From Aspidiotus rigidus (taxonomy: Eukaryota; Arthropoda; Insecta; Hemiptera; Diaspididae): DNA of 64,000 nucleotides. A model generated the notes under the pieces. It was not told where the DNA came from. It made no database searches and saw nothing but the letters and a program-made list of their open reading frames with translations. Made by a program: the position numbers and the translations under genes. The stretch lies in NCBI GenBank assembly GCA_035079385.1, contig JAVHKY010000013.1:10972001-11036000 (forward strand). Reading direction: 5' to 3'. Shown here piece by piece: positions 1 through 64,000 of the stretch (its first letter is position 1; each line of letters begins with the position of its first letter).

Positions 1-307
1 GGTACAGGTTAAGATCAAAATCTCAGGTATACCGCTTTGGAGCTGACTTGCACATTTTTCCACTTCTTAGTTGGCCGCCCTGACTATGTCTCCGGGACAT
101 CACAATTGCAATTCAACAACAATTAATGAACGATGATGGAGTGGGAGCTCCTGCATACTGATTGGTTTTTTTTGCGGGGGAGGGGGGGCGCAGAAATAGG
201 CCACTGCGGGGCCCACAAAAGCTAGATCTTGTCCCGAATCGAATGACAACAATTTTCGATACTCGAGCTTGAGAAAGTGAAACACGAAAACCCGGTTGGT
301 CCCTCAC
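1..307 (-). other. PAN3 intron running off the left edge
   Basis: On the minus strand the last visible PAN3 exon ends in a strong splice donor (CTT|GTGAGG), so these bases read as the 5' part of the next intron. No coding exon of the PAN3 pseudokinase or C-terminal knob is visible here. A G-run of about ten bases near 176-187 is the only low-complexity feature. Confidence 0.6.
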
Positions 308-1923
308 AAGTACAAATTTTCATTCATTAAACCTGGATATAGTTCCGAGTTGGGCTGTAGCAGAAGTACGTCCGTATTGATACCGTCTTGAATATAATAT
401 AACGGGCCAGTCGGATCCGGAATGATAGATTGCGTCAATATTGGGGTCACGCCATCCGGTGAGACTACCGCGGACGCGTTTATTAACGGTACTTCGACTG
501 GATCAGCAATGAGCGTAGGTGATGTCGAGAGTCCGTCCACTGGACTGGCGTTATTACTTTGCGTTACTGGGGCCGTATAGAAATAAACCGTACCGTTGAC
601 ATTCTCCTGAAAACGATTATAAGCTTATGATAAGAGCGAATTTTACGAAAAAACATAATTAGACCAATTTGAGCGGAAAATACGATCTAGAATAAAGTAT
701 TTTCACTTTCACTCGGTTCATTCTTGCTTAAAGTGATCCAATTGTCGTTTTGACCAAACAGACAAACCTGATAAGTAGCGATACCCGACGCCGCCAAATC
801 GCTGTCCGTGGATACATTCGGATCGTTAAATGAAGCGTTCAGAAGTTCCCCACTCGTCATTTGTGTTTCCGAATGCAGAATTTCGACTATTTCGGGTTCG
901 TTCAAATTTTTTGCGTACACCGCTGAAGGTATTCCACGTGGAATGAATTCAGGTACAGAAGCGACCGCTAAGTCCTGGAATTGAATGCAGAAGAGCGATA
1001 ATTATTTTCATCCACACGTATTCAGGCTACTGATTTTGAGCTACTGACCTGGAATGCTGAGAGAGTTGCCGCCCGATTCTCTTCGTTCGTTTTCTCATTC
1101 CTCCCAGAAATCTTTATATCAGGTGCTTTTTCGTTGACTCGGCTTCTCGGAATAAATTCTTGAATCAGTGACGCGTTCTAGAAGTCATAAAAGATTTGAA
1201 GTCACGGACCGAATAAGAACAAATATGGGGAATATAATGAATATTCTCCTTTTTTATGAACAACTGAGCTGAAAGTGGAATCACACTTATTCACTTGACG
1301 AATCAAACGAGTTTTATAGGTGAAACAACCAAAGAAGAGGGAGACTTTCCAACAAGGAACCAGTCTGGAGGGGGCGGGGGCGGTCCACCGTTCAAATTGT
1401 GACCCCCGAGGAGGGCGGAAGAAGATTTCGACCACGTAAGGGAACTAGAGAGACTTCCAATTCCTCGCTTCAAATATGAACAGCGAATTGTGATTCCGAA
1501 AGGAGCGAGGATTCACAACTAAAAATCTAGATCCACAGGAGTAACTTCTTGTCAGGATAAATGGGAAAGTAAATTTTCAAATTTTGTTCAGTACATAAGG
1601 CGAGGGCGAGGTGGCGTACATCTAGTGCAGACAAAAAATTCGCAAAGAAATTGCAATACCTTCACATACAATGGCAGTCGCAGATTGCCGGGGTTCTCAA
1701 TAGGCTTGTTCGCGGCATATGCGTTGTTTTTCACAGCCTGAAAAAACATAAAATTTCAATCATTTGTACGCGCTCGATTCACGAGAACAATATTAATGAA
1801 GAAAAAAAAAAAATTTCAAACCTTCTTTATCCTGGACGACTGTAGGCCAACATTGAGATTGATAGCTGCCAGGTTATTACTTAGCGAAGCAGTAATGTCC
1901 TCGGCATTATTCGTAAGAGTATT
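308..1923 (-). CDS. PAN3: PAN3-like poly(A)-nuclease deadenylation subunit, N-terminal part (5 exons, partial)
   Basis: PAN3 recruits the PAN2 exonuclease to poly(A)-binding protein for the first step of cytoplasmic mRNA deadenylation. Minus-strand exons: 1822-1923, 1660-1737, 1049-1177, 768-974 and 308-606. All have GT-AG borders and the first four are whole codons (102, 78, 129, 207 bp), so one frame of about 272 residues joins cleanly. Two PAM2-like PABC-binding motifs are seen, QEFIPRSR in the third exon and VPEFIPRGI in the fourth; the family normally has one (human EFIPKGG). Across the last splice junction lies QENVNGTVYFYT, matching the conserved ETVGGTTYFYT block of PAN3, followed by ELYPGLMNENLYL at the place of the human DELRQELINRHL segment. 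The CCCH zinc finger expected at the N-terminus and the start codon were not found upstream, and the pseudokinase domain lies beyond the window. The orthology call rests on these short blocks. Confidence 0.7.
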
Positions 1924-3476
1924 CTACAAACAATGCAAAAATCAGCATCAACAATATGATCGAGTAGAAACTCACGAATATCGTAGATATCTCTGCATCT
2001 TACTGGATACGGGGAAAATAATGGATCCATAATTATTCCATCGCGTGAAAACTAATCGTAAGATATGTCATGATCGCCTGCTCGAGTCGTCGCAATTAAC
2101 GTGTTGACATCATCTGAAAAAATAATATTTTCAATTGTAATTCGTGCCGTTCGCTGCGTCAATACGACAGCTGTACCATTTGTATACGGCGTAGACGAGG
2201 AAAATTTAATTTGTACTTCGCTCGCATTATCGAATGCGAAAACGAAACGAAGTCAATCACCGAATAACAGAAAAGCGTCATCGCAGAATCTGCAACACTG
2301 CAAACTGCAACGTTCAAGCATTTGTTATCGCTAATGTGTACATCTACGATCTACTCGGTAACGAAGACGAGTGACCACAAACGTAAAGTTGATAACGCGA
2401 TTTCGCTTGCAATTCAACAACAAAATACTTATTAACTTCGCAAGTAGGGCACTACATATTCCTTCGCATGCGAAATTAGATTATTCTATCGATGCGAGCT
2501 ACTCAACGGAGGTGCTTTCAGAATTCGTCAAAGCATTCTCCAAGGACGATGATTCCACAAATACTTATAATATTCTCTACAAATGCAGAAGCTGCAAATT
2601 TAAAATCAAAACCAATAGTAACAAGATAGAACGGGTAATAATCTTCACAGGAAAAATCAATAACGAGTTATATCAAACAAGTGGAACAATGGAAAGGGTC
2701 ACAGGTAGATTACACGGTTGGAGAACAGAGACAAGTTTTATTTACCAAATCAAATGAGTATTTTTCGACATACTTCGCTTCGATGGGACCTTCATCGCTT
2801 AGCCATAATATTCTGAAACGAAAACATCCATATACTACCAGCGTCCGTACAGTAGTGATCTGATAAACGCGCAAATTATCAACTCGAACGAATTTGTTGA
2901 GGAAGAATAACGCATGATCGGATGATAAAACAATGCACACAAATGACTTCGTTTCAAATAACTATCGTGGAATTACTATAAAACAAACTCTAAGCAAGAC
3001 GTCCTGAATTTCAACCAGTTTTCAAAACAATTTTTTCGTAAAAATTCGAGATAATAGAGATTCTCTGAAGGACAAAAGATGACTGGGTTAGGTGAGAGAG
3101 TAGGGAGGAATAACAACGGACGAAGAGAAGAATTTACTAGCTTTGCATCTCTCTTGAACACACACCAAAGTCATAACACACACACAGCATCGTGGCGGCG
3201 GTAGCTCAACGCTCGTCCGAAGTCTTTCGTCCTCGGCCCTCGCAAAATAGTATTTTCATTGTTTTGCTAAGTAATTTCGCCGTATTATGACGATGTTTTT
3301 TTGTATTAGAGAAGTGGCACAACTGTCATCAGATGAATGGAAATTACAACCAGAGAAACAACGGTGATTGCAGCGCTAACGTGGCAAATATATGCGTTTT
3401 TTGTCTTTAAAACAAGAAACTTCCTGACCGTTGTTTTGGAGATTACGTCAATTTAACTTTAATAACTCCAGTCAAC
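1924..3476. other. PAN3 5' intron or upstream region; no supported gene
   Basis: Open frames on the plus strand at 2101-2334 and 2371-2757 have no recognisable domain, and the first has no ATG start. I treat them as chance frames in what should be PAN3 5' intron or 5' flank. A GC-richer patch at 3185-3245, between the two head-to-head genes, is the best candidate promoter region. Confidence 0.3.
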
Positions 3477-4905
3477 ATGTCATTCATGTTTAATCTCGAT
3501 TACTGCACTAATTTGAAAAGTCGGGAATTATCGAACACTTTAAGAAAAAAATTGCTTATTAAGATGGCGAATGGAAATTTACGAAGGATAACTGATATAT
3601 GCAGACTGGAAACATTTGCTGATGACTTTTCGCAAGTATTATCCAACTACGTTAGATATAGCGAAGAAATTAGACGTAATTATAGATCAGTAGAGGATAA
3701 GGAAACTTGACCGTCGGCGGGAGCTTGAATATTCCTACTCAGTTTCTACTACACTAAGTAGGCTGCATATCGCAGTCTATGAGAAGAGATGCAACGTTGC
3801 TACAGATCGATTTACGAAGACGTAAACAAAATATGTGAAGCTATGTAAGTAAATATTGTCATGTACATCATAGCAATTTGGTAGTTCGTTACTGTCATTG
3901 ATTAATCGTAACGATTTATTATCACTACAGCAGAAAAGAAACAAACACAGTAGCCGTGTTACGCGATCCATCACCAGATTCCGACGATTCCGGAACGGGA
4001 AAAGGTACACCAACTTATGTTCTTCTTGATTCAACAAAATACTTTTAAATAGAGCTCGAAGTACGTGATTTTCACGTTTGTATGATACCGTTTATTGACA
4101 TTGCTGTTTCTTCAGGGGAAAAATCCACGATACCCCAAGTACTAATGGGCGATGAACTGCAAAATGTCATCAAGTCGAATGTATTACACAGCGTGCGATT
4201 TGTCCTTCAACGGTTTTATTATGTGTCAACCTTGCTGCACGTCCTTGGGATCACCAAACAATTAATGACGGAGTGGGGTTGTATTCTAAATTAGTGAGTA
4301 CGAATTCAACTACTGTACTATCAATTGATCACATGATCCGATAATATTGTGATAAATTTTCCAACTCGGAAAAGTTACGACTGTTTTGGACAAAAGAAAG
4401 ATATGAGAGAAGAAAAAATGCCAGAAAATATTCATCGTGGAATCGTTTATATATTTATTTATTTTATTTTCTAACGGTATTATGCGTATTACTAAGATTC
4501 TCTTCCAAAATGCGCGAAATTTCTGCTCGAAATTTATCAGGGCTTCGATCTCCTTATCACGGTCTTGTGCAGGGGACAGAGAGACTATATATATATTACT
4601 CAGATAAGCGTCCTGTATAAAATAGACTCTTGTCTTTCAGACCCGGTACGGGTGTGGTACACCAAGCTTTTTGCACAAAACCCAGTCGATAAAGATGGTC
4701 ATTGATGAGAGTTCCTTCGATTCGAGTAATGTTTTGATGGAATTCGTAACAAAAAAGTTTGATTTTTCCGCAGCTATGTTTGAGCTTTACATCCATGGAT
4801 TGGCAAAAGGTTTTGAGAGAGTTGTTTGTAAAATATGAGGCGTTGTCGGTAAACAAAGAGGATATTGATGGTCTGAATGAAGTAATTTATGTGATGGCTT
4901 CGATG
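3477..4905 (+). CDS. Unrecognised multi-exon gene (candidate)
   Basis: I do not recognise this protein. A first block starts at ATG 3477 (MSFMFNLDYC...) and is open to 3710. Then come three blocks joined in one frame by good GT-AG sites: 3789-3844 (MQRCYRSIYEDVNKICEA, perfect GTAAGT donor), 3931-4004 (KETNTVAVLRDPSPDSDDSG) and 4116-4293 (GEKSTIPQVLMGDELQNVIK...). The last block either stops at the TAG at 4292 or continues through an excellent GTGAGT donor. A further coding-looking block (MDWQKVLRELFVKYEALSV... ending ...MDFSDVND) is open from about 4773 behind a TTTTTCCGCAG acceptor to 4927. The join from the first block to the second, and the one into the last, are not resolved. The protein is small, charged and predicted soluble, with no signal peptide. 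It lies head to head with PAN3. Confidence 0.4.
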
Positions 4906-5155
4906 GACTTTTCGGACGTAAATGATTAAACAGTTCGTATGTTTTTTTCTCGCTCTGTTCCAGATAATGTTTTATGTCATTCATGACGTTGACCAGATGG
5001 TTCGGACAATATCAGGGGATTCTCACCAATGCACGAATGAAGAAACGGTCAAACACCGAAGAAGTATTACGAGTACAAACAATGTGGTGGAATCGACAAA
5101 ATTAATCTTCATTTCTTCGTGGAAATATTGGGAGTTAGTCTCAAAGTTGAATTAA

Positions 5156-6980
5156 TTGGATATCAAATTAGTCATAATTTGTTCTACCAGAATTTTTCTC
5201 AAGTCTAGATCAATCTGAAAATTGAACTAAGCTAATAGAATATTATTGTTATCATTTTTTCTGACTGAATTTGCAACTTCCTGAATTACTTTTTTCTTTC
5301 GAAAAGATTATCTGAAACGCGGGCTTAAAAATTATACAGTTTGTAAGTTCATAAAATTCCTAAAGAAACGAAATGTCCCTACAGGGAACAATTTATGAGC
5401 AGGGACAATACATTTCTAAGGACAACTTCCTTTTTTTTTTTTTGAATGAATAAATTTATGGGCACTCGCACTTTTTCGAACTTACATCGAAACAGAACAA
5501 AGGAAAACTCTCAAAATCATAAAAGTTACATCGAAAAAAAGAAAAGGTGACCACGAAATCTTGTTTTAATGATGCGAAAACATGAAAAAATTAGAATTAT
5601 TATTATTTCCTTTTTTAATTCATTAAAAAGCTATAGACGATTATTTTAGTCTTCATAAAAATATTATATTATTCTTAAAATCTCTAGCAAAAAGGTTGGT
5701 TAAAAACGTTCACCTGGATAGTTATTTAAAAGAGTTCTTGAACTAATAATTTTTTGATGTAAGTATAAGTATGAAATTATTTTTAAGGTAGGTACTAAAA
5801 GTATTTTTGAGGCGTTATTCATGGGTAGGCAAATGAGATTAGAAGTTCTTTTTTTCCTCTTAAGGTCTAAAAAACTTGAAACTGAGTGGAGAAATAGTTT
5901 TCGAGTTGTAATTCTTATAAACTCATTTGAATCACTTTTCTGAAACGTTTTGAAGGCATTTTAAAGTTCATCGACGATACAAAAGTTGGGTGGCTATAAT
6001 TTGAGAATATCATGAACAAAAAGACTTTGTAGGCTACCAAGGCCTACCAAAGAATTGGATGGTAATCGGCATGAGAGATCGTTTGTCTGATTGTTTTCTG
6101 TGGCAGGTTAATATTAAAGACTTTCTGATAAATACCTACCTACTAAATATTCAATATTTTTCGTACTTTAAGCAGAATAAAAAATATTCCTTTTTTTCGT
6201 CATGTGTTCCAATTTTCATGAAGTAAAATTACTTACATTTTCGATTAGAGTACACAAAGACAATACTCACCTAAGATTAGATCTCGACTTTCGAGCAATA
6301 TGTGTAAGCTGGTGGGACTTGAAAGAATTTTAAGCTATGAACCCTTATAGAGGAGGGACTTGGAGGGGTTTACAGAAATTTCAACTTTCGAGCTACCTAC
6401 GCTGCATAAGTAACCTCAACTAAGAACCTATCCCTCTGTAGAGTGGAAGTGTGGAATGTCACCGTCTTTGGGGTCGATCTTACGAAATAATTGATTCCTA
6501 CTCTGAATACGAATTTACAGCGAAAGTGACCCGAATTTCTCAAGTCTAAAATACCCATTTGTACTGCAAAGCTGGTTGTGACCATAGAAATTATTATTTT
6601 CAAGTTTAAAGAAAGTAAACCAATATTCCAAAAACTTAGAATTAAAAAATTATTTTGCAAATGACTTTTGTTTTCCCGCAATCAGACATTAAATTTAATA
6701 ATTTTAAATATATTTGTATAAAAATAAACAATATTATTTCTTCCTTATTTTCTACAAAAATTTGAAGTTTTATTCACACTTGGCCTCATGAAGCAGTGGG
6801 AACTCAATTATTCTTATTTCCAGGCTCAAGAGACTGGACAAGAGGAGTACTGAAAAGTGGGATGTGCACGGAGAAAACGGTGTCTCATAAAGCTAAAGAG
6901 CGATAATCTCTCTTGAGGATTACGCTCCAACGAGTGGGTTAGTAAAACTCGTATAGTTCGGTCGATGTACTTCTTCGAAA
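5156..6980. other. AT-rich intergenic DNA, no gene seen
   Basis: No coding evidence beyond chance frames; the longest, 6397-6681 on the minus strand, has no domain or splice support. At 6280-6400 there is one diverged copy of a dispersed repeat containing blocks such as GGGACTTGAAAGAATTTTAA followed by GAACCCTTATAGAGG. Related copies occur near 15,840-16,330 and 58,555-58,620. Confidence 0.5.
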
Positions 6981-6984
6981 CCAG

Positions 6985-7290
6985 TGAACGATTATAAAGA
7001 AATATTAGTACCAGTAATGTTGGGCAAAAAAATACACAGAATGATGAAGCTGGATGTTTTTGAGAGAACTGCTGAACGGATACATCAATATATGCATCAA
7101 GGAGTTGAAAGGCGTAAAAAGAGAAAAGAGCGGGAAAGTTGACGTGTACGGCCTATTCTGAACCGGGTTAGCATAACTTCTTCGCGTCGTGGTTTTAAGT
7201 AGTCCAAGGGATTGGTGCTAGTTGGGGGACAATCTGTATCCGTCACCGAGTCTCTGTTTCCCTCTTTCATCCTGAATAAGATCGACTCGA
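6985..7290 (+). repeat. Dispersed repeat copy related to 49,840-50,110
   Basis: Shared blocks in the same order at both places: GAAGCTGGATGTTTTT, GAACGGATA, AGGCGT, ATAACTTCTTC/ATGACTTCTTC, a TAGTCCAAGG/TAGACCAAGG block and a run of similarity after it. A shorter piece (GGATGTTTTTGAGT) recurs near 48,985. This is an old interspersed element of unknown class. Confidence 0.5.
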
Positions 7291-7549
7291 TTACTAGAAG
7301 TTCTTGACTACTCTACTCTTAAGGGTAGCAATTTTTCTAATTTCGCAGTATTATATACGCACAGTGTAAGGGTCTTTCGATTATAGTACTATATTTCCCT
7401 GCAAAAAAAAAAAAAAAACTTAACGCAACCGTCAAATATAGGTACTTAGAATATAAGGATAGTTCCTAATTTTACATTTTTCTGACTTTTATTTAATAGA
7501 ATTTATTTATTATTTTCTCTTTTACTTCTGTTTCACATTATAACAAAAA

Positions 7550-8491
7550 TTACGAATTTGATTTTTTCAACTGCGATAGTTTAATTAAAGATTCATCCCT
7601 CCATTTCCGTCGATCAGCTAATTTCTCCAAAGGTACTTTCTTCTCCAAGGACTCGGCGATTCGATCAACCGTCGGCCCGACGATCTCGGGGGGTGGTTTC
7701 AAAGTCTGGCTCACAGCGTACATGCCGGGGCCATAACGTTCGCAATAATCCCGAAAGCCATTCGCATTCAGGTGTGTGGTTTCCAACGGACCCAAGAACG
7801 CGTACCGCATCCCTAAAGCTTCGGTTACGACCTTATCGACGCTTTCAGCGTCTAGGATATTGTCTTGCACTAAGTGGAAGCATTCGTTGATTACAGCGTA
7901 TTGCATTCGGTTCAAAGCAAACCCCTCTATTTCTCTTTTCAGTGGGATTGGAACCTGGCCTACTCTATGCATTATGTCGACCACCTTTTCGCTGACTTCG
8001 GATTTAGTCCATGGCGCCGGAACGATCTCGACCATCGGCACGTGATATGGTGGATTGATGGGGTGCGATACGAGAAACTGGTTTCGGTGCTTCAGTCCCT
8101 CCGAAAGAATTGACGGAAGAAATGTGGAAGTCGAACTGGATATTATGACATGGTCGTCAGCTACAGCATCGATGTCTGCGAATAACTTCCGTTTTAAGTC
8201 TAACCTTTCAGGTACACATTCTTGAACCAAAATCGCGTTGTTGACTGCTTTTTCGAGATCCGAACAGCCGCAAATCAAGTCGAACTGTTTTTTCGCTGAC
8301 AAATTGCCGCGTAATAAGTTCGAAGACTCCAATTTTTTCAGTTCCTTCTCTATTTCGTGGAGAGCATTGTCTATCTGCTCTTCGAGGATATCGTAAATTG
8401 ATACTGCGTAGCCGGCGCTTGCGAAGATCATGGCCCAGCTTCTACCGATGAGACCACTGCCTACGATTCCAATTTTATCTGGTTCCGCCAT
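7550..8491 (-). CDS. CRYL1: Lambda-crystallin homologue, L-gulonate 3-dehydrogenase (CRYL1), intronless
   Basis: CRYL1 is a cytosolic NAD-dependent enzyme of the 3-hydroxyacyl-CoA dehydrogenase superfamily that oxidises L-gulonate in the uronate cycle. The 313-residue protein has the Rossmann glycine motif GIVGSGLIGRSW (residues 8-19), the catalytic His-Glu pair in SHPINPPYHVP (H143) and MVEIVPAPWT (E155), the Asn in FALNRMQYA (N194), and the long C-terminal helical domain. Length fits the family (about 319 in human). The start is ATG 8491 (MAEPDKIGIVG); the in-frame extension to 8524 has no upstream ATG. The gene is one uninterrupted exon, unlike its neighbours, so it may be a retrocopy or an intron-poor original. 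No 3' poly-A remnant is seen on the gene strand, and AATAAA signals follow about 30-60 bp after the stop. Confidence 0.93.
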   Translation of the reverse strand: MAEPDKIGIVGSGLIGRSWAMIFASAGYAVSIYDILEEQIDNALHEIEKELKKLESSNLLRGNLSAKKQFDLICGCSDLEKAVNNAILVQECVPERLDLKRKLFADIDAVADDHVIISSSTSTFLPSILSEGLKHRNQFLVSHPINPPYHVPMVEIVPAPWTKSEVSEKVVDIMHRVGQVPIPLKREIEGFALNRMQYAVINECFHLVQDNILDAESVDKVVTEALGMRYAFLGPLETTHLNANGFRDYCERYGPGMYAVSQTLKPPPEIVGPTVDRIAESLEKKVPLEKLADRRKWRDESLIKLSQLKKSNS

Positions 8492-8524
8492 GGTACCAGA
8501 CGGTGACCTGTAACCAGTGATCAA

Positions 8525-11196
8525 AGAACTGTCTATTAGTTAATCTTGCTATGTGAATTTAATGGGAGTAATTGTACTCATACGGATAAGTTATAGAGAG
8601 AAGAATTTTTTCAAGGCTACGGGAGGATACACAATAATGCAAAAAGAAAGAAAGAAAGGAAAAAAAAAAAAAAAAACAATTTTTTCCAAAAGAGAAAAAG
8701 GACAAGACTTAAGTTTACTTCTTCCTGATTTAGAAGTCGTATGTAATCATCGGCGATAATAAAAAAAAAAAAAGAAAAAAAAAACATTCTATATTATTAT
8801 TTAAGTCCAAAATGTGGAACAGGAATAAAAAATAAAACTGTTAATGTCCAATATTTGCGAAGAAGAAAGAAAAGAAAAAAAACTATTATATCATTCAAGT
8901 CTAAAATTTGGAACGATTATAGAAAAATTGATTACATTATATTGTCAAGAAGTTGATTTCCCTTTCATACCCAAACTGATTCGAACTTCACACCAAACAA
9001 GAAAAGTTCCGATAAGCAACTTGTGCTTGAAACAGGTCGAAGACTGGAAACGACGGAAATGAAAAATGCAACGTGATCTCTTACATTACAGGGTCATTAA
9101 GGGATTCAATCAGACGAGTAAATTTTCTAACGTTTAACACAAGTACCTTTGTCGGAACTTTAGTTGACAGGAAGATATTGCGTTTTAAGCTTCACTTGGT
9201 ACTAAGCTTCACTTGTTTCACTTTATTTCATTAGCAAAAACGTTTCGTCGGTCTTCTCCCCCAGGTTCTATTCAACAAGTACTTAGCAGGATGTAACGTG
9301 CGAACTGATTTTGAGTAGTTACCTAACATTACTGGATTTGAACTTACATCGCCGTACTTATCCAGTCTAATATTGTACGGCTGGAAATTGAAAAACTTAC
9401 CGAGGAAACTAGGTGCTGAATAAAATCGAAAAGTTTCACCTACAGGTAAAAAATATCGGGGGAAAAAATTACAAAATAATATACTCAGATTGAAAAAACT
9501 CGACTAAGCGTGAATAGAATTCTTTTTCATCACAATAATATTTTGAACTTCGACTGTCGAGTAGATAAAATCTAATGATCGCAATGATGCGTATACTTTT
9601 CTATATCGTGGAATAACACTTATGACGTCGGTTCTTTAGTCGTGATATATAGGAAACATGTTAGAGGTAGAGGGAAGGACTATAAATACACAATTTTATC
9701 TGGTTATCGTTGTGTTTAGCTGTCATGGTAGATGCCTCTAAACGTAAGTAGTCTAGATACAGGTATTTAAAGCAACCCGAACGTAAAATTTTTATCAGTA
9801 AGTAATTATTGCAGCAGTAATTATATATACATTACTCAATTGCTTACGTACCAAATAAAAATGTGTTAATTGTTGGCCTAATTAAATCAACGGGAAATTC
9901 GATTTCATCGCTAAATTTCTGCTATCGCTCTAGCTAAGTTTATCCTCAAGACCTTTTTTTGATTGGAAATGATTACATAAAAATAGCAATTAGGTTTTCA
10001 AAAACTCATTCACAAATTAAAAACGATTATCAGTCTTTAGATGTTGATTGCTGAATGTAAGAGGTTGATATTTGATGATAATGTGAATTTTTTACTCATC
10101 ATATATTCCTCTAAGAAATTCGTAACCAAATATATATTTTTCTTAAGAAAAGTTTTTCATTCAATTCTAGGATTCATCAGAGATCGAAATGATTTGCTTT
10201 CAATCAGATCCCCGTACTCATGGATAGTAACAGTCCAAGGGAGCTGGAAATGAGGAAATCCACATCTGTCGAAAGAAATGAAAAGTGATGATATTGATTG
10301 ATGGAAAATATTGTTAACTCTATCACAAACAGATTTCGTAAAATTGTTGATCCATGTATTTGTACAAAGGATGTCTGCTAAAAATATCCGCCGGTCCTAT
10401 TTGAGTTCTAAGAATGATGAAGGAGTTGAAAAACTTTCTATTTTTTAGACATTAATGAATGAAACCCGCGCGGGCTTGGTCCTCTATAGAGGAGCTTTAC
10501 AAATACCAAGGTTATTTCAGACATAATACTGATCCTTCTGATGTCGGAGTGGCTCACTCTTTCAGTATGAGCTAGAGCAATTAATCTATAATAAAACTAC
10601 TGTGACGGTCTTTTCTTTTTTCGTCACTTTTTCTCTGTACACAGGCCCTGTCTGTACATTTGCGGTTTTGCTATCTTTTTTTGAACCACCTACCTAGTTA
10701 TTTCTTAAAAAATCAAAAACTCACGAGAATACTTGTTTGAAACACGTTACAATCATCTATGCAATCGAAATCTTCAACAAAATCTACTAAAATTCAACCG
10801 ATTTTCATTGCGTATAATTTTCTAACATACATAAAATATTATTTCAATTATAAATAGCTCGTTTTCACTTTAATTTTATGTATCCCATTACAGAAATCCG
10901 TCTATAAAATGTACCACATTGATACGGCAAAATTTTTCTAGAATTAATAATATAGCGAACGAAGACAAAGATTAAGAATGAACACAATTTTGGTTGAACC
11001 AGATCAAAAAAGTAATCCAGTTATTCTTTTTTTTCTGCTTCACAGCGGTGCAAGGTGACTAGCGTAGAAATCAAGAGCCATTTTGGACAATTGCGGGGTC
11101 CTAATCTTAAGTACATCCGTCGGTAAGGGAAATAGTGTTAATGAGACCCAATTCAATCTAGATTCAATGTCTGTAAGCGTCGTATTGAGAATATCT
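8525..11196. other. Intergenic DNA between CRYL1 and ING1; A-rich tracts
   Basis: Several A-rich runs (8641-8680, 8759-8785) and no supported gene. A well-placed TATA box (CTATAAATACA, from 9680) is followed about 45 bp later by ATG 9725 and seven codons up to a GTAAGT donor at 9744. This could be a short first exon, but joining it to the next acceptor (11,046) gives an immediate stop and no further exon was found. Confidence 0.4.
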
Positions 11197-12440
11197 TTAC
11201 GATCTGACTTTTTCGTTCTTTTCTCGGTTGTAACGTTCCAGTTCCTTCAAGAATATGGCCTTCGGTTTCATGACGTTGGGTTTATCGCCGCGGCATTTGG
11301 GACAAAACCATTTACCTTTGGGTTCATGAGTTAATGAGACACAAGAAAAATGATACCACTGGATAGGACACCGGCGGTTGTCGCAGCAAATCATATCACC
11401 GAACGAAACTCGTACGCAAGAACAATACGTAGCTTCATTTTCATCGGTAGACTTTTCTTTAGAATTATTACGACTACCATCCTCTTTTTGAGCGGTAAGT
11501 TTTTGCCCTTGTTTGTTCATCTTCCGCATTTTATTCTTAGAGCTACTAGCATTATTATCATGATTATGTTTCTTCTGGTTATTGACCAAGATAGTCGCGG
11601 TTGCTCTTGGCATTGGTATACTACCAACGTGATCACCATGATGATGGTGATGTTGCTGTTGACTCGAAGAACCGCTATCATTGCCGTTGACTTGTACGTC
11701 GGTGTCACCTCTAGCGCGTCTGATGCGTTTACTCTGTCGCTGTTCGTGATTTCCATTACTGGAGGACAAAACCGAAACCGAATCAGTTGATTGCTCTGGG
11801 TTTTGCACTTCTGACGTCGATGTATTACCGCCATTGACAGAAGAAATATTTCCAGACACCGAGTTTGATGACGGAGTATTTTCACGTTCTTTGGAAGTAT
11901 TGTCTGCAGACAACGGAAACAAATGGATAGAGAACATTTTTCGACTAAATGACTTTAAAAAAAGCCAAATACCCACCAATGTAACGATAATTACTATCCA
12001 ATAATCTAGTTTTGTCATCGATTAAATCTTGTACGTGCTGTATAATTTGCAACTTTTCGTCGCCCAACTCCTGAGCCGATATCAAAGTTGCCTGAGCTTT
12101 ACGCAGCAAACGATTCCTCTCATCTACCTTTTTTAACGTGACACATTCGTCATATTGAACTGCTAATGTTTCAACATCGCGAAGGAATTCTAAAACATAG
12201 CAAATCGTTGAATTAACGCGAAGTATCGTTCGGGTGAAACGTCGAATGATTCAACGCTGTATACAAGACGAGCAGCATATTATATTTCTTAAAAAATGAT
12301 ATACCTTGATAGTTGACATCCAATTCTCGCAGTCGAGTTATATGCTTTTGTAAATCGTCAGGTAAATTCTCGACGCAATCCAGATAGTTTTCCAAGTACA
12401 AGACACAACGACCCGCGTCCATATTTGTTAAATTCAACAT
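11197..12440 (-). CDS. Ing1: ING1/ING2-type PHD-finger chromatin reader (3 exons)
   Basis: ING1/2 proteins sit in the nucleus and target SIN3-HDAC complexes to nucleosomes with H3K4me3. Exons (minus): 12305-12440, 11977-12189, 11197-11903, all GT-AG, giving a 351-residue protein. The ING N-terminal dimerisation domain reads [29 protein letters not shown] and [16 protein letters not shown], matching human ING1 in order. A Ser/Asn/His-rich linker with a basic KRIRRARG stretch follows. The C-terminal PHD finger starts [15 protein letters not shown] and ends GKWFCPKC; all C4HC3 zinc ligands and the Tyr, Ser, Met and Trp positions of the methyl-lysine cage are present. The usual acidic DNDEC of the histone-binding face is DNRRC here. 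The C-terminal tail is basic. ATG 12440 ([10 protein letters not shown]) is chosen because the frame upstream has only a GTG. ING1 versus ING2 cannot be separated. Confidence 0.93.
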
Positions 12441-13065
12441 ACTGGAATAACTGATCACTGAATATATAAAGTGGGTAACTTTTACAACGCGTTAAACTTA
12501 TGAATCCTAGAACAGGAATGTATTGTCTTTCGGAAAAGATGCCGTGAAAGACTATGAACTTGTAGATTCAGTTTTGATTATTTTCAAGTTTCTTTCTCAG
12601 CTGTTCAGTTACAACGACAGAACGGCGGTAAGCCGGCTGATACGAGAATTACCAGCTTCAAGCTTCAGCCTGGTCTTATTCTGCCAATCAGAAATGCTTC
12701 GTTCTTCGTCATTCCCGAAGATTCGAACTACAAGAGCACCATTACTCTTGAACGGAATGTGCATGTTGTCACGTCTGATCGGACTCACGTTTGATTCACT
12801 GATAGTGATTCACGAACGATTGTTCGCTTTTGATTCGTTTTTCCCCCTTTAGAAAAAATAATGATAAGATGGTCCATGTGATTTTGGAGGAAAATATTTC
12901 CGGGCTCATACATGGTCATCGCAGGTATGAATGTTTTTTTGTATTCGTACTATTTGTATTTTTATGATTCCTTTTACAAAATGTAAAAATTCGTAAAAAT
13001 TTCCTGCACTCTAGTTTCGTCAACGAACTCAAATATTCGTATATTGCTCGATCGTTGATTCCAAT
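12441..13065. promoter_or_regulatory. Divergent promoter interval between ING1-like and Art8
   Basis: The two start codons are 625 bp apart on opposite strands, so the interval must hold both promoters and 5' UTRs. No clean TATA box is assigned to either. A plus-strand open frame at 12523-12852 lacks domain support. A small open frame at 12871-12917 ending at a GTATGA donor could be an upstream 5' exon of Art8. Confidence 0.45.
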
Positions 13066-14753
13066 ATGGAGTCTAAAGATAAATACTTCGATTCCTATGG
13101 AAATTTAGAGGTGAAATGAATCGCTAATTTCTATAGTCTTCTAGTGTGACTGATACAGATATAAATATTTACTTCGTGTGTATTTAATTCTGTATAATTA
13201 CTCTCAGGTTCATGAAAAAATGCTGAAAGACACAAGCAGAAATGAAGCATACCGACAAGCGGTGTTCACGAACAAGGAGTACTTCAAAAATAAAGTCGTT
13301 TTAGATGTAGGAGCTGGAACGGGTCAGATTTCCAAGTTTACTAAATTAATCCCATTGAGACGACATAGTATTACTATTGATATTTAAGTACAAAAGTAAA
13401 TGAATAATTTCATATCAATATATTTCTTACAGGTATTTTATCAATTTTTTGTGCAAAAGCTGGTGCTACAAAAGTATACGCAGTCGAAGCTAGTAATATT
13501 ACAACCCTCACAGAGGCTGTGCTTTTGGAAAATGGAGTTCACAATACAGTTCAGGTATCAGGTGCATCTCTTGTATCTTTCACAGGTTAACTTTTCAAAA
13601 TGTCTTGAATTTTAGAAACTCTGTGATAGAATTAGTAATTACCATGTGATCAAAGGGCTAGCATCGTTCATTCACTGTCAGTGAAAAATAATTTGGAAAA
13701 AACAGTATTCATTCATTTCTAAACTCGAATTACTAGTGAGCTGAAAATTGTTCGAATATCGTGGAGATCGTTATCCTTCCAAAATTGTTTCTTGTCGTGT
13801 GTTTCTGTTTTCTCCAGTACCATGTTTCTTTTTCAAAATAATTTTATAACGGTTCTGTTTAGCCTTGAATTTATACTCCTCGGCACTGATATAAATCGTC
13901 TCATGAGTCTAAAACTATTCTTCAAAAATTTATTCCTCTCCATCGTAAACAAGATTAAGTAAATCTACTTATTTTCCTACAGGTGGTGAAAGGCAAGATA
14001 GAAGAAGTCCTCCTACCCGAGAAAGTGGACGTCATAATTTCGGAATGGATGGGTTTCTATCTATTTCATGAAAGCATGTTAGACAGCGTACTCGTCGCTC
14101 GAGATAAGTTTCTGAAAGATGACGGCGTGTTATTTCCTGACAAGTGTGAACTTTTTGCAGCGCCGTGTACCTTATCGGACTTCAATAGCCGTTGGAATGA
14201 CGTTAGTTCCATAAAGATGAACACTTACGCGCTGGAACTGCGTAAGACTTACTGCGGAAAACCGAAAATCATGCGACTACCTCGCAGCGATTTGTTGACA
14301 GAAAAAACCAGCGTCGTAGAGTTTTATTTAAAATATTTAGAGCGCGAAGAATTAGATGAAATTTCGCGAAGGCTCGCTGTTGTGAGTAGGACCGATACTC
14401 GGTACCAGGGTCTTTGTATATGGTTTACAGTTACCTTTCCTAGTTTAACGTCGGACGCCGAGGAAGTCGTTCTCTCGACAGCTCCAGACTGTCAAAAAAC
14501 CCACTGGAAACAAACGGTATTAATTTTACAAGAAGATATTGAGGTAGAGAAAGGCGATCTAATTGTTGGAAATTTGTCGTTGAAACGGGGCGCCGACAAT
14601 CCGAGATTTTACGATATCGAATTTGAGGTACTCGATCCAGAAGAAGAAGAACATCCTATTCCGTGTGGTTGCTATGACACGCGTTGTAAAATCGTCAAAG
14701 CATTGTCTGACCAGTACGACGAACGTGATAAGGATATTGATGAAAGGAGTTGA
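13066..14753 (+). CDS. Art8: Protein arginine N-methyltransferase, Art8 type (4 exons)
   Basis: A class I PRMT that transfers methyl from S-adenosylmethionine to arginine in proteins. Exons 13066-13110, 13208-13322, 13433-13554 and 13983-14753 join in frame (45+115+122+771 bp) to 350 residues. Visible motifs: YFDSYGNLEVHEKML at the N-terminus, SAM motif I VLDVGAGTGILS (residues 46-57), the acidic end of post-I in VYAVEAS (E72), and the double-E loop SEWMGFYLFHESM (E115 and E124). The THW loop is KTHWKQ, and the C-terminus reads EEHPIPCGCYDTRC. This last block and the overall length match Drosophila Art8 (about 341 residues) better than PRMT1. No SH3 or zinc-finger extension is present. A complete, apparently functional gene, divergent with the ING1-like gene. 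Confidence 0.92.
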
Positions 14754-17700
14754 TTTTATCTCTAATCCCCGTATTGAGCATGGCGTGGTCTGAGGTGGAC
14801 CGGATCTTCGATTTTAGGAATCGTATTTGAATCAGGGTTTCTTTGCTCTTCCATTATTCTCAGGAAGACTACAAGATTTTCGAAGCTGGAACTTCGATGT
14901 GATTTATTTCCAACGTGTATTCCACGGATTTCGAAAGGAAGATAGATTCGTGAACTTTTTGAATAACTAGGAGAATCGAATAATAGAAAAATTTTCTTAC
15001 TCGTAAATTCAATCAAAAAATTGTTTTGTTAGCCTTTTCAGTTCTTCAGTTCTTTCCGACGGTCTGATAGTCGAGTATTCGTCCGAAAACTAACTTTACG
15101 AAAAAATTTGAATTATCGGAGATGACTCTAAAATTCATTAAATTGATGTCGGCTCGCTGAAAAAAAAAAAGAAGGAAAAAAAATGTAGAAAATATCTATA
15201 AGAATGTAAGGACTTAATCGTTTGAGCTGAGTTCAGGTATTCAAGGTGGAGAACTCCTTTTCTGTAAAATGAATAACGTATGTGACCACTAAACAGATTA
15301 TTTTCAATAACTTTTTCAGTTTTTGATTCTTTATATAAGAAAAAATTGCGTTCAATCAGTAGTTTTATCACATTATCTTGTCATCGGAGTTCATCGTTGA
15401 AATACATGTAAATGTGGAATTATTCCATCGTTATCAAATAAATACATGCTGAACCAATAATTTTCGTGATTGATTGTTTGAGTTTTTAAACAATGCAGAC
15501 GCTCTGTATTCAATTCCTGTTGAATAGAATATTCAGGGAACAAATAAACACAACCAGACCACAATTGATAATATTCTGATGAGAAATCGAAATTCTACGA
15601 GAAAGACTGAAGAAGTTTTTCTTGTGAAAATTAATTATTGCAGTAAAATTTGAAGTTATGGGACGACACTTGAAATGCATGTATGCAGAAGTAATGATGG
15701 TTTTACTAGCTTAACGAAATTTTCGTGGGTATCCAACTTCTGAAAATTATTTAAATTCTAGTATGAGAATAATATTCGATTCATTTACAACCTGTCCTGT
15801 TTTCTTTTTAATATTTATTTTGAACTCTCGTACGTCGTTTGGGACATCATCAATGATCTTGCCCTAATTTAGGAGCTTGAAAAAATTTCGAGCTTTGATT
15901 CTCTGTAAACGAGGGGACTTGAGAAGAGTTCGAGCTGTGAACCTTTGACGAGGAAAGACCTGAGAAGATTTTGAGCTAAACAACTTTGAAGATGTAAACC
16001 CTGTAAGCTAGGCTATAACTATGGAGTCTTAAGCTAAGGAGGAATCTTAGGCTAAGTAACGTTCTAGGGTGAGACTCTTCATATTCAGACTGATTATGAG
16101 CTATGCGGATTACATCCTCAAAGAAAATCTGCGTCTGGCCATTGTAACAACATCAATGACCTTGACCTAATTCAGGAACAAAAACTTTCAAGTTCTGATC
16201 CTTTATAAAATGAGAATTTTTAAAAACTTTGGAGATAAGAATCTCTGTAGAGGTAGATCCAGAGAGAAACTTTAAGCTAGTTTATAACGATTAAGTCTGA
16301 GGCTAAATTTTTCTCTGGGTGTAGAAGTATTAGGTCCTCTATGTCTACAACCCCCTAGTAACCTAAGAGAACTCTCAACTATTCGAGAATCTTGGAAAAA
16401 TTTCGACTTCCGAGTTGTATGTATAAATAGTGAGGATTTAAGATATTTCTTTGATGGACATGAGTATGAGAAACTTCGAAAAATTTCGAGTTCACAGATA
16501 TTCACAATAGAACAATTGTTTCTTTGTTTGTAGAGTTCCAAATGATTGGTTGATAAGAGATTGGTTTTCGAACAGTCACTCGCACGTACAATATATGGCT
16601 CCCACACAACTTTCTGATTCGCGCAGAGAGTTTATTAAAGCTGTAGTCTTAGGAAGGCAAACTGAACGGAGTGAAATGTAAAATTTTGATATGCTCTCAT
16701 AAGAAACGCCCCCGAGCCGTACGTTGTCGGCGTTTCGATCAAAGCTGCGTAAAATATATTGTTTTTCTCTAATCAGTACGGGCATTTGAATCTTACCATA
16801 CCTATGCAATTGTCTCACTCGAGGTGAGGAATAAATTTATCTTACAATAGGGCGATCACTTGGGCAAAACGTGACGGCACCGTAGCTAGACTAAAAGAAA
16901 AAATGTTATCACTTAGGCCATATTGTAGACTATGGTGTTAGTTTGCATAATAACAAGACACCAATATACAATTGGCAATACATTTTCGTATAGTTTATCT
17001 ACAGTCACTTCTAAAGTTGTACGATGAAAAAAGAAAAAATAGAGAGTGTAAAAAAAAAAGGCTGCCCCCTGTTGTCGACAACTTCATTACCAATACCGGT
17101 ATACTTTTTCGTTTTACACTATCGTAACTCTTTAAATGCGATACAGCCGTCGAACTCTTTCGTGCTGTTCTACTCGTTATTCGTGTACGGCGATGTAGCG
17201 ATTTTTATCACGAATCGAAAAGAAAAAAAGAAAGAGAGAGATAGAAAAGTAGTACGAAGACAACTCATTTTATGGCAGACTTTACCGGTATCCGAATCTC
17301 ATATATTTTATACGTGCGCATAAATATTTGGTGGCAAATTGCCAGGTGTTCATAGGAAATAAATCGAGCTTGTCATTGTAGTCATTATGTCGTACCTAGA
17401 TGAAATTTTAATTTAGGAAAAAAAAATGTAGTCTATAATGAATTGAACCAGCAGCAAAGTGGTAACAGACTTTTTTGTCGAGCGTGTTGAAACAATATGA
17501 AGAATGGTTGGATCGTTCATCGATTCGATCATGAAAAATTAGCATTAACCGTTCCGTAGGTTTGGAAATAGGCGATTTAAGTTACTTATTACTCTGCATT
17601 TTGGAAATTCTTGGTTCTCAACTTCTGACAGAATACGAAGAACGTCCAAAGAAGTCAAGACTGAATCAGTGAATCATCACGATGTGACACACTATAATAG

Positions 17701-18325
17701 CTACAAACAAATAATGTGCCTGTTTAGCCAGGTAATTTAACTCTCGATGGTAGGCCTATTCCTTTTAGAATGGTTCTCAGTGTAATGCTGGAAAACCTTT
17801 GACTACATTGACTACAAACATCTTAGGCTCTTATGATGGACTGAGCTTCCTCCATATCCTGCAATGGAAACATGTACAGCGTGCGGAGGACTCCAACGTA
17901 GGCAGCGCAGAGGAGTAACTGAGTAACAGCTTCTCCTCCCTGCGCAATCAACTGCGTCACCTATGTTGCGTCCTCCGCATCTTATTTTCTTATCATATCT
18001 TTCCACCGTCCATAAAAGGTATTCGCATGAGGACACAACTGTAGGTGCGCTAGAGTCGTGCCCGAAAAGGGGATTCGGCAAAAATTGCCATAAACCTGTA
18101 TAAGACTAAAACGGGCTGTATCTTTGTCAATATTGAAAAATACAAAAAAGTAGTAAGAGCATTTTTTTATTATTTTCATTCATAGAATAACCTAAAAGAA
18201 GAAAAAAATTAAGATTTCAACAATTTTCTGTAACATCCCCTTTTCAGGCAACTTCCAAAAATGGCCACCACAGTTTTCATAGAGGGCGCCTACTTTGTGT
18301 CCTCATGCGAATGTAATAGTCAAAG
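14754..18325. other. Art8 3' flank and gene-poor DNA with dispersed repeats
   Basis: No supported gene. Two diverged direct copies of a roughly 300-bp unit lie at about 15,840-16,135 and 16,135-16,430. They share ACATCATCAATGATCTTGCC / ACATCAATGACCTTGACC and blocks of the form GGGACTTGAGAAG...GAACC. A 17-base inverted pair TGTGTCCTCATGCGAAT (18,297) and its complement (18,022) flanks the left end of the fold-back element that follows. Confidence 0.4.
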
Positions 18326-19987
18326 TGGAAAACAGAATTCTCGCCAACGAATAGCCGCCAGCGGAAAGCCAAAAGCTGAATCCAGCTGAATTTTTACTGA
18401 TAAGAGCGAAGCTGAAAGATATCTAAACTAAAAGCCGAAATAAGCCACATTTTTCCAGTTTTTCTTCATCTTAGTTCTTAGAACCACGTTGAAAACTTGA
18501 AACTCAAAGTATTACAGATAAGAATAATTATTGGTCCCAGGCTCGTCCATCTCAGTTCAGTTGTTCAGCATAGAAGCCTGCAGTGCAGTTATACAATTGA
18601 AATGAGCACAAACTGGAAAATAGGTATTTACCATAATCAGGGCGAAACCCCAATTCTCCCAATCGTTTCATTTTGAGAAATACAGCGGCATTTTGGCTCT
18701 TTACCCATGCTTTGGGTTAGTAGCCAGCTGAAGTGGTTTTGCGTATTCTATGTTTGAGGAGAAGGAAAATTGTGTTTTGTTAGCTTGTGAAGGTCGACGT
18801 GAGAAGTATTTTGCTGTCGGTTGTAGTTATAAGAAAGAGAGTTCACACTTGTTGGCACTATTGCCAAAGATGGGCCAAAGGGGGCCTAATGCGAATTATT
18901 TCAATGCGTTCAAATGCAATACAAGTACTCCCTGCGGAGTAGCATTTTCCAATCTGACTGGTGGTTAAATAACAGCAAAAGTTAAGTTTCCCACATTATT
19001 TTCTTCCCAAGATTTCTTGTGCTTGGCCACTCCATAATCTTTAACGGACGATCAGCCTCGTCAATACACACATCTCTGCTGTAAGATGACTGTAAAATGC
19101 TACTCGCATCTCACAGGTACCTACATCCACCAAACAGGCAATTTGACGTACCGTACGTAATCATACTTTTTTAATTACCTGTTTGTGCTGCTTTTGAAAT
19201 CTATTCAACAATTTCCATTCTCCTTAAACATAGAACACACAAAATCACTTCAACTGGCTACTACCCTAGGTAGAGAGCCAAAATGCCATCGTACTGTTCC
19301 AAATAACTAGAGGAGCCTGCACATTTCCACCTTATCTGAAGTTGTGCGGCTCCAGCATCGTATTTGTGCCTCAGACCCTGGTTGATCTAGACCGGCATCC
19401 CATTTGTCCATTGACATCTGCCTCTTAGCTGACAGCAATGACCTGGTCCCTTCGACTCGCATTGTGTACCTGGCTGGGCACCACCAACAAAATCATTCTG
19501 CGGTATCACATTGGAGAATCAATTGGCTGCAGCCAAGAATCTCAGCTTCGGCTGTCGCATGTCGGCTCAAACTTACTATCTTGAAAAATTTGACTTTGGG
19601 AAAAATTTAGTTAGCTTTTGATTTAATTCAGCTGATTTTCGCTTGATCAATATTATGAAAAAATGTGAGTTCGGAGTAACGATCATGAGAGTTGGGGCTT
19701 TGTCCTATTATGGGAGATGCCTATTTTCCAGTTTGTGCCCATCTCCATTGTATGACTACACTACAGGCTTTTATACTGAACAGCTGGCAGAACCAATCAT
19801 TCTTATTTTTGATACTTTGAGTTTCAATGTGGTTCTACTGGAAAAATGTGGCTTATTTTGGCTTCTAGCTTAGAAAGGTTTAAATAAAGCTACCTTTCAG
19901 CATTCGCTCTTATAGGTAAAAATTCTGCTGAATTCAGCTTTTGGCTTTCAGCTGGCGGCTATACTTTAGCGAGAATTCTGCTTTCCA
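18326..19987. mobile_element. Fold-back / long-TIR non-autonomous DNA transposon (about 1.66 kb)
   Basis: The two ends are inverted copies: TGGAAAACAGAATTCTCG at 18,326 faces CGAGAATTCTGCTTTCCA ending at 19,987. Inverted similarity continues inward for about 400 bp. For example, the ACAAACTGGAAAATAGGTAT block near 18,610 pairs with ATGCCTATTTTCCAGTTTGT near 19,720, and GGCATTTTGGCTCTTTACCC near 18,690 pairs with AGAGAGCCAAAATGCC near 19,275. One arm is interrupted by unpaired DNA (about 19,300-19,680). Internal short frames (18,750-18,968) show no transposase motif. A diverged copy lies at 42.8-44.6 kb. Confidence 0.75.
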
Positions 19988-20580
19988 GCACCACACCGAG
20001 AACCGTTCTACAAGGAACACAATCGAGAAATTTCGGTCAGGCTATATCACACACTTCCTCGAGTAACCAATACCCTCTCCAGAAAATTCCGTCTCAACCC
20101 TAAGAAGAGACTCGTTCTCGGCTCAGACTTGATCTACAGGTGCGTACACTACGCCCAAAGATCCACTACATTAACCACTGCATAAAACAACCAGAAACGC
20201 CTTCACTGCGTTCCAATATAACATTAATTCATGGTAGGTAATCAAAATCATCAAATTCGAGTGCACTGAGTCTCTTGATTTGGAATCAACCCTGGTACCA
20301 ACTGATTCACAATTTTATCTCTTCTCTCGTTAAGATTAAAGATGCAACTCATTTGGTACCTAATACATCATGTAATTATGATTAAAATCTGAGAAAAAGA
20401 GTTTGTACCTAATTACTTATCTACCAAATATCAACTCAACGAGACACAAGCGCAGGTAGAACTCGTAAGAACGTACACAATACAGACATGCAGTGGAACA
20501 GTACGAAATACGTATTGTTACAACTCAAAACTAACCTCTTTTCTAATGTGTTTATCATCCCTGCTGTCTCGTCTATAGAC

Positions 20581-20919
20581 TTACACAGTTTTTTTTTGCG
20601 TTTTATTTCCTTTATAATATAGGTAATACGTGATGTGAGTGCTGTTCATATCCGCTGTGCGATATTGGAAGCCAGTCTCCTGCAATTGGAAGAATTTTTC
20701 TGTAGGTATGACTTCCTGCTGCACAGTGCACAGGTTAAGGTATCGCCAAAATTTCTTTTTTTTTAGACGTTGCCACCCTGGGCTGTTACCACTGGTCGAT
20801 TCTATAGCTAATAAGAGTTCATCCGTTGTAACGTATCCTTCGAATTCTCCGTAAATATTCACACTAACACTGCAGTCATTACATTCAACTCTGTACACCC
20901 CTCTCCTCTCATCTTCAAC
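20581..20919 (-). CDS. Candidate exon of an unrecognised gene
   Basis: A minus-strand open stretch begins just inside an acceptor-like site (TTCGTTAG|GTTGAAG at 20,919). It encodes VEDERRGVYRVECNDCSVSV and continues through GEFEGYVTTDELLLAIES to a stop at 20,581. There is no ATG near its start, so it would have to be an internal or terminal exon. The first half has coding-like composition; the second half crosses a poly-Lys stretch from an A-run. No domain is recognised and no flanking exon was found. It may be a chance frame. Confidence 0.22.
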   Translation of the reverse strand, partial: VEDERRGVYRVECNDCSVSVNIYGEFEGYVTTDELLLAIESTSGNSPGWQRLKKKKFWRYLNLCTVQQEVIPTEKFFQLQETGFQYRTADMNSTHITYYLYYKGNKTQKKTV

Positions 20920-22415
20920 CTAACGAATAACCCGTATAAAGTGACAGGAATATAATACGCAGGCTAAAAACCAGAGAGACGAAGGGAAGGAAATTTCTCC
21001 ACAAAAGCGAGCCCAATCCAACGCGTTTTATTGCAGTTAATTTCACAAGAGAGGAAAGTAATGAAAGCAATATATTTTTTCGCGATCCTTCTACAAACCC
21101 TCCTGTCGATGTGCAAATTAATCTCTTTCCTTCTGGCCAAGTCAATTCTTTGTGGAAAGTAGGCTGCACGCGAAGGAATATGCGCCAGTCTATGGACCAA
21201 ACTACTAAACGGAGAAATGACTCTTAGACAACAACACCGGTTGAAATATCTTTCCTGTAGATTCCAACGTCTACGTACGTGTGCCAATAATAAATATGAC
21301 TCAACAACTCATGGCCTGAGGAGAATAAATCAGATTCAAATCTGGACAGAAATACTCAGAGATGGGCTCTTCCTTCGGGAAACTCAAACAGTTTATCATT
21401 GAATTTGGGTATCGACACCGGGTCCAATTTTCCCGGCTAAACCCACTACAACGTTCGTCAGGACTTCATCATTATTGAAGAGGAGTAACTCAACCCCAGC
21501 GAAGAGGGCTTCATGATTAAATTTAACCTAACTATAGGGAATCATATTAATTTAACCTAGAATCACCTTCAAATATTTTCGTGAGGGTAGAAGTCCAGCC
21601 CCGAGAAAATAGATGGTGGCAGTCCTCCAATTGTACATACGCACGCTTACATTAGACCTATCAGGAAACCTTAGGAATACAAATGAGAATTCGTTAGGTA
21701 GTCTCCAAACTGAAACAGGAATTTTCATACCCTGGACGTGATTCTTAATGAAATTTTTTACTAGATCCAGGAGTTTTTATTTTAGGCGTTTTTGAATAAT
21801 ATAATTTTACCAAACTTGACTATCAACGGAGTCCTACATGAATAGTGACAGATTTAATGACGTTTATAAATAAGAATCCAGAAGTAGACATTGTACCATG
21901 CACGAACTACGTGTTCCTAATGATTAACTGCGTTAAAGATTTAGGTTCTCCACATAGGTAATAATAAACAACAAAAAAACCACATACAGTAGTCGAGCTA
22001 AGAAATAGATCACAATACAGTTTTACTGTTCACACGAATTATATACACGTAGCGAAAGACTATCAATAATGCGTTGAAAGTTTATACAGAGCTCATTTTT
22101 TTACATAACCCTTAAATGCGTTTAATATTATAATACTCACGGTTACAGAAAAATGTTGTCGACGAGTCGCTATAATACAGGATTTGATTAATATAGAATA
22201 TTTTAATGGAAATGATCCGAACTTCCAAAAAAAAAAGAGCGGAGAGCGTGTCAACTTTTCGATGATACCTTTCGAAATGAATGATGGGGTGGAAATTGTA
22301 ATTATACTAGGCGGGGCTTCAAGGAAAACAGCTTCTCAGGTTCACTTCTCGATTTGTATTTGTACAGGCATCAAGCAATTAACTAGTCCATATAAATTCA
22401 TGTATACTTATACAG
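20920..22415. other. Gene-poor DNA
   Basis: Overlapping plus and minus short frames at 20,964-21,402 are reading-frame shadows of each other with no domain or splice support. Nothing else is seen. Confidence 0.4.
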
Positions 22416-23036
22416 TCTCCCCGCATCCGAAGAGTGAGCCATTATTAAAGAAAATGAAGACATCAACAACAGAGAGCAACGCGTCGTCCAGCTTCAACCG
22501 GTTTTCAAATTTCGAACGGAAGACAAAATATTATTCTTTCTCGGAAGATAACATTTACGAACGAGCAGATAAATTGGTAAGCGCAGACACGTAAACATGT
22601 AGAAATGAGACACGCGAGGGAAAATCTTACATGTATGATTTACTACCTATTCCAGAATGATCAAGATAAGATACTCGCACTTGTAGCTATACATATTATG
22701 GTGTAGAAGAAGGTGATCAATGTGAAAATTCTACATTTTCCTATTAGAAGTCAGGTTCAGAATTGATATAAGCTGCTAAGATTTTTTTCTTGAGATTGGA
22801 TTCTCGCACCTTCGTTTAAAACAAAATATATAAAACTCAGGGCTCCAAAAATATAACAGTACTTCCTATGTAAAATTCAAGAAAAAAAAATCAATTTTTC
22901 AACTGATCAATAGTAGGTATTTGATTTTTTTCAGAAAAATGTGATGAAACAAATTGTTTGCCTACCAAGCTCTTATTGTGAACATGGGATTGAATCAACC
23001 AATCAAAAGCAAGAGCCCAGACCTTTCACAATCTGA
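22416..23036 (+). CDS. Small two-exon candidate gene, unrecognised, just outside the palindrome
   Basis: Exon A starts after a TATACAG acceptor at 22,416 and contains ATG 22,454 (MKTSTTESNASSSFNRFSN...). It ends at a perfect AAATTG|GTAAGC donor at 22,576. Exon B starts after TTTTTTTCAG at 22,935 and runs KNVMKQIVCLPSSYCEHG to a TGA at 23,034-23,036. Donor and acceptor are both phase 0, giving 74 residues from ATG 22,454. The frame of exon A is also open upstream to the acceptor, so the gene may have more 5' exons. No known family. It ends 220 bp before the palindrome boundary. Confidence 0.35.
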
Positions 23037-23299
23037 TCACTTGCCAATAGTGGAGAAAGGATCCTATCATAATTATTATATACTTCTCCAAAGTGCAGGT
23101 ACGCACATAGAAACTGTTTGGGGGAGTTATTCCCTCCCTAGAAAGAAACAAAACGTGCTGAAAAAAGAAACTGGACATCAGTTTTATTTGAACCTTTGTT
23201 AGCCAAAATGAGCCAAATTTTTTCACCTTTGTTTTTAGCTTTCCTGATTCTTGAAAAAGTAGGATATAAAGTTAGGTTCTAGGAATTTGCCCCTTCTGC

Positions 23300-24000
23300 G
23301 CATGCGTAAGTCCGGCTTTTGACGGCGATTGATCATTCTTTCTCTGTCTAAATGACGGCGATCTCTTTCTAAGAAGGTTTGTCCGGCTATATGACGTCGC
23401 GGCGGCGATCTTTTTTGTACGAAAGGTTGTCCGGTTATTTGACGACGAGGAGCGTGATGATGTCTTTCTGTCTAAGTTATGACCGTGTCCTATGTAGAAG
23501 TATTTGTATAGGTATAAGGAAAAAAAAAAATTAATTTTACATGACGAGGGTGAATATCACGAATGTTGTTTTTTTGTTAGGGCTTCCTGTTTAATTAAGA
23601 ATATTGTTTTTCGTTGGGGGTGCTTGATTGGCGCTACGAACGAACGAAAATGAATGAGTTGTCCGTTCAACGACGATCTCTCTCTTTCTAAGTTAGGCCC
23701 GTATATGACCATCTCTTTCTAGGTATAAGGGAAAAATTGATATTTACTCGTCCAGGGAGAATATTACGGCGAGTCGTTTTTACGTTTTTCGTCGGTGGTG
23801 CTTGATTGACGTTATGAACGAACGAAAATGAATGAATCGCCCGTTCGACGACGATCTCTTTCTATTCGACGACGTTTTCTTTCTAAAGAGGGAGGGTGGC
23901 AGAGGAAGGGTTAAGAAGTTTATCGCGTTAGGTATAAGGAAAATCGATATTTACTCAACGGTGAATGTTTTAATTTTTGGAAAAATAATGAGTTGCTCGT
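23300..24000. repeat. Degenerate tandem/dispersed repeat at the outer end of the left arm
   Basis: Recurrent blocks: GACGGCGATCTCTTTCTAAG, CGACGATCTCTTTCTA and similar, TAGGTATAAGGAAAA, and a near-identical 75-bp segment (GGTGCTTGATTG.CG..., then GAACGAACGAAAATGAATGA) at about 23,619 and 23,797, i.e. 178 bp apart. Mirrored at 42,026-42,726. No coding sense. Confidence 0.6.
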
Positions 24001-24992
24001 CGGTTTTGGGGGGTTAATGCATTATGTATGATCGTGGTCATCGTCATTTCAACGTGTAGGCGGTGATACGACGAACGAATTCACCCTACATATTCGATCA
24101 TGTAAGAGTAAAGGGTGTACAAGGATCGCTATGAATGAAGGGTGACCATGAATGAGTGTATCATATTCGCTCGTAAAAGTAGAGAATAGGTATGTACTAT
24201 ATGTAGGGCTTAGCGTAGTATGAATGAGTGTAACTATACGATCGAATGATGGAATGAATTTGTTGAAGTCCCTCTTTAATATATTTTCGTTTATTATCTG
24301 AATAAGTCTAATTAGAATTTTTAGGGAGTTCTCATAGCATCTACGCGTTGATCTAATTTAAGGTAAGGTAAGCTACCGACACGCGATCAAACGCACACCT
24401 TTAATTTCGATTGTAAAAATCGATACGCACGCCTCGTTCCGTCCTCGTTGTTTTGGTCCAGCTGCGATTTGTCGGTTTACCTATTACTTTTTCGCGTATA
24501 TATGAAAATGGGGTAAACGCTTGTAAAAAAATATTCACAACTCCTTAAGAATGCGACGATTTTAATTTATTGATGTATCGGGCTAATTCTCCATATAACA
24601 GATACCTACCCCTCGTAAAAATCAACGGGCAAACGCCATTCCTAGGAGTATCATTTCAAATACGACTCGAATAAATGGGTATAGTTTTACGAATAAATGG
24701 GTATAGTTTTACGACTTAAGCCTAATTTTTTGTATTATTTTGAAAAACATCTGGTCAGTTTCAGTTTTTCCAAAGGTGTGAGAATTCTGACCGTACCCTT
24801 ATTGTTTCGCTGGCCCGCTTTGCCCTGTGATGCGTTAGAAGGATGATTCTTACATTATTTTTCATTGGATCAGATCTCCCTATGATTAAATTCAACAAAC
24901 CAATCAGATGATAGGTGGGAATATCCGTGATCAACATCAACTTATATGTTTTTTTCAAAGTATCATTCTCATTTTAACGTTGACTCGGCAAA

Positions 24993-25430
24993 ATGTACGT
25001 TAGAAGCTTGGAAGATTTATATCGCGAGAAAATATTCAATGTAAGATGTCTTCATCCAAGGCACATTGCATGCTTCACATATGTACCTTTTATGCGTGAT
25101 ATTCTCAAGTTTTATAAAATATCTGGTAGTATCATCGACTTTTTTCAGTAAGAAAGAAAACAAAAAAAACCATATTCACTTAACAACTTGAATTCCCAGT
25201 AAGGGAGTGGATCACTCGCTTCTCTATTCCCACTTTCCAGTCTTTCCTCCAGAATATCTGCATGAACGTTGATGAGAAATTTTTCCAGACATATTACGTT
25301 GTAAAAGACGTTTAGCGCACGTGAAGAGCAAGAGTTCTTTTTTCTCTTAAAGGTAACGCTGACAAACGCGATGAATATTATTGGGCGATAATTCTAGGCT
25401 TGGAATCGAAGCGTTGGTGGATGGAGATAT
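24993..25430 (+). pseudogene. Decayed H2B-like histone family member (left arm)
   Basis: ATG 24,993 opens MYVRSLEDLYREKIFNV, homologous to the KSLQKLCLKKIFSNI start of the intact 31.4-kb gene. It continues FTYVPFMRDILKFYKISGS, like TYVPKERHFITFCQLSG, to an in-frame stop near 25,150. After a gap the family resumes in other frames: FLQNICMNVDEKFFQTYYVV (like IRNLCINLDEKYFKSFFVV in the intact gene) and then LFSLKGNADKRDEYYWAI (like LFFSLCKGDSSKELNLAV in the second copy). At least one stop and two frame changes break it. A perfect histone-type stem-loop still follows at 25,471, on the same strand, as expected for a dead copy of a histone-type gene. Confidence 0.65.
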
Positions 25431-25470
25431 AATTTTATTTATTATACGAGACAAGTATTATCATTAAAAC

Positions 25471-25486
25471 GGTCCTTTTCAGGACC
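25471..25486 (+). terminator. Histone mRNA 3' stem-loop
   Basis: GGTCCTTTTCAGGACC, preceded by AAAAC and followed by ACATAA. Six-pair stem with TTTC loop, exactly the metazoan histone SL pattern GGYYCT-TTTC-AGRRCC that SLBP and U7 snRNP act on. It lies downstream of the decayed H2B-like copy on its coding strand. Confidence 0.85.
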
Positions 25487-25736
25487 ACATAATTCTTTCG
25501 ATCATAGAAGCGATCGCGAAAAAATAGCAGATGTATCTACTATTTTCAATGATCAAACGGAAGATTCATCCACCAATCAGACGAGCAGGGTGCAAAGCTC
25601 AAAGTTAGACAAACTAACTAACTCCGAAAATATTACTATTATTATTATTATTATCATCGTATTATTTCGATCGCAACAAAATGTTCAGCCTGCGTGTTTT
25701 GTGCGTACTTAAGATATTCCTTATAAGATGTCTTAA

Positions 25737-26165
25737 ATGCGACCTTACCCAATACAAGATAGGGCGGTGTGGTCAATGCATACCTTAGCCATATTTACCC
25801 GACGCAAAGATCATATTCAATTTTATAAATTATGCACAAGCAGCGTAGATTTTTTCACTCAACAGAAAAACCAAAGTTGTATATTCAGACACCGTATGCT
25901 GATAAATAGAGACTATCATTGCTGTTTTCTCAAGGGCATAATGCAGAATTTTATACGCAATACTTGTTTAAATCTCCATGTCACATATTTCAAAACGTTC
26001 GCGATTGTAAGAGACTTTTTCTTCCCTCACGACAACAGCATTGAATTTGTAATAGCGCCACGTTTATTGACCGCGAAAGAAATTAAACATCTCTTCTTTT
26101 CCTTATGCAAGGGTGATTCTAGCAAGGAATTGAATCTGGCTGTGGTGCTGCGTATATTCGAATGA
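25737..26165 (+). CDS. H2B-like divergent histone-fold protein, second copy (142 residues)
   Basis: Paralogue of the 31.4-kb gene. ATG 25,737 (MRPYPIQDRAVW). Residues about 75-142 align with histone H2B: GIMQNFIRNTCLNL matches the alpha2 start GIMNSFVNDIFERI, and LLTAKEIKHLFFSLCKGD matches the alpha3/alphaC region TITSREIQTAVRLLLPGE. About six extra residues sit in loop 2 (FFPHDNSIEFVIAPR). Upstream, another frame (from ATG 25,681, MFSLRVLCVLKIFL) resembles the N-terminus of the intact paralogue, so this copy may have suffered a frameshift and now starts internally. No stem-loop follows within 300 bp. Nuclear DNA binding is inferred only from the fold resemblance. It may be a partial pseudogene. 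Confidence 0.5.
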   Translation: MRPYPIQDRAVWSMHTLAIFTRRKDHIQFYKLCTSSVDFFTQQKNQSCIFRHRMLINRDYHCCFLKGIMQNFIRNTCLNLHVTYFKTFAIVRDFFFPHDNSIEFVIAPRLLTAKEIKHLFFSLCKGDSSKELNLAVVLRIFE

Positions 26166-27006
26166 GATGAAATAATTACGGGCAAAGTCATAGAACACAC
26201 AACTTTACATACTACAAACATGTCGACACACCTTGTACGATCACTCTGGTGTAGCGGTAGGTCGTGAACTCTTGATTCATATAGAAGCGGATAGAGTACG
26301 ACGATGTTCCCTTCCTTATTGGCTTCCGGCCTATAGTTACTTCCAGTGTGGGTAGAGTTAGTGTGCACTCTTAGATGAAGAGGGAGCTAGTGTAGCACCC
26401 GATGACAAAACACACACACTCTCACGCTTGTATCAAATTTAGGATGAGCAGATGAAGCTAGATAAGATTGTATGACAGAACTGAAAATTTCAATTATCTT
26501 TTATTCAAGTCCAAGGAATTTTCTAGCAAAAACGTTACTTCACTGGAATTTTTCAAATAACTAACTGAATGTCTAACCCTGTCAAGCTTAGAGCTGCGAG
26601 GAAGTATGGTCGCTAGCGCGTCACTGCCGTTTAGAGTACAAATTATAATGGGGTGTTTTGTTCTGGAGGACCCACTTGCTTGACTAATGAAATTATAAGT
26701 TAAGGTCAATCGCGATCCACTCGGTGCTAATCAACTTGAGTCGTATTGTAGAACATGCCCTAGACAAACGTGAGTGATCAATCAAAGTAGGTACCTAATA
26801 TTACTCAACTCATGTAAAGTCAAATCTAAATTGAAGGTTATTACTCTTCTCTCTGTCAAACATTTGCAGACGTTTGGATACTCTGTCACTTCATCCATGG
26901 AACAAGTACATTCTGTACAGTCTTTTTTTCATAAACCAGGACGCTCTGTTTTGCAATCCCATCTAGGTTTAATAACATTCTCAATTTCGTTACTATTGAA
27001 CATTAT
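26166..27006. other. Left arm, no supported gene
   Basis: The minus-strand frame 26,494-26,709 (MTLTYNFISQASGSS..., ending SLDLNKR just before an AATAAAAG) is the only coding-like stretch. It has no recognised domain. The minus frame 26,027-26,368 overlaps the H2B-like copy and is its shadow. Mirrored in the right arm at 39,020-39,860. Confidence 0.35.
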
Positions 27007-27230
27007 TTAAAACTTTCGTCGAATATAAGGATTATTTTCAGCAAAGTATTTGCTTATGACATTGTAAATCACATTAGTCACCAGATCTTTTACACGAGCC
27101 TTAAGCCCGAGTCTATTGGTAGCACATTATTCAACATCGAGCATTCATACAAATAGTGATTGTTGATCAATTGGAAGGCTTTTTCCGGATTTGAACGAAT
27201 TTGTTTAATAGCGTTGATGATATTACCCCG
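27007..27230 (-). pseudogene. Frameshifted H2A-like family copy (left arm)
   Basis: Reading the minus strand from 27,230, RGNIINAIKQIRSNPEKAFQ matches RNIIDVIKKISSHHEKASRW of the H2A-like gene at the palindrome centre. After a frameshift near the middle, VKDLVTNVIYNVISKYFAEN matches AKDLVPNVIYIVLCKHFEQL. It stops soon after (RRKF then TAA) without the PR-containing alpha3 segment. One frameshift and loss of the C-terminus make it a pseudogene, unless an unseen short intron restores the frame. Confidence 0.6.
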
Positions 27231-28575
27231 CTCCTTAGTGTTATTAGTTGAACACAACGTAAGTCAACGTACGACTCTGAATTGAAGTTGGTCAAACTTG
27301 TGAATGAACCTACACTTGTCCCTCTCCAACCCGATTCAAAAAACTTATAAAATCGACCAAATTCAATTATATTTATAATTATCGACCTGAAAGATATTAT
27401 TTCATGAGAAAACCTAGAGATAGTTGACCACACACATAACAGAGTCGAAAGACTGTTCGCGATCTATATTATTCTCGTTATTATACATTTTGAAGCATAT
27501 TTTACAAATTCAGGGAGGTGGTAAGTGTTAGAGAGGGTAGGGTTGACTAACAATACCGACTCACGTTCATCCACCGTTCTCTTCCTCGTAAACTATCACG
27601 ATAATAATATGAACACAGGAGATAGGTACTTTCGATGAATACTTTATTGACAATTCTCTTTAATCATTGACTGTGAGTGTCGGTGTGTGTTTATTGTAGG
27701 CACATTATTTGAAATATATTCTCGTTCTCCGAGACACTCTGGGAGGAGAAAAAAACAAGTCAATAATGTCTAGGAAAGAAAAAATAAAACAAAGTAGGTA
27801 AGATAAATTTTACAAACTTATTCTACATAATATAAATTTAAAACCAATAGCCAAAGCAAGGGCTAAAGCCTAAACAATAAGAATTATGAATTAAAATAAA
27901 ATAAATGAATTATATTTAAAAAATGGTCAGAAGATAGACAAAAGAGAACTTACAAAATTTACTACTTTTACCATGAAATGTATCTTATCAATATTGCTTC
28001 ACGCTGTACTAGAAATCGTTTGTTTTAGTTTCGATGATATCGTCTCAAATAAATGTTCCTCTAAAACCTATTTGAGGGGCGTTCGCCCTGAAAAAATTGC
28101 ATGGTATAATTAATTAATTGGTATAACATCACATATTCTTCACTGAATGAAAATAAGTCAATATTTTTTTCTTGGGTGAGGGTCTAAACTTCATCTCGCG
28201 CGCAATTAGTGTTTTTACTTATGTATGTACACACGAAACTTATCTTCAAACTATAGAGGTTGCTAGGTGAAGCAATAGATGTGAACGTAAAACAAACTTT
28301 TAAATTAGACATGTTAGCGAGAAATAATCACTAATACACTCTGAAAAATCAGAAATAAAAGAATAATCGGACTATTTCACATTAATAATAATAATAATAA
28401 GAAGAAGAAGAACATGGAATGAAAAATTAAGTTCCAAATCTGACTAGAACGATTCGAATCTCTTGAGTACCAAAGTTCAGAAAGATAAAAAAGATGTGAT
28501 CTTTTTTATTCCAGATTTTGACGGGTGAAGAGAAACTGTAGACCGAATTCATGGTCTATTCAAAATATTCCCCAT

Positions 28576-28606
<31 letters not shown>

Positions 28607-28694
28607 GTGATCGAAATTATTTTTAAAAATTCGAATAATAAATTTTGAAGATGCAAGAAGCTCGTTTTATCCTCAAACGGGGATAAACGTTATA
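27231..28694. other. Left arm, AT-rich, no gene
   Basis: Nothing coding is seen. Low-complexity landmarks are an (AAT)n/(AAG)n run at 28,384-28,412 and a poly-A tract at about 28,576-28,601. The same tracts occur in the right arm at the mirrored places with no net length difference. Mirrored at 37,332-38,795. Confidence 0.4.
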
Positions 28695-29093
28695 TCATTC
28701 CCGGTCTTTGCGTCGAAACATTAGCTTGGGCTCATTATCGCCTCCCCTTATCCGAAGATCTAATTGTTCTTCTGTCGCAAAAACATCCTCAACATTTTCT
28801 AGTTCCCGCAAATTCATCTCCTTCTGTTCCCTCTCCAGTCTCGCTTCCACCTAATTAAGTTATAATACCTATCTGTTTTGTTTATAAGTGATCTACTCTG
28901 TTCTAATATTTATTAAAATACATTATATTGAATTATATACCCTCATTTTATTTCACACTTGGCATACACCCTTACCTCCAAAGATTTGTTTGAGGTTTGT
29001 ACTTGTAGAACTCTTTCTGTCACTTGACTTAAGTACTACCTTTGCTGTTGGCAAACTTGTCGTTTCTTCTACTTCACCCAACTCGTGATTCAT
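28695..29093 (-). CDS. Two-block candidate gene, unrecognised, frame broken at the splice (left arm)
   Basis: Minus strand: block 1 from ATG 29,093 to 28,976 encodes MNHELGEVEETTSLPTAKVV... and ends ...NLKQIFG at a perfect GGAG|GTAAGG donor. Block 2, after a TTAATTAG acceptor, runs 28,850-28,695 as VEARLEREQKEMNLRELENV... to ...MFRRKDRE and a stop. Block 2 has strong coding composition (charged, no stops for 52 codons). Canonical splicing joins the blocks one base out of frame, so the protein would end early (...EFAGTRKC). It is either a recent pseudogene, a sequencing indel, or has another donor. No family is recognised. Confidence 0.4.
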
Positions 29094-29962
29094 TGCAAAT
29101 AGACTCAAAACACAAAGAGAATAAAGTAGCGGTAAAAGACAACCTTAATATCAATTTCAAATATTTTGGATATGCGAGCAAATTGTGATTGAAACGCAAT
29201 TTAAAAAAAAAAACAAAAACAAAAAAAAACTGATTTCCCATACATTCTATCCTTGTATTGGCGTAGAACAAAACTTTTTTTATCTAGCTAAATTGTTCGT
29301 ATTAGCTACTTGTAGTTTCCTTCTTTAATTTTTGAATGAAATAAATACACTTTTTGTTTTCCTTATTTAGCGATGTTATAATATTTGTAACTGGGATGGA
29401 AACCATTCTCTAGGCGCCATTGGTGCAGGCTTAAATTATTTTGTTGAGGAAATATAATAGCCTCTGTAAGACTTTTGTCGAAAGGAGGTTAAACGCAATT
29501 TGCCGAGAAATGGAAAGCGAGAATTGTTCCGAGAGGTTTGTAGGTAAACCCACACACACTGAATCATGTATTGTCTCACCACGAAAAAAAATCATTGAAT
29601 GTCCTTTGGTCAAATAAAGTGTGTACAAGTACATTGCTTTTTGAAGGAAAAAGAGGCTTCTCTCTGTATAATATGATCGAAGCTGACAAATACGCAAGAG
29701 ACGCTTGTTGTTTCAGATGTTGGAGGGTTTACCTAGAAACGGGTTCCCATGTTGTGGTTTGCAGAGAGAGACTGACTATAGAGCCCCATATATCTTTGAG
29801 GCGGACAAATGCAAGAGAGGTGCTCGTTGTTTCAAGCAAAAAGATCGTTCCATCTTTGTATTTTTCTACTTATTTATTCAGAATGAGTTAAAATACTATA
29901 TAAATGTACACTGCGATTTTTACCATTCATTCAAATGGGTATACAAGCGCTTCTTTAGAAAG
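29094..29962. other. Left arm, FLYWCH gene 3' side
   Basis: No supported gene. Two short similar segments (GAAGCTGACAAATACGCAAG near 29,680 and GAGGCGGACAAATGCAAGAG near 29,798) are a small direct duplication about 120 bp apart. AATAAA on the minus strand near 29,875 would serve as the FLYWCH polyadenylation signal. Confidence 0.35.
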
Positions 29963-30691
29963 TTAAACAATTATACGAGCTTTGCGGAGTTTTTTCTCTA
30001 TTTTGCGTATTTTTGGAAGCGTTTTGGTGTTTCCAGATTTTAGAGCTTTATGAAATAAATACAAGCTTTCAATAAGGTCATTAATATCAGTGGTTGAGTT
30101 GTAAAATGGCTTCTTGTTGGGCTTATGTAATACCATCCTAGCGATTGTCCCATTATTAATATCTTCTTCTCCAGAAGATGAACTATATTCCAACGGCTGA
30201 AAATGATTTGATGAACTCGCTTTGTCGGGTTCCTGTGATAACGTCTTAGCAAAAGACCCATCATTAAAATCTTCTTCTTTGGAAGATGAACTACTTTCCA
30301 TCGGTTGGAAATATTTTGATGTATTTTCCATTGTATGATGTTGATAATTGCTTTCGCTGAATTTGTCATTTGATAACTGCTCATGAGTGCTAGCAGGAAG
30401 AGTAGAAGTAGACAAAGTTGAAATAGGCTCGGGATCAAATCCTCTATCCTCGGAAGCAAGTTTTTGTGTCATTTTCTCTAACAAAGGTACACACTTATTA
30501 TTGACATTTTCTTGATGATTATGTTTGGGGTACTCTCCTAAAACCTTGTTATCAGCATCATATTTTAGGTATGCTTTACACGTTCTTCGTTCGGCACATC
30601 TCCATCTCTTTCCACCTCTGACCAAAGGCTTATGGAATACAAACTTGTATCCTTTGAAAATAATCTGATTTTCATTATGTTTTTCAAGCAT
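29963..30691 (-). CDS. FLYWCH zinc-finger protein (242 residues, left arm)
   Basis: A FLYWCH-type domain spans residues about 9-60: F17-V-F19, GGKRWRC (W30, C32), C38, and paired histidines H57 and H59 in PKHNHQ, the expected C2H2-type ligand set. The family binds DNA or proteins and is common in insects and beside MULE-type transposons. The middle is a Ser/Glu-rich, likely disordered region containing a duplicated unit of about 40 residues (YFQPMESSSSSKEEDF... and HFQPLEYSSSSGEEDI...). The C-terminus is basic and helical (RKIEKKLRKARI), possibly nuclear-localising. The start is ATG 30,691. It is divergent from the H2B-like gene across a GGTCCC array; TATAAAAA lies about 85 bp upstream of the ATG. 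It has no transposase domain. An identical copy is at 35,335-36,063. Confidence 0.8.
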   Translation of the reverse strand: MLEKHNENQIIFKGYKFVFHKPLVRGGKRWRCAERRTCKAYLKYDADNKVLGEYPKHNHQENVNNKCVPLLEKMTQKLASEDRGFDPEPISTLSTSTLPASTHEQLSNDKFSESNYQHHTMENTSKYFQPMESSSSSKEEDFNDGSFAKTLSQEPDKASSSNHFQPLEYSSSSGEEDINNGTIARMVLHKPNKKPFYNSTTDINDLIESLYLFHKALKSGNTKTLPKIRKIEKKLRKARIIV

Positions 30692-30772
30692 TTCTCAACT
30701 CAACGCTAGTATTGCTCAACTATCTTTGTTGCCTTAGTTTATATTACCGATCAAGTGCCTTTGTCGTTATCA

Positions 30773-30926
30773 TTTTTATAGATTTTGGTCCCATTAGATC
30801 CTATTGTGGTCCCGTGGTCCCGTTTGGTCCCTTTGTGGTCCCGTGGTCCCGTTTGGTCCCTTTGTGGTCCCGTGGCCCCGTTTGCTCCCGTTGTGGTTCC
30901 GCGTGGTCCCCTATCTCTTATATAAA
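30773..30926. promoter_or_regulatory. Bidirectional promoter: GGTCCC hexamer array between divergent TATA boxes
   Basis: A minus-strand TATAAAAA (30,773-30,780) faces the FLYWCH gene. A plus-strand TATAAA (30,921-30,926) faces the H2B-like gene. Between them, 30,787-30,910, lie nine perfect GGTCCC hexamers plus GGCCCC, GCTCCC and GGTTCC variants. They are arranged as a loose 29-bp higher-order unit (GTGGTCCC GTGGTCCC GTTTGGTCCC). The placement suggests reiterated factor-binding sites shared by both genes; this is inference. Confidence 0.65.
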
Positions 30927-31225
30927 GACAAAACGCTTTAGTTTGAAGTAGCCTTGTTTAAGCAATCTTTGTCAACTCTTTCAAAAGTCCTTTGGGGATT
31001 AAGTGCTAGCGTTGAAAAATTGATCATAATTGCCTAGTGTGTTTGAAAATTTCATCTGAGAGGAATCAATTCTAGAGGATGAATCTTAAACATCATTCAA
31101 AAATGAGAGTTGCGTAAAGGCAAAGAGGGGGTGCTTATTTTTCATAAGGGACTAAAGATTTGATGGGAAGAACTGGTAAGAATGATTAACTAATTTTTTT
31201 CTGCTCCTCAGAAAGAAAAAAAAAG

Positions 31226-31244
31226 TATATATATATATATATAT
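31226..31244 (+). repeat. (TA)n microsatellite upstream of the H2B-like gene
   Basis: A 19-base alternating TA run about 165 bp before ATG 31,408. It could act as a nearer TATA-like element than 30,921. Mirrored at 34,782-34,800. Confidence 0.6.
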
Positions 31245-31407
31245 GAAAGCCGCGAATGTGTTCTCCGACACTAGAAAAATGGCTCACTAATTCTTTCTAA
31301 AACAAAGAGGCATCATTGTAGGAGGAGATTCGATTTTTTCGTCAATCCAACAACAGAAACTTAGCCATATACGTGTTCATTCTTCATTCTTCTTTGACTC
31401 AGTGAAA

Positions 31408-31992
31408 ATGTCTCCGTGTTCAATTTTACGGCAACCAAAGAGCTTACAAAAATTATGTCTCAAAAAAATATTCAGTAATATTGGTACAGTCCATATAGGG
31501 TGTATGTGCGATGAGACGCGTCGACTTAAACAAAGAAGTAGTACTTCGTTTCTTAGAAAATACGCTCCACAATGCCTTAAAATTCGCACATATGTACCAA
31601 AAGAAAGACATTTTATTACATTTTGTCAATTATCTGGGTGGATAGTACGATTTTACAGCGAAGAGAAAAATCAGGATAGTCCTTTGAACATGCGACTCTA
31701 TGGAAAGCGAGATAAATACACCCGTTATCATCCTGAAATAATTCGGAATCTCATACGTAATTTATGCATAAATCTCGATGAGAAATATTTCAAGTCGTTC
31801 TTTGTCGTGAAAGATCTTTATTATTCACGTGATGTAATCAACATTATTATAGCTCCTCGCTTACTAAAGTGGAAAGAAATGAAACTTCTCTTTGACTACT
31901 TATGTGGTGGAATTCCATCAATGAAAGACGCTCTAGAGAGAGCATTGAACATAAGAATGGGACGTAGATGTTATTTTTTCCGGAGTAATTAG
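31408..31992 (+). CDS. H2B-like divergent histone-fold protein with histone-type 3' end (194 residues, left arm)
   Basis: The only undamaged member of the family in this arm. Start ATG 31,408 (MSPCSILRQPKSLQKL); the frame upstream offers only GTG. The N-terminal about 110 residues are basic and unlike any tail I know. The C-terminal part fits histone H2B: IIRNLIRNLCINL at alpha2 (H2B IMNSFVNDIFERI), then IIIAPRLLKWKEMKLLFDYL and GGIPSMKDALERAL at alpha3/alphaC (H2B TITSREIQTAVRLLLPGE and LAKHAVSEGTKAV), with a longer loop 2. It is intronless, as replication-type histone genes are. Thirty-four bases after the TAG stands a perfect histone mRNA stem-loop. The stem-loop is direct evidence for histone-type 3' processing; the fold assignment is by eye. 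It may be a germline or sperm chromatin protein. Confidence 0.62.
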   Translation: MSPCSILRQPKSLQKLCLKKIFSNIGTVHIGCMCDETRRLKQRSSTSFLRKYAPQCLKIRTYVPKERHFITFCQLSGWIVRFYSEEKNQDSPLNMRLYGKRDKYTRYHPEIIRNLIRNLCINLDEKYFKSFFVVKDLYYSRDVINIIIAPRLLKWKEMKLLFDYLCGGIPSMKDALERALNIRMGRRCYFFRSN

Positions 31993-32026
31993 TATAATAT
32001 ACGCTAGCATTAGATATTTTTAAAAC

Positions 32027-32042
32027 GGCCCTTTTCAGGGCC
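32027..32042 (+). terminator. Histone mRNA 3' stem-loop of the H2B-like gene
   Basis: GGCCCTTTTCAGGGCC with AAAAC before and ACCCCTGA after: six-pair stem, TTTC loop and ACC cleavage side, exactly as in replication-dependent histone mRNAs. It starts 35 nt after the stop codon, within the usual distance. CAAAGCGAA about 35 nt downstream could be a weak U7 (HDE) site. Confidence 0.92.
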
Positions 32043-32067
32043 ACCCCTGATTCTCTAAAACATGCAA

Positions 32068-32238
32068 TTATTTATTCAAAGCGAATAAATAAAAGGTTGG
32101 TCTAGTTGAGAGACAAGTTGCTTTACACGTTCTTCGTTCAGCACATCTCCATCTCTTTCCACCTCTGACCAAAGGCTTATGGAATACAAACTCGTATCCT
32201 TTGAAAATAATCTGATTTTCATTATGTTTTTCAAGCAT
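32068..32238 (-). pseudogene. Truncated FLYWCH gene start (left arm)
   Basis: ATG 32,238 begins the same MLEKHNENQIIFKGY N-terminus as the full FLYWCH gene (one change, K to E, at residue 16). It follows the domain to RRTCKA, where homology ends at about 32,119; 16 unrelated codons then lead to a stop. The paired histidines of the zinc site are lost. It was carried along when the promoter cassette 30,572-31,054 was copied to 32,119-32,637. Confidence 0.8.
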
Positions 32239-32319
32239 TTCTCAACTCAACGCTAGTATTGCTCAACTATCTTTGTTGCCTTAGTTTATATTACCGATCA
32301 AGTGCCTTTGTCGTTATCA

Positions 32320-32508
32320 TTTTTATAGATTTGGTCCCATTAGATCCTATTGTGGTCCCGTCTGGTCCCTTTGTGGTCCCTTCAAGGCCCCGGTTGCTCC
32401 CGCTGTGGTCCCGTTTGGTCCCTTCGTGGTCCCGTGCTCCCGTTTGGTCCAGTGGTCCCATTTGCTCCCGTTGCGGTCCCACTTGGTCCCCTATCTCTTA
32501 TATATAAA
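32320..32508. promoter_or_regulatory. Second copy of the GGTCCC bidirectional promoter
   Basis: TATAAAAA on the minus strand (32,320-32,327), GGTCCC-type hexamers at 32,333-32,490, and TATAAA on the plus strand (32,503-32,508). It is a diverged, longer copy of 30,773-30,926. The plus-strand TATA lies 207 bp before ATG 32,710 of the H2A-like gene. Flanking DNA is about 95% alike by eye, while the hexamer array differs in length. Confidence 0.6.
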
Positions 32509-32709
32509 GACAAAGCGCTTTAGTTTGAAGTAGCCTTGTTTAAGCAATCTTTGTCAACTCTTTCAAAAGTCCTTTGGGGATTAAGTGCTAGCGTTGAAAA
32601 ATTGATCGTATTTGCCTAGTGTGTTTGAAAATTTCACTTATGAAGTTTCTTCTTGCTCGTATGCTTCAGTGGTGAGGAGAAAAAAAAAAGTAAAAGTTTA
32701 CGAGTGAAG

Positions 32710-33006
32710 ATGGAACCTCGTAATATCATCGACGTTATTAAAAAAATTTCGTCTCACCATGAGAAAGCTTCTAGATGGATCAACGATCGCTTCCCTAACG
32801 TTAGTAACGGGACATTAATGTGTGGAGCAAATAGACCTATAGTTTGCGCGAAAGATTTAGTGCCGAATGTAATTTACATTGTTTTGTGTAAACATTTTGA
32901 ACAACTCTGTTTTCTGCTTGTGTTAAATGATGTCGCGATTAAAGTTCCGCGAGAACAGTTTTTTCTATCGTACTTCGTTTTTTTTTTCGACGGTAAAAAC
33001 TTGTAA
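32710..33006 (+). CDS. H2A-like protein, C-terminus cut by the palindrome centre (left arm)
   Basis: ATG 32,710 (MEPRNIIDVIKKISSHHEK). The segment CGANRPIVCAKDLVPNVIYI resembles the H2A alpha2 start [20 protein letters not shown], and AIKVPREQFFLSYF sits where H2A has RIIPRHLQLAI. Canonical H2A would next have the rest of alpha3 and the docking domain, but here the repeat arm ends at 32,994. The last residues (KNL) come from the spacer, giving 98 residues. The two arms end differently because of a 10T/11A difference and the switch into the spacer. No stem-loop is therefore available to test. The H2A assignment is weaker than the H2B one and rests partly on pairing with that family. Confidence 0.45.
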   Translation: MEPRNIIDVIKKISSHHEKASRWINDRFPNVSNGTLMCGANRPIVCAKDLVPNVIYIVLCKHFEQLCFLLVLNDVAIKVPREQFFLSYFVFFFDGKNL

Positions 33007-33030
33007 ACATTCATCCGAATTGGATTCGTG
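32995..33030. other. Palindrome spacer (36 bp)
   Basis: The only non-mirrored bases at the centre. The spacer holds a small imperfect dyad (ATCCGAATTGGAT at 33,013-33,025). It does not resemble the standard PacBio hairpin adapter as I know it. The arms adjoining it end in CGACGGT / ACCGTCG next to the T/A homopolymers. Confidence 0.85.
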
Positions 33031-33316
33031 ACCGTCGAAAAAAAAAAACGAAGTACGATAGAAAAAACTGTTCTCGCGGAACTTTAATCGCGACATCATT
33101 TAACACAAGCAGAAAACAGAGTTGTTCAAAATGTTTACACAAAACAATGTAAATTACATTCGGCACTAAATCTTTCGCGCAAACTATAGGTCTATTTGCT
33201 CCACACATTAATGTCCCGTTACTAACGTTAGGGAAGCGATCGTTGATCCATCTAGAAGCTTTCTCATGGTGAGACGAAATTTTTTTAATAACGTCGATGA
33301 TATTACGAGGTTCCAT
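33011..33316 (-). CDS. H2A-like protein, right-arm copy with a different truncated end
   Basis: Mirror of 32,710-33,006 starting at ATG 33,316. Identical until the homopolymer, where one extra A shifts the frame so the protein ends FFFRRSRIQFG (101 residues) instead of FFFDGKNL. The native C-terminus of this gene is absent from the window. Confidence 0.42.
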   Translation of the reverse strand: MEPRNIIDVIKKISSHHEKASRWINDRFPNVSNGTLMCGANRPIVCAKDLVPNVIYIVLCKHFEQLCFLLVLNDVAIKVPREQFFLSYFVFFFRRSRIQFG

Positions 33317-33517
33317 CTTCACTCGTAAACTTTTACTTTTTTTTTTCTCCTCACCACTGAAGCATACGAGCAAGAAGAAACTTCATAAGTGAAATTTTCA
33401 AACACACTAGGCAAATACGATCAATTTTTCAACGCTAGCACTTAATCCCCAAAGGACTTTTGAAAGAGTTGACAAAGATTGCTTAAACAAGGCTACTTCA
33501 AACTAAAGCGCTTTGTC

Positions 33518-33706
33518 TTTATATATAAGAGATAGGGGACCAAGTGGGACCGCAACGGGAGCAAATGGGACCACTGGACCAAACGGGAGCACGGGACCAC
33601 GAAGGGACCAAACGGGACCACAGCGGGAGCAACCGGGGCCTTGAAGGGACCACAAAGGGACCAGACGGGACCACAATAGGATCTAATGGGACCAAATCTA
33701 TAAAAA
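33518..33706. promoter_or_regulatory. GGTCCC bidirectional promoter, right-arm mirror of 32,320-32,508
   Basis: Same array in reverse orientation (GGGACC on the plus strand), with the TATA boxes at 33,518-33,523 (toward the H2A-like copy) and 33,699-33,706. Confidence 0.6.
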
Positions 33707-33787
33707 TGATAACGACAAAGGCACTTGATCGGTAATATAAACTAAGGCAACAAAGATAGTTGAGCAATACTAGCGTTGAGTTGAGAA

Positions 33788-33958
33788 ATGCTTGAAAAAC
33801 ATAATGAAAATCAGATTATTTTCAAAGGATACGAGTTTGTATTCCATAAGCCTTTGGTCAGAGGTGGAAAGAGATGGAGATGTGCTGAACGAAGAACGTG
33901 TAAAGCAACTTGTCTCTCAACTAGACCAACCTTTTATTTATTCGCTTTGAATAAATAA
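33788..33958 (+). pseudogene. Truncated FLYWCH gene start (right arm)
   Basis: Mirror of 32,068-32,238: 56 codons, FLYWCH N-terminal half only, then unrelated residues to a TAA. Confidence 0.8.
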
Positions 33959-33983
33959 TTGCATGTTTTAGAGAATCAGGGGT

Positions 33984-33999
33984 GGCCCTGAAAAGGGCC
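33984..33999 (-). terminator. Histone mRNA 3' stem-loop (right arm)
   Basis: Mirror of 32,027-32,042, downstream of the right-arm H2B-like gene on its coding strand. Confidence 0.92.
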
Positions 34000-34033
34000 G
34001 TTTTAAAAATATCTAATGCTAGCGTATATTATA

Positions 34034-34618
34034 CTAATTACTCCGGAAAAAATAACATCTACGTCCCATTCTTATGTTCAATGCTCTCTCTAGAGCGTCT
34101 TTCATTGATGGAATTCCACCACATAAGTAGTCAAAGAGAAGTTTCATTTCTTTCCACTTTAGTAAGCGAGGAGCTATAATAATGTTGATTACATCACGTG
34201 AATAATAAAGATCTTTCACGACAAAGAACGACTTGAAATATTTCTCATCGAGATTTATGCATAAATTACGTATGAGATTCCGAATTATTTCAGGATGATA
34301 ACGGGTGTATTTATCTCGCTTTCCATAGAGTCGCATGTTCAAAGGACTATCCTGATTTTTCTCTTCGCTGTAAAATCGTACTATCCACCCAGATAATTGA
34401 CAAAATGTAATAAAATGTCTTTCTTTTGGTACATATGTGCGAATTTTAAGGCATTGTGGAGCGTATTTTCTAAGAAACGAAGTACTACTTCTTTGTTTAA
34501 GTCGACGCGTCTCATCGCACATACACCCTATATGGACTGTACCAATATTACTGAATATTTTTTTGAGACATAATTTTTGTAAGCTCTTTGGTTGCCGTAA
34601 AATTGAACACGGAGACAT
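34034..34618 (-). CDS. H2B-like divergent histone-fold protein, right-arm copy
   Basis: The translated sequence is identical to that of 31,408-31,992, with the same intronless structure, start (ATG 34,618) and stem-loop 34 bases after the stop. If the palindrome is real this is a second functional copy; if it is an assembly product only one exists. Confidence 0.6.
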   Translation of the reverse strand: MSPCSILRQPKSLQKLCLKKIFSNIGTVHIGCMCDETRRLKQRSSTSFLRKYAPQCLKIRTYVPKERHFITFCQLSGWIVRFYSEEKNQDSPLNMRLYGKRDKYTRYHPEIIRNLIRNLCINLDEKYFKSFFVVKDLYYSRDVINIIIAPRLLKWKEMKLLFDYLCGGIPSMKDALERALNIRMGRRCYFFRSN

Positions 34619-35099
34619 TTTCACTGAGTCAAAGAAGAATGAAGAATGAACACGTATATGGCTAAGTTTCTGTTGTTGGATTGACGAAAAAATCGAATCT
34701 CCTCCTACAATGATGCCTCTTTGTTTTAGAAAGAATTAGTGAGCCATTTTTCTAGTGTCGGAGAACACATTCGCGGCTTTCATATATATATATATATATA
34801 CTTTTTTTTTCTTTCTGAGGAGCAGAAAAAAATTAGTTAATCATTCTTACCAGTTCTTCCCATCAAATCTTTAGTCCCTTATGAAAAATAAGCACCCCCT
34901 CTTTGCCTTTACGCAACTCTCATTTTTGAATGATGTTTAAGATTCATCCTCTAGAATTGATTCCTCTCAGATGAAATTTTCAAACACACTAGGCAATTAT
35001 GATCAATTTTTCAACGCTAGCACTTAATCCCCAAAGGACTTTTGAAAGAGTTGACAAAGATTGCTTAAACAAGGCTACTTCAAACTAAAGCGTTTTGTC

Positions 35100-35253
35100 T
35101 TTATATAAGAGATAGGGGACCACGCGGAACCACAACGGGAGCAAACGGGGCCACGGGACCACAAAGGGACCAAACGGGACCACGGGACCACAAAGGGACC
35201 AAACGGGACCACGGGACCACAATAGGATCTAATGGGACCAAAATCTATAAAAA
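35100..35253. promoter_or_regulatory. GGTCCC bidirectional promoter, right-arm mirror of 30,773-30,926
   Basis: The hexamer array (35,116-35,239) reads GGGACC on the plus strand and is flanked by the divergent TATA boxes of the H2B-like (minus) and FLYWCH (plus) genes. Confidence 0.63.
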
Positions 35254-35334
35254 TGATAACGACAAAGGCACTTGATCGGTAATATAAACTAAGGCAACAA
35301 AGATAGTTGAGCAATACTAGCGTTGAGTTGAGAA

Positions 35335-36063
35335 ATGCTTGAAAAACATAATGAAAATCAGATTATTTTCAAAGGATACAAGTTTGTATTCCATAAGCCT
35401 TTGGTCAGAGGTGGAAAGAGATGGAGATGTGCCGAACGAAGAACGTGTAAAGCATACCTAAAATATGATGCTGATAACAAGGTTTTAGGAGAGTACCCCA
35501 AACATAATCATCAAGAAAATGTCAATAATAAGTGTGTACCTTTGTTAGAGAAAATGACACAAAAACTTGCTTCCGAGGATAGAGGATTTGATCCCGAGCC
35601 TATTTCAACTTTGTCTACTTCTACTCTTCCTGCTAGCACTCATGAGCAGTTATCAAATGACAAATTCAGCGAAAGCAATTATCAACATCATACAATGGAA
35701 AATACATCAAAATATTTCCAACCGATGGAAAGTAGTTCATCTTCCAAAGAAGAAGATTTTAATGATGGGTCTTTTGCTAAGACGTTATCACAGGAACCCG
35801 ACAAAGCGAGTTCATCAAATCATTTTCAGCCGTTGGAATATAGTTCATCTTCTGGAGAAGAAGATATTAATAATGGGACAATCGCTAGGATGGTATTACA
35901 TAAGCCCAACAAGAAGCCATTTTACAACTCAACCACTGATATTAATGACCTTATTGAAAGCTTGTATTTATTTCATAAAGCTCTAAAATCTGGAAACACC
36001 AAAACGCTTCCAAAAATACGCAAAATAGAGAAAAAACTCCGCAAAGCTCGTATAATTGTTTAA
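35335..36063 (+). CDS. FLYWCH zinc-finger protein, right-arm copy
   Basis: The translated protein is identical to that of 29,963-30,691 (242 residues, ligands C32, C38, H57, H59; duplicated Ser/Glu-rich unit; basic C-terminus). Its 3' flank carries AATAAA at about 36,147. Confidence 0.78.
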   Translation: MLEKHNENQIIFKGYKFVFHKPLVRGGKRWRCAERRTCKAYLKYDADNKVLGEYPKHNHQENVNNKCVPLLEKMTQKLASEDRGFDPEPISTLSTSTLPASTHEQLSNDKFSESNYQHHTMENTSKYFQPMESSSSSKEEDFNDGSFAKTLSQEPDKASSSNHFQPLEYSSSSGEEDINNGTIARMVLHKPNKKPFYNSTTDINDLIESLYLFHKALKSGNTKTLPKIRKIEKKLRKARIIV

Positions 36064-36932
36064 CTTTCTAAAGAAGCGCTTGTATACCCATTTGAATGAA
36101 TGGTAAAAATCGCAGTGTACATTTATATAGTATTTTAACTCATTCTGAATAAATAAGTAGAAAAATACAAAGATGGAACGATCTTTTTGCTTGAAACAAC
36201 GAGCACCTCTCTTGCATTTGTCCGCCTCAAAGATATATGGGGCTCTATAGTCAGTCTCTCTCTGCAAACCACAACATGGGAACCCGTTTCTAGGTAAACC
36301 CTCCAACATCTGAAACAACAAGCGTCTCTTGCGTATTTGTCAGCTTCGATCATATTATACAGAGAGAAGCCTCTTTTTCCTTCAAAAAGCAATGTACTTG
36401 TACACACTTTATTTGACCAAAGGACATTCAATGATTTTTTTTCGTGGTGAGACAATACATGATTCAGTGTGTGTGGGTTTACCTACAAACCTCTCGGAAC
36501 AATTCTCGCTTTCCATTTCTCGGCAAATTGCGTTTAACCTCCTTTCGACAAAAGTCTTACAGAGGCTATTATATTTCCTCAACAAAATAATTTAAGCCTG
36601 CACCAATGGCGCCTAGAGAATGGTTTCCATCCCAGTTACAAATATTATAACATCGCTAAATAAGGAAAACAAAAAGTGTATTTATTTCATTCAAAAATTA
36701 AAGAAGGAAACTACAAGTAGCTAATACGAACAATTTAGCTAGATAAAAAAAGTTTTGTTCTACGCCAATACAAGGATAGAATGTATGGGAAATCAGTTTT
36801 TTTTTGTTTTTGTTTTTTTTTTTAAATTGCGTTTCAATCACAATTTGCTCGCATATCCAAAATATTTGAAATTGATATTAAGGTTGTCTTTTACCGCTAC
36901 TTTATTCTCTTTGTGTTTTGAGTCTATTTGCA

Positions 36933-37331
36933 ATGAATCACGAGTTGGGTGAAGTAGAAGAAACGACAAGTTTGCCAACAGCAAAGGTAGTACTTAAGTC
37001 AAGTGACAGAAAGAGTTCTACAAGTACAAACCTCAAACAAATCTTTGGAGGTAAGGGTGTATGCCAAGTGTGAAATAAAATGAGGGTATATAATTCAATA
37101 TAATGTATTTTAATAAATATTAGAACAGAGTAGATCACTTATAAACAAAACAGATAGGTATTATAACTTAATTAGGTGGAAGCGAGACTGGAGAGGGAAC
37201 AGAAGGAGATGAATTTGCGGGAACTAGAAAATGTTGAGGATGTTTTTGCGACAGAAGAACAATTAGATCTTCGGATAAGGGGAGGCGATAATGAGCCCAA
37301 GCTAATGTTTCGACGCAAAGACCGGGAATGA
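36933..37331 (+). CDS. Two-block candidate gene, right-arm copy
   Basis: Mirror of 28,695-29,093: block 1 36,933-37,050, block 2 37,176-37,331. The same one-base frame mismatch across the intron is present in both arms, so it is not random read error in one of them. Confidence 0.4.
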
Positions 37332-37419
37332 TATAACGTTTATCCCCGTTTGAGGATAAAACGAGCTTCTTGCATCTTCAAAATTTATTATTCGAATTTT
37401 TAAAAATAATTTCGATCAC

Positions 37420-37450
<31 letters not shown>

Positions 37451-37622
37451 ATGGGGAATATTTTGAATAGACCATGAATTCGGTCTACAGTTTCTCTTCA
37501 CCCGTCAAAATCTGGAATAAAAAAGATCACATCTTTTTTATCTTTCTGAACTTTGGTACTCAAGAGATTCGAATCGTTCTAGTCAGATTTGGAACTTAAT
37601 TTTTCATTCCATGTTCTTCTTC

Positions 37623-37653
<31 letters not shown>

Positions 37654-38795
37654 GTCCGATTATTCTTTTATTTCTGATTTTTCAGAGTGTATTAGTGATT
37701 ATTTCTCGCTAACATGTCTAATTTAAAAGTTTGTTTTACGTTCACATCTATTGCTTCACCTAGCAACCTCTATAGTTTGAAGATAAGTTTCGTGTGTACA
37801 TACATAAGTAAAAACACTAATTGCGCGCGAGATGAAGTTTAGACCCTCACCCAAGAAAAAAATATTGACTTATTTTCATTCAGTGAAGAATATGTGATGT
37901 TATACCAATTAATTAATTATACCATGCAATTTTTTCAGGGCGAACGCCCCTCAAATAGGTTTTAGAGGAACATTTATTTGAGACGATATCATCGAAACTA
38001 AAACAAACGATTTCTAGTACAGCGTGAAGCAATATTGATAAGATACATTTCATGGTAAAAGTAGTAAATTTTGTAAGTTCTCTTTTGTCTATCTTCTGAC
38101 CATTTTTTAAATATAATTCATTTATTTTATTTTAATTCATAATTCTTATTGTTTAGGCTTTAGCCCTTGCTTTGGCTATTGGTTTTAAATTTATATTATG
38201 TAGAATAAGTTTGTAAAATTTATCTTACCTACTTTGTTTTATTTTTTCTTTCCTAGACATTATTGACTTGTTTTTTTCTCCTCCCAGAGTGTCTCGGAGA
38301 ACGAGAATATATTTCAAATAATGTGCCTACAATAAACACACACCGACACTCACAGTCAATGATTAAAGAGAATTGTCAATAAAGTATTCATCGAAAGTAC
38401 CTATCTCCTGTGTTCATATTATTATCGTGATAGTTTACGAGGAAGAGAACGGTGGATGAACGTGAGTCGGTATTGTTAGTCAACCCTACCCTCTCTAACA
38501 CTTACCACCTCCCTGAATTTGTAAAATATGCTTCAAAATGTATAATAACGAGAATAATATAGATCGCGAACAGTCTTTCGACTCTGTTATGTGTGTGGTC
38601 AACTATCTCTAGGTTTTCTCATGAAATAATATCTTTCAGGTCGATAATTATAAATATAATTGAATTTGGTCGATTTTATAAGTTTTTTGAATCGGGTTGG
38701 AGAGGGACAAGTGTAGGTTCATTCACAAGTTTGACCAACTTCAATTCAGAGTCGTACGTTGACTTACGTTGTGTTCAACTAATAACACTAAGGAG

Positions 38796-39019
38796 CGGGG
38801 TAATATCATCAACGCTATTAAACAAATTCGTTCAAATCCGGAAAAAGCCTTCCAATTGATCAACAATCACTATTTGTATGAATGCTCGATGTTGAATAAT
38901 GTGCTACCAATAGACTCGGGCTTAAGGCTCGTGTAAAAGATCTGGTGACTAATGTGATTTACAATGTCATAAGCAAATACTTTGCTGAAAATAATCCTTA
39001 TATTCGACGAAAGTTTTAA
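38796..39019 (+). pseudogene. Frameshifted H2A-like family copy (right arm)
   Basis: Mirror of 27,007-27,230. RGNIINAIKQ... in one frame, then VKDLVTNVIYNVIS... in another, stop at 39,017-39,019. Confidence 0.6.
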
Positions 39020-39860
39020 ATAATGTTCAATAGTAACGAAATTGAGAATGTTATTAAACCTAGATGGGATTGCAAAACAGAGCGTCCTGGTTTATGAAAA
39101 AAAGACTGTACAGAATGTACTTGTTCCATGGATGAAGTGACAGAGTATCCAAACGTCTGCAAATGTTTGACAGAGAGAAGAGTAATAACCTTCAATTTAG
39201 ATTTGACTTTACATGAGTTGAGTAATATTAGGTACCTACTTTGATTGATCACTCACGTTTGTCTAGGGCATGTTCTACAATACGACTCAAGTTGATTAGC
39301 ACCGAGTGGATCGCGATTGACCTTAACTTATAATTTCATTAGTCAAGCAAGTGGGTCCTCCAGAACAAAACACCCCATTATAATTTGTACTCTAAACGGC
39401 AGTGACGCGCTAGCGACCATACTTCCTCGCAGCTCTAAGCTTGACAGGGTTAGACATTCAGTTAGTTATTTGAAAAATTCCAGTGAAGTAACGTTTTTGC
39501 TAGAAAATTCCTTGGACTTGAATAAAAGATAATTGAAATTTTCAGTTCTGTCATACAATCTTATCTAGCTTCATCTGCTCATCCTAAATTTGATACAAGC
39601 GTGAGAGTGTGTGTGTTTTGTCATCGGGTGCTACACTAGCTCCCTCTTCATCTAAGAGTGCACACTAACTCTACCCACACTGGAAGTAACTATAGGCCGG
39701 AAGCCAATAAGGAAGGGAACATCGTCGTACTCTATCCGCTTCTATATGAATCAAGAGTTCACGACCTACCGCTACACCAGAGTGATCGTACAAGGTGTGT
39801 CGACATGTTTGTAGTATGTAAAGTTGTGTGTTCTATGACTTTGCCCGTAATTATTTCATC

Positions 39861-40289
39861 TCATTCGAATATACGCAGCACCACAGCCAGATTCAATTCC
39901 TTGCTAGAATCACCCTTGCATAAGGAAAAGAAGAGATGTTTAATTTCTTTCGCGGTCAATAAACGTGGCGCTATTACAAATTCAATGCTGTTGTCGTGAG
40001 GGAAGAAAAAGTCTCTTACAATCGCGAACGTTTTGAAATATGTGACATGGAGATTTAAACAAGTATTGCGTATAAAATTCTGCATTATGCCCTTGAGAAA
40101 ACAGCAATGATAGTCTCTATTTATCAGCATACGGTGTCTGAATATACAACTTTGGTTTTTCTGTTGAGTGAAAAAATCTACGCTGCTTGTGCATAATTTA
40201 TAAAATTGAATATGATCTTTGCGTCGGGTAAATATGGCTAAGGTATGCATTGACCACACCGCCCTATCTTGTATTGGGTAAGGTCGCAT
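39861..40289 (-). CDS. H2B-like protein, second copy, right arm
   Basis: Mirror of 25,737-26,165 with an identical 142-residue frame. Confidence 0.48.
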   Translation of the reverse strand: MRPYPIQDRAVWSMHTLAIFTRRKDHIQFYKLCTSSVDFFTQQKNQSCIFRHRMLINRDYHCCFLKGIMQNFIRNTCLNLHVTYFKTFAIVRDFFFPHDNSIEFVIAPRLLTAKEIKHLFFSLCKGDSSKELNLAVVLRIFE

Positions 40290-40539
40290 TTAAGACATCT
40301 TATAAGGAATATCTTAAGTACGCACAAAACACGCAGGCTGAACATTTTGTTGCGATCGAAATAATACGATGATAATAATAATAATAATAGTAATATTTTC
40401 GGAGTTAGTTAGTTTGTCTAACTTTGAGCTTTGCACCCTGCTCGTCTGATTGGTGGATGAATCTTCCGTTTGATCATTGAAAATAGTAGATACATCTGCT
40501 ATTTTTTCGCGATCGCTTCTATGATCGAAAGAATTATGT

Positions 40540-40555
40540 GGTCCTGAAAAGGACC
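40540..40555 (-). terminator. Histone mRNA 3' stem-loop (right arm, pseudogene copy)
   Basis: Mirror of 25,471-25,486: GGTCCT stem, TTTC loop, on the strand of the decayed H2B-like copy. Confidence 0.85.
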
Positions 40556-40595
40556 GTTTTAATGATAATACTTGTCTCGTATAATAAATAAAATT

Positions 40596-41033
40596 ATATC
40601 TCCATCCACCAACGCTTCGATTCCAAGCCTAGAATTATCGCCCAATAATATTCATCGCGTTTGTCAGCGTTACCTTTAAGAGAAAAAAGAACTCTTGCTC
40701 TTCACGTGCGCTAAACGTCTTTTACAACGTAATATGTCTGGAAAAATTTCTCATCAACGTTCATGCAGATATTCTGGAGGAAAGACTGGAAAGTGGGAAT
40801 AGAGAAGCGAGTGATCCACTCCCTTACTGGGAATTCAAGTTGTTAAGTGAATATGGTTTTTTTTGTTTTCTTTCTTACTGAAAAAAGTCGATGATACTAC
40901 CAGATATTTTATAAAACTTGAGAATATCACGCATAAAAGGTACATATGTGAAGCATGCAATGTGCCTTGGATGAAGACATCTTACATTGAATATTTTCTC
41001 GCGATATAAATCTTCCAAGCTTCTAACGTACAT
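40596..41033 (-). pseudogene. Decayed H2B-like family member (right arm)
   Basis: Mirror of 24,993-25,430 with the same stop and frame breaks. Confidence 0.62.
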
Positions 41034-42025
41034 TTTGCCGAGTCAACGTTAAAATGAGAATGATACTTTGAAAAAAACATATAAGTTGATGTTGATCACG
41101 GATATTCCCACCTATCATCTGATTGGTTTGTTGAATTTAATCATAGGGAGATCTGATCCAATGAAAAATAATGTAAGAATCATCCTTCTAACGCATCACA
41201 GGGCAAAGCGGGCCAGCGAAACAATAAGGGTACGGTCAGAATTCTCACACCTTTGGAAAAACTGAAACTGACCAGATGTTTTTCAAAATAATACAAAAAA
41301 TTAGGCTTAAGTCGTAAAACTATACCCATTTATTCGTAAAACTATACCCATTTATTCGAGTCGTATTTGAAATGATACTCCTAGGAATGGCGTTTGCCCG
41401 TTGATTTTTACGAGGGGTAGGTATCTGTTATATGGAGAATTAGCCCGATACATCAATAAATTAAAATCGTCGCATTCTTAAGGAGTTGTGAATATTTTTT
41501 TACAAGCGTTTACCCCATTTTCATATATACGCGAAAAAGTAATAGGTAAACCGACAAATCGCAGCTGGACCAAAACAACGAGGACGGAACGAGGCGTGCG
41601 TATCGATTTTTACAATCGAAATTAAAGGTGTGCGTTTGATCGCGTGTCGGTAGCTTACCTTACCTTAAATTAGATCAACGCGTAGATGCTATGAGAACTC
41701 CCTAAAAATTCTAATTAGACTTATTCAGATAATAAACGAAAATATATTAAAGAGGGACTTCAACAAATTCATTCCATCATTCGATCGTATAGTTACACTC
41801 ATTCATACTACGCTAAGCCCTACATATAGTACATACCTATTCTCTACTTTTACGAGCGAATATGATACACTCATTCATGGTCACCCTTCATTCATAGCGA
41901 TCCTTGTACACCCTTTACTCTTACATGATCGAATATGTAGGGTGAATTCGTTCGTCGTATCACCGCCTACACGTTGAAATGACGATGACCACGATCATAC
42001 ATAATGCATTAACCCCCCAAAACCG

Positions 42026-42726
42026 ACGAGCAACTCATTATTTTTCCAAAAATTAAAACATTCACCGTTGAGTAAATATCGATTTTCCTTATACCTAACG
42101 CGATAAACTTCTTAACCCTTCCTCTGCCACCCTCCCTCTTTAGAAAGAAAACGTCGTCGAATAGAAAGAGATCGTCGTCGAACGGGCGATTCATTCATTT
42201 TCGTTCGTTCATAACGTCAATCAAGCACCACCGACGAAAAACGTAAAAACGACTCGCCGTAATATTCTCCCTGGACGAGTAAATATCAATTTTTCCCTTA
42301 TACCTAGAAAGAGATGGTCATATACGGGCCTAACTTAGAAAGAGAGAGATCGTCGTTGAACGGACAACTCATTCATTTTCGTTCGTTCGTAGCGCCAATC
42401 AAGCACCCCCAACGAAAAACAATATTCTTAATTAAACAGGAAGCCCTAACAAAAAAACAACATTCGTGATATTCACCCTCGTCATGTAAAATTAATTTTT
42501 TTTTTTCCTTATACCTATACAAATACTTCTACATAGGACACGGTCATAACTTAGACAGAAAGACATCATCACGCTCCTCGTCGTCAAATAACCGGACAAC
42601 CTTTCGTACAAAAAAGATCGCCGCCGCGACGTCATATAGCCGGACAAACCTTCTTAGAAAGAGATCGCCGTCATTTAGACAGAGAAAGAATGATCAATCG
42701 CCGTCAAAAGCCGGACTTACGCATGC
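42026..42726. repeat. Degenerate repeat at the outer end of the right arm
   Basis: Mirror of 23,300-24,000 (AGAAAGAGATCGTCGTCGAA and related blocks on the plus strand). Confidence 0.6.
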
Positions 42727-42779
42727 GCAGAAGGGGCAAATTCCTAGAACCTAACTTTATATCCTACTTGAAAAATTGA

Positions 42780-44620
42780 AAAATGCACTGCTTGAGTGTT
42801 CAAATTTCAAGTTCAACTGCTCTACTCTCCAGGCCAGACTGGTATTGCCAAAGAATTAACATAGATGAGAATGATTGGTACCGGTGTAGCTCAGCTGTTC
42901 AGCCATTCAGCATAGAAGCTTGAAGTACAGTCATCTAATGTTCATGAACACAAACTGGAGAATAGGCATCTTCCGTAAGTGTGACAAAGCTTCAATTCTT
43001 CAGATCGTTTCCTCCGGGCTTGCATTTCTTCATAACATTGGTCAGCCAAGAATCCGGGGCAATGCAGCTGTATCATACAGCTTCAGCTTTTGGCTTGAAC
43101 TTATGACCATGAAAAATACAGCTTTAGCTTTTGCCTTCCAACTTCTGTAAAAATTAAAAATATAACTGGCTTCAGCCTTTTTTGGCTGACTTTCAGCTTC
43201 TTCATTTTTTTTGATATATTATTAGTTTAGGTACCCCTTAATTGAAGACCTTTCTGTCAAAAGAGCTTCAGTCCCATAAGAAATATATTGAGCGAACGCC
43301 CTTTTGATACAGGTCCTCAATTTTCATTCAAAATATTTCAAGATAAATTGCAGAACTTGGAAGTTTCCTTAAAAAAGCCTCTGTAGGAGAGAGAAGAGGG
43401 CTTAATTCGTTCTATGGTTGGATATCAGGAATGGGAACAAAGCAACTTATGGCAAAAGTGAAAAAAAAAAAACAAAATTTGTACAGCATGAAATTTTCTA
43501 CAAATCTTCTTCTCTCATAAAAATTGATTTGGATCAATTTTAGGAAACCTTCCACCCAGCACCCGCACTGTACATAAATTTTAGTTTCTGAATGCTGATA
43601 TTAACGCGGTCCGGCCCCTGATATATGAATGTGAATTGGACCCTATTTAGCCAAACCCAACCAAGCGACATGATAACAATCTAAAGAAATGTTCCTCTAC
43701 TATAAGTGGAGATTCTCCTTTCGCCAGATCGTTACCATGTCGCTTGGTTGGGTTTGGCTAAAAAGGGTCCAATTGGCTTGAGCTGACTGGGCCATAATAT
43801 GATTTCATGACGATTATGTAGTAAATTAGTAATATTGTATTTTGTTATTTAGTTCTCGTTGATAATCGATATCAAATGAAGATTCAATGTTTGGAAATCA
43901 ACATTTATCTTTTGGTTTTCCATTCACGCAGCCTGCAGTTAGCAAAGCAGTACCCTGAACTCCAGGAGCGCTCCAGCCGACATTCCCAGCCCACCCTATA
44001 CTATGGCAAGTCTGCAATATTCATACGTTTCTTCTTATTTAAATTAATTTTTTTCAAATTTCTCTATTCTCGACTTCTCTTGCGCACATTTACTTGGCAC
44101 GCAGTACAACACAATCGTTATAATAATGCGGTTCTCAGAATGATTTAAAATTTCAAGAAGCCAAAAGACAGCTGAGAATACGTCTTTTCTTTTGGTTTTT
44201 CAAGAACTACGGCTGCCTATTTTTCAGCTTAAGCTTTTGACTTTTCAATGATAAATACGGCGACTTCCGGCTAATACGGCTCTCAGCTGGCTGCAATGCC
44301 CTGCGAGAATCAGCTGAATTAGGTAGCTGAATTGAGCCGAAAGCCAGCTAAATTTTTTCAAAAGCCGGAAGTTGAAAGCCAAATTTTTCAAGGTCGTTAG
44401 TTCAAGCCAAAAGCCGAAGCTGAAATTTTTTACTGTAATTCTCTTTGAAACACTTGTGAACCAGTTGGAGCTTGCAAACAGGGTGCGTTTGTTTTGTGCA
44501 GACATTTTTATAAAATCTTTGGAGTTTCTTGCTAATTCCACTCTGTTCAAAAGTTCACAATTCACAGAAAGCCAAAGCTGGATGAGATCAAGAATTCTAA
44601 CCCGCAGTTTGTTTTGTACC
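42780..44620. mobile_element. Diverged second copy of the fold-back transposon
   Basis: Near 42,885-42,980, CAGCATAGAAGCTTGAAGT and ACAAACTGGAGAATAGGCAT match the left arm of the 18.3-kb element in the same orientation. The other end (44,140-44,440) is rich in AGCCAAAAGC/CAGCTGAATT blocks that pair with AGCTTCAGCTTTTGGCT near 43,078. It begins within a few dozen bases of the palindrome edge. Borders are approximate, and it contains a nested MITE-like insertion. Confidence 0.55.
43634..43774. mobile_element. MITE-like inverted repeat (about 141 bp)
   Basis: Terminal inverted repeats of about 44 bp: AATTGGACCCTATTTAGCCA... at 43,634 faces ...TGGCTAAAAAGGGTCCAATT ending at 43,774, sharing the core AACCCAACCAAGCGACATG. 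The middle is about 50 bp. No clear target duplication is visible. Confidence 0.65.
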
Positions 44621-44689
44621 TAGAATAAATCTGAATCAAACGTCTCGCTTGTACGTTCGCGTGGTTCATAAAATTTTGTATACTTCCAT

Positions 44690-45500
44690 TAACGCGGTGA
44701 TGTTATCAATTAGCGGGGCGAGACTAAACAATCCAAAATTTGCTGATGACATAATACTTATAGGAAAAACAAAAGAAGAGCTAGAAAAGATGGGGAGGGA
44801 ACTATTCAGGGAATGCGAAAAAAAGGGACTACAACCAAACAAATTAAAAACAAAATACATGAGCAATAACCCACACTCGCAACTGGAAATAGAGGGAACA
44901 AAATTTGAGAAGGTAGATGAATACACCTACCTGGGGCAAGTGGTCTCATTCAAGGAAGGGATGGAAAAGAAATAAGAGCGAGGAAAAACAGAGCATGGAA
45001 AAGCTATTGGGCCTTGAAAGGGATATTCAAAGGGGAGATGAGAGTGGGGGCAAAAATAAAAATATGGGAAATGTGCGTGCTACCAGTATTGTGTTACGGT
45101 GCACAAACATGGGCAATAACTAAATCACAAGTGGAGGGATTAAGGGTCACCCAGAGGGCTATGGAGAGAAGCATTCTGAAAATAAAGAAAAAAGACAGAA
45201 TGAGAAACAAATAATGCATCAGAAAAGAGAGTAGTATAAAAGATATAGGGTATACCATCAAAAAAGTCAAATTTAAGTATGCAGGACATACCATGAGAGG
45301 AAGGGATGGGAAAAATGACAACAATATGGAGACCCTACGAGGGGAAAAGGGAGAGGGGGCGCCCGAGGACGAGATGGAGGGATGAGCTGGAGGAAAGAGT
45401 AGGGTCACTGTGACATAGGGAAGTGCACGACAGAAGCAGATGGCGAAGAATTGGTGAGGCATATGCCCCAAAATGGGCGGTTGGCGACGAGTTCGGGTAA
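44690..45500 (+). pseudogene. Non-LTR retrotransposon (LINE) 3' fragment
   Basis: The reverse-transcriptase active-site region reads NPKFADDIILIGKTKEELEK (FADD box). After frameshifts come VLPVLCYGAQTWAITKSQ and the C-terminal block GRPRTRWRDELEE...DRSRWRRIGEAYAPKWA. These are the standard order of a LINE RT thumb and C-terminus found in insect genomes. At least two frameshifts and no 5' half; a dead 5'-truncated insertion. Confidence 0.8.
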
Positions 45501-45879
45501 AAATAATTTATATTTTTTTGTACCTAGTTTATATATTCTTATATACGGTATATTCTTTTATGTGCTTGAAGCCAATAAAGTGCTGAATTATTATGATTCT
45601 AATTATTTATTTCAAACTTTACTAACTACACCGCATACTACAATAAAGGTTAGCGCTTTTGATTTGGCAACAAACTGTTTGTTTCGTTTGAGAATGGCTT
45701 GTTGCCGAAAGCGCTATCAATATCTTCTCTAACGTACCTACTGTCTGACAAAACTCCTGGATCTCGATCATACATCCATTTTCTATTAATTCTCTTAATC
45801 CAGAACTCCATTGAAGTAAAATAAATGGGTTTGAAACAACCAAGGGGCTCAATATGCTGATCCTTCGACACCAATATTT
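45501..45879. other. Spacer between LINE and Penelope remnants
   Basis: Contains a short inverted pair (TAGCGCTTTTGATTTGGCAA... near 45,651 and GCTTGTTGCCGAAAGCGCTA near 45,697). Overlapping frames here have no recognised domain. Confidence 0.4.
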
Positions 45880-46880
45880 TTTTGGTTCCGACAATCCACC
45901 GTGCAGAAGATCTAGTGGAGAACGCTTGCGTCCCGGAGATTTTCAGGACAGATTACATATAAGTCCTCAAGAAATTTCTCCACTCGAATACTGTAGGTTT
46001 AATGGGAAATATTACACCTTTCTTGAGAACGTAGGCGTCCTGATAGGCTTGCCTTTAGGACCCCTCAATTTTGAGGTGTTTATGGAACTTCTCGAGCGTT
46101 TAGTTTTCCAATCACAAGAACATTTTTATTGCTACAGCTAAGTGAACATGGTCTTGTGGCTCTGGAGCGGACCATCGAAGGGCCTATATGACCTTTTAAA
46201 GGTACTCAATGAGCAATAGCATGTGGAAAGATCAATATTTTGGATTTATCAACTTCGACTAACGGCGGTGCTCATAATTTCAGTCTTTAGATAACCGATT
46301 ATTACCGACAGCACCATCATACATCATCATAGATGCCCCTCGACACAAAAACATGCGGCATACTACAGTATGATACACCGACTTGTTTCACCCCTCTTGC
46401 TCCCTAAAGCTTTGCAGAAAGAACTAAATATAATGACAGAAAAATGGGGAATGCCCTAGATAATACCCCTCCCCTCCCCAACAAATCGAGTCTTTAAGAA
46501 GTGAAAATGGATTCGCATACGAGATATTTTCTTCCAAACTGGCGAACGTGTTGAGACCATCGAACCGACGCCCTGCACTTGTAGATAGTTATATAGCAAG
46601 CTGAAAGAGCTCGTAGAACATTTCGAGAAGAGTGGCGTGCACAAAATTAAATGTCAAGAGTGTACAGTGACCTATATCGGAGAAACGGGAAGAAGCATTA
46701 CTGTCGAAGTTCGCGAATATGAAGAAGCGATTGGAAAGAACCAACCTAAAAAATCAGTTTTTACTACTCATATGATCAAAGAAAAACGTAGCTTCATTAA
46801 AAGTAATATTAAAGTCCTCCACGCTGAAAATTTCTTCCGGAAGCGAGTCGCCCTTGAAACTCTCGAGATTCTATGATATA
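45880..46880 (+). pseudogene. Penelope-like retroelement remnant (RT plus GIY-YIG endonuclease)
   Basis: At 45,992-46,111 the frame reads CRFNGKYYTFLENVGVLIGL then PLGPLNFEVFMELLE, matching the Penelope RT block F.F.GK.Y.Q..GV.MGSPLSP....F.E. At 46,637-46,876 VHKIKCQECTVTYIGETGRS is the GIY-YIG endonuclease core (VYKI.C..C...YIGETGR), followed by ..NIKVLHAENFFRKRVALE... typical of its C-terminus. The palm YADD and the linker are degraded by stops. A dead element. Confidence 0.82.
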
Positions 46881-48400
46881 AATATTGCAACACAGAGGAC
46901 GTCGTTATGACTAATACGTTCCAGAATACAAATTTACGAAATCGAACATGTCCTGCGACTTGCAAGTTATTTTGTACAACATTGTTGACACCTTTTAACA
47001 CTGAGTTGTAGTTTTCTCAAAATTGCAGTTTATGTCGAAGTTCGTTAATGGCATGTCTGATTGACTGCTGAAAGCGCTCGTTCGATTTGCTCATATATTG
47101 TGGGGAGTGTAACTTTGGTGTTCACTAGGTATAGGTAACATATACCGTAACGTCGGTTAAGGTAAGTCTGCACCACGTCAGGTGAGTCATTTTGTAGACA
47201 GAAAGAACGAAAAGAGAGGATGGATTAGAAAATAAGTAACTTAATAAAATAAAATAAAATTCTCTTTCGACAATTCAAAGGATGTCCTTAGAATATCTTT
47301 AGTGTGTTCCTAATATGTTGGCGATAAAATCTGCGATGCTTCCACCCGTCACAAAGGGGAATGAATGGGCCTATAGAAAATTAAAAATTGCCCGCAAATT
47401 ATGGTTAAAAAAATAAATTCCAACCGCGCTGAGTGTGAACGACCATCAACGCGAATTTTTTCTATCTTACGAAATTTTCGCTCCAGAGCACGATGTAGAT
47501 ACATAAAGAAGGAATTCTGAAATCGTATATCATATACAAAGTCGACACCCTACGCCGACAGCCCACCGCGCGATCGTTATCATCATCATCACTTCCAATG
47601 ATGATTTTTTCGCAGATATTTTCTCGGACGCTCATAATTTACTCGCGTACGCAGTTTTTCAATAATACTTTCTAAAGGCACGTCTGATGATAAATAATGT
47701 TGCGAGATTACCGCGCGCAAGTACGAGAGCAATTAAAAATCCTCGGTCGAGCCGACGGTGTTCGCTAAATAAAGATGTAACGACCAAGCTCCGGAGCGCT
47801 GAAGCGAATACGAATGGACACGAAAGACATTCGCGAGTCGCGAGACCGGTTTCCTCTTCATTCGCGCCGCTAGACTTATTTTGATTCCGTTTCCGAGTTG
47901 CCAGTTTCGCTGCTAGGAAGCAAATATATGTAATTTTTACAACCTATATGTAATTCACTCAGAAAATTCATTTAAATCAGCGCTAAGCGTTATAATTTTA
48001 AATAGTACTCAACGGCAAACCGGTTCTTGGTCATTTCATAAATTTGCTTTCCGCGGCGCAATTGACGAGAAAATAAAATTAGTAGTTCATTCTATTCTTC
48101 TTTCGATAGTGGTTGGCACATTTTTGGTTATCAATACTCGATGCAGTCGTTTCCCAATTATGACTAAGTGTTAAATCGAAAAGCTTCCTTCACCTGTGTA
48201 GGTACGGGTCTTGATGATTTTATTTTCGGTGAAACTTGAATTTTATTCATTAGAAAAAAGTTGATCGAGGTCGAGTTGAAGTTATGGTCGAATAGTTGAG
48301 CGGCACTCTAACATCAAAGGCAAGTCTTCAGCGTGATTACAATAAGATCCGACAATAAACAGTTTTTCGAGTGATTCAGTGTTATAATCTAATGATGGCA
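46881..48400. other. Intergenic, with a CpG-richer patch
   Basis: At 47,540-47,900 the DNA is richer in CpG than its surroundings (CCGCGCGATCG, GCGCAAGTACGAGAGC, GCGAGTCGCGAGACCGG). It could be a 5' UTR or promoter of a gene whose exons I cannot see. The plus frame 47,687-47,884 has no domain. Confidence 0.3.
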
Positions 48401-51400
48401 CTCGCAAGGTTTTAATTTGATTCGTATGTACTGAGTGTAATTGAACTTCATTTTATTACTGGATTACGTGTCTTTGTCACTCATTCACAGAAGTAAAAAT
48501 ATCCAAACATACACGAATACTGTGAATCCAGCTCATAAATATCAGATAGATCGGCTTGCGTACGAAATAAATTGTTTATGACGGTATCTGATTACATAAA
48601 ATGGAAGAAGGGAAAAAATTATGGTGTATCTTTCAAAAAGCTATTCCTCGTTCTAAAAATATTGTCGGTTAGAAATTTTCTTTTCTTCTTCTTCTTACAC
48701 AGTGGCGGTTAACGTCCCTCTATCAATATCTCGCGCTTCAAAATATTCAAAATTTTCCCAAAATTTGCCGCCGAAAAACACCACTGACCTTGCCCTTGCA
48801 AGTTCTCGTACCTTGAGTTCATGACCTAACCCCTCGTCATAGACTCAAGAATGGGTAGATTCGGACACCAAAGATGAATATATGATTTGTAGAAATAGGT
48901 AGCCTAGATCGGAAAAAATTTCCCGCGCCACTGATTGTCTGAGACTTTGTGATTCAGGGAGAGACAGAATTGTGGAGCCGCGGATGTTTTTGAGTCTTTG
49001 CAAGTTTACTCACCAACTCAATGGCGTACTGAATGGAGAACAAGGATTGGAAATTGACACATGATCGAAACGTAGAATCCAGGAGTTTTGCCGGACGGTA
49101 CATTGGAGAAAAGATTGATGACACAATGGGCCTCATTTAGTTCTGTTTTTATGAAGTTTTAGGAGTCTATATGAGATAAGATTAAGAGTCAGGTAAGAAG
49201 GTTGACTTCCTGATGGACATCTTTGTTGTCCACGGGGAAGTTAGAAATTCCATCTTCCTTACTTTGGCTTGATTCAAGTTGTTTCATCATTGTCTCATTG
49301 TAGGTCATTCGGCATAGATTTTGTATTGTATTCCTTCGTTGAATTGACCGGAGCTAGAGAAAACAGCCTGGTGAATATTCCTCCTCTGCGTTGGCTTAGG
49401 GGTCGTCTAGGTAATCTTACTCAAAATACATTTCCCTGTACTAGTTAAAGGAACCTAACCAGAGCCGTCAAAAGCCAGACTGTCTAAAGGAAAATCTGAT
49501 ATCAGCAGAACCACTTTGAAACTGTTCTCTGTATCCTCTTTTCCCTCCTAATTTCTTCACGAATCCAGCCTCTTTGAAAATCTCGGGCCCGGGAAAAAAA
49601 TTTCACCACTCTCATCGGCTTTGGAACTGGCAGAGCAAGGAAAATAATTTGAATAACTTTATATCTATTGATATCAGTTTATTTCTTTAGTTTTATCAAT
49701 TGGCCGCCATTCTTTTTCTTTCATTAAATTAACGAGCCTTGCAACTACACTTGGAGTAATGGGATCGGAGTGGGTAGATGGGGACAATACGAATGAAAAT
49801 GACTAATAATGTTCTCATGATTGTATGGGAGAGAGTTTATGATGCAGAGAGAGACAGAATGGTGAAGCTGGATGTTTTTCTGAGCTGAACAGAAAAAGAA
49901 ATCTTGAACGGATAGAATGATAGTCAATATCGCTATGTAGGCGTGAAGTGGGTATGAGGCATAAAGAGAGAAGAGATCAGATGAGACGGATATTGCTTAT
50001 TTTGAGATGGGTTAGGATGACTTCTTCTCATCCGAAGGCGTGATTTGAAGTAGACCAAGGAATCGGCGCCTAATGGTGGATAACGAGGACCAGAAATCAC
50101 ATAAGAGGGAGAAAATGAGATAGCAGTGATGGGATTTGAGATCTTTGCGGCAAGGTCTATTGCGTCAGGTTCTTTGAAGTCGATGTGTTCTGGGATCCAT
50201 GCACAGAAGATTTGAAGATGAGGAAGAATAGGAAACTTTTCAACTGACCCTCACGCCGATTCAGAGTTTGGTGTCAAGAAAATAATACAGAAAACTAGTA
50301 AACAATTATCACAACATTTCTTCGGGGGCGGATCCTCGTAAGAGGAGAAGATATAAGAATCTTACATTTTCTTGCACACTCGCAGATGGAAAGACGGAAT
50401 GCCTAGATTGGTAAAGGACCACATTTGTTACATCATATCATTTATAGCGATTAGGAAAAGAGGAACTTGTATACTTTTTCCTTAGGACACCATTTTAGAT
50501 GGGGTAGTTAAAGGAGTATTGGTTTTGAGTTCTAACCACTAGAGATCTGTCATGGAAGAAAGAATTGCCTCCAGAAAATGTTGCGTCGTTAGACTCCGAG
50601 AAACGCTTCCGGGAGGTCAAAGAAAATGGAGTTGTGTTTTGAGTTTGAGCAAAGGACTCCCTCAATTTATGGGTTTAAGTCACATATACCTTGAAGGAAG
50701 ATATAGTCCTTGCGGAAGCCATATCGATATGGGGAAAGGATGTTCCATGTCTTTACTGAGGCCCGACTCCTAATTTGAAATTCTGCGAGTGCCCCCAGAA
50801 ATCTGCGAGTTCATGCCGCGAGTTATCCTGACCCAGTTTAGACTAGAGCAGTATACCGAACTTATACTAGGTTTATACTAAGTCTTCACAACCTAGGTTT
50901 GAGCTTTCTATGCCTCCCCCTGGAACAGTGTTTTGCCTCCCTATAGAAAGTCGAGGCTTACTTAGCTCTGTAATAGATCAAAGCTTTCCTTAATGTTTCA
51001 TGTCTTTACTGAACCCCGACCCCGCATGCAGTATACTAGACAAGAAGGGAGCAAACCAACGTACCAAAAGCTAGTAACTTTTATACAAGGCTTCTTATAT
51101 GGGGCTAAACCTACTGCTCCAGTCTTTTTCAGGCGTAGTATAATGAAGGCTTAGCTTGGTATTGGTATCCTGGTATACTAATTCGTGACGTCATCAGATA
51201 AATCTAGTATTCGTCAGCCCCCTAAAATTAGCTTGAAATATTCTAAAGTAGAATCATACTAAAACTCCCAAAAGCTACCAACTTGAAAGATTCTAAAGTA
51301 GACTTATTCTAGTCCAAGAAGGGGGCTCACTCGCGGGTTCAGAAAAGGGGCCGGGCGGTACTACCAGATCAAGCAAAGCAAGTATGACAAAAACGAACTA

Positions 51401-51646
51401 GTACGCTACCTCATAAAATATCTTCATTTATTTGGCTACGCCAGAACATTTTTTTTTCAACAAAACCTCCCCTCTCTCTCTTTTAGTAAGTCTACTTGAA
51501 AAAGGTCTAATTCATTTGAATTCAACATTCACAAATACATATTTTTTTAATAATAAATAATTTAAGAACACGCAGGAATATCATAAGTAAACAGCGGATC
51601 AAATCATTTAGTTGTACGACCAAAATTATTTCTTTTATGAGAAAGA
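48401..51646. other. Repeat-rich intergenic DNA
   Basis: 49,840-50,110 is a copy of the dispersed repeat at 6,985-7,290. A degraded segment at 48,700-48,840 (CAGTGGCGG..., TTTGCCGCC) resembles text near 54,060. No gene is supported; the plus frame 50,552-50,773 has no recognised motif. Confidence 0.35.
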
Positions 51647-53437
51647 TTAAAACACAAATATATTCTTTATGTCTTCTGAACACGAATAATCATCATCTGT
51701 ATTGAGTAAAGTTTCAAGTGGAGTGAGAGAAGACCATTCTTCAGAAACTGGGTTATAGGTACAGAACTGCGAATAATATAAGTCAAAAAGATACAACTGA
51801 TTTTTGAATGGAAGCAAAAATTTTCTACCTATATCTCCTTTCCTGACAAAGTTGCACTTCGTCGCTTGCCAACTGGATGCTTGGGGATCGTACACTTCTA
51901 TATGCTCTCCATTCCAAACATAAATTTTCCCATTCAAATTACAGCCCGAACTTTGTTTGTGCGAAAAATTAGTTCTGGGTAATTTCAGCCACGATTGCAA
52001 ACGGGGATCGTAGGCTTGCGCGTATCCTGCTATGCTTTCATTTCCTCCGTAATAAGATTTGTCCTCGCCACCAATCAAGTACACCAACTCATCATCAGCG
52101 ATTAAGGAAGCTTTTTTTACAGCTCTTTTCATAGGATTTACTGGGAACCATTCGTCTTGAGTGAGACTGTACACATAAAAATTTCGATTATACTCTTCTT
52201 CATTGAAATTCCTTGTATAGCGAGTATTCCGTACATTAGAAAAGTGATAGATATTACCGCTATACAAATAAATGCTATCGTTGCCAAATCCAGTCAATGC
52301 AGTAGAAGAATCGGAAAGGAGTGTTTCACTCAATAATGGAAAAGGGGATAGAATCTGTGGTGACTCGGAAAAAAAATCGAGGGAAGAGTAGGCACAGAAT
52401 GATGGTGAACGAACCATTTGGAAGCAGTATATACGATCATTGATGGGAGTAAATTCAACAATAGGTGACTCCCAAAGACCATGTTTCTTCCAGAATCTAC
52501 GCGAACAGATCCACTCCGGTTCTAGTCTCTTCTCATCCAGAGAATAAAATTTGCAGCGTGATTCCGTTTCTTCCTCTGACACCATACATACATGAATAGT
52601 CGGATCTCCTGAATTTTGCGAGTCTTCATATATTGTCAACAGTTTGTGAGCTTGCACGAATCTACTATTCAGTACTAAACTTTCTATCTTAATTCTCGAG
52701 GAAGCTTTATCGCACGCTTCCAATTTATCGTCTGCTTCGAATGTTTTCGACAAATGCTCCACGTATTTCGTTGATATTTTTTCAAAATCAATCATTTTCT
52801 CTAGTTCTTTGAAATAATTTCTTCTATCTTGATAAGAATGGAATATCCACCGGATGAGACCATCGAGTAAAAAGTTTTCTCGGACATACGATACAGAGGA
52901 TCGATATTTTTCCATCACAATTTTCAAAGTTTCGTAAGGTACTTCTAAAAAAGCACTGAGTCGAACTAAGTCCATCAAATTCTGCGAGATATAATGGCTC
53001 AAGTGATCTTTCGATGAGAGATTTAAGGCGTAAGTGAGACCCAATAATTGGAACAACTGACCATGAGGTAGGCAGCTGATATTATCGTAAATAAAGTCTT
53101 CACAACTCGATACGATGTCACTTATTTGTAAAAGGACACCGGCCTTCAGGAAAATTTCAACATTACTCGAGTCGATAGTAGGTAATTTTCCATGATAAGC
53201 GTATTCTAATATTGTTTTGAACGTTAGAGATTCAATAATATTTAATACGATATCTTTATTAGATGTGGTTTCGTTACCGTTGTTTCCAACGAAAACTGTA
53301 TCGAAATACTGAGACATCGATGCGAGTACCAAACGATGACAATGGAAAGTGGTATCCTGAACTCGAACATCTACATCGCAATATTTACCAGTGGACCGGA
53401 ATTCATACAATCTTTCGGCTAACGAGTGATAAACCAT
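51647..53437 (-). CDS. BTB-BACK-kelch protein (KLHL type), intronless, 596 residues
   Basis: KLHL proteins are substrate adaptors of Cullin-3 ubiquitin ligases. The BTB domain (residues about 5-115) shows YCDVDVRVQDTTFHCHRLVL, ASMSQYFDTVF, ILEYAYHGKL and LLQISDIVSSCEDFI. The BACK domain follows (about 125-230; SAFLEVPYETLKIVM, ENFLLDGLIRWIFH). The C-terminal half holds degenerate kelch repeats from about residue 330, the clearest being ELVYLIGGEDKSYYGG, AYDPRLQSWLKLP, GKIYVWNGEHIEVYDP and YNPVSEEWSSL. Several kelch blades lack the usual GG doublet. Start ATG 53,437. The full-length single exon contrasts with ING1 and Art8 and suggests a retrogene origin. No orthologue is named because KLHL families expand by lineage. 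Confidence 0.9.
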   Translation of the reverse strand: MVYHSLAERLYEFRSTGKYCDVDVRVQDTTFHCHRLVLASMSQYFDTVFVGNNGNETTSNKDIVLNIIESLTFKTILEYAYHGKLPTIDSSNVEIFLKAGVLLQISDIVSSCEDFIYDNISCLPHGQLFQLLGLTYALNLSSKDHLSHYISQNLMDLVRLSAFLEVPYETLKIVMEKYRSSVSYVRENFLLDGLIRWIFHSYQDRRNYFKELEKMIDFEKISTKYVEHLSKTFEADDKLEACDKASSRIKIESLVLNSRFVQAHKLLTIYEDSQNSGDPTIHVCMVSEEETESRCKFYSLDEKRLEPEWICSRRFWKKHGLWESPIVEFTPINDRIYCFQMVRSPSFCAYSSLDFFSESPQILSPFPLLSETLLSDSSTALTGFGNDSIYLYSGNIYHFSNVRNTRYTRNFNEEEYNRNFYVYSLTQDEWFPVNPMKRAVKKASLIADDELVYLIGGEDKSYYGGNESIAGYAQAYDPRLQSWLKLPRTNFSHKQSSGCNLNGKIYVWNGEHIEVYDPQASSWQATKCNFVRKGDIGRKFLLPFKNQLYLFDLYYSQFCTYNPVSEEWSSLTPLETLLNTDDDYSCSEDIKNIFVF

Positions 53438-53768
53438 ACCTATTTTATTTTTGAAATTATTAGGAAGAAATAAAAATCGAGTCTTCCTTGCTTGAATTCG
53501 CTCGAACCGCGGTCAAAATTAATAACACGAACAGTAATCTACTATTACTAAAAATTTTATTTTTTATTATTCTGAAATTTCGAGATAGTTACTGATACTA
53601 GTGTTATCACCATCATCAGTTATAAAAGATGAGTGCGAACGTGATTCAGAGGATTGGAATCGTTCGAATCAGTAGTGACCTATAACGCAACGCCGGTATG
53701 GTGTCAGTACAGCATTTTGTGCCATTGTGCCCAGCATTTGTACAATGTACAGCACTATCGCTAGACTG

Positions 53769-53836
53769 TGTTCACGTTAAGAAACGATAGATAGTAGGAT
53801 AAAGTACGTTCCTCTAACGCTTTCTTAACGTGAACA
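53769..53836. repeat. Short inverted repeat
   Basis: GTTCACGTTAAGAAA at 53,770 faces TTTCTTAACGTGAAC ending at about 53,835, with 37 bp between. It is either a tiny MITE or a structured 5' element of the nearby BTB gene. Confidence 0.55.
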
Positions 53837-54930
53837 AATACAGTGTATCACTACCAACCCTCCAGACCCGTACATTCACACAATCACACCACAGTGACTT
53901 TACACATATCCACACACACGTATCGACCTAAGTTAGTTTCCAACATTTTTGAGAGACTCACTTCCTCAAAGGGGGTTTTGGGTGTTGTGCCGCTGTGTAG
54001 GTCTGGTCAAGTTTTGCCACCTCGTTTTTTCTTTTTTCTTCTAATTTTCTTGACGCCCCTTTGAAATATTCAAAATTTGTCGCCCCCAGAAAGTGCCGCT
54101 GTAGACCCGGGCTACCGGGCCTATAGGGAAAAACCCCATTGCACTTCCTCCTTTTTGTTACTTTTCTACACTCAAAAAATTTACAATTTCAATATATAGG
54201 CTACCAACTCATAAAAAGAATGGTCTCTCTTTGGGACATGAATAGCTGTATTAATTGATATTTAGTGATCATTGATAATAGACTAGAATGGACCTAAGGA
54301 AAGCATAGTATAAAACTAGATGACCTCACCATAAGCTTACATCACGGTACCTATACTAAAGAGGTATTGACACTTGTCTATGTTCACCATTACTAATGCT
54401 GTCACGAGAAATGATGTACTTGAGTGTTTTGCCACTATGTAGCGCCAATGATCCGTTCCCAGTTTGTACATAGAGTCTTACGTAAATTAACTACTTTTAA
54501 AAAAATTGTAGAAGAGTCAGAAATCAACCGAAAAATCTGAAACTTGGTGCAAATAGACTACTCATTATGCTCCACATATTTCAAAAACAATTATTCTCAT
54601 GTGTAAATTTCTTGATTTTTTATAACCCTTGGAAATTTGTCAGTACTAGGGTACCTCCAGTAAGGTAACAATGCTGGTGGGGTGCGCAAGGCATTCACAA
54701 CGGCGCAGCAAACCAGCGGAATTATGTATGAACTACATTATTTTGTGTGACAAGAATTTTGTATAGTGTCAATAACTCTTTAGTGTACCGTGGCCTACAT
54801 GCTATACTGTATAATATAGGCAAGTTTGTTGCCATAAATAACATCCATTTTCCCGTTTTTGCTAAATTTTTTATAGCATGTTCTACCCCTCAAAATCAGG
54901 GCTGAGAACCTGAACCAAATACTGCTACAG
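53837..54930. other. No gene seen
   Basis: Ordinary AT-rich DNA. A segment at 54,056-54,130 contains CGGGCTACCGGGCC, a short GC-rich dyad. Nothing else is supportable. Confidence 0.35.
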
Positions 54931-54939
54931 GAAGCGGTT

Positions 54940-55170
54940 CTCCTCCTGTATTTCTGGGATCCTGGAACCAAAACCAAGAAGAACCGGATCTCGCTATCGG
55001 GTTCTGGAACCGGAACCGAGAGGAACCGTATCTCACTATTGGGTTCTAGAACCGGAACCAAAAGAAAACGGATCTCACTATCCAAAAGGAACCGGATCTC
55101 ACTATTGGATTCTGGAACCGGAACCACAAGGAACCGGATCCCACAATTCAATTCAAGAACCTTTGTAACC
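54940..55170. repeat. CCGGAACC-type minisatellite
   Basis: About five diverged direct units of about 40-45 bp with the core GGAACCGGATCTCACTATTG and GGTTCTGGAACCGGAACC. Its reverse complement reads as an artificial repetitive protein (PVPEPNSEIRF units), which I do not count as a gene. Confidence 0.8.
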
Positions 55171-55199
55171 GGAACCGTTAAAAAAGAAAAAGTGTTCTC

Positions 55200-55740
55200 A
55201 ACCCTGCTCAAAATCAATTTTTTTCAAATATCTCGGAAGATTGGGCACCAATCAAAGAAAGTTTCGAACGAAAAATATTCTTTGTAAAATTTTCTTTCAA
55301 GATGATGTATTTGAACTTTACTATAAAATCAATTATCAGCTTAAAATTGTTTGTTGAAAGTTGAGAGCTTCTGAGAAAAATCAATTTTTTGCAAATATCT
55401 TGGGAGATTCAGCTCCAATCAATAACATTTTCAAACAAAAAATGTTCCTCGTGAAAGTTCCCATAAACTAGACTAGGCTACTTCAATTTTCTCCCCAAGT
55501 TCATTAAAAACTATGAACTTTTTGAAGGAAATTGATATTTTGTAAGCATCTCAAAAGATTGAGTTCCAGTCAAAAAATATTCCTTGTGAAATTTCTTTCG
55601 AGAAAAAATCAGTTGTTTGCAAAAATCTCGGAAACTAGAGCTCCAAGCAAAGAAAGTTCCAAAGAAAAAGTGTTCCTAGTAAAAGTTCCCATGAGATGGT
55701 TTCTTTGAACTTTCTCCTAAAGTTCATCGAAAGTTCTAAG
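55200..55740. repeat. Degenerate tandem repeat
   Basis: Four diverged units start near 55,205, 55,378, 55,535 and 55,610. They share CAAATATCTCGG(A/G)AGATT, a CTCCAATCAA block and ATGTTCCTCGTGAAAGTTCC. Spacing ranges from about 75 to 180 bp, so this is an old, eroded satellite-like block. Confidence 0.55.
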
Positions 55741-55858
55741 CTTTCAGAAAGAAATTGGCTTTGAACAAGAAATCTTTTTTTTCTTCACAATCATTATTTC
55801 ACGGGTATGAGATCCCGACCGCGACCCATTGGTCGATTTGCTATGCTCGAGCCTGCGC

Positions 55859-56008
55859 CATTGGCGGAAATAGGGGGGGGGGCTTGGGGGGCTAATCCCC
55901 CCCCCCCAAAATTTTTGAAAGACAGGGTAAAAATCAAACTTTGGGTACGGAAAGTTCATTTCATGGGGCCACAGCCCCCCTGAAATCTCGGGTCTATTTC
56001 CGCCAATG
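55859..56008. mobile_element. MITE, 150 bp, with 7-bp target duplication
   Basis: Terminal inverted repeats CATTGGCGGAAATAG / CTATTTCCGCCAATG are flanked on both sides by the direct repeat CCTGCGC (55,852-55,858 and 56,009-56,015). The interior carries G and C homopolymers. It has no coding capacity. Confidence 0.8.
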
Positions 56009-56015
56009 CCTGCGC

Positions 56016-57262
56016 ACATTGTATTGGACGTCCAGCAGTTGAATTGCCTTAGTGTTTGGTCTGAATTTCTTGATGTCTCTGTTGAGCTGGTTGCTGATTT
56101 TATTCTCTCTTGCAAGCAGGGTTACAAGTGTTGTGCCACTGTTTGTGAGCTTTGCGTCTTTCCTTAAGTTCATCTTTTATTTTCCATGGATTGTTGTGGG
56201 GGCTTAGAGCTAGCTGCGGTTTCACAAACTAGGCGTTCTGTTTGGTGTCCCAGCTCCTCTCTAGTTTTGAGCTTCATATTTCTGGTACTCAGGGTGGGTT
56301 TCTTCTTTTTCCTGATTATAGCAGAACTCCGGGTCAGTGATCAGCTGAAAGACCTTCCATCCCTATTGCTCGTTTCTGCGTACGCAGATGAAATGTCTTT
56401 ACTTATGTAGAGGAATTTTATTGTTGTCAGTTGTCCAGTACGAAGGAGAGAAGTCAGAGCGATAAATCGGTAAGATGCGGAGAGGAGATCTTTAATAGGT
56501 TTTAGTATTGGAAGGATGATAGCCAATTTCCAGATGAAGGGTGAAGACCGTGTTCAGGGAGCACAAGTAATTACGAGAGTTGAAGTGGAGGCGTAGATTC
56601 TGTTGGCCCAGGGGCTAACCTTCGAATATCCTAAACGGATCTAAAAATAAGTGTTGAAATCTGAAGGAACCCTAAATTGTCTGAAATATTCAGACCAAAA
56701 TCTTCGCGCGTTCTTTTCCATTTAGAGTGAACGCACGTCTTCCTGTCTTTGATGTCTAAAATTGTTACGCCGGTGATCATACTAAAAAAATTATACTAAG
56801 TACCTACTCGTATTTTGTAGAGATCGATCGCTTTCATTTTTGAGAACGTTAATAATTTCCCACCAGTAGCAATATAACTGAATAATGGTATTAGGAAGTG
56901 ATACACGTGAGTGCGTTCTTACAGGAAATGAACTGATTTCGAAATCACACAAGAAACCCCTGTATTTATCTTTTTGATGGGCCATTCTTACGCTGTTCGG
57001 AGATTAACAGAGAATTTGAAACTTTCACAAAGTGTGTGGGCTCCATATAATTACAAGCGTTACCAATTTAATTTGGTGTACTCCAGTACGAATATTATTA
57101 GGTTCTCATACCAAATAGTACAAACTTATAACTACTGGTATCTTAATGATGGTATGCGCCTCAAACGTAGAGAAAGAAGAAGAGAAAAATTGAAAACGTA
57201 CAATGATCTGTCGATGACGTAAAGATTATTAGGAATACCTATACCCAGTTGGAAAGCATAGT
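56016..57262. other. Intergenic, possible retroelement debris
   Basis: A plus frame at 56,186-56,410 ends SAYADEMSLLM, reminiscent of a LINE RT active-site box (AYADD). This is too short to classify. Nothing else is supported. Confidence 0.25.
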
Positions 57263-57575
57263 TTAAGCCATACGTGCGGAGCTACCAATGATAGCTTCAT
57301 CAACGATGCGACGTCTGGGTGGGCCGGGGCAAAAGATTATCTTCCAGTGATCATCGAACGAGTTAATTTTTGATCTGAGAAAAAAATCATTCACGCTAAA
57401 GGTTATAATCGTATTCGGGTTTGTCATTGCCCGCGTGCATAACATAATTCTATACTCTGCAAGGGCGATTCTGCTTTCATTCACATTCATAATTTTCACG
57501 CACGTATCGTATTGATACTTTTCTCTGTCGTTGTATACGTCCGAAAAGTCTTGGAAAGGAAAATAATAATTATTA
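57263..57575 (-). CDS. Candidate exon, unrecognised
   Basis: A minus-strand frame with coding-like composition begins behind a TTTCCTTTCCAAG|AC acceptor-like site near 57,554. It includes YDTCVKIMNVNESRIALAEY and IMLCTRAMTNPNTIITF, and stops at 57,263. There is no ATG near its 5' end. No domain or partner exon was found, so it may be a chance frame. Confidence 0.22.
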
Positions 57576-57599
57576 CACACCGGTACCACGTACACGAAT

Positions 57600-59337
57600 G
57601 TTCTTGGTTTAGTTCATTGACGTCTTCTTTTTTCGTGGACTTCAATTACTTCACAATTGACAAAAATATAGGAATTTTTTCTCACAGTACGCAGTATCTT
57701 CTTCTTGTTCGCAAGAGTTTTTTTGAATTAAAGTGTCATACTCTTGTACGTATCTCGAAAACTCAAAGATGTAAACGTGGCACTGGAAGAAAAGAGATAA
57801 GGTGTACACGCTGGAAGAACTTCTTTACCAAGTAACTCTAGACAAAACAATATCACCAAGAAGATTTTTATTCACGACACAGGCACAAGTATCTACCTTA
57901 CTTCTCCTCTTGCAAGACATATATTTGAACATCATTAGGTTGCGCTTCAAATTTGCTTCGTAATTAGCTTTGACTACAATACAAACTCAGGCTGCGAGCA
58001 CGGTGAAAAATAGGCTCTGACGAAGAGAAAGTAAGGCTCTGTACGACTAGAAGAAAAAGCAAAGAGCAAAGGCAGGAACTATACTCTTTACCAGGGGCAA
58101 GGTGGCTGAACTTCGGAGCCGCTTGGGATTTGGAAAAATATGGGGTTTAAATCCATGTCGTAGACGGATTGTGACTTCAGAAACACGTCTCACCTGGAAG
58201 AGGGCGTGACGTAATCTGGACTTGACATCATTATGAGGATTTGGAAATTGAAGAACTTTCCTGTGGAAAGCTTTTATAAATGTATGAGGTGAAAGGTTTG
58301 CTCGACTTTGGATCTCCTACATCACATGTTCAAGCTTTTTCCTTCAAACAATTTCCTATGATGGAGTTTGTTCAGATCAACTTCAACGGCTACTCAAGGT
58401 GGCTCTTATAGTATAACATAATCCAAAATAATCATGTCAACGGGGAGTTCACCGTTACTTTGGTAAGGAGTACACTCCTCGAAAGAACATCCGCATCAAA
58501 ATTCACAAGTCATAAGGAGCCTTAAAAAAACGTTCTACTTGAATTTTTCTATGGAGAAGGGATGCGGGAGAATTTCGAGCTCTGGATTCCTGTAGGAAGA
58601 TTCAACTTCAAGGTCTGTCAAGGAGAAGAGATTGTTAATATTGGGATCGTCAGAGGACATGGCTGATTTTCTTAGCAAGAACGGCTTCAAAAATTGCAGA
58701 GTTCCCACTCTTTTAAAGAGTAGGAGTCCAGTTTCTAGCTGTATCTAGAGGGATAGAAGCCGTCCTCATCCGGATTGTGACTAAAATTTTTCACAAACCT
58801 CCATCCTTCACCTTAGAGCTTACATTACTTCGAACTTCGACTTACTTGCATGAATAGTGAATTTTTCTTTTATGTATACATACATATGGGGAGAAAGACT
58901 TCAAAAATTTTGACCATAAGAGGGAGGAAAGAGCTGATCATCCTGATCTAAAAATTATTATGAAATGATCGGGGGACTACATTCTTTTCCCTCTCTGCTG
59001 GAAGAGATTCTTTGAGCAGCTGTGAGCTCACCCCGGAGAAATATTGACCTTTGAGATACATAAATTAAGGGAGAAGAAATGTTAACCGAGATTAGAAGAT
59101 ACTCGTACATGAACATGATCTTCTCCAAGAGGGAGTCTTTTCAATGTGGAGTTATGTGGAGAGAATTCCACCGTCGGTGTCCTTTGGTAATTATTGTAGT
59201 TCCGAGGAAGGCGACGGCTCTAACGAAATGTAGAGATTGAGAAAAATTTCGACGATCAATATCAGGAAGGGAATTTCAACAAAGTTCACCAGCTAGCTTC
59301 GTATAACCCTACGAAGTACGGTTGTGGTAGCTAAAGA
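57600..59337. other. Intergenic with a dispersed repeat copy
   Basis: No gene. At 58,555-58,620 there is another copy of the dispersed GAATTTCGAGCTCTGGATTCC family seen at 6.3 and 15.9 kb. Confidence 0.35.
58088..58158 (+). repeat. tRNA-like or SINE head (degenerate)
   Basis: GGTGGCTGAACTTCGG resembles an internal pol III A box and GGGTTTAAATCC about 40 bp later resembles a B box (GGTTCRANTCC with two changes). No clean acceptor stem pairs, so this is a SINE head or tRNA relic, not a functional tRNA. Confidence 0.3.
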
Positions 59338-59339
59338 TA

Positions 59340-59557
59340 AGGTACTATAGCTACGCACAGGTATAATGGACCATTATTTTGATTCTTAGGAAACCAGCGA
59401 GCGTTGTTGATCGTGTTCGCGAAGTGCCACGGTAGAGTTCAAAATAGGGTAACTTCTCGCCGTTCCGCGACGCTTCGCGAACACGATCGACAACGCTCGC
59501 TGGTTTTCTAAGAGTCAAACGGGTGGTCCATTATACCTGTGCGTAGCTATAGTACCT
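59340..59557. mobile_element. MITE, 218 bp, TA target site
   Basis: Long terminal inverted repeats (about 85 bp): AGGTACTATAGCTACGCACA at 59,340 faces TGTGCGTAGCTATAGTACCT ending at 59,557. The inner arms GAAAACCAGCGAGCGTTGT / ACAACGCTCGCTGGTTTTC also pair. TA dinucleotides abut both ends, the Tc1/mariner-type target. No coding capacity. Confidence 0.82.
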
Positions 59558-59579
59558 TACTAGAGATAGTTCTCTAATA

Positions 59580-60179
59580 AATAGTCACTCGATTGTCCCT
59601 AATGCTAGTCCCACCGACAAAGAAACGAAACCGCAAACCAGGATATGGCGCATGGGATGGAAACTTCTTCTTCGACAGGCTTAGTGTTGATGGAGAAGAC
59701 AAAAGATAAAGGTTCGAAGAATGAGTTAGTGATAAAACGAAGCGCGCTCAGACGTCAGGTATGAGCAAGCACTAAATCCAGTTAAGCGTAATATACTGCA
59801 GGAACAACTCGCAGGTCACCAACTCCTAATCCGTGGGTATGTATCCCAACCAAGCACACAGTGCTGGATGAGTAGACGAGCGTTCAGCGCCTTAAAACTG
59901 AGCCTCTCTGATTAAGGAAGTAAACCCTAACAGAAAATCCTGCAGAAGTGGCAACGGGAAAATACCGTAGTGATCGTCCCACCATACCCATAATGAACGT
60001 AAACGATCGCAATACCCGGGCTTGTTAAAATCAAGCAAAATGGCAGACGGCTGTTGGGAACGCTGCAGCCCGGAGGTCTCGGTATGTCGCTACTAAATGC
60101 AATGAAGCGCCATCCAAATTGCTTTATGAATGCCAACCTCTCAGAAGAGAACGCTTTAAAAAGAAGAAGAAGAAGAAGG
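59580..60179 (+). mobile_element. Non-LTR element or SINE 3' end with (AAG)n tail (candidate)
   Basis: GC-richer than its surroundings and without a long frame. It ends in an (AAG)n microsatellite (60,160-60,178), a common tail of 5'-truncated non-LTR or SINE insertions. No RT motif is visible, so the class is uncertain. Confidence 0.35.
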
Positions 60180-63100
60180 TATATCATGGCAGGGTAGGGG
60201 AAAAATTTGAATTTCGAACTACATAATTATTAGAAAAAGAGAGGAAGTGTATGTGGAAAATGTTTACTATACAGAGCTTTTTAGGAGGGGAAGGGAGATT
60301 AGTTCCAAGAGAGATGGATACTCTGACATACTTTGGGAACTCGGAAATATTCCGATATTCATTTCGTTCGTATAACGGGAGATGGGGGAGGGGAGGGGAG
60401 GGGATTGAAGAAATTTCGACCATTGAGCTGAAATTGGGGAGATTTGCTGTACATGAAAGGAGGAGGACTGGTGAACATTTCAAACAAATAATCGATATCC
60501 TGATCATTGAATTGAGCTCGGACTTCTGAGTTCTTTTTCCTAGTGATTCCCATTATTGCACTGATTTTCAGAACTTGTTCAGCCTTTCTAAATCTTGAAT
60601 TTTAGAAATAATTCGAGAGAGAGGAAAAAATAGTCACCCACAAGTTGATTTTTGGCTCAGAAACGTGTTCAATGATTACGCGCCTTCTCTTACAATCTAA
60701 GCAAGGTCGAGAAGAGAGCGAGGGTTGTAAAGAAATTATTAGTTCATAATTTTAATCTTGAAGTTCTGAAGAACAGTTTGAGTGCGGGTTGCTGGTAGCA
60801 GATTTTCTCCCTGGGCCCTTATTTGGCTCTTAGCGGCCCTGAACGTCACGCACCTTTTTTCTGTCGAAATTGAGATGTTAGGACATGAGATACAAGCGTA
60901 AATTTCTGTTCAAGAAACCGTTCGGTTTATTGTTTCCCATGCAATCATCTATCTCTGGAGATTGTTCCAGTGCTTTTCGAACATTTCTACTCATATAAGA
61001 ACCTTCAGAACTGGTGCATTAAAGTCTTCCCAGTGTCGTTTACTTTGTTTCGTTTTGTCGTGCGAAAAAATGCGAAGTATCTTTCCTGAAGCACTGATAG
61101 AATATTTCTACGAAAAACCTGATGTACTTTGAAAGGGGTCAAACTCATTCAGATCGTCATTAAAGCTTCCACAAACACGAGAATTTTCGTTTATATGTTT
61201 CAGTCTCTTGTCTACGACTTCGGGATGGAACGAAGGATTTGATGGATGACTCTATAAGCGGAAGCGGTAAAACAAAACCCACAAATTCGAGACTCTCTGC
61301 CCTTCAATTTAGAGGATCATGTCCCAGCCTACTTCGCTTATGAGTCTAGCTCGTCTCTCACTCGTAAATATACTATTAAACGCCTTCGAGAACGAACCGC
61401 CCATGCTTCATTATCTCTTCAATACAATTCAGGAATGCACACACTCGACTCATTTGAAGCAAGTCAACGATTCAAATTACGAAAAAGTTCTTCTTTTTTC
61501 TCCCTCCCCTTTTTTAATAATGGCTTATCACTCGTAACCATATCCCGGATACGATTCCGAAAATGGAAATTTCTTCATTCGGCATCTTATTTTATAGACA
61601 ATTTCTCGAAAGACGAAATTGATTACATCGGATTCCTCATTTTATGGTCACCTTTCAACGTCGGAAAAAAAGTTAGATCCGTCGTAATTTAGACTCCGCC
61701 GTATATTCAGTGACAATGCAGACAAATTTCTACGGTTATAACGACCGTAATTGAACACTTTTAGCGTAAGAGGACGAGGAGAAAGCAAGAGCGAGGGAAA
61801 AAATTGTGTGACAGGCGAATCGTAGTAAGTTCGCAGTGCCCGATTACAACTTTATTTTGGAAGCGTAAATGTGCAGAGGATATTGGCCTGAGTCTCGCGG
61901 ACCACACAAGAAGATTTTACTACTCGTAGCACCGATATTGTATACTCTTGTTTTGTGTTCTCGTATTTATACCAATGTACGTCTCATAAGTTATGTTATA
62001 ATAATGATAATGCGAGTGCGTATCCTAATAATCGACCTCAACGGGCGTTTGTATCTGTTTATGTACCTTATGCACACATACGGTAGGTAGAGATAGAGGT
62101 AAAAGTCCATCTGTACGTACTCCTTATAATGAGGGCATATTATACCACAGTGCAGGACCCGTAATTAAGCCTAAAAAATAGCTCTCGATTAAAAAGATGC
62201 GGTATTTGAGTTGTAAACTACGGGAAGCAGCCGCGTACAGGTAATTAAGAAAATAGTTCGTAGGTAATGTTTTTGATTTCTACCGCCCTCGGATTACACA
62301 GGGTGACACGGGTAACTATAAATATTTAGAGAGGGTAATTTTTACTGACAAATTTTTGTATAATGATCCTAATTGATGAAAAAAACGGTAGGCTGGTTGG
62401 ACGGGGGATAAAATAATTCGATATTCGTCACATCGCCTTGAGACTTGTTTGTCGATGCAAAAAAGTGTCCGGTAGCTCGGTGATCATTCGAAGCGAGCTA
62501 CTGTCGTAATATGCCTGTCGCCCACCTACTAAACGGTAAATACGAGTAGCATTTTAATTTTACGGTATTTTTATCGCTCTGTGGCTTTCTGGATGAAGTC
62601 GTAAAGTTGTGGGCACCGTCTCAGCCTAGTAACCGTATCGCTTTGGAATTATGTTCTTATAACACGCATCCGGCCAACTAACAAATAATATAGGGAGAAA
62701 AAGATTTTGTATATCAACTGACAATGGTACAGTATGACATGTTGGAAAATTCGATGCATGCCGCCGCAAGAAGAAATAGCGTTAATTGACATTACCGGTC
62801 GCGTTGGGAAAATAGAAACCTTCTATAGACCTACAACGTGTTCGGTGTTTTACCATAAGCGAGATCTTATTCAATATGAAATAAAGTGACAAATCAACGA
62901 CTATAGATCAGATATTAAACCGCGCGTAGGGAGGCGATTTGTACCACACCGGCGTAATTCCTTTCAGCGTAATTTAGAGAAAGATGATATCAGCGTTTAT
63001 GAAGCCAACGCAACGTGGATCAAATTCGTAATGAAGTTGACGAGAATAAAATCTACATTAGGTATACATTCTTTCTTCTCTCGTAGATAATTCGAAGGCA

Positions 63101-64000
63101 CGGAACGCCCGGATTCGTATATCTTTCAAGATTTACGCTTGTTCCTTTCTTTTTTTGATAACATTCTTTGGAAAATATAATAAACAAAGAAGTTTGGTTA
63201 ATGCTTATTACTCCGTCGTATTAGCAGATGAAGTCGCTCTCGTAAGGTATGTGCATTAAGTCATGTCCATTGCAAGCTGATATCTTGACAACAGTAAAAG
63301 AGATTAGAGAGAAAGAAAAGAGACTCAAAATTATTAAAAATAACATTTTAAAATAGGTACTTTCAAAAAATCAAAGAGAAAAACTTCGCCGAAACTCCAA
63401 CATTGACACTTATCTCTTGTGAGCAAAATTTTAAATTCAGTCCCGCCCATCATCGACCGCTCCTTTTTCCCATTAACTCATCGTCAACGAGATTGAGTCG
63501 ACTCCCGGAATTATAGATTGCGGTCAACGAAAAATCGACGTCAGTTTTGATTCGATTATAGGTCCATGCCAGCAAAAGACTTGCAGTCAACGTCGAAATT
63601 TCCTCAATTTTAAGTGTAAAATTTGATAGAGTTTCAGAATAGAGGTACATTAGATTTTGATGTCGACTGAAAATCTACGTCGACAATTCATCAATTTAAC
63701 CATTGCTACACTCATCAAGCATAATTAAGATTCTCAATGGTCCATGTTGACAATTTTCAATGTCTTCACCGGCATTTCACCTCATTCCACCAACAGAAAT
63801 CAGCAAGTCTAAATTGCCCTGGACTTCGAATCTCGAACCTTCGACCCGATCCAGAAATCCGTGAGTCTCAGTCATCAAATTATGACGTCCCTGGCCAGGA
63901 ATTCGGAGCTCTATATAATAAGAGGACTTCGAAAAAAGTGATCGATGACCAACCGCCCCAAGCTGAGCTTTGCCGGCCGTCAGGATAGCGGACGTTTTTA
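60180..64000. other. No supported gene to the right edge
   Basis: Only short overlapping frames on both strands without domains (61,319-61,692 plus, 63,450-63,650 minus). The last 230 bp, read on the minus strand, contains GGGTCGAAGGTTCGAGATTC, faintly like a pol III B box. Confidence 0.35.

Follow-up and report, generated by a model that had tools for sequence, protein, structure and literature searches.

The window, that is, the whole 64,000-nt stretch of Aspidiotus rigidus DNA analysed here, contains a mobile element that has well-defined ends (AGTAGGATATA...TATATCCTACT) and a 6-bp target-site duplication and is spread through the genome. The element is a single long palindrome, and each of its arms carries an intact open reading frame (ORF), gene C, followed by a histone-type stem-loop that is also present in diverged relatives of this gene. 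The features are as follows; the arm coordinates include one matching flank base.

23252..23257, + strand: left target-site duplication TGAAAA
23257..32987, + strand: left arm, 9731 nt, 100% complementary to the right arm
23258..42768, no strand: whole palindromic mobile element, 5'-AGTAGG...CCTACT-3'
24993..25432, + strand: gene A, a frameshifted, diverged relative of gene C, with a mirror copy in the right arm
25471..25486, + strand: stem-loop of gene A, GGTCCTTTTCAGGACC, 38 nt past the stop of the last frame
25681..26165, + strand: gene B, a second relative of gene C, with its N-terminal part in a different frame
near 27037-27233, - strand: diverged relic of the 98-aa ORF
29963..30691, - strand: FLYWCH zinc-finger ORF, 242 aa, in the arm (PF04500, E 3.2e-6)
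31408..31992, + strand: gene C, left-arm copy, an intact 194-aa ORF without histone similarity
31990..31992, + strand: stop codon of gene C
32027..32042, + strand: histone-type stem-loop GGCCCTTTTCAGGGCC of the left-arm gene C (RF00032, 40.2 bits)
32710..33006, + strand: 98-aa ORF adjoining the palindrome centre
32988..33038, no strand: central spacer of the palindrome, 51 nt
33039..42769, - strand: right arm
33984..33999, - strand: stem-loop of the right-arm gene C (RF00032 and pattern scan)
34034..34618, - strand: gene C, right-arm second copy, 100% identical to the left copy
42769..42774, + strand: right target-site duplication TGAAAA

The gene C ORF is as the initial annotation had it, a single open frame of 194 aa from ATG to stop, and the histone mRNA stem-loop claimed there is borne out as well: the hairpin lies 34 nt past the stop, is followed by ACCCC and, with an E of 2.4e-8 against Rfam RF00032, scores above the gathering score of 34. 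It folds into a 6-bp stem with a 4-nt loop (-11.4 kcal/mol). The GGYYYTTTTCARRRCC pattern occurs four times in the window and in none of 100 shuffles; these occurrences represent two sites, each found twice because the window holds a palindrome. Beyond the initial annotation, we identified the exact inverted second copy of the ORF and hairpin, the related hairpin at 25471-25486 and the palindrome itself. An AATAAA at 32084-32089, about 41 nt 3' of the gene C hairpin, makes poly(A) ends possible.

A 90% direct repeat in the window (30572-31054 and 32119-32636) covers the beginning of the FLYWCH ORF together with the sequence 5' of it; its second copy runs into the 98-aa ORF, not gene C. The arms also contain a GGTCCC-rich minisatellite (30786-30910 and 32352-32422), and similar GGGACC units lie 3' of the stem-loop in 57% relatives of gene C (L055/L056). 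Matches to MIR7504, mir-3747 and Phe_leader at the palindrome centre were taken as a mere effect of the long hairpin. A 596-aa BTB-BACK-Kelch ORF occupies one open frame at 51647-53437 on the minus strand.

Copies of the element and diverged relatives of gene C

The genome searched comprises 441 Mb in 102 contigs. In all seven copies sampled (the window, C15, C20, C28, C3, C29 and C30), the boundaries of the element are equal within a few bases and the flanks are unrelated. Six of the seven show a perfect 6-bp duplication (TGAAAA, TGCGTA, CACATA, ACGGTT, ACTTCG and TTTCGG), the exception being C15; C29 and C30 are missing part of one arm near the centre. The palindrome centre is common to the copies read, namely the window, C15, C28 and C3, in the last of which it is inverted (L044/L045), as insertion of the element in both orientations would predict.

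Past the first kb, the copies differ by a few substitutions per 1000 nt, which suggests that the family is young. The two arms of the same copy are separated by 0 mismatches in the window, 2 in C28, 5 in C20, 14 in C15 and 11 in C3, with 0, 2, 13 and 6 gap positions in C28, C20, C15 and C3, respectively (C3 was aligned in two pieces). In each of the latter four copies, these differences are smaller than those between the copy and the window, which points to renewal of both arms together at each copying, or else to gene conversion. That the palindrome is an artefact of assembly, with a read folded back on itself, might be suspected from the 100% identity of the window arms but is rejected as barely credible because the two sides have different flanks, other loci carry the same palindrome and centre, most of them with target-site duplications, and, in four further copies, the two arms are distinguished by 2 to 14 mismatches as well as gaps.

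Gene C is not a single gene; it has multiple copies and is carried by a mobile element. Among the 150 of 213 candidates scored, the identical intact gene C protein gave at least 33 matches at at least 19 loci, and the same search also lists intact 92% variants and broken copies. At the nucleotide level, gene C is identical in 22 of the 28 loci fetched around RF00032 matches. Two loci carrying the 92% variant (L022 and L023) differ from gene C by 10 synonymous changes over 129 sites and 15 nonsynonymous changes over 453, and four of the 28 (L021 and L025-L027) contain frameshifts or stops together with a still perfect hairpin.

The relatives within the arm are considerably more diverged. Gene B shares 39% identity with gene C over 114 aa, with pS of 0.65 and pN of 0.40 over 118 codons, and, as judged by coding sequence comparison, the gene C ORF is demonstrably under protein-level constraint. 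The pattern scan found no hairpin for gene B; the gene A stem-loop scores 29.3 bits against RF00032 (E 2.7e-4), under the gathering score. Elsewhere in the genome, the intact 55-57% relatives are arranged as inverted pairs with some 16-17 kb between the members (C54, C33, C30 and C50, and in pieces on C11), suggesting that a related gene may sit near both ends of larger elements with different interiors.

In genes A and B, the CCAAT-box-like motif ACCAATCAGA precedes the first ATG by about 85-100 nt (24899-24908 and 25572-25581); none was seen by eye upstream of gene C.

The protein encoded by gene C

In the initial annotation, gene C was interpreted as a highly diverged H2B-like gene. The part of this interpretation that concerns the histone-type 3' signal stands, the core of the signal being the same as the host histone cores, whereas the H2B identity is not supported, neither Pfam nor PDB yielding a histone match for gene C at E up to 10. 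The sole Pfam match at this limit is AvrPiz-t (E 0.02, under its cut-off), PDB yields three weak matches (best E 0.086), none of them a histone, and the profiles of the gene C family are without any PDB match at E up to 10.

The alignment with H2B alpha2, alpha3 and alphaC that had been proposed is not above chance. Smith-Waterman comparison of gene C with Drosophila H2B gives a score of 20, against a shuffle mean of 27.9, that is reached by 500 of 500 shuffles, and the probabilities from hhalign are 0.2% and 0.1%, with NIIIAPRLLKWKEM aligned against EIQTAVRLLLPGEL, probably the very stretch that the initial annotation meant. The SRD of this alignment is not conserved in the paralogous gene B, which has PHDNS there. 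For H2A, the Smith-Waterman score is 28 (shuffle mean 26.2, reached by 167 of 500 shuffles), and hhalign gives 0.4% over a different stretch from the H2B one; the scores with H3 and H4 are equalled by 427 and 342 of 500 shuffles, respectively. Two AlphaFold2 models of gene C, built with few relatives, have mean pLDDT values of 36.0 and 38.5, too poor for judging the fold; both mix strands and helices and are without a long alpha2. The 41 Foldseek matches of the second model at E<=10, none of them at E<=0.001, are meaningless at such model confidence. An ordinary H2B gene with its own stem-loop is present in the host genome (L052).

Judging from these comparisons, gene C does not look like a histone. 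A perfect stem-loop and a short stretch matching H2B might suggest a core histone of the H2B or H2A kind whose sequence has diverged extremely but whose replication-dependent 3' end was retained, but the empty Pfam and PDB searches, the shuffle results, the hhalign values of only 0.1-0.4% and the loss of SRD in gene B make this highly improbable; the lack of a long alpha2 in the models may point the same way, with little weight at their confidence.

Other identities were considered for this protein. The N-terminal SLxxLCxxKI of genes C and B looks like a BC-box and is the feature shared with SOCS-box/BC-box proteins; gene C differs from these in matching the first helix only. The hhalign comparison of the gene C N-terminus with the SOCS box gives 66% (P 5.8e-5) over 14 columns, for a family picked after the motif had been seen and for comparison sequences that may be inexact. 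Given this post hoc choice, the possibly inexact sequences and the lack of a Pfam SOCS match for gene C at E up to 10, the BC-box is a lead only. In 32 Smith-Waterman comparisons, the score of gene B with SOCS2 was reached by 2 of 500 shuffles and that of piece A2 with SOCS3 by 0 of 500; both were taken as chance among 32, and both pieces are without the BC-box motif. An F-box at the gene C N-terminus was rejected (hhalign 0.1%). Searches for gene C relatives in viral_contigs and in the GTDB genome_contigs returned 16 and 121 pattern stretches, respectively, none of which was confirmed.

The stem-loop in the gene C family and in host histone genes

The genome contains at least 75 scored RF00032 matches. 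Of these, 33 form an array on C33; the other 42 lie outside it and are mostly inverted pairs about 2 kb apart. Among the 33 of these 42 that were read, three belong to host histone genes (H1, L020; H4, L024; H2B, L052) and 30 to the gene C family; the remaining nine adjoin gene C protein matches. Altogether, 39 of the 42 listed non-array stem-loops are ascribed to the element gene, a share that leans upward because at least the host H3 hairpin (L024) is absent from the list of the best 75 matches and host histones are thus under-counted.

The 16-nt core of the gene C hairpin is identical to that of H1, H2B, H3 and H4 among the host genes read, and its AAAAC flank is the one found in host H3 and H4. 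Within the family, the hairpin varies: compared with gene C, gene A shows a paired change at stem pair 3, the 80% relative (L054) has U-G at the same pair, and the 55-57% relatives (L055 and L056) carry AGCCCTTTTCAGGGCT, 29 nt past the stop, in which pair 1 is A-U, not G-C. The spacing between the stop and the hairpin is 29 nt in L055, 34 in gene C and 38 in gene A. All six stem pairs are still paired in gene A, L054 and L055/L056, so that pairing holds in 24 of 24 cells across the four different hairpins of the family, and at two of the pairs both partners have changed. The pairing is lost when the hairpin partners are slid; yet, with these four distinct rows, 61 of 500 shuffles equal the covariation.

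Downstream of the stem-loop, host H1, H3, H4 and H2B have TTTCTT(A/G)A 9-10 nt after the hairpin. Gene C shows a partial match, TGATTCTCTAAAAC, that is equalled at 2.5% of random places, and gene A is no better than chance (49% of random places). The signal therefore resembles that of the host in its stem-loop, whereas its U7 part is doubtful.

These observations bear on whether the stem-loop might be a passive, functionless relic acquired along with a piece of some histone gene of the host. The identity of the 16-nt core and the AAAAC flank to host H3/H4, the degraded downstream element and a covariation no better than shuffles are all compatible with such an origin; young copies would retain the hairpin anyway, and the broken copies, which keep it perfect, indicate that part of the conservation may reflect youth rather than use. 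We nevertheless consider a relic quite improbable, given that the hairpin is fully paired in L055 and L056, in L054 and in gene A and that two pairs have changed on both sides while the surrounding sequence diverged more.

In the array at C33:2665426-2764570, the 33 stem-loops are spaced about 3 kb from one another. L051 covers the three of these 33 that were read; there, the upstream H2B-like sequence matches Drosophila H2B in pieces only (residues 2-55, in one case 2-69 and 101-123), which would fit truncated H2B copies in this array.

Relation to Mavericks and proposed expression of gene C

The host genome appears to be rich in elements of the Maverick type. The PolB domain PF03175 (DNA_pol_B_2) gave at least 185 matches, often two per ORF, with 84 of 445 candidates scored, and the genome probably contains many PolB-bearing elements of this type. 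Many of the DNA_pol_B_2 ORFs are long and open, reaching 2038 aa, for example, at C20:1633744 and C24:2353708. Two distant gene C relatives each have a PolB ORF of like orientation nearby, 3.3 kb away on C72 and about 9 kb away on C62; for 17 distant gene C loci (counted by hand) and 185 PolB matches, at least two such neighbours at 10 kb or less have a chance of about 0.9%, this distance limit having been set post hoc.

A scan of 15 arm ORFs and 5 pieces (104 stop-to-stop ORFs were listed) gave no match to PolB, an integrase, a capsid protein, an ATPase or a protease, and none of the PolB matches listed is inside the palindromes; in the absence of a Maverick core gene from the ORFs scanned, the element was filed as Maverick-like and non-autonomous, not as a Maverick. 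Mavericks are not known to be one palindrome over their whole length. The lack of Maverick genes in the scanned ORFs and the palindromic structure could be accommodated by a DNA transposon unrelated to Mavericks, of the long-TIR or foldback kind and with duplications of 6 bp. Ginger2 elements are reported to target 6-bp sequences too, but with TGTNR ends (PMC2836005), whereas the termini of vertebrate Mavericks are reported as (AGT)2//(ACT)2 or (AG)3//(CT)3, with 6-bp duplications (PMC8097293). The AGTAGG...CCTACT termini fit the (AGT)2 motif, which comes from vertebrate Mavericks, at 5 of 6 bases, one short of a full match; this partial fit, compared with the Ginger2 ends, and the two gene C relatives near PolB ORFs make a non-Maverick transposon rather unlikely.

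The reading that we favour, with a probability of roughly 0.6, is that gene C is a non-histone gene located in each arm of a palindromic, non-autonomous Maverick-like element of about 19.5 kb and uses the 3'-end formation of host histone mRNAs. Because the gene C hairpin is the same as that of the host histones, it suggests that a recently active element borrows the histone message machinery of the cell. The host stem-loop binding protein (SLBP) would bind the gene C stem-loop and the histone pre-mRNA machinery would cut the message; this would yield a gene C message without a poly(A) tail, whose synthesis and translation would fall mainly in S phase, to the advantage of an element that is copied along with the DNA. 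The palindrome could go back to a single event in which the same end of a Maverick-like ancestor, present twice, was fused head to head, and the element may be mobilised in trans by one of the Mavericks of this genome.

More tentatively, a Maverick-like lineage may have tied an accessory gene, encoding a fast-evolving non-histone protein, to SLBP-dependent, poly(A)-free, S-phase-limited expression and become a self-spreading palindrome that rebuilds identical arms in each round of copying. The stem-loop end is regarded as the mark of histone mRNA in metazoa, and a literature search with partial coverage (titles and the beginnings of abstracts) found no paper on a histone stem-loop in a mobile element. 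If the family keeps the hairpin through deep divergence, selfish DNA can enter S-phase-coupled, poly(A)-free expression, and such elements would test naturally which requirements the pathway has apart from the hairpin. In a genome of this kind, stem-loop searches for histone genes may return mostly the element gene.

Compared with the replication-dependent histone mRNA 3' end (RF00032), gene C has the core and AAAAC flank of host H3/H4 and ACC after the stem, the hairpin lies 29-38 nt past the stop in its family, and the gene is short and intronless; it differs in a coding region without histone similarity, in a weak U7-type element with a poly(A) signal just 3', and in its location within a mobile element. 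Like Mavericks/Polintons, the element has a 6-bp target-site duplication, inverted termini starting with AGT and a length of about 20 kb, in a host genome with many PolB (PF03175) matches; unlike them, it is without a PolB, integrase or capsid gene in the ORFs scanned and is a single palindrome with arms of ~9.7 kb. Left-end palindromic (snap-back) defective genomes are known in protein-primed DNA viruses and likewise contain one end twice, in head-to-head arrangement around a short unique centre, whereas the element described here is a family that has spread through the genome, with a centre common to the copies read.
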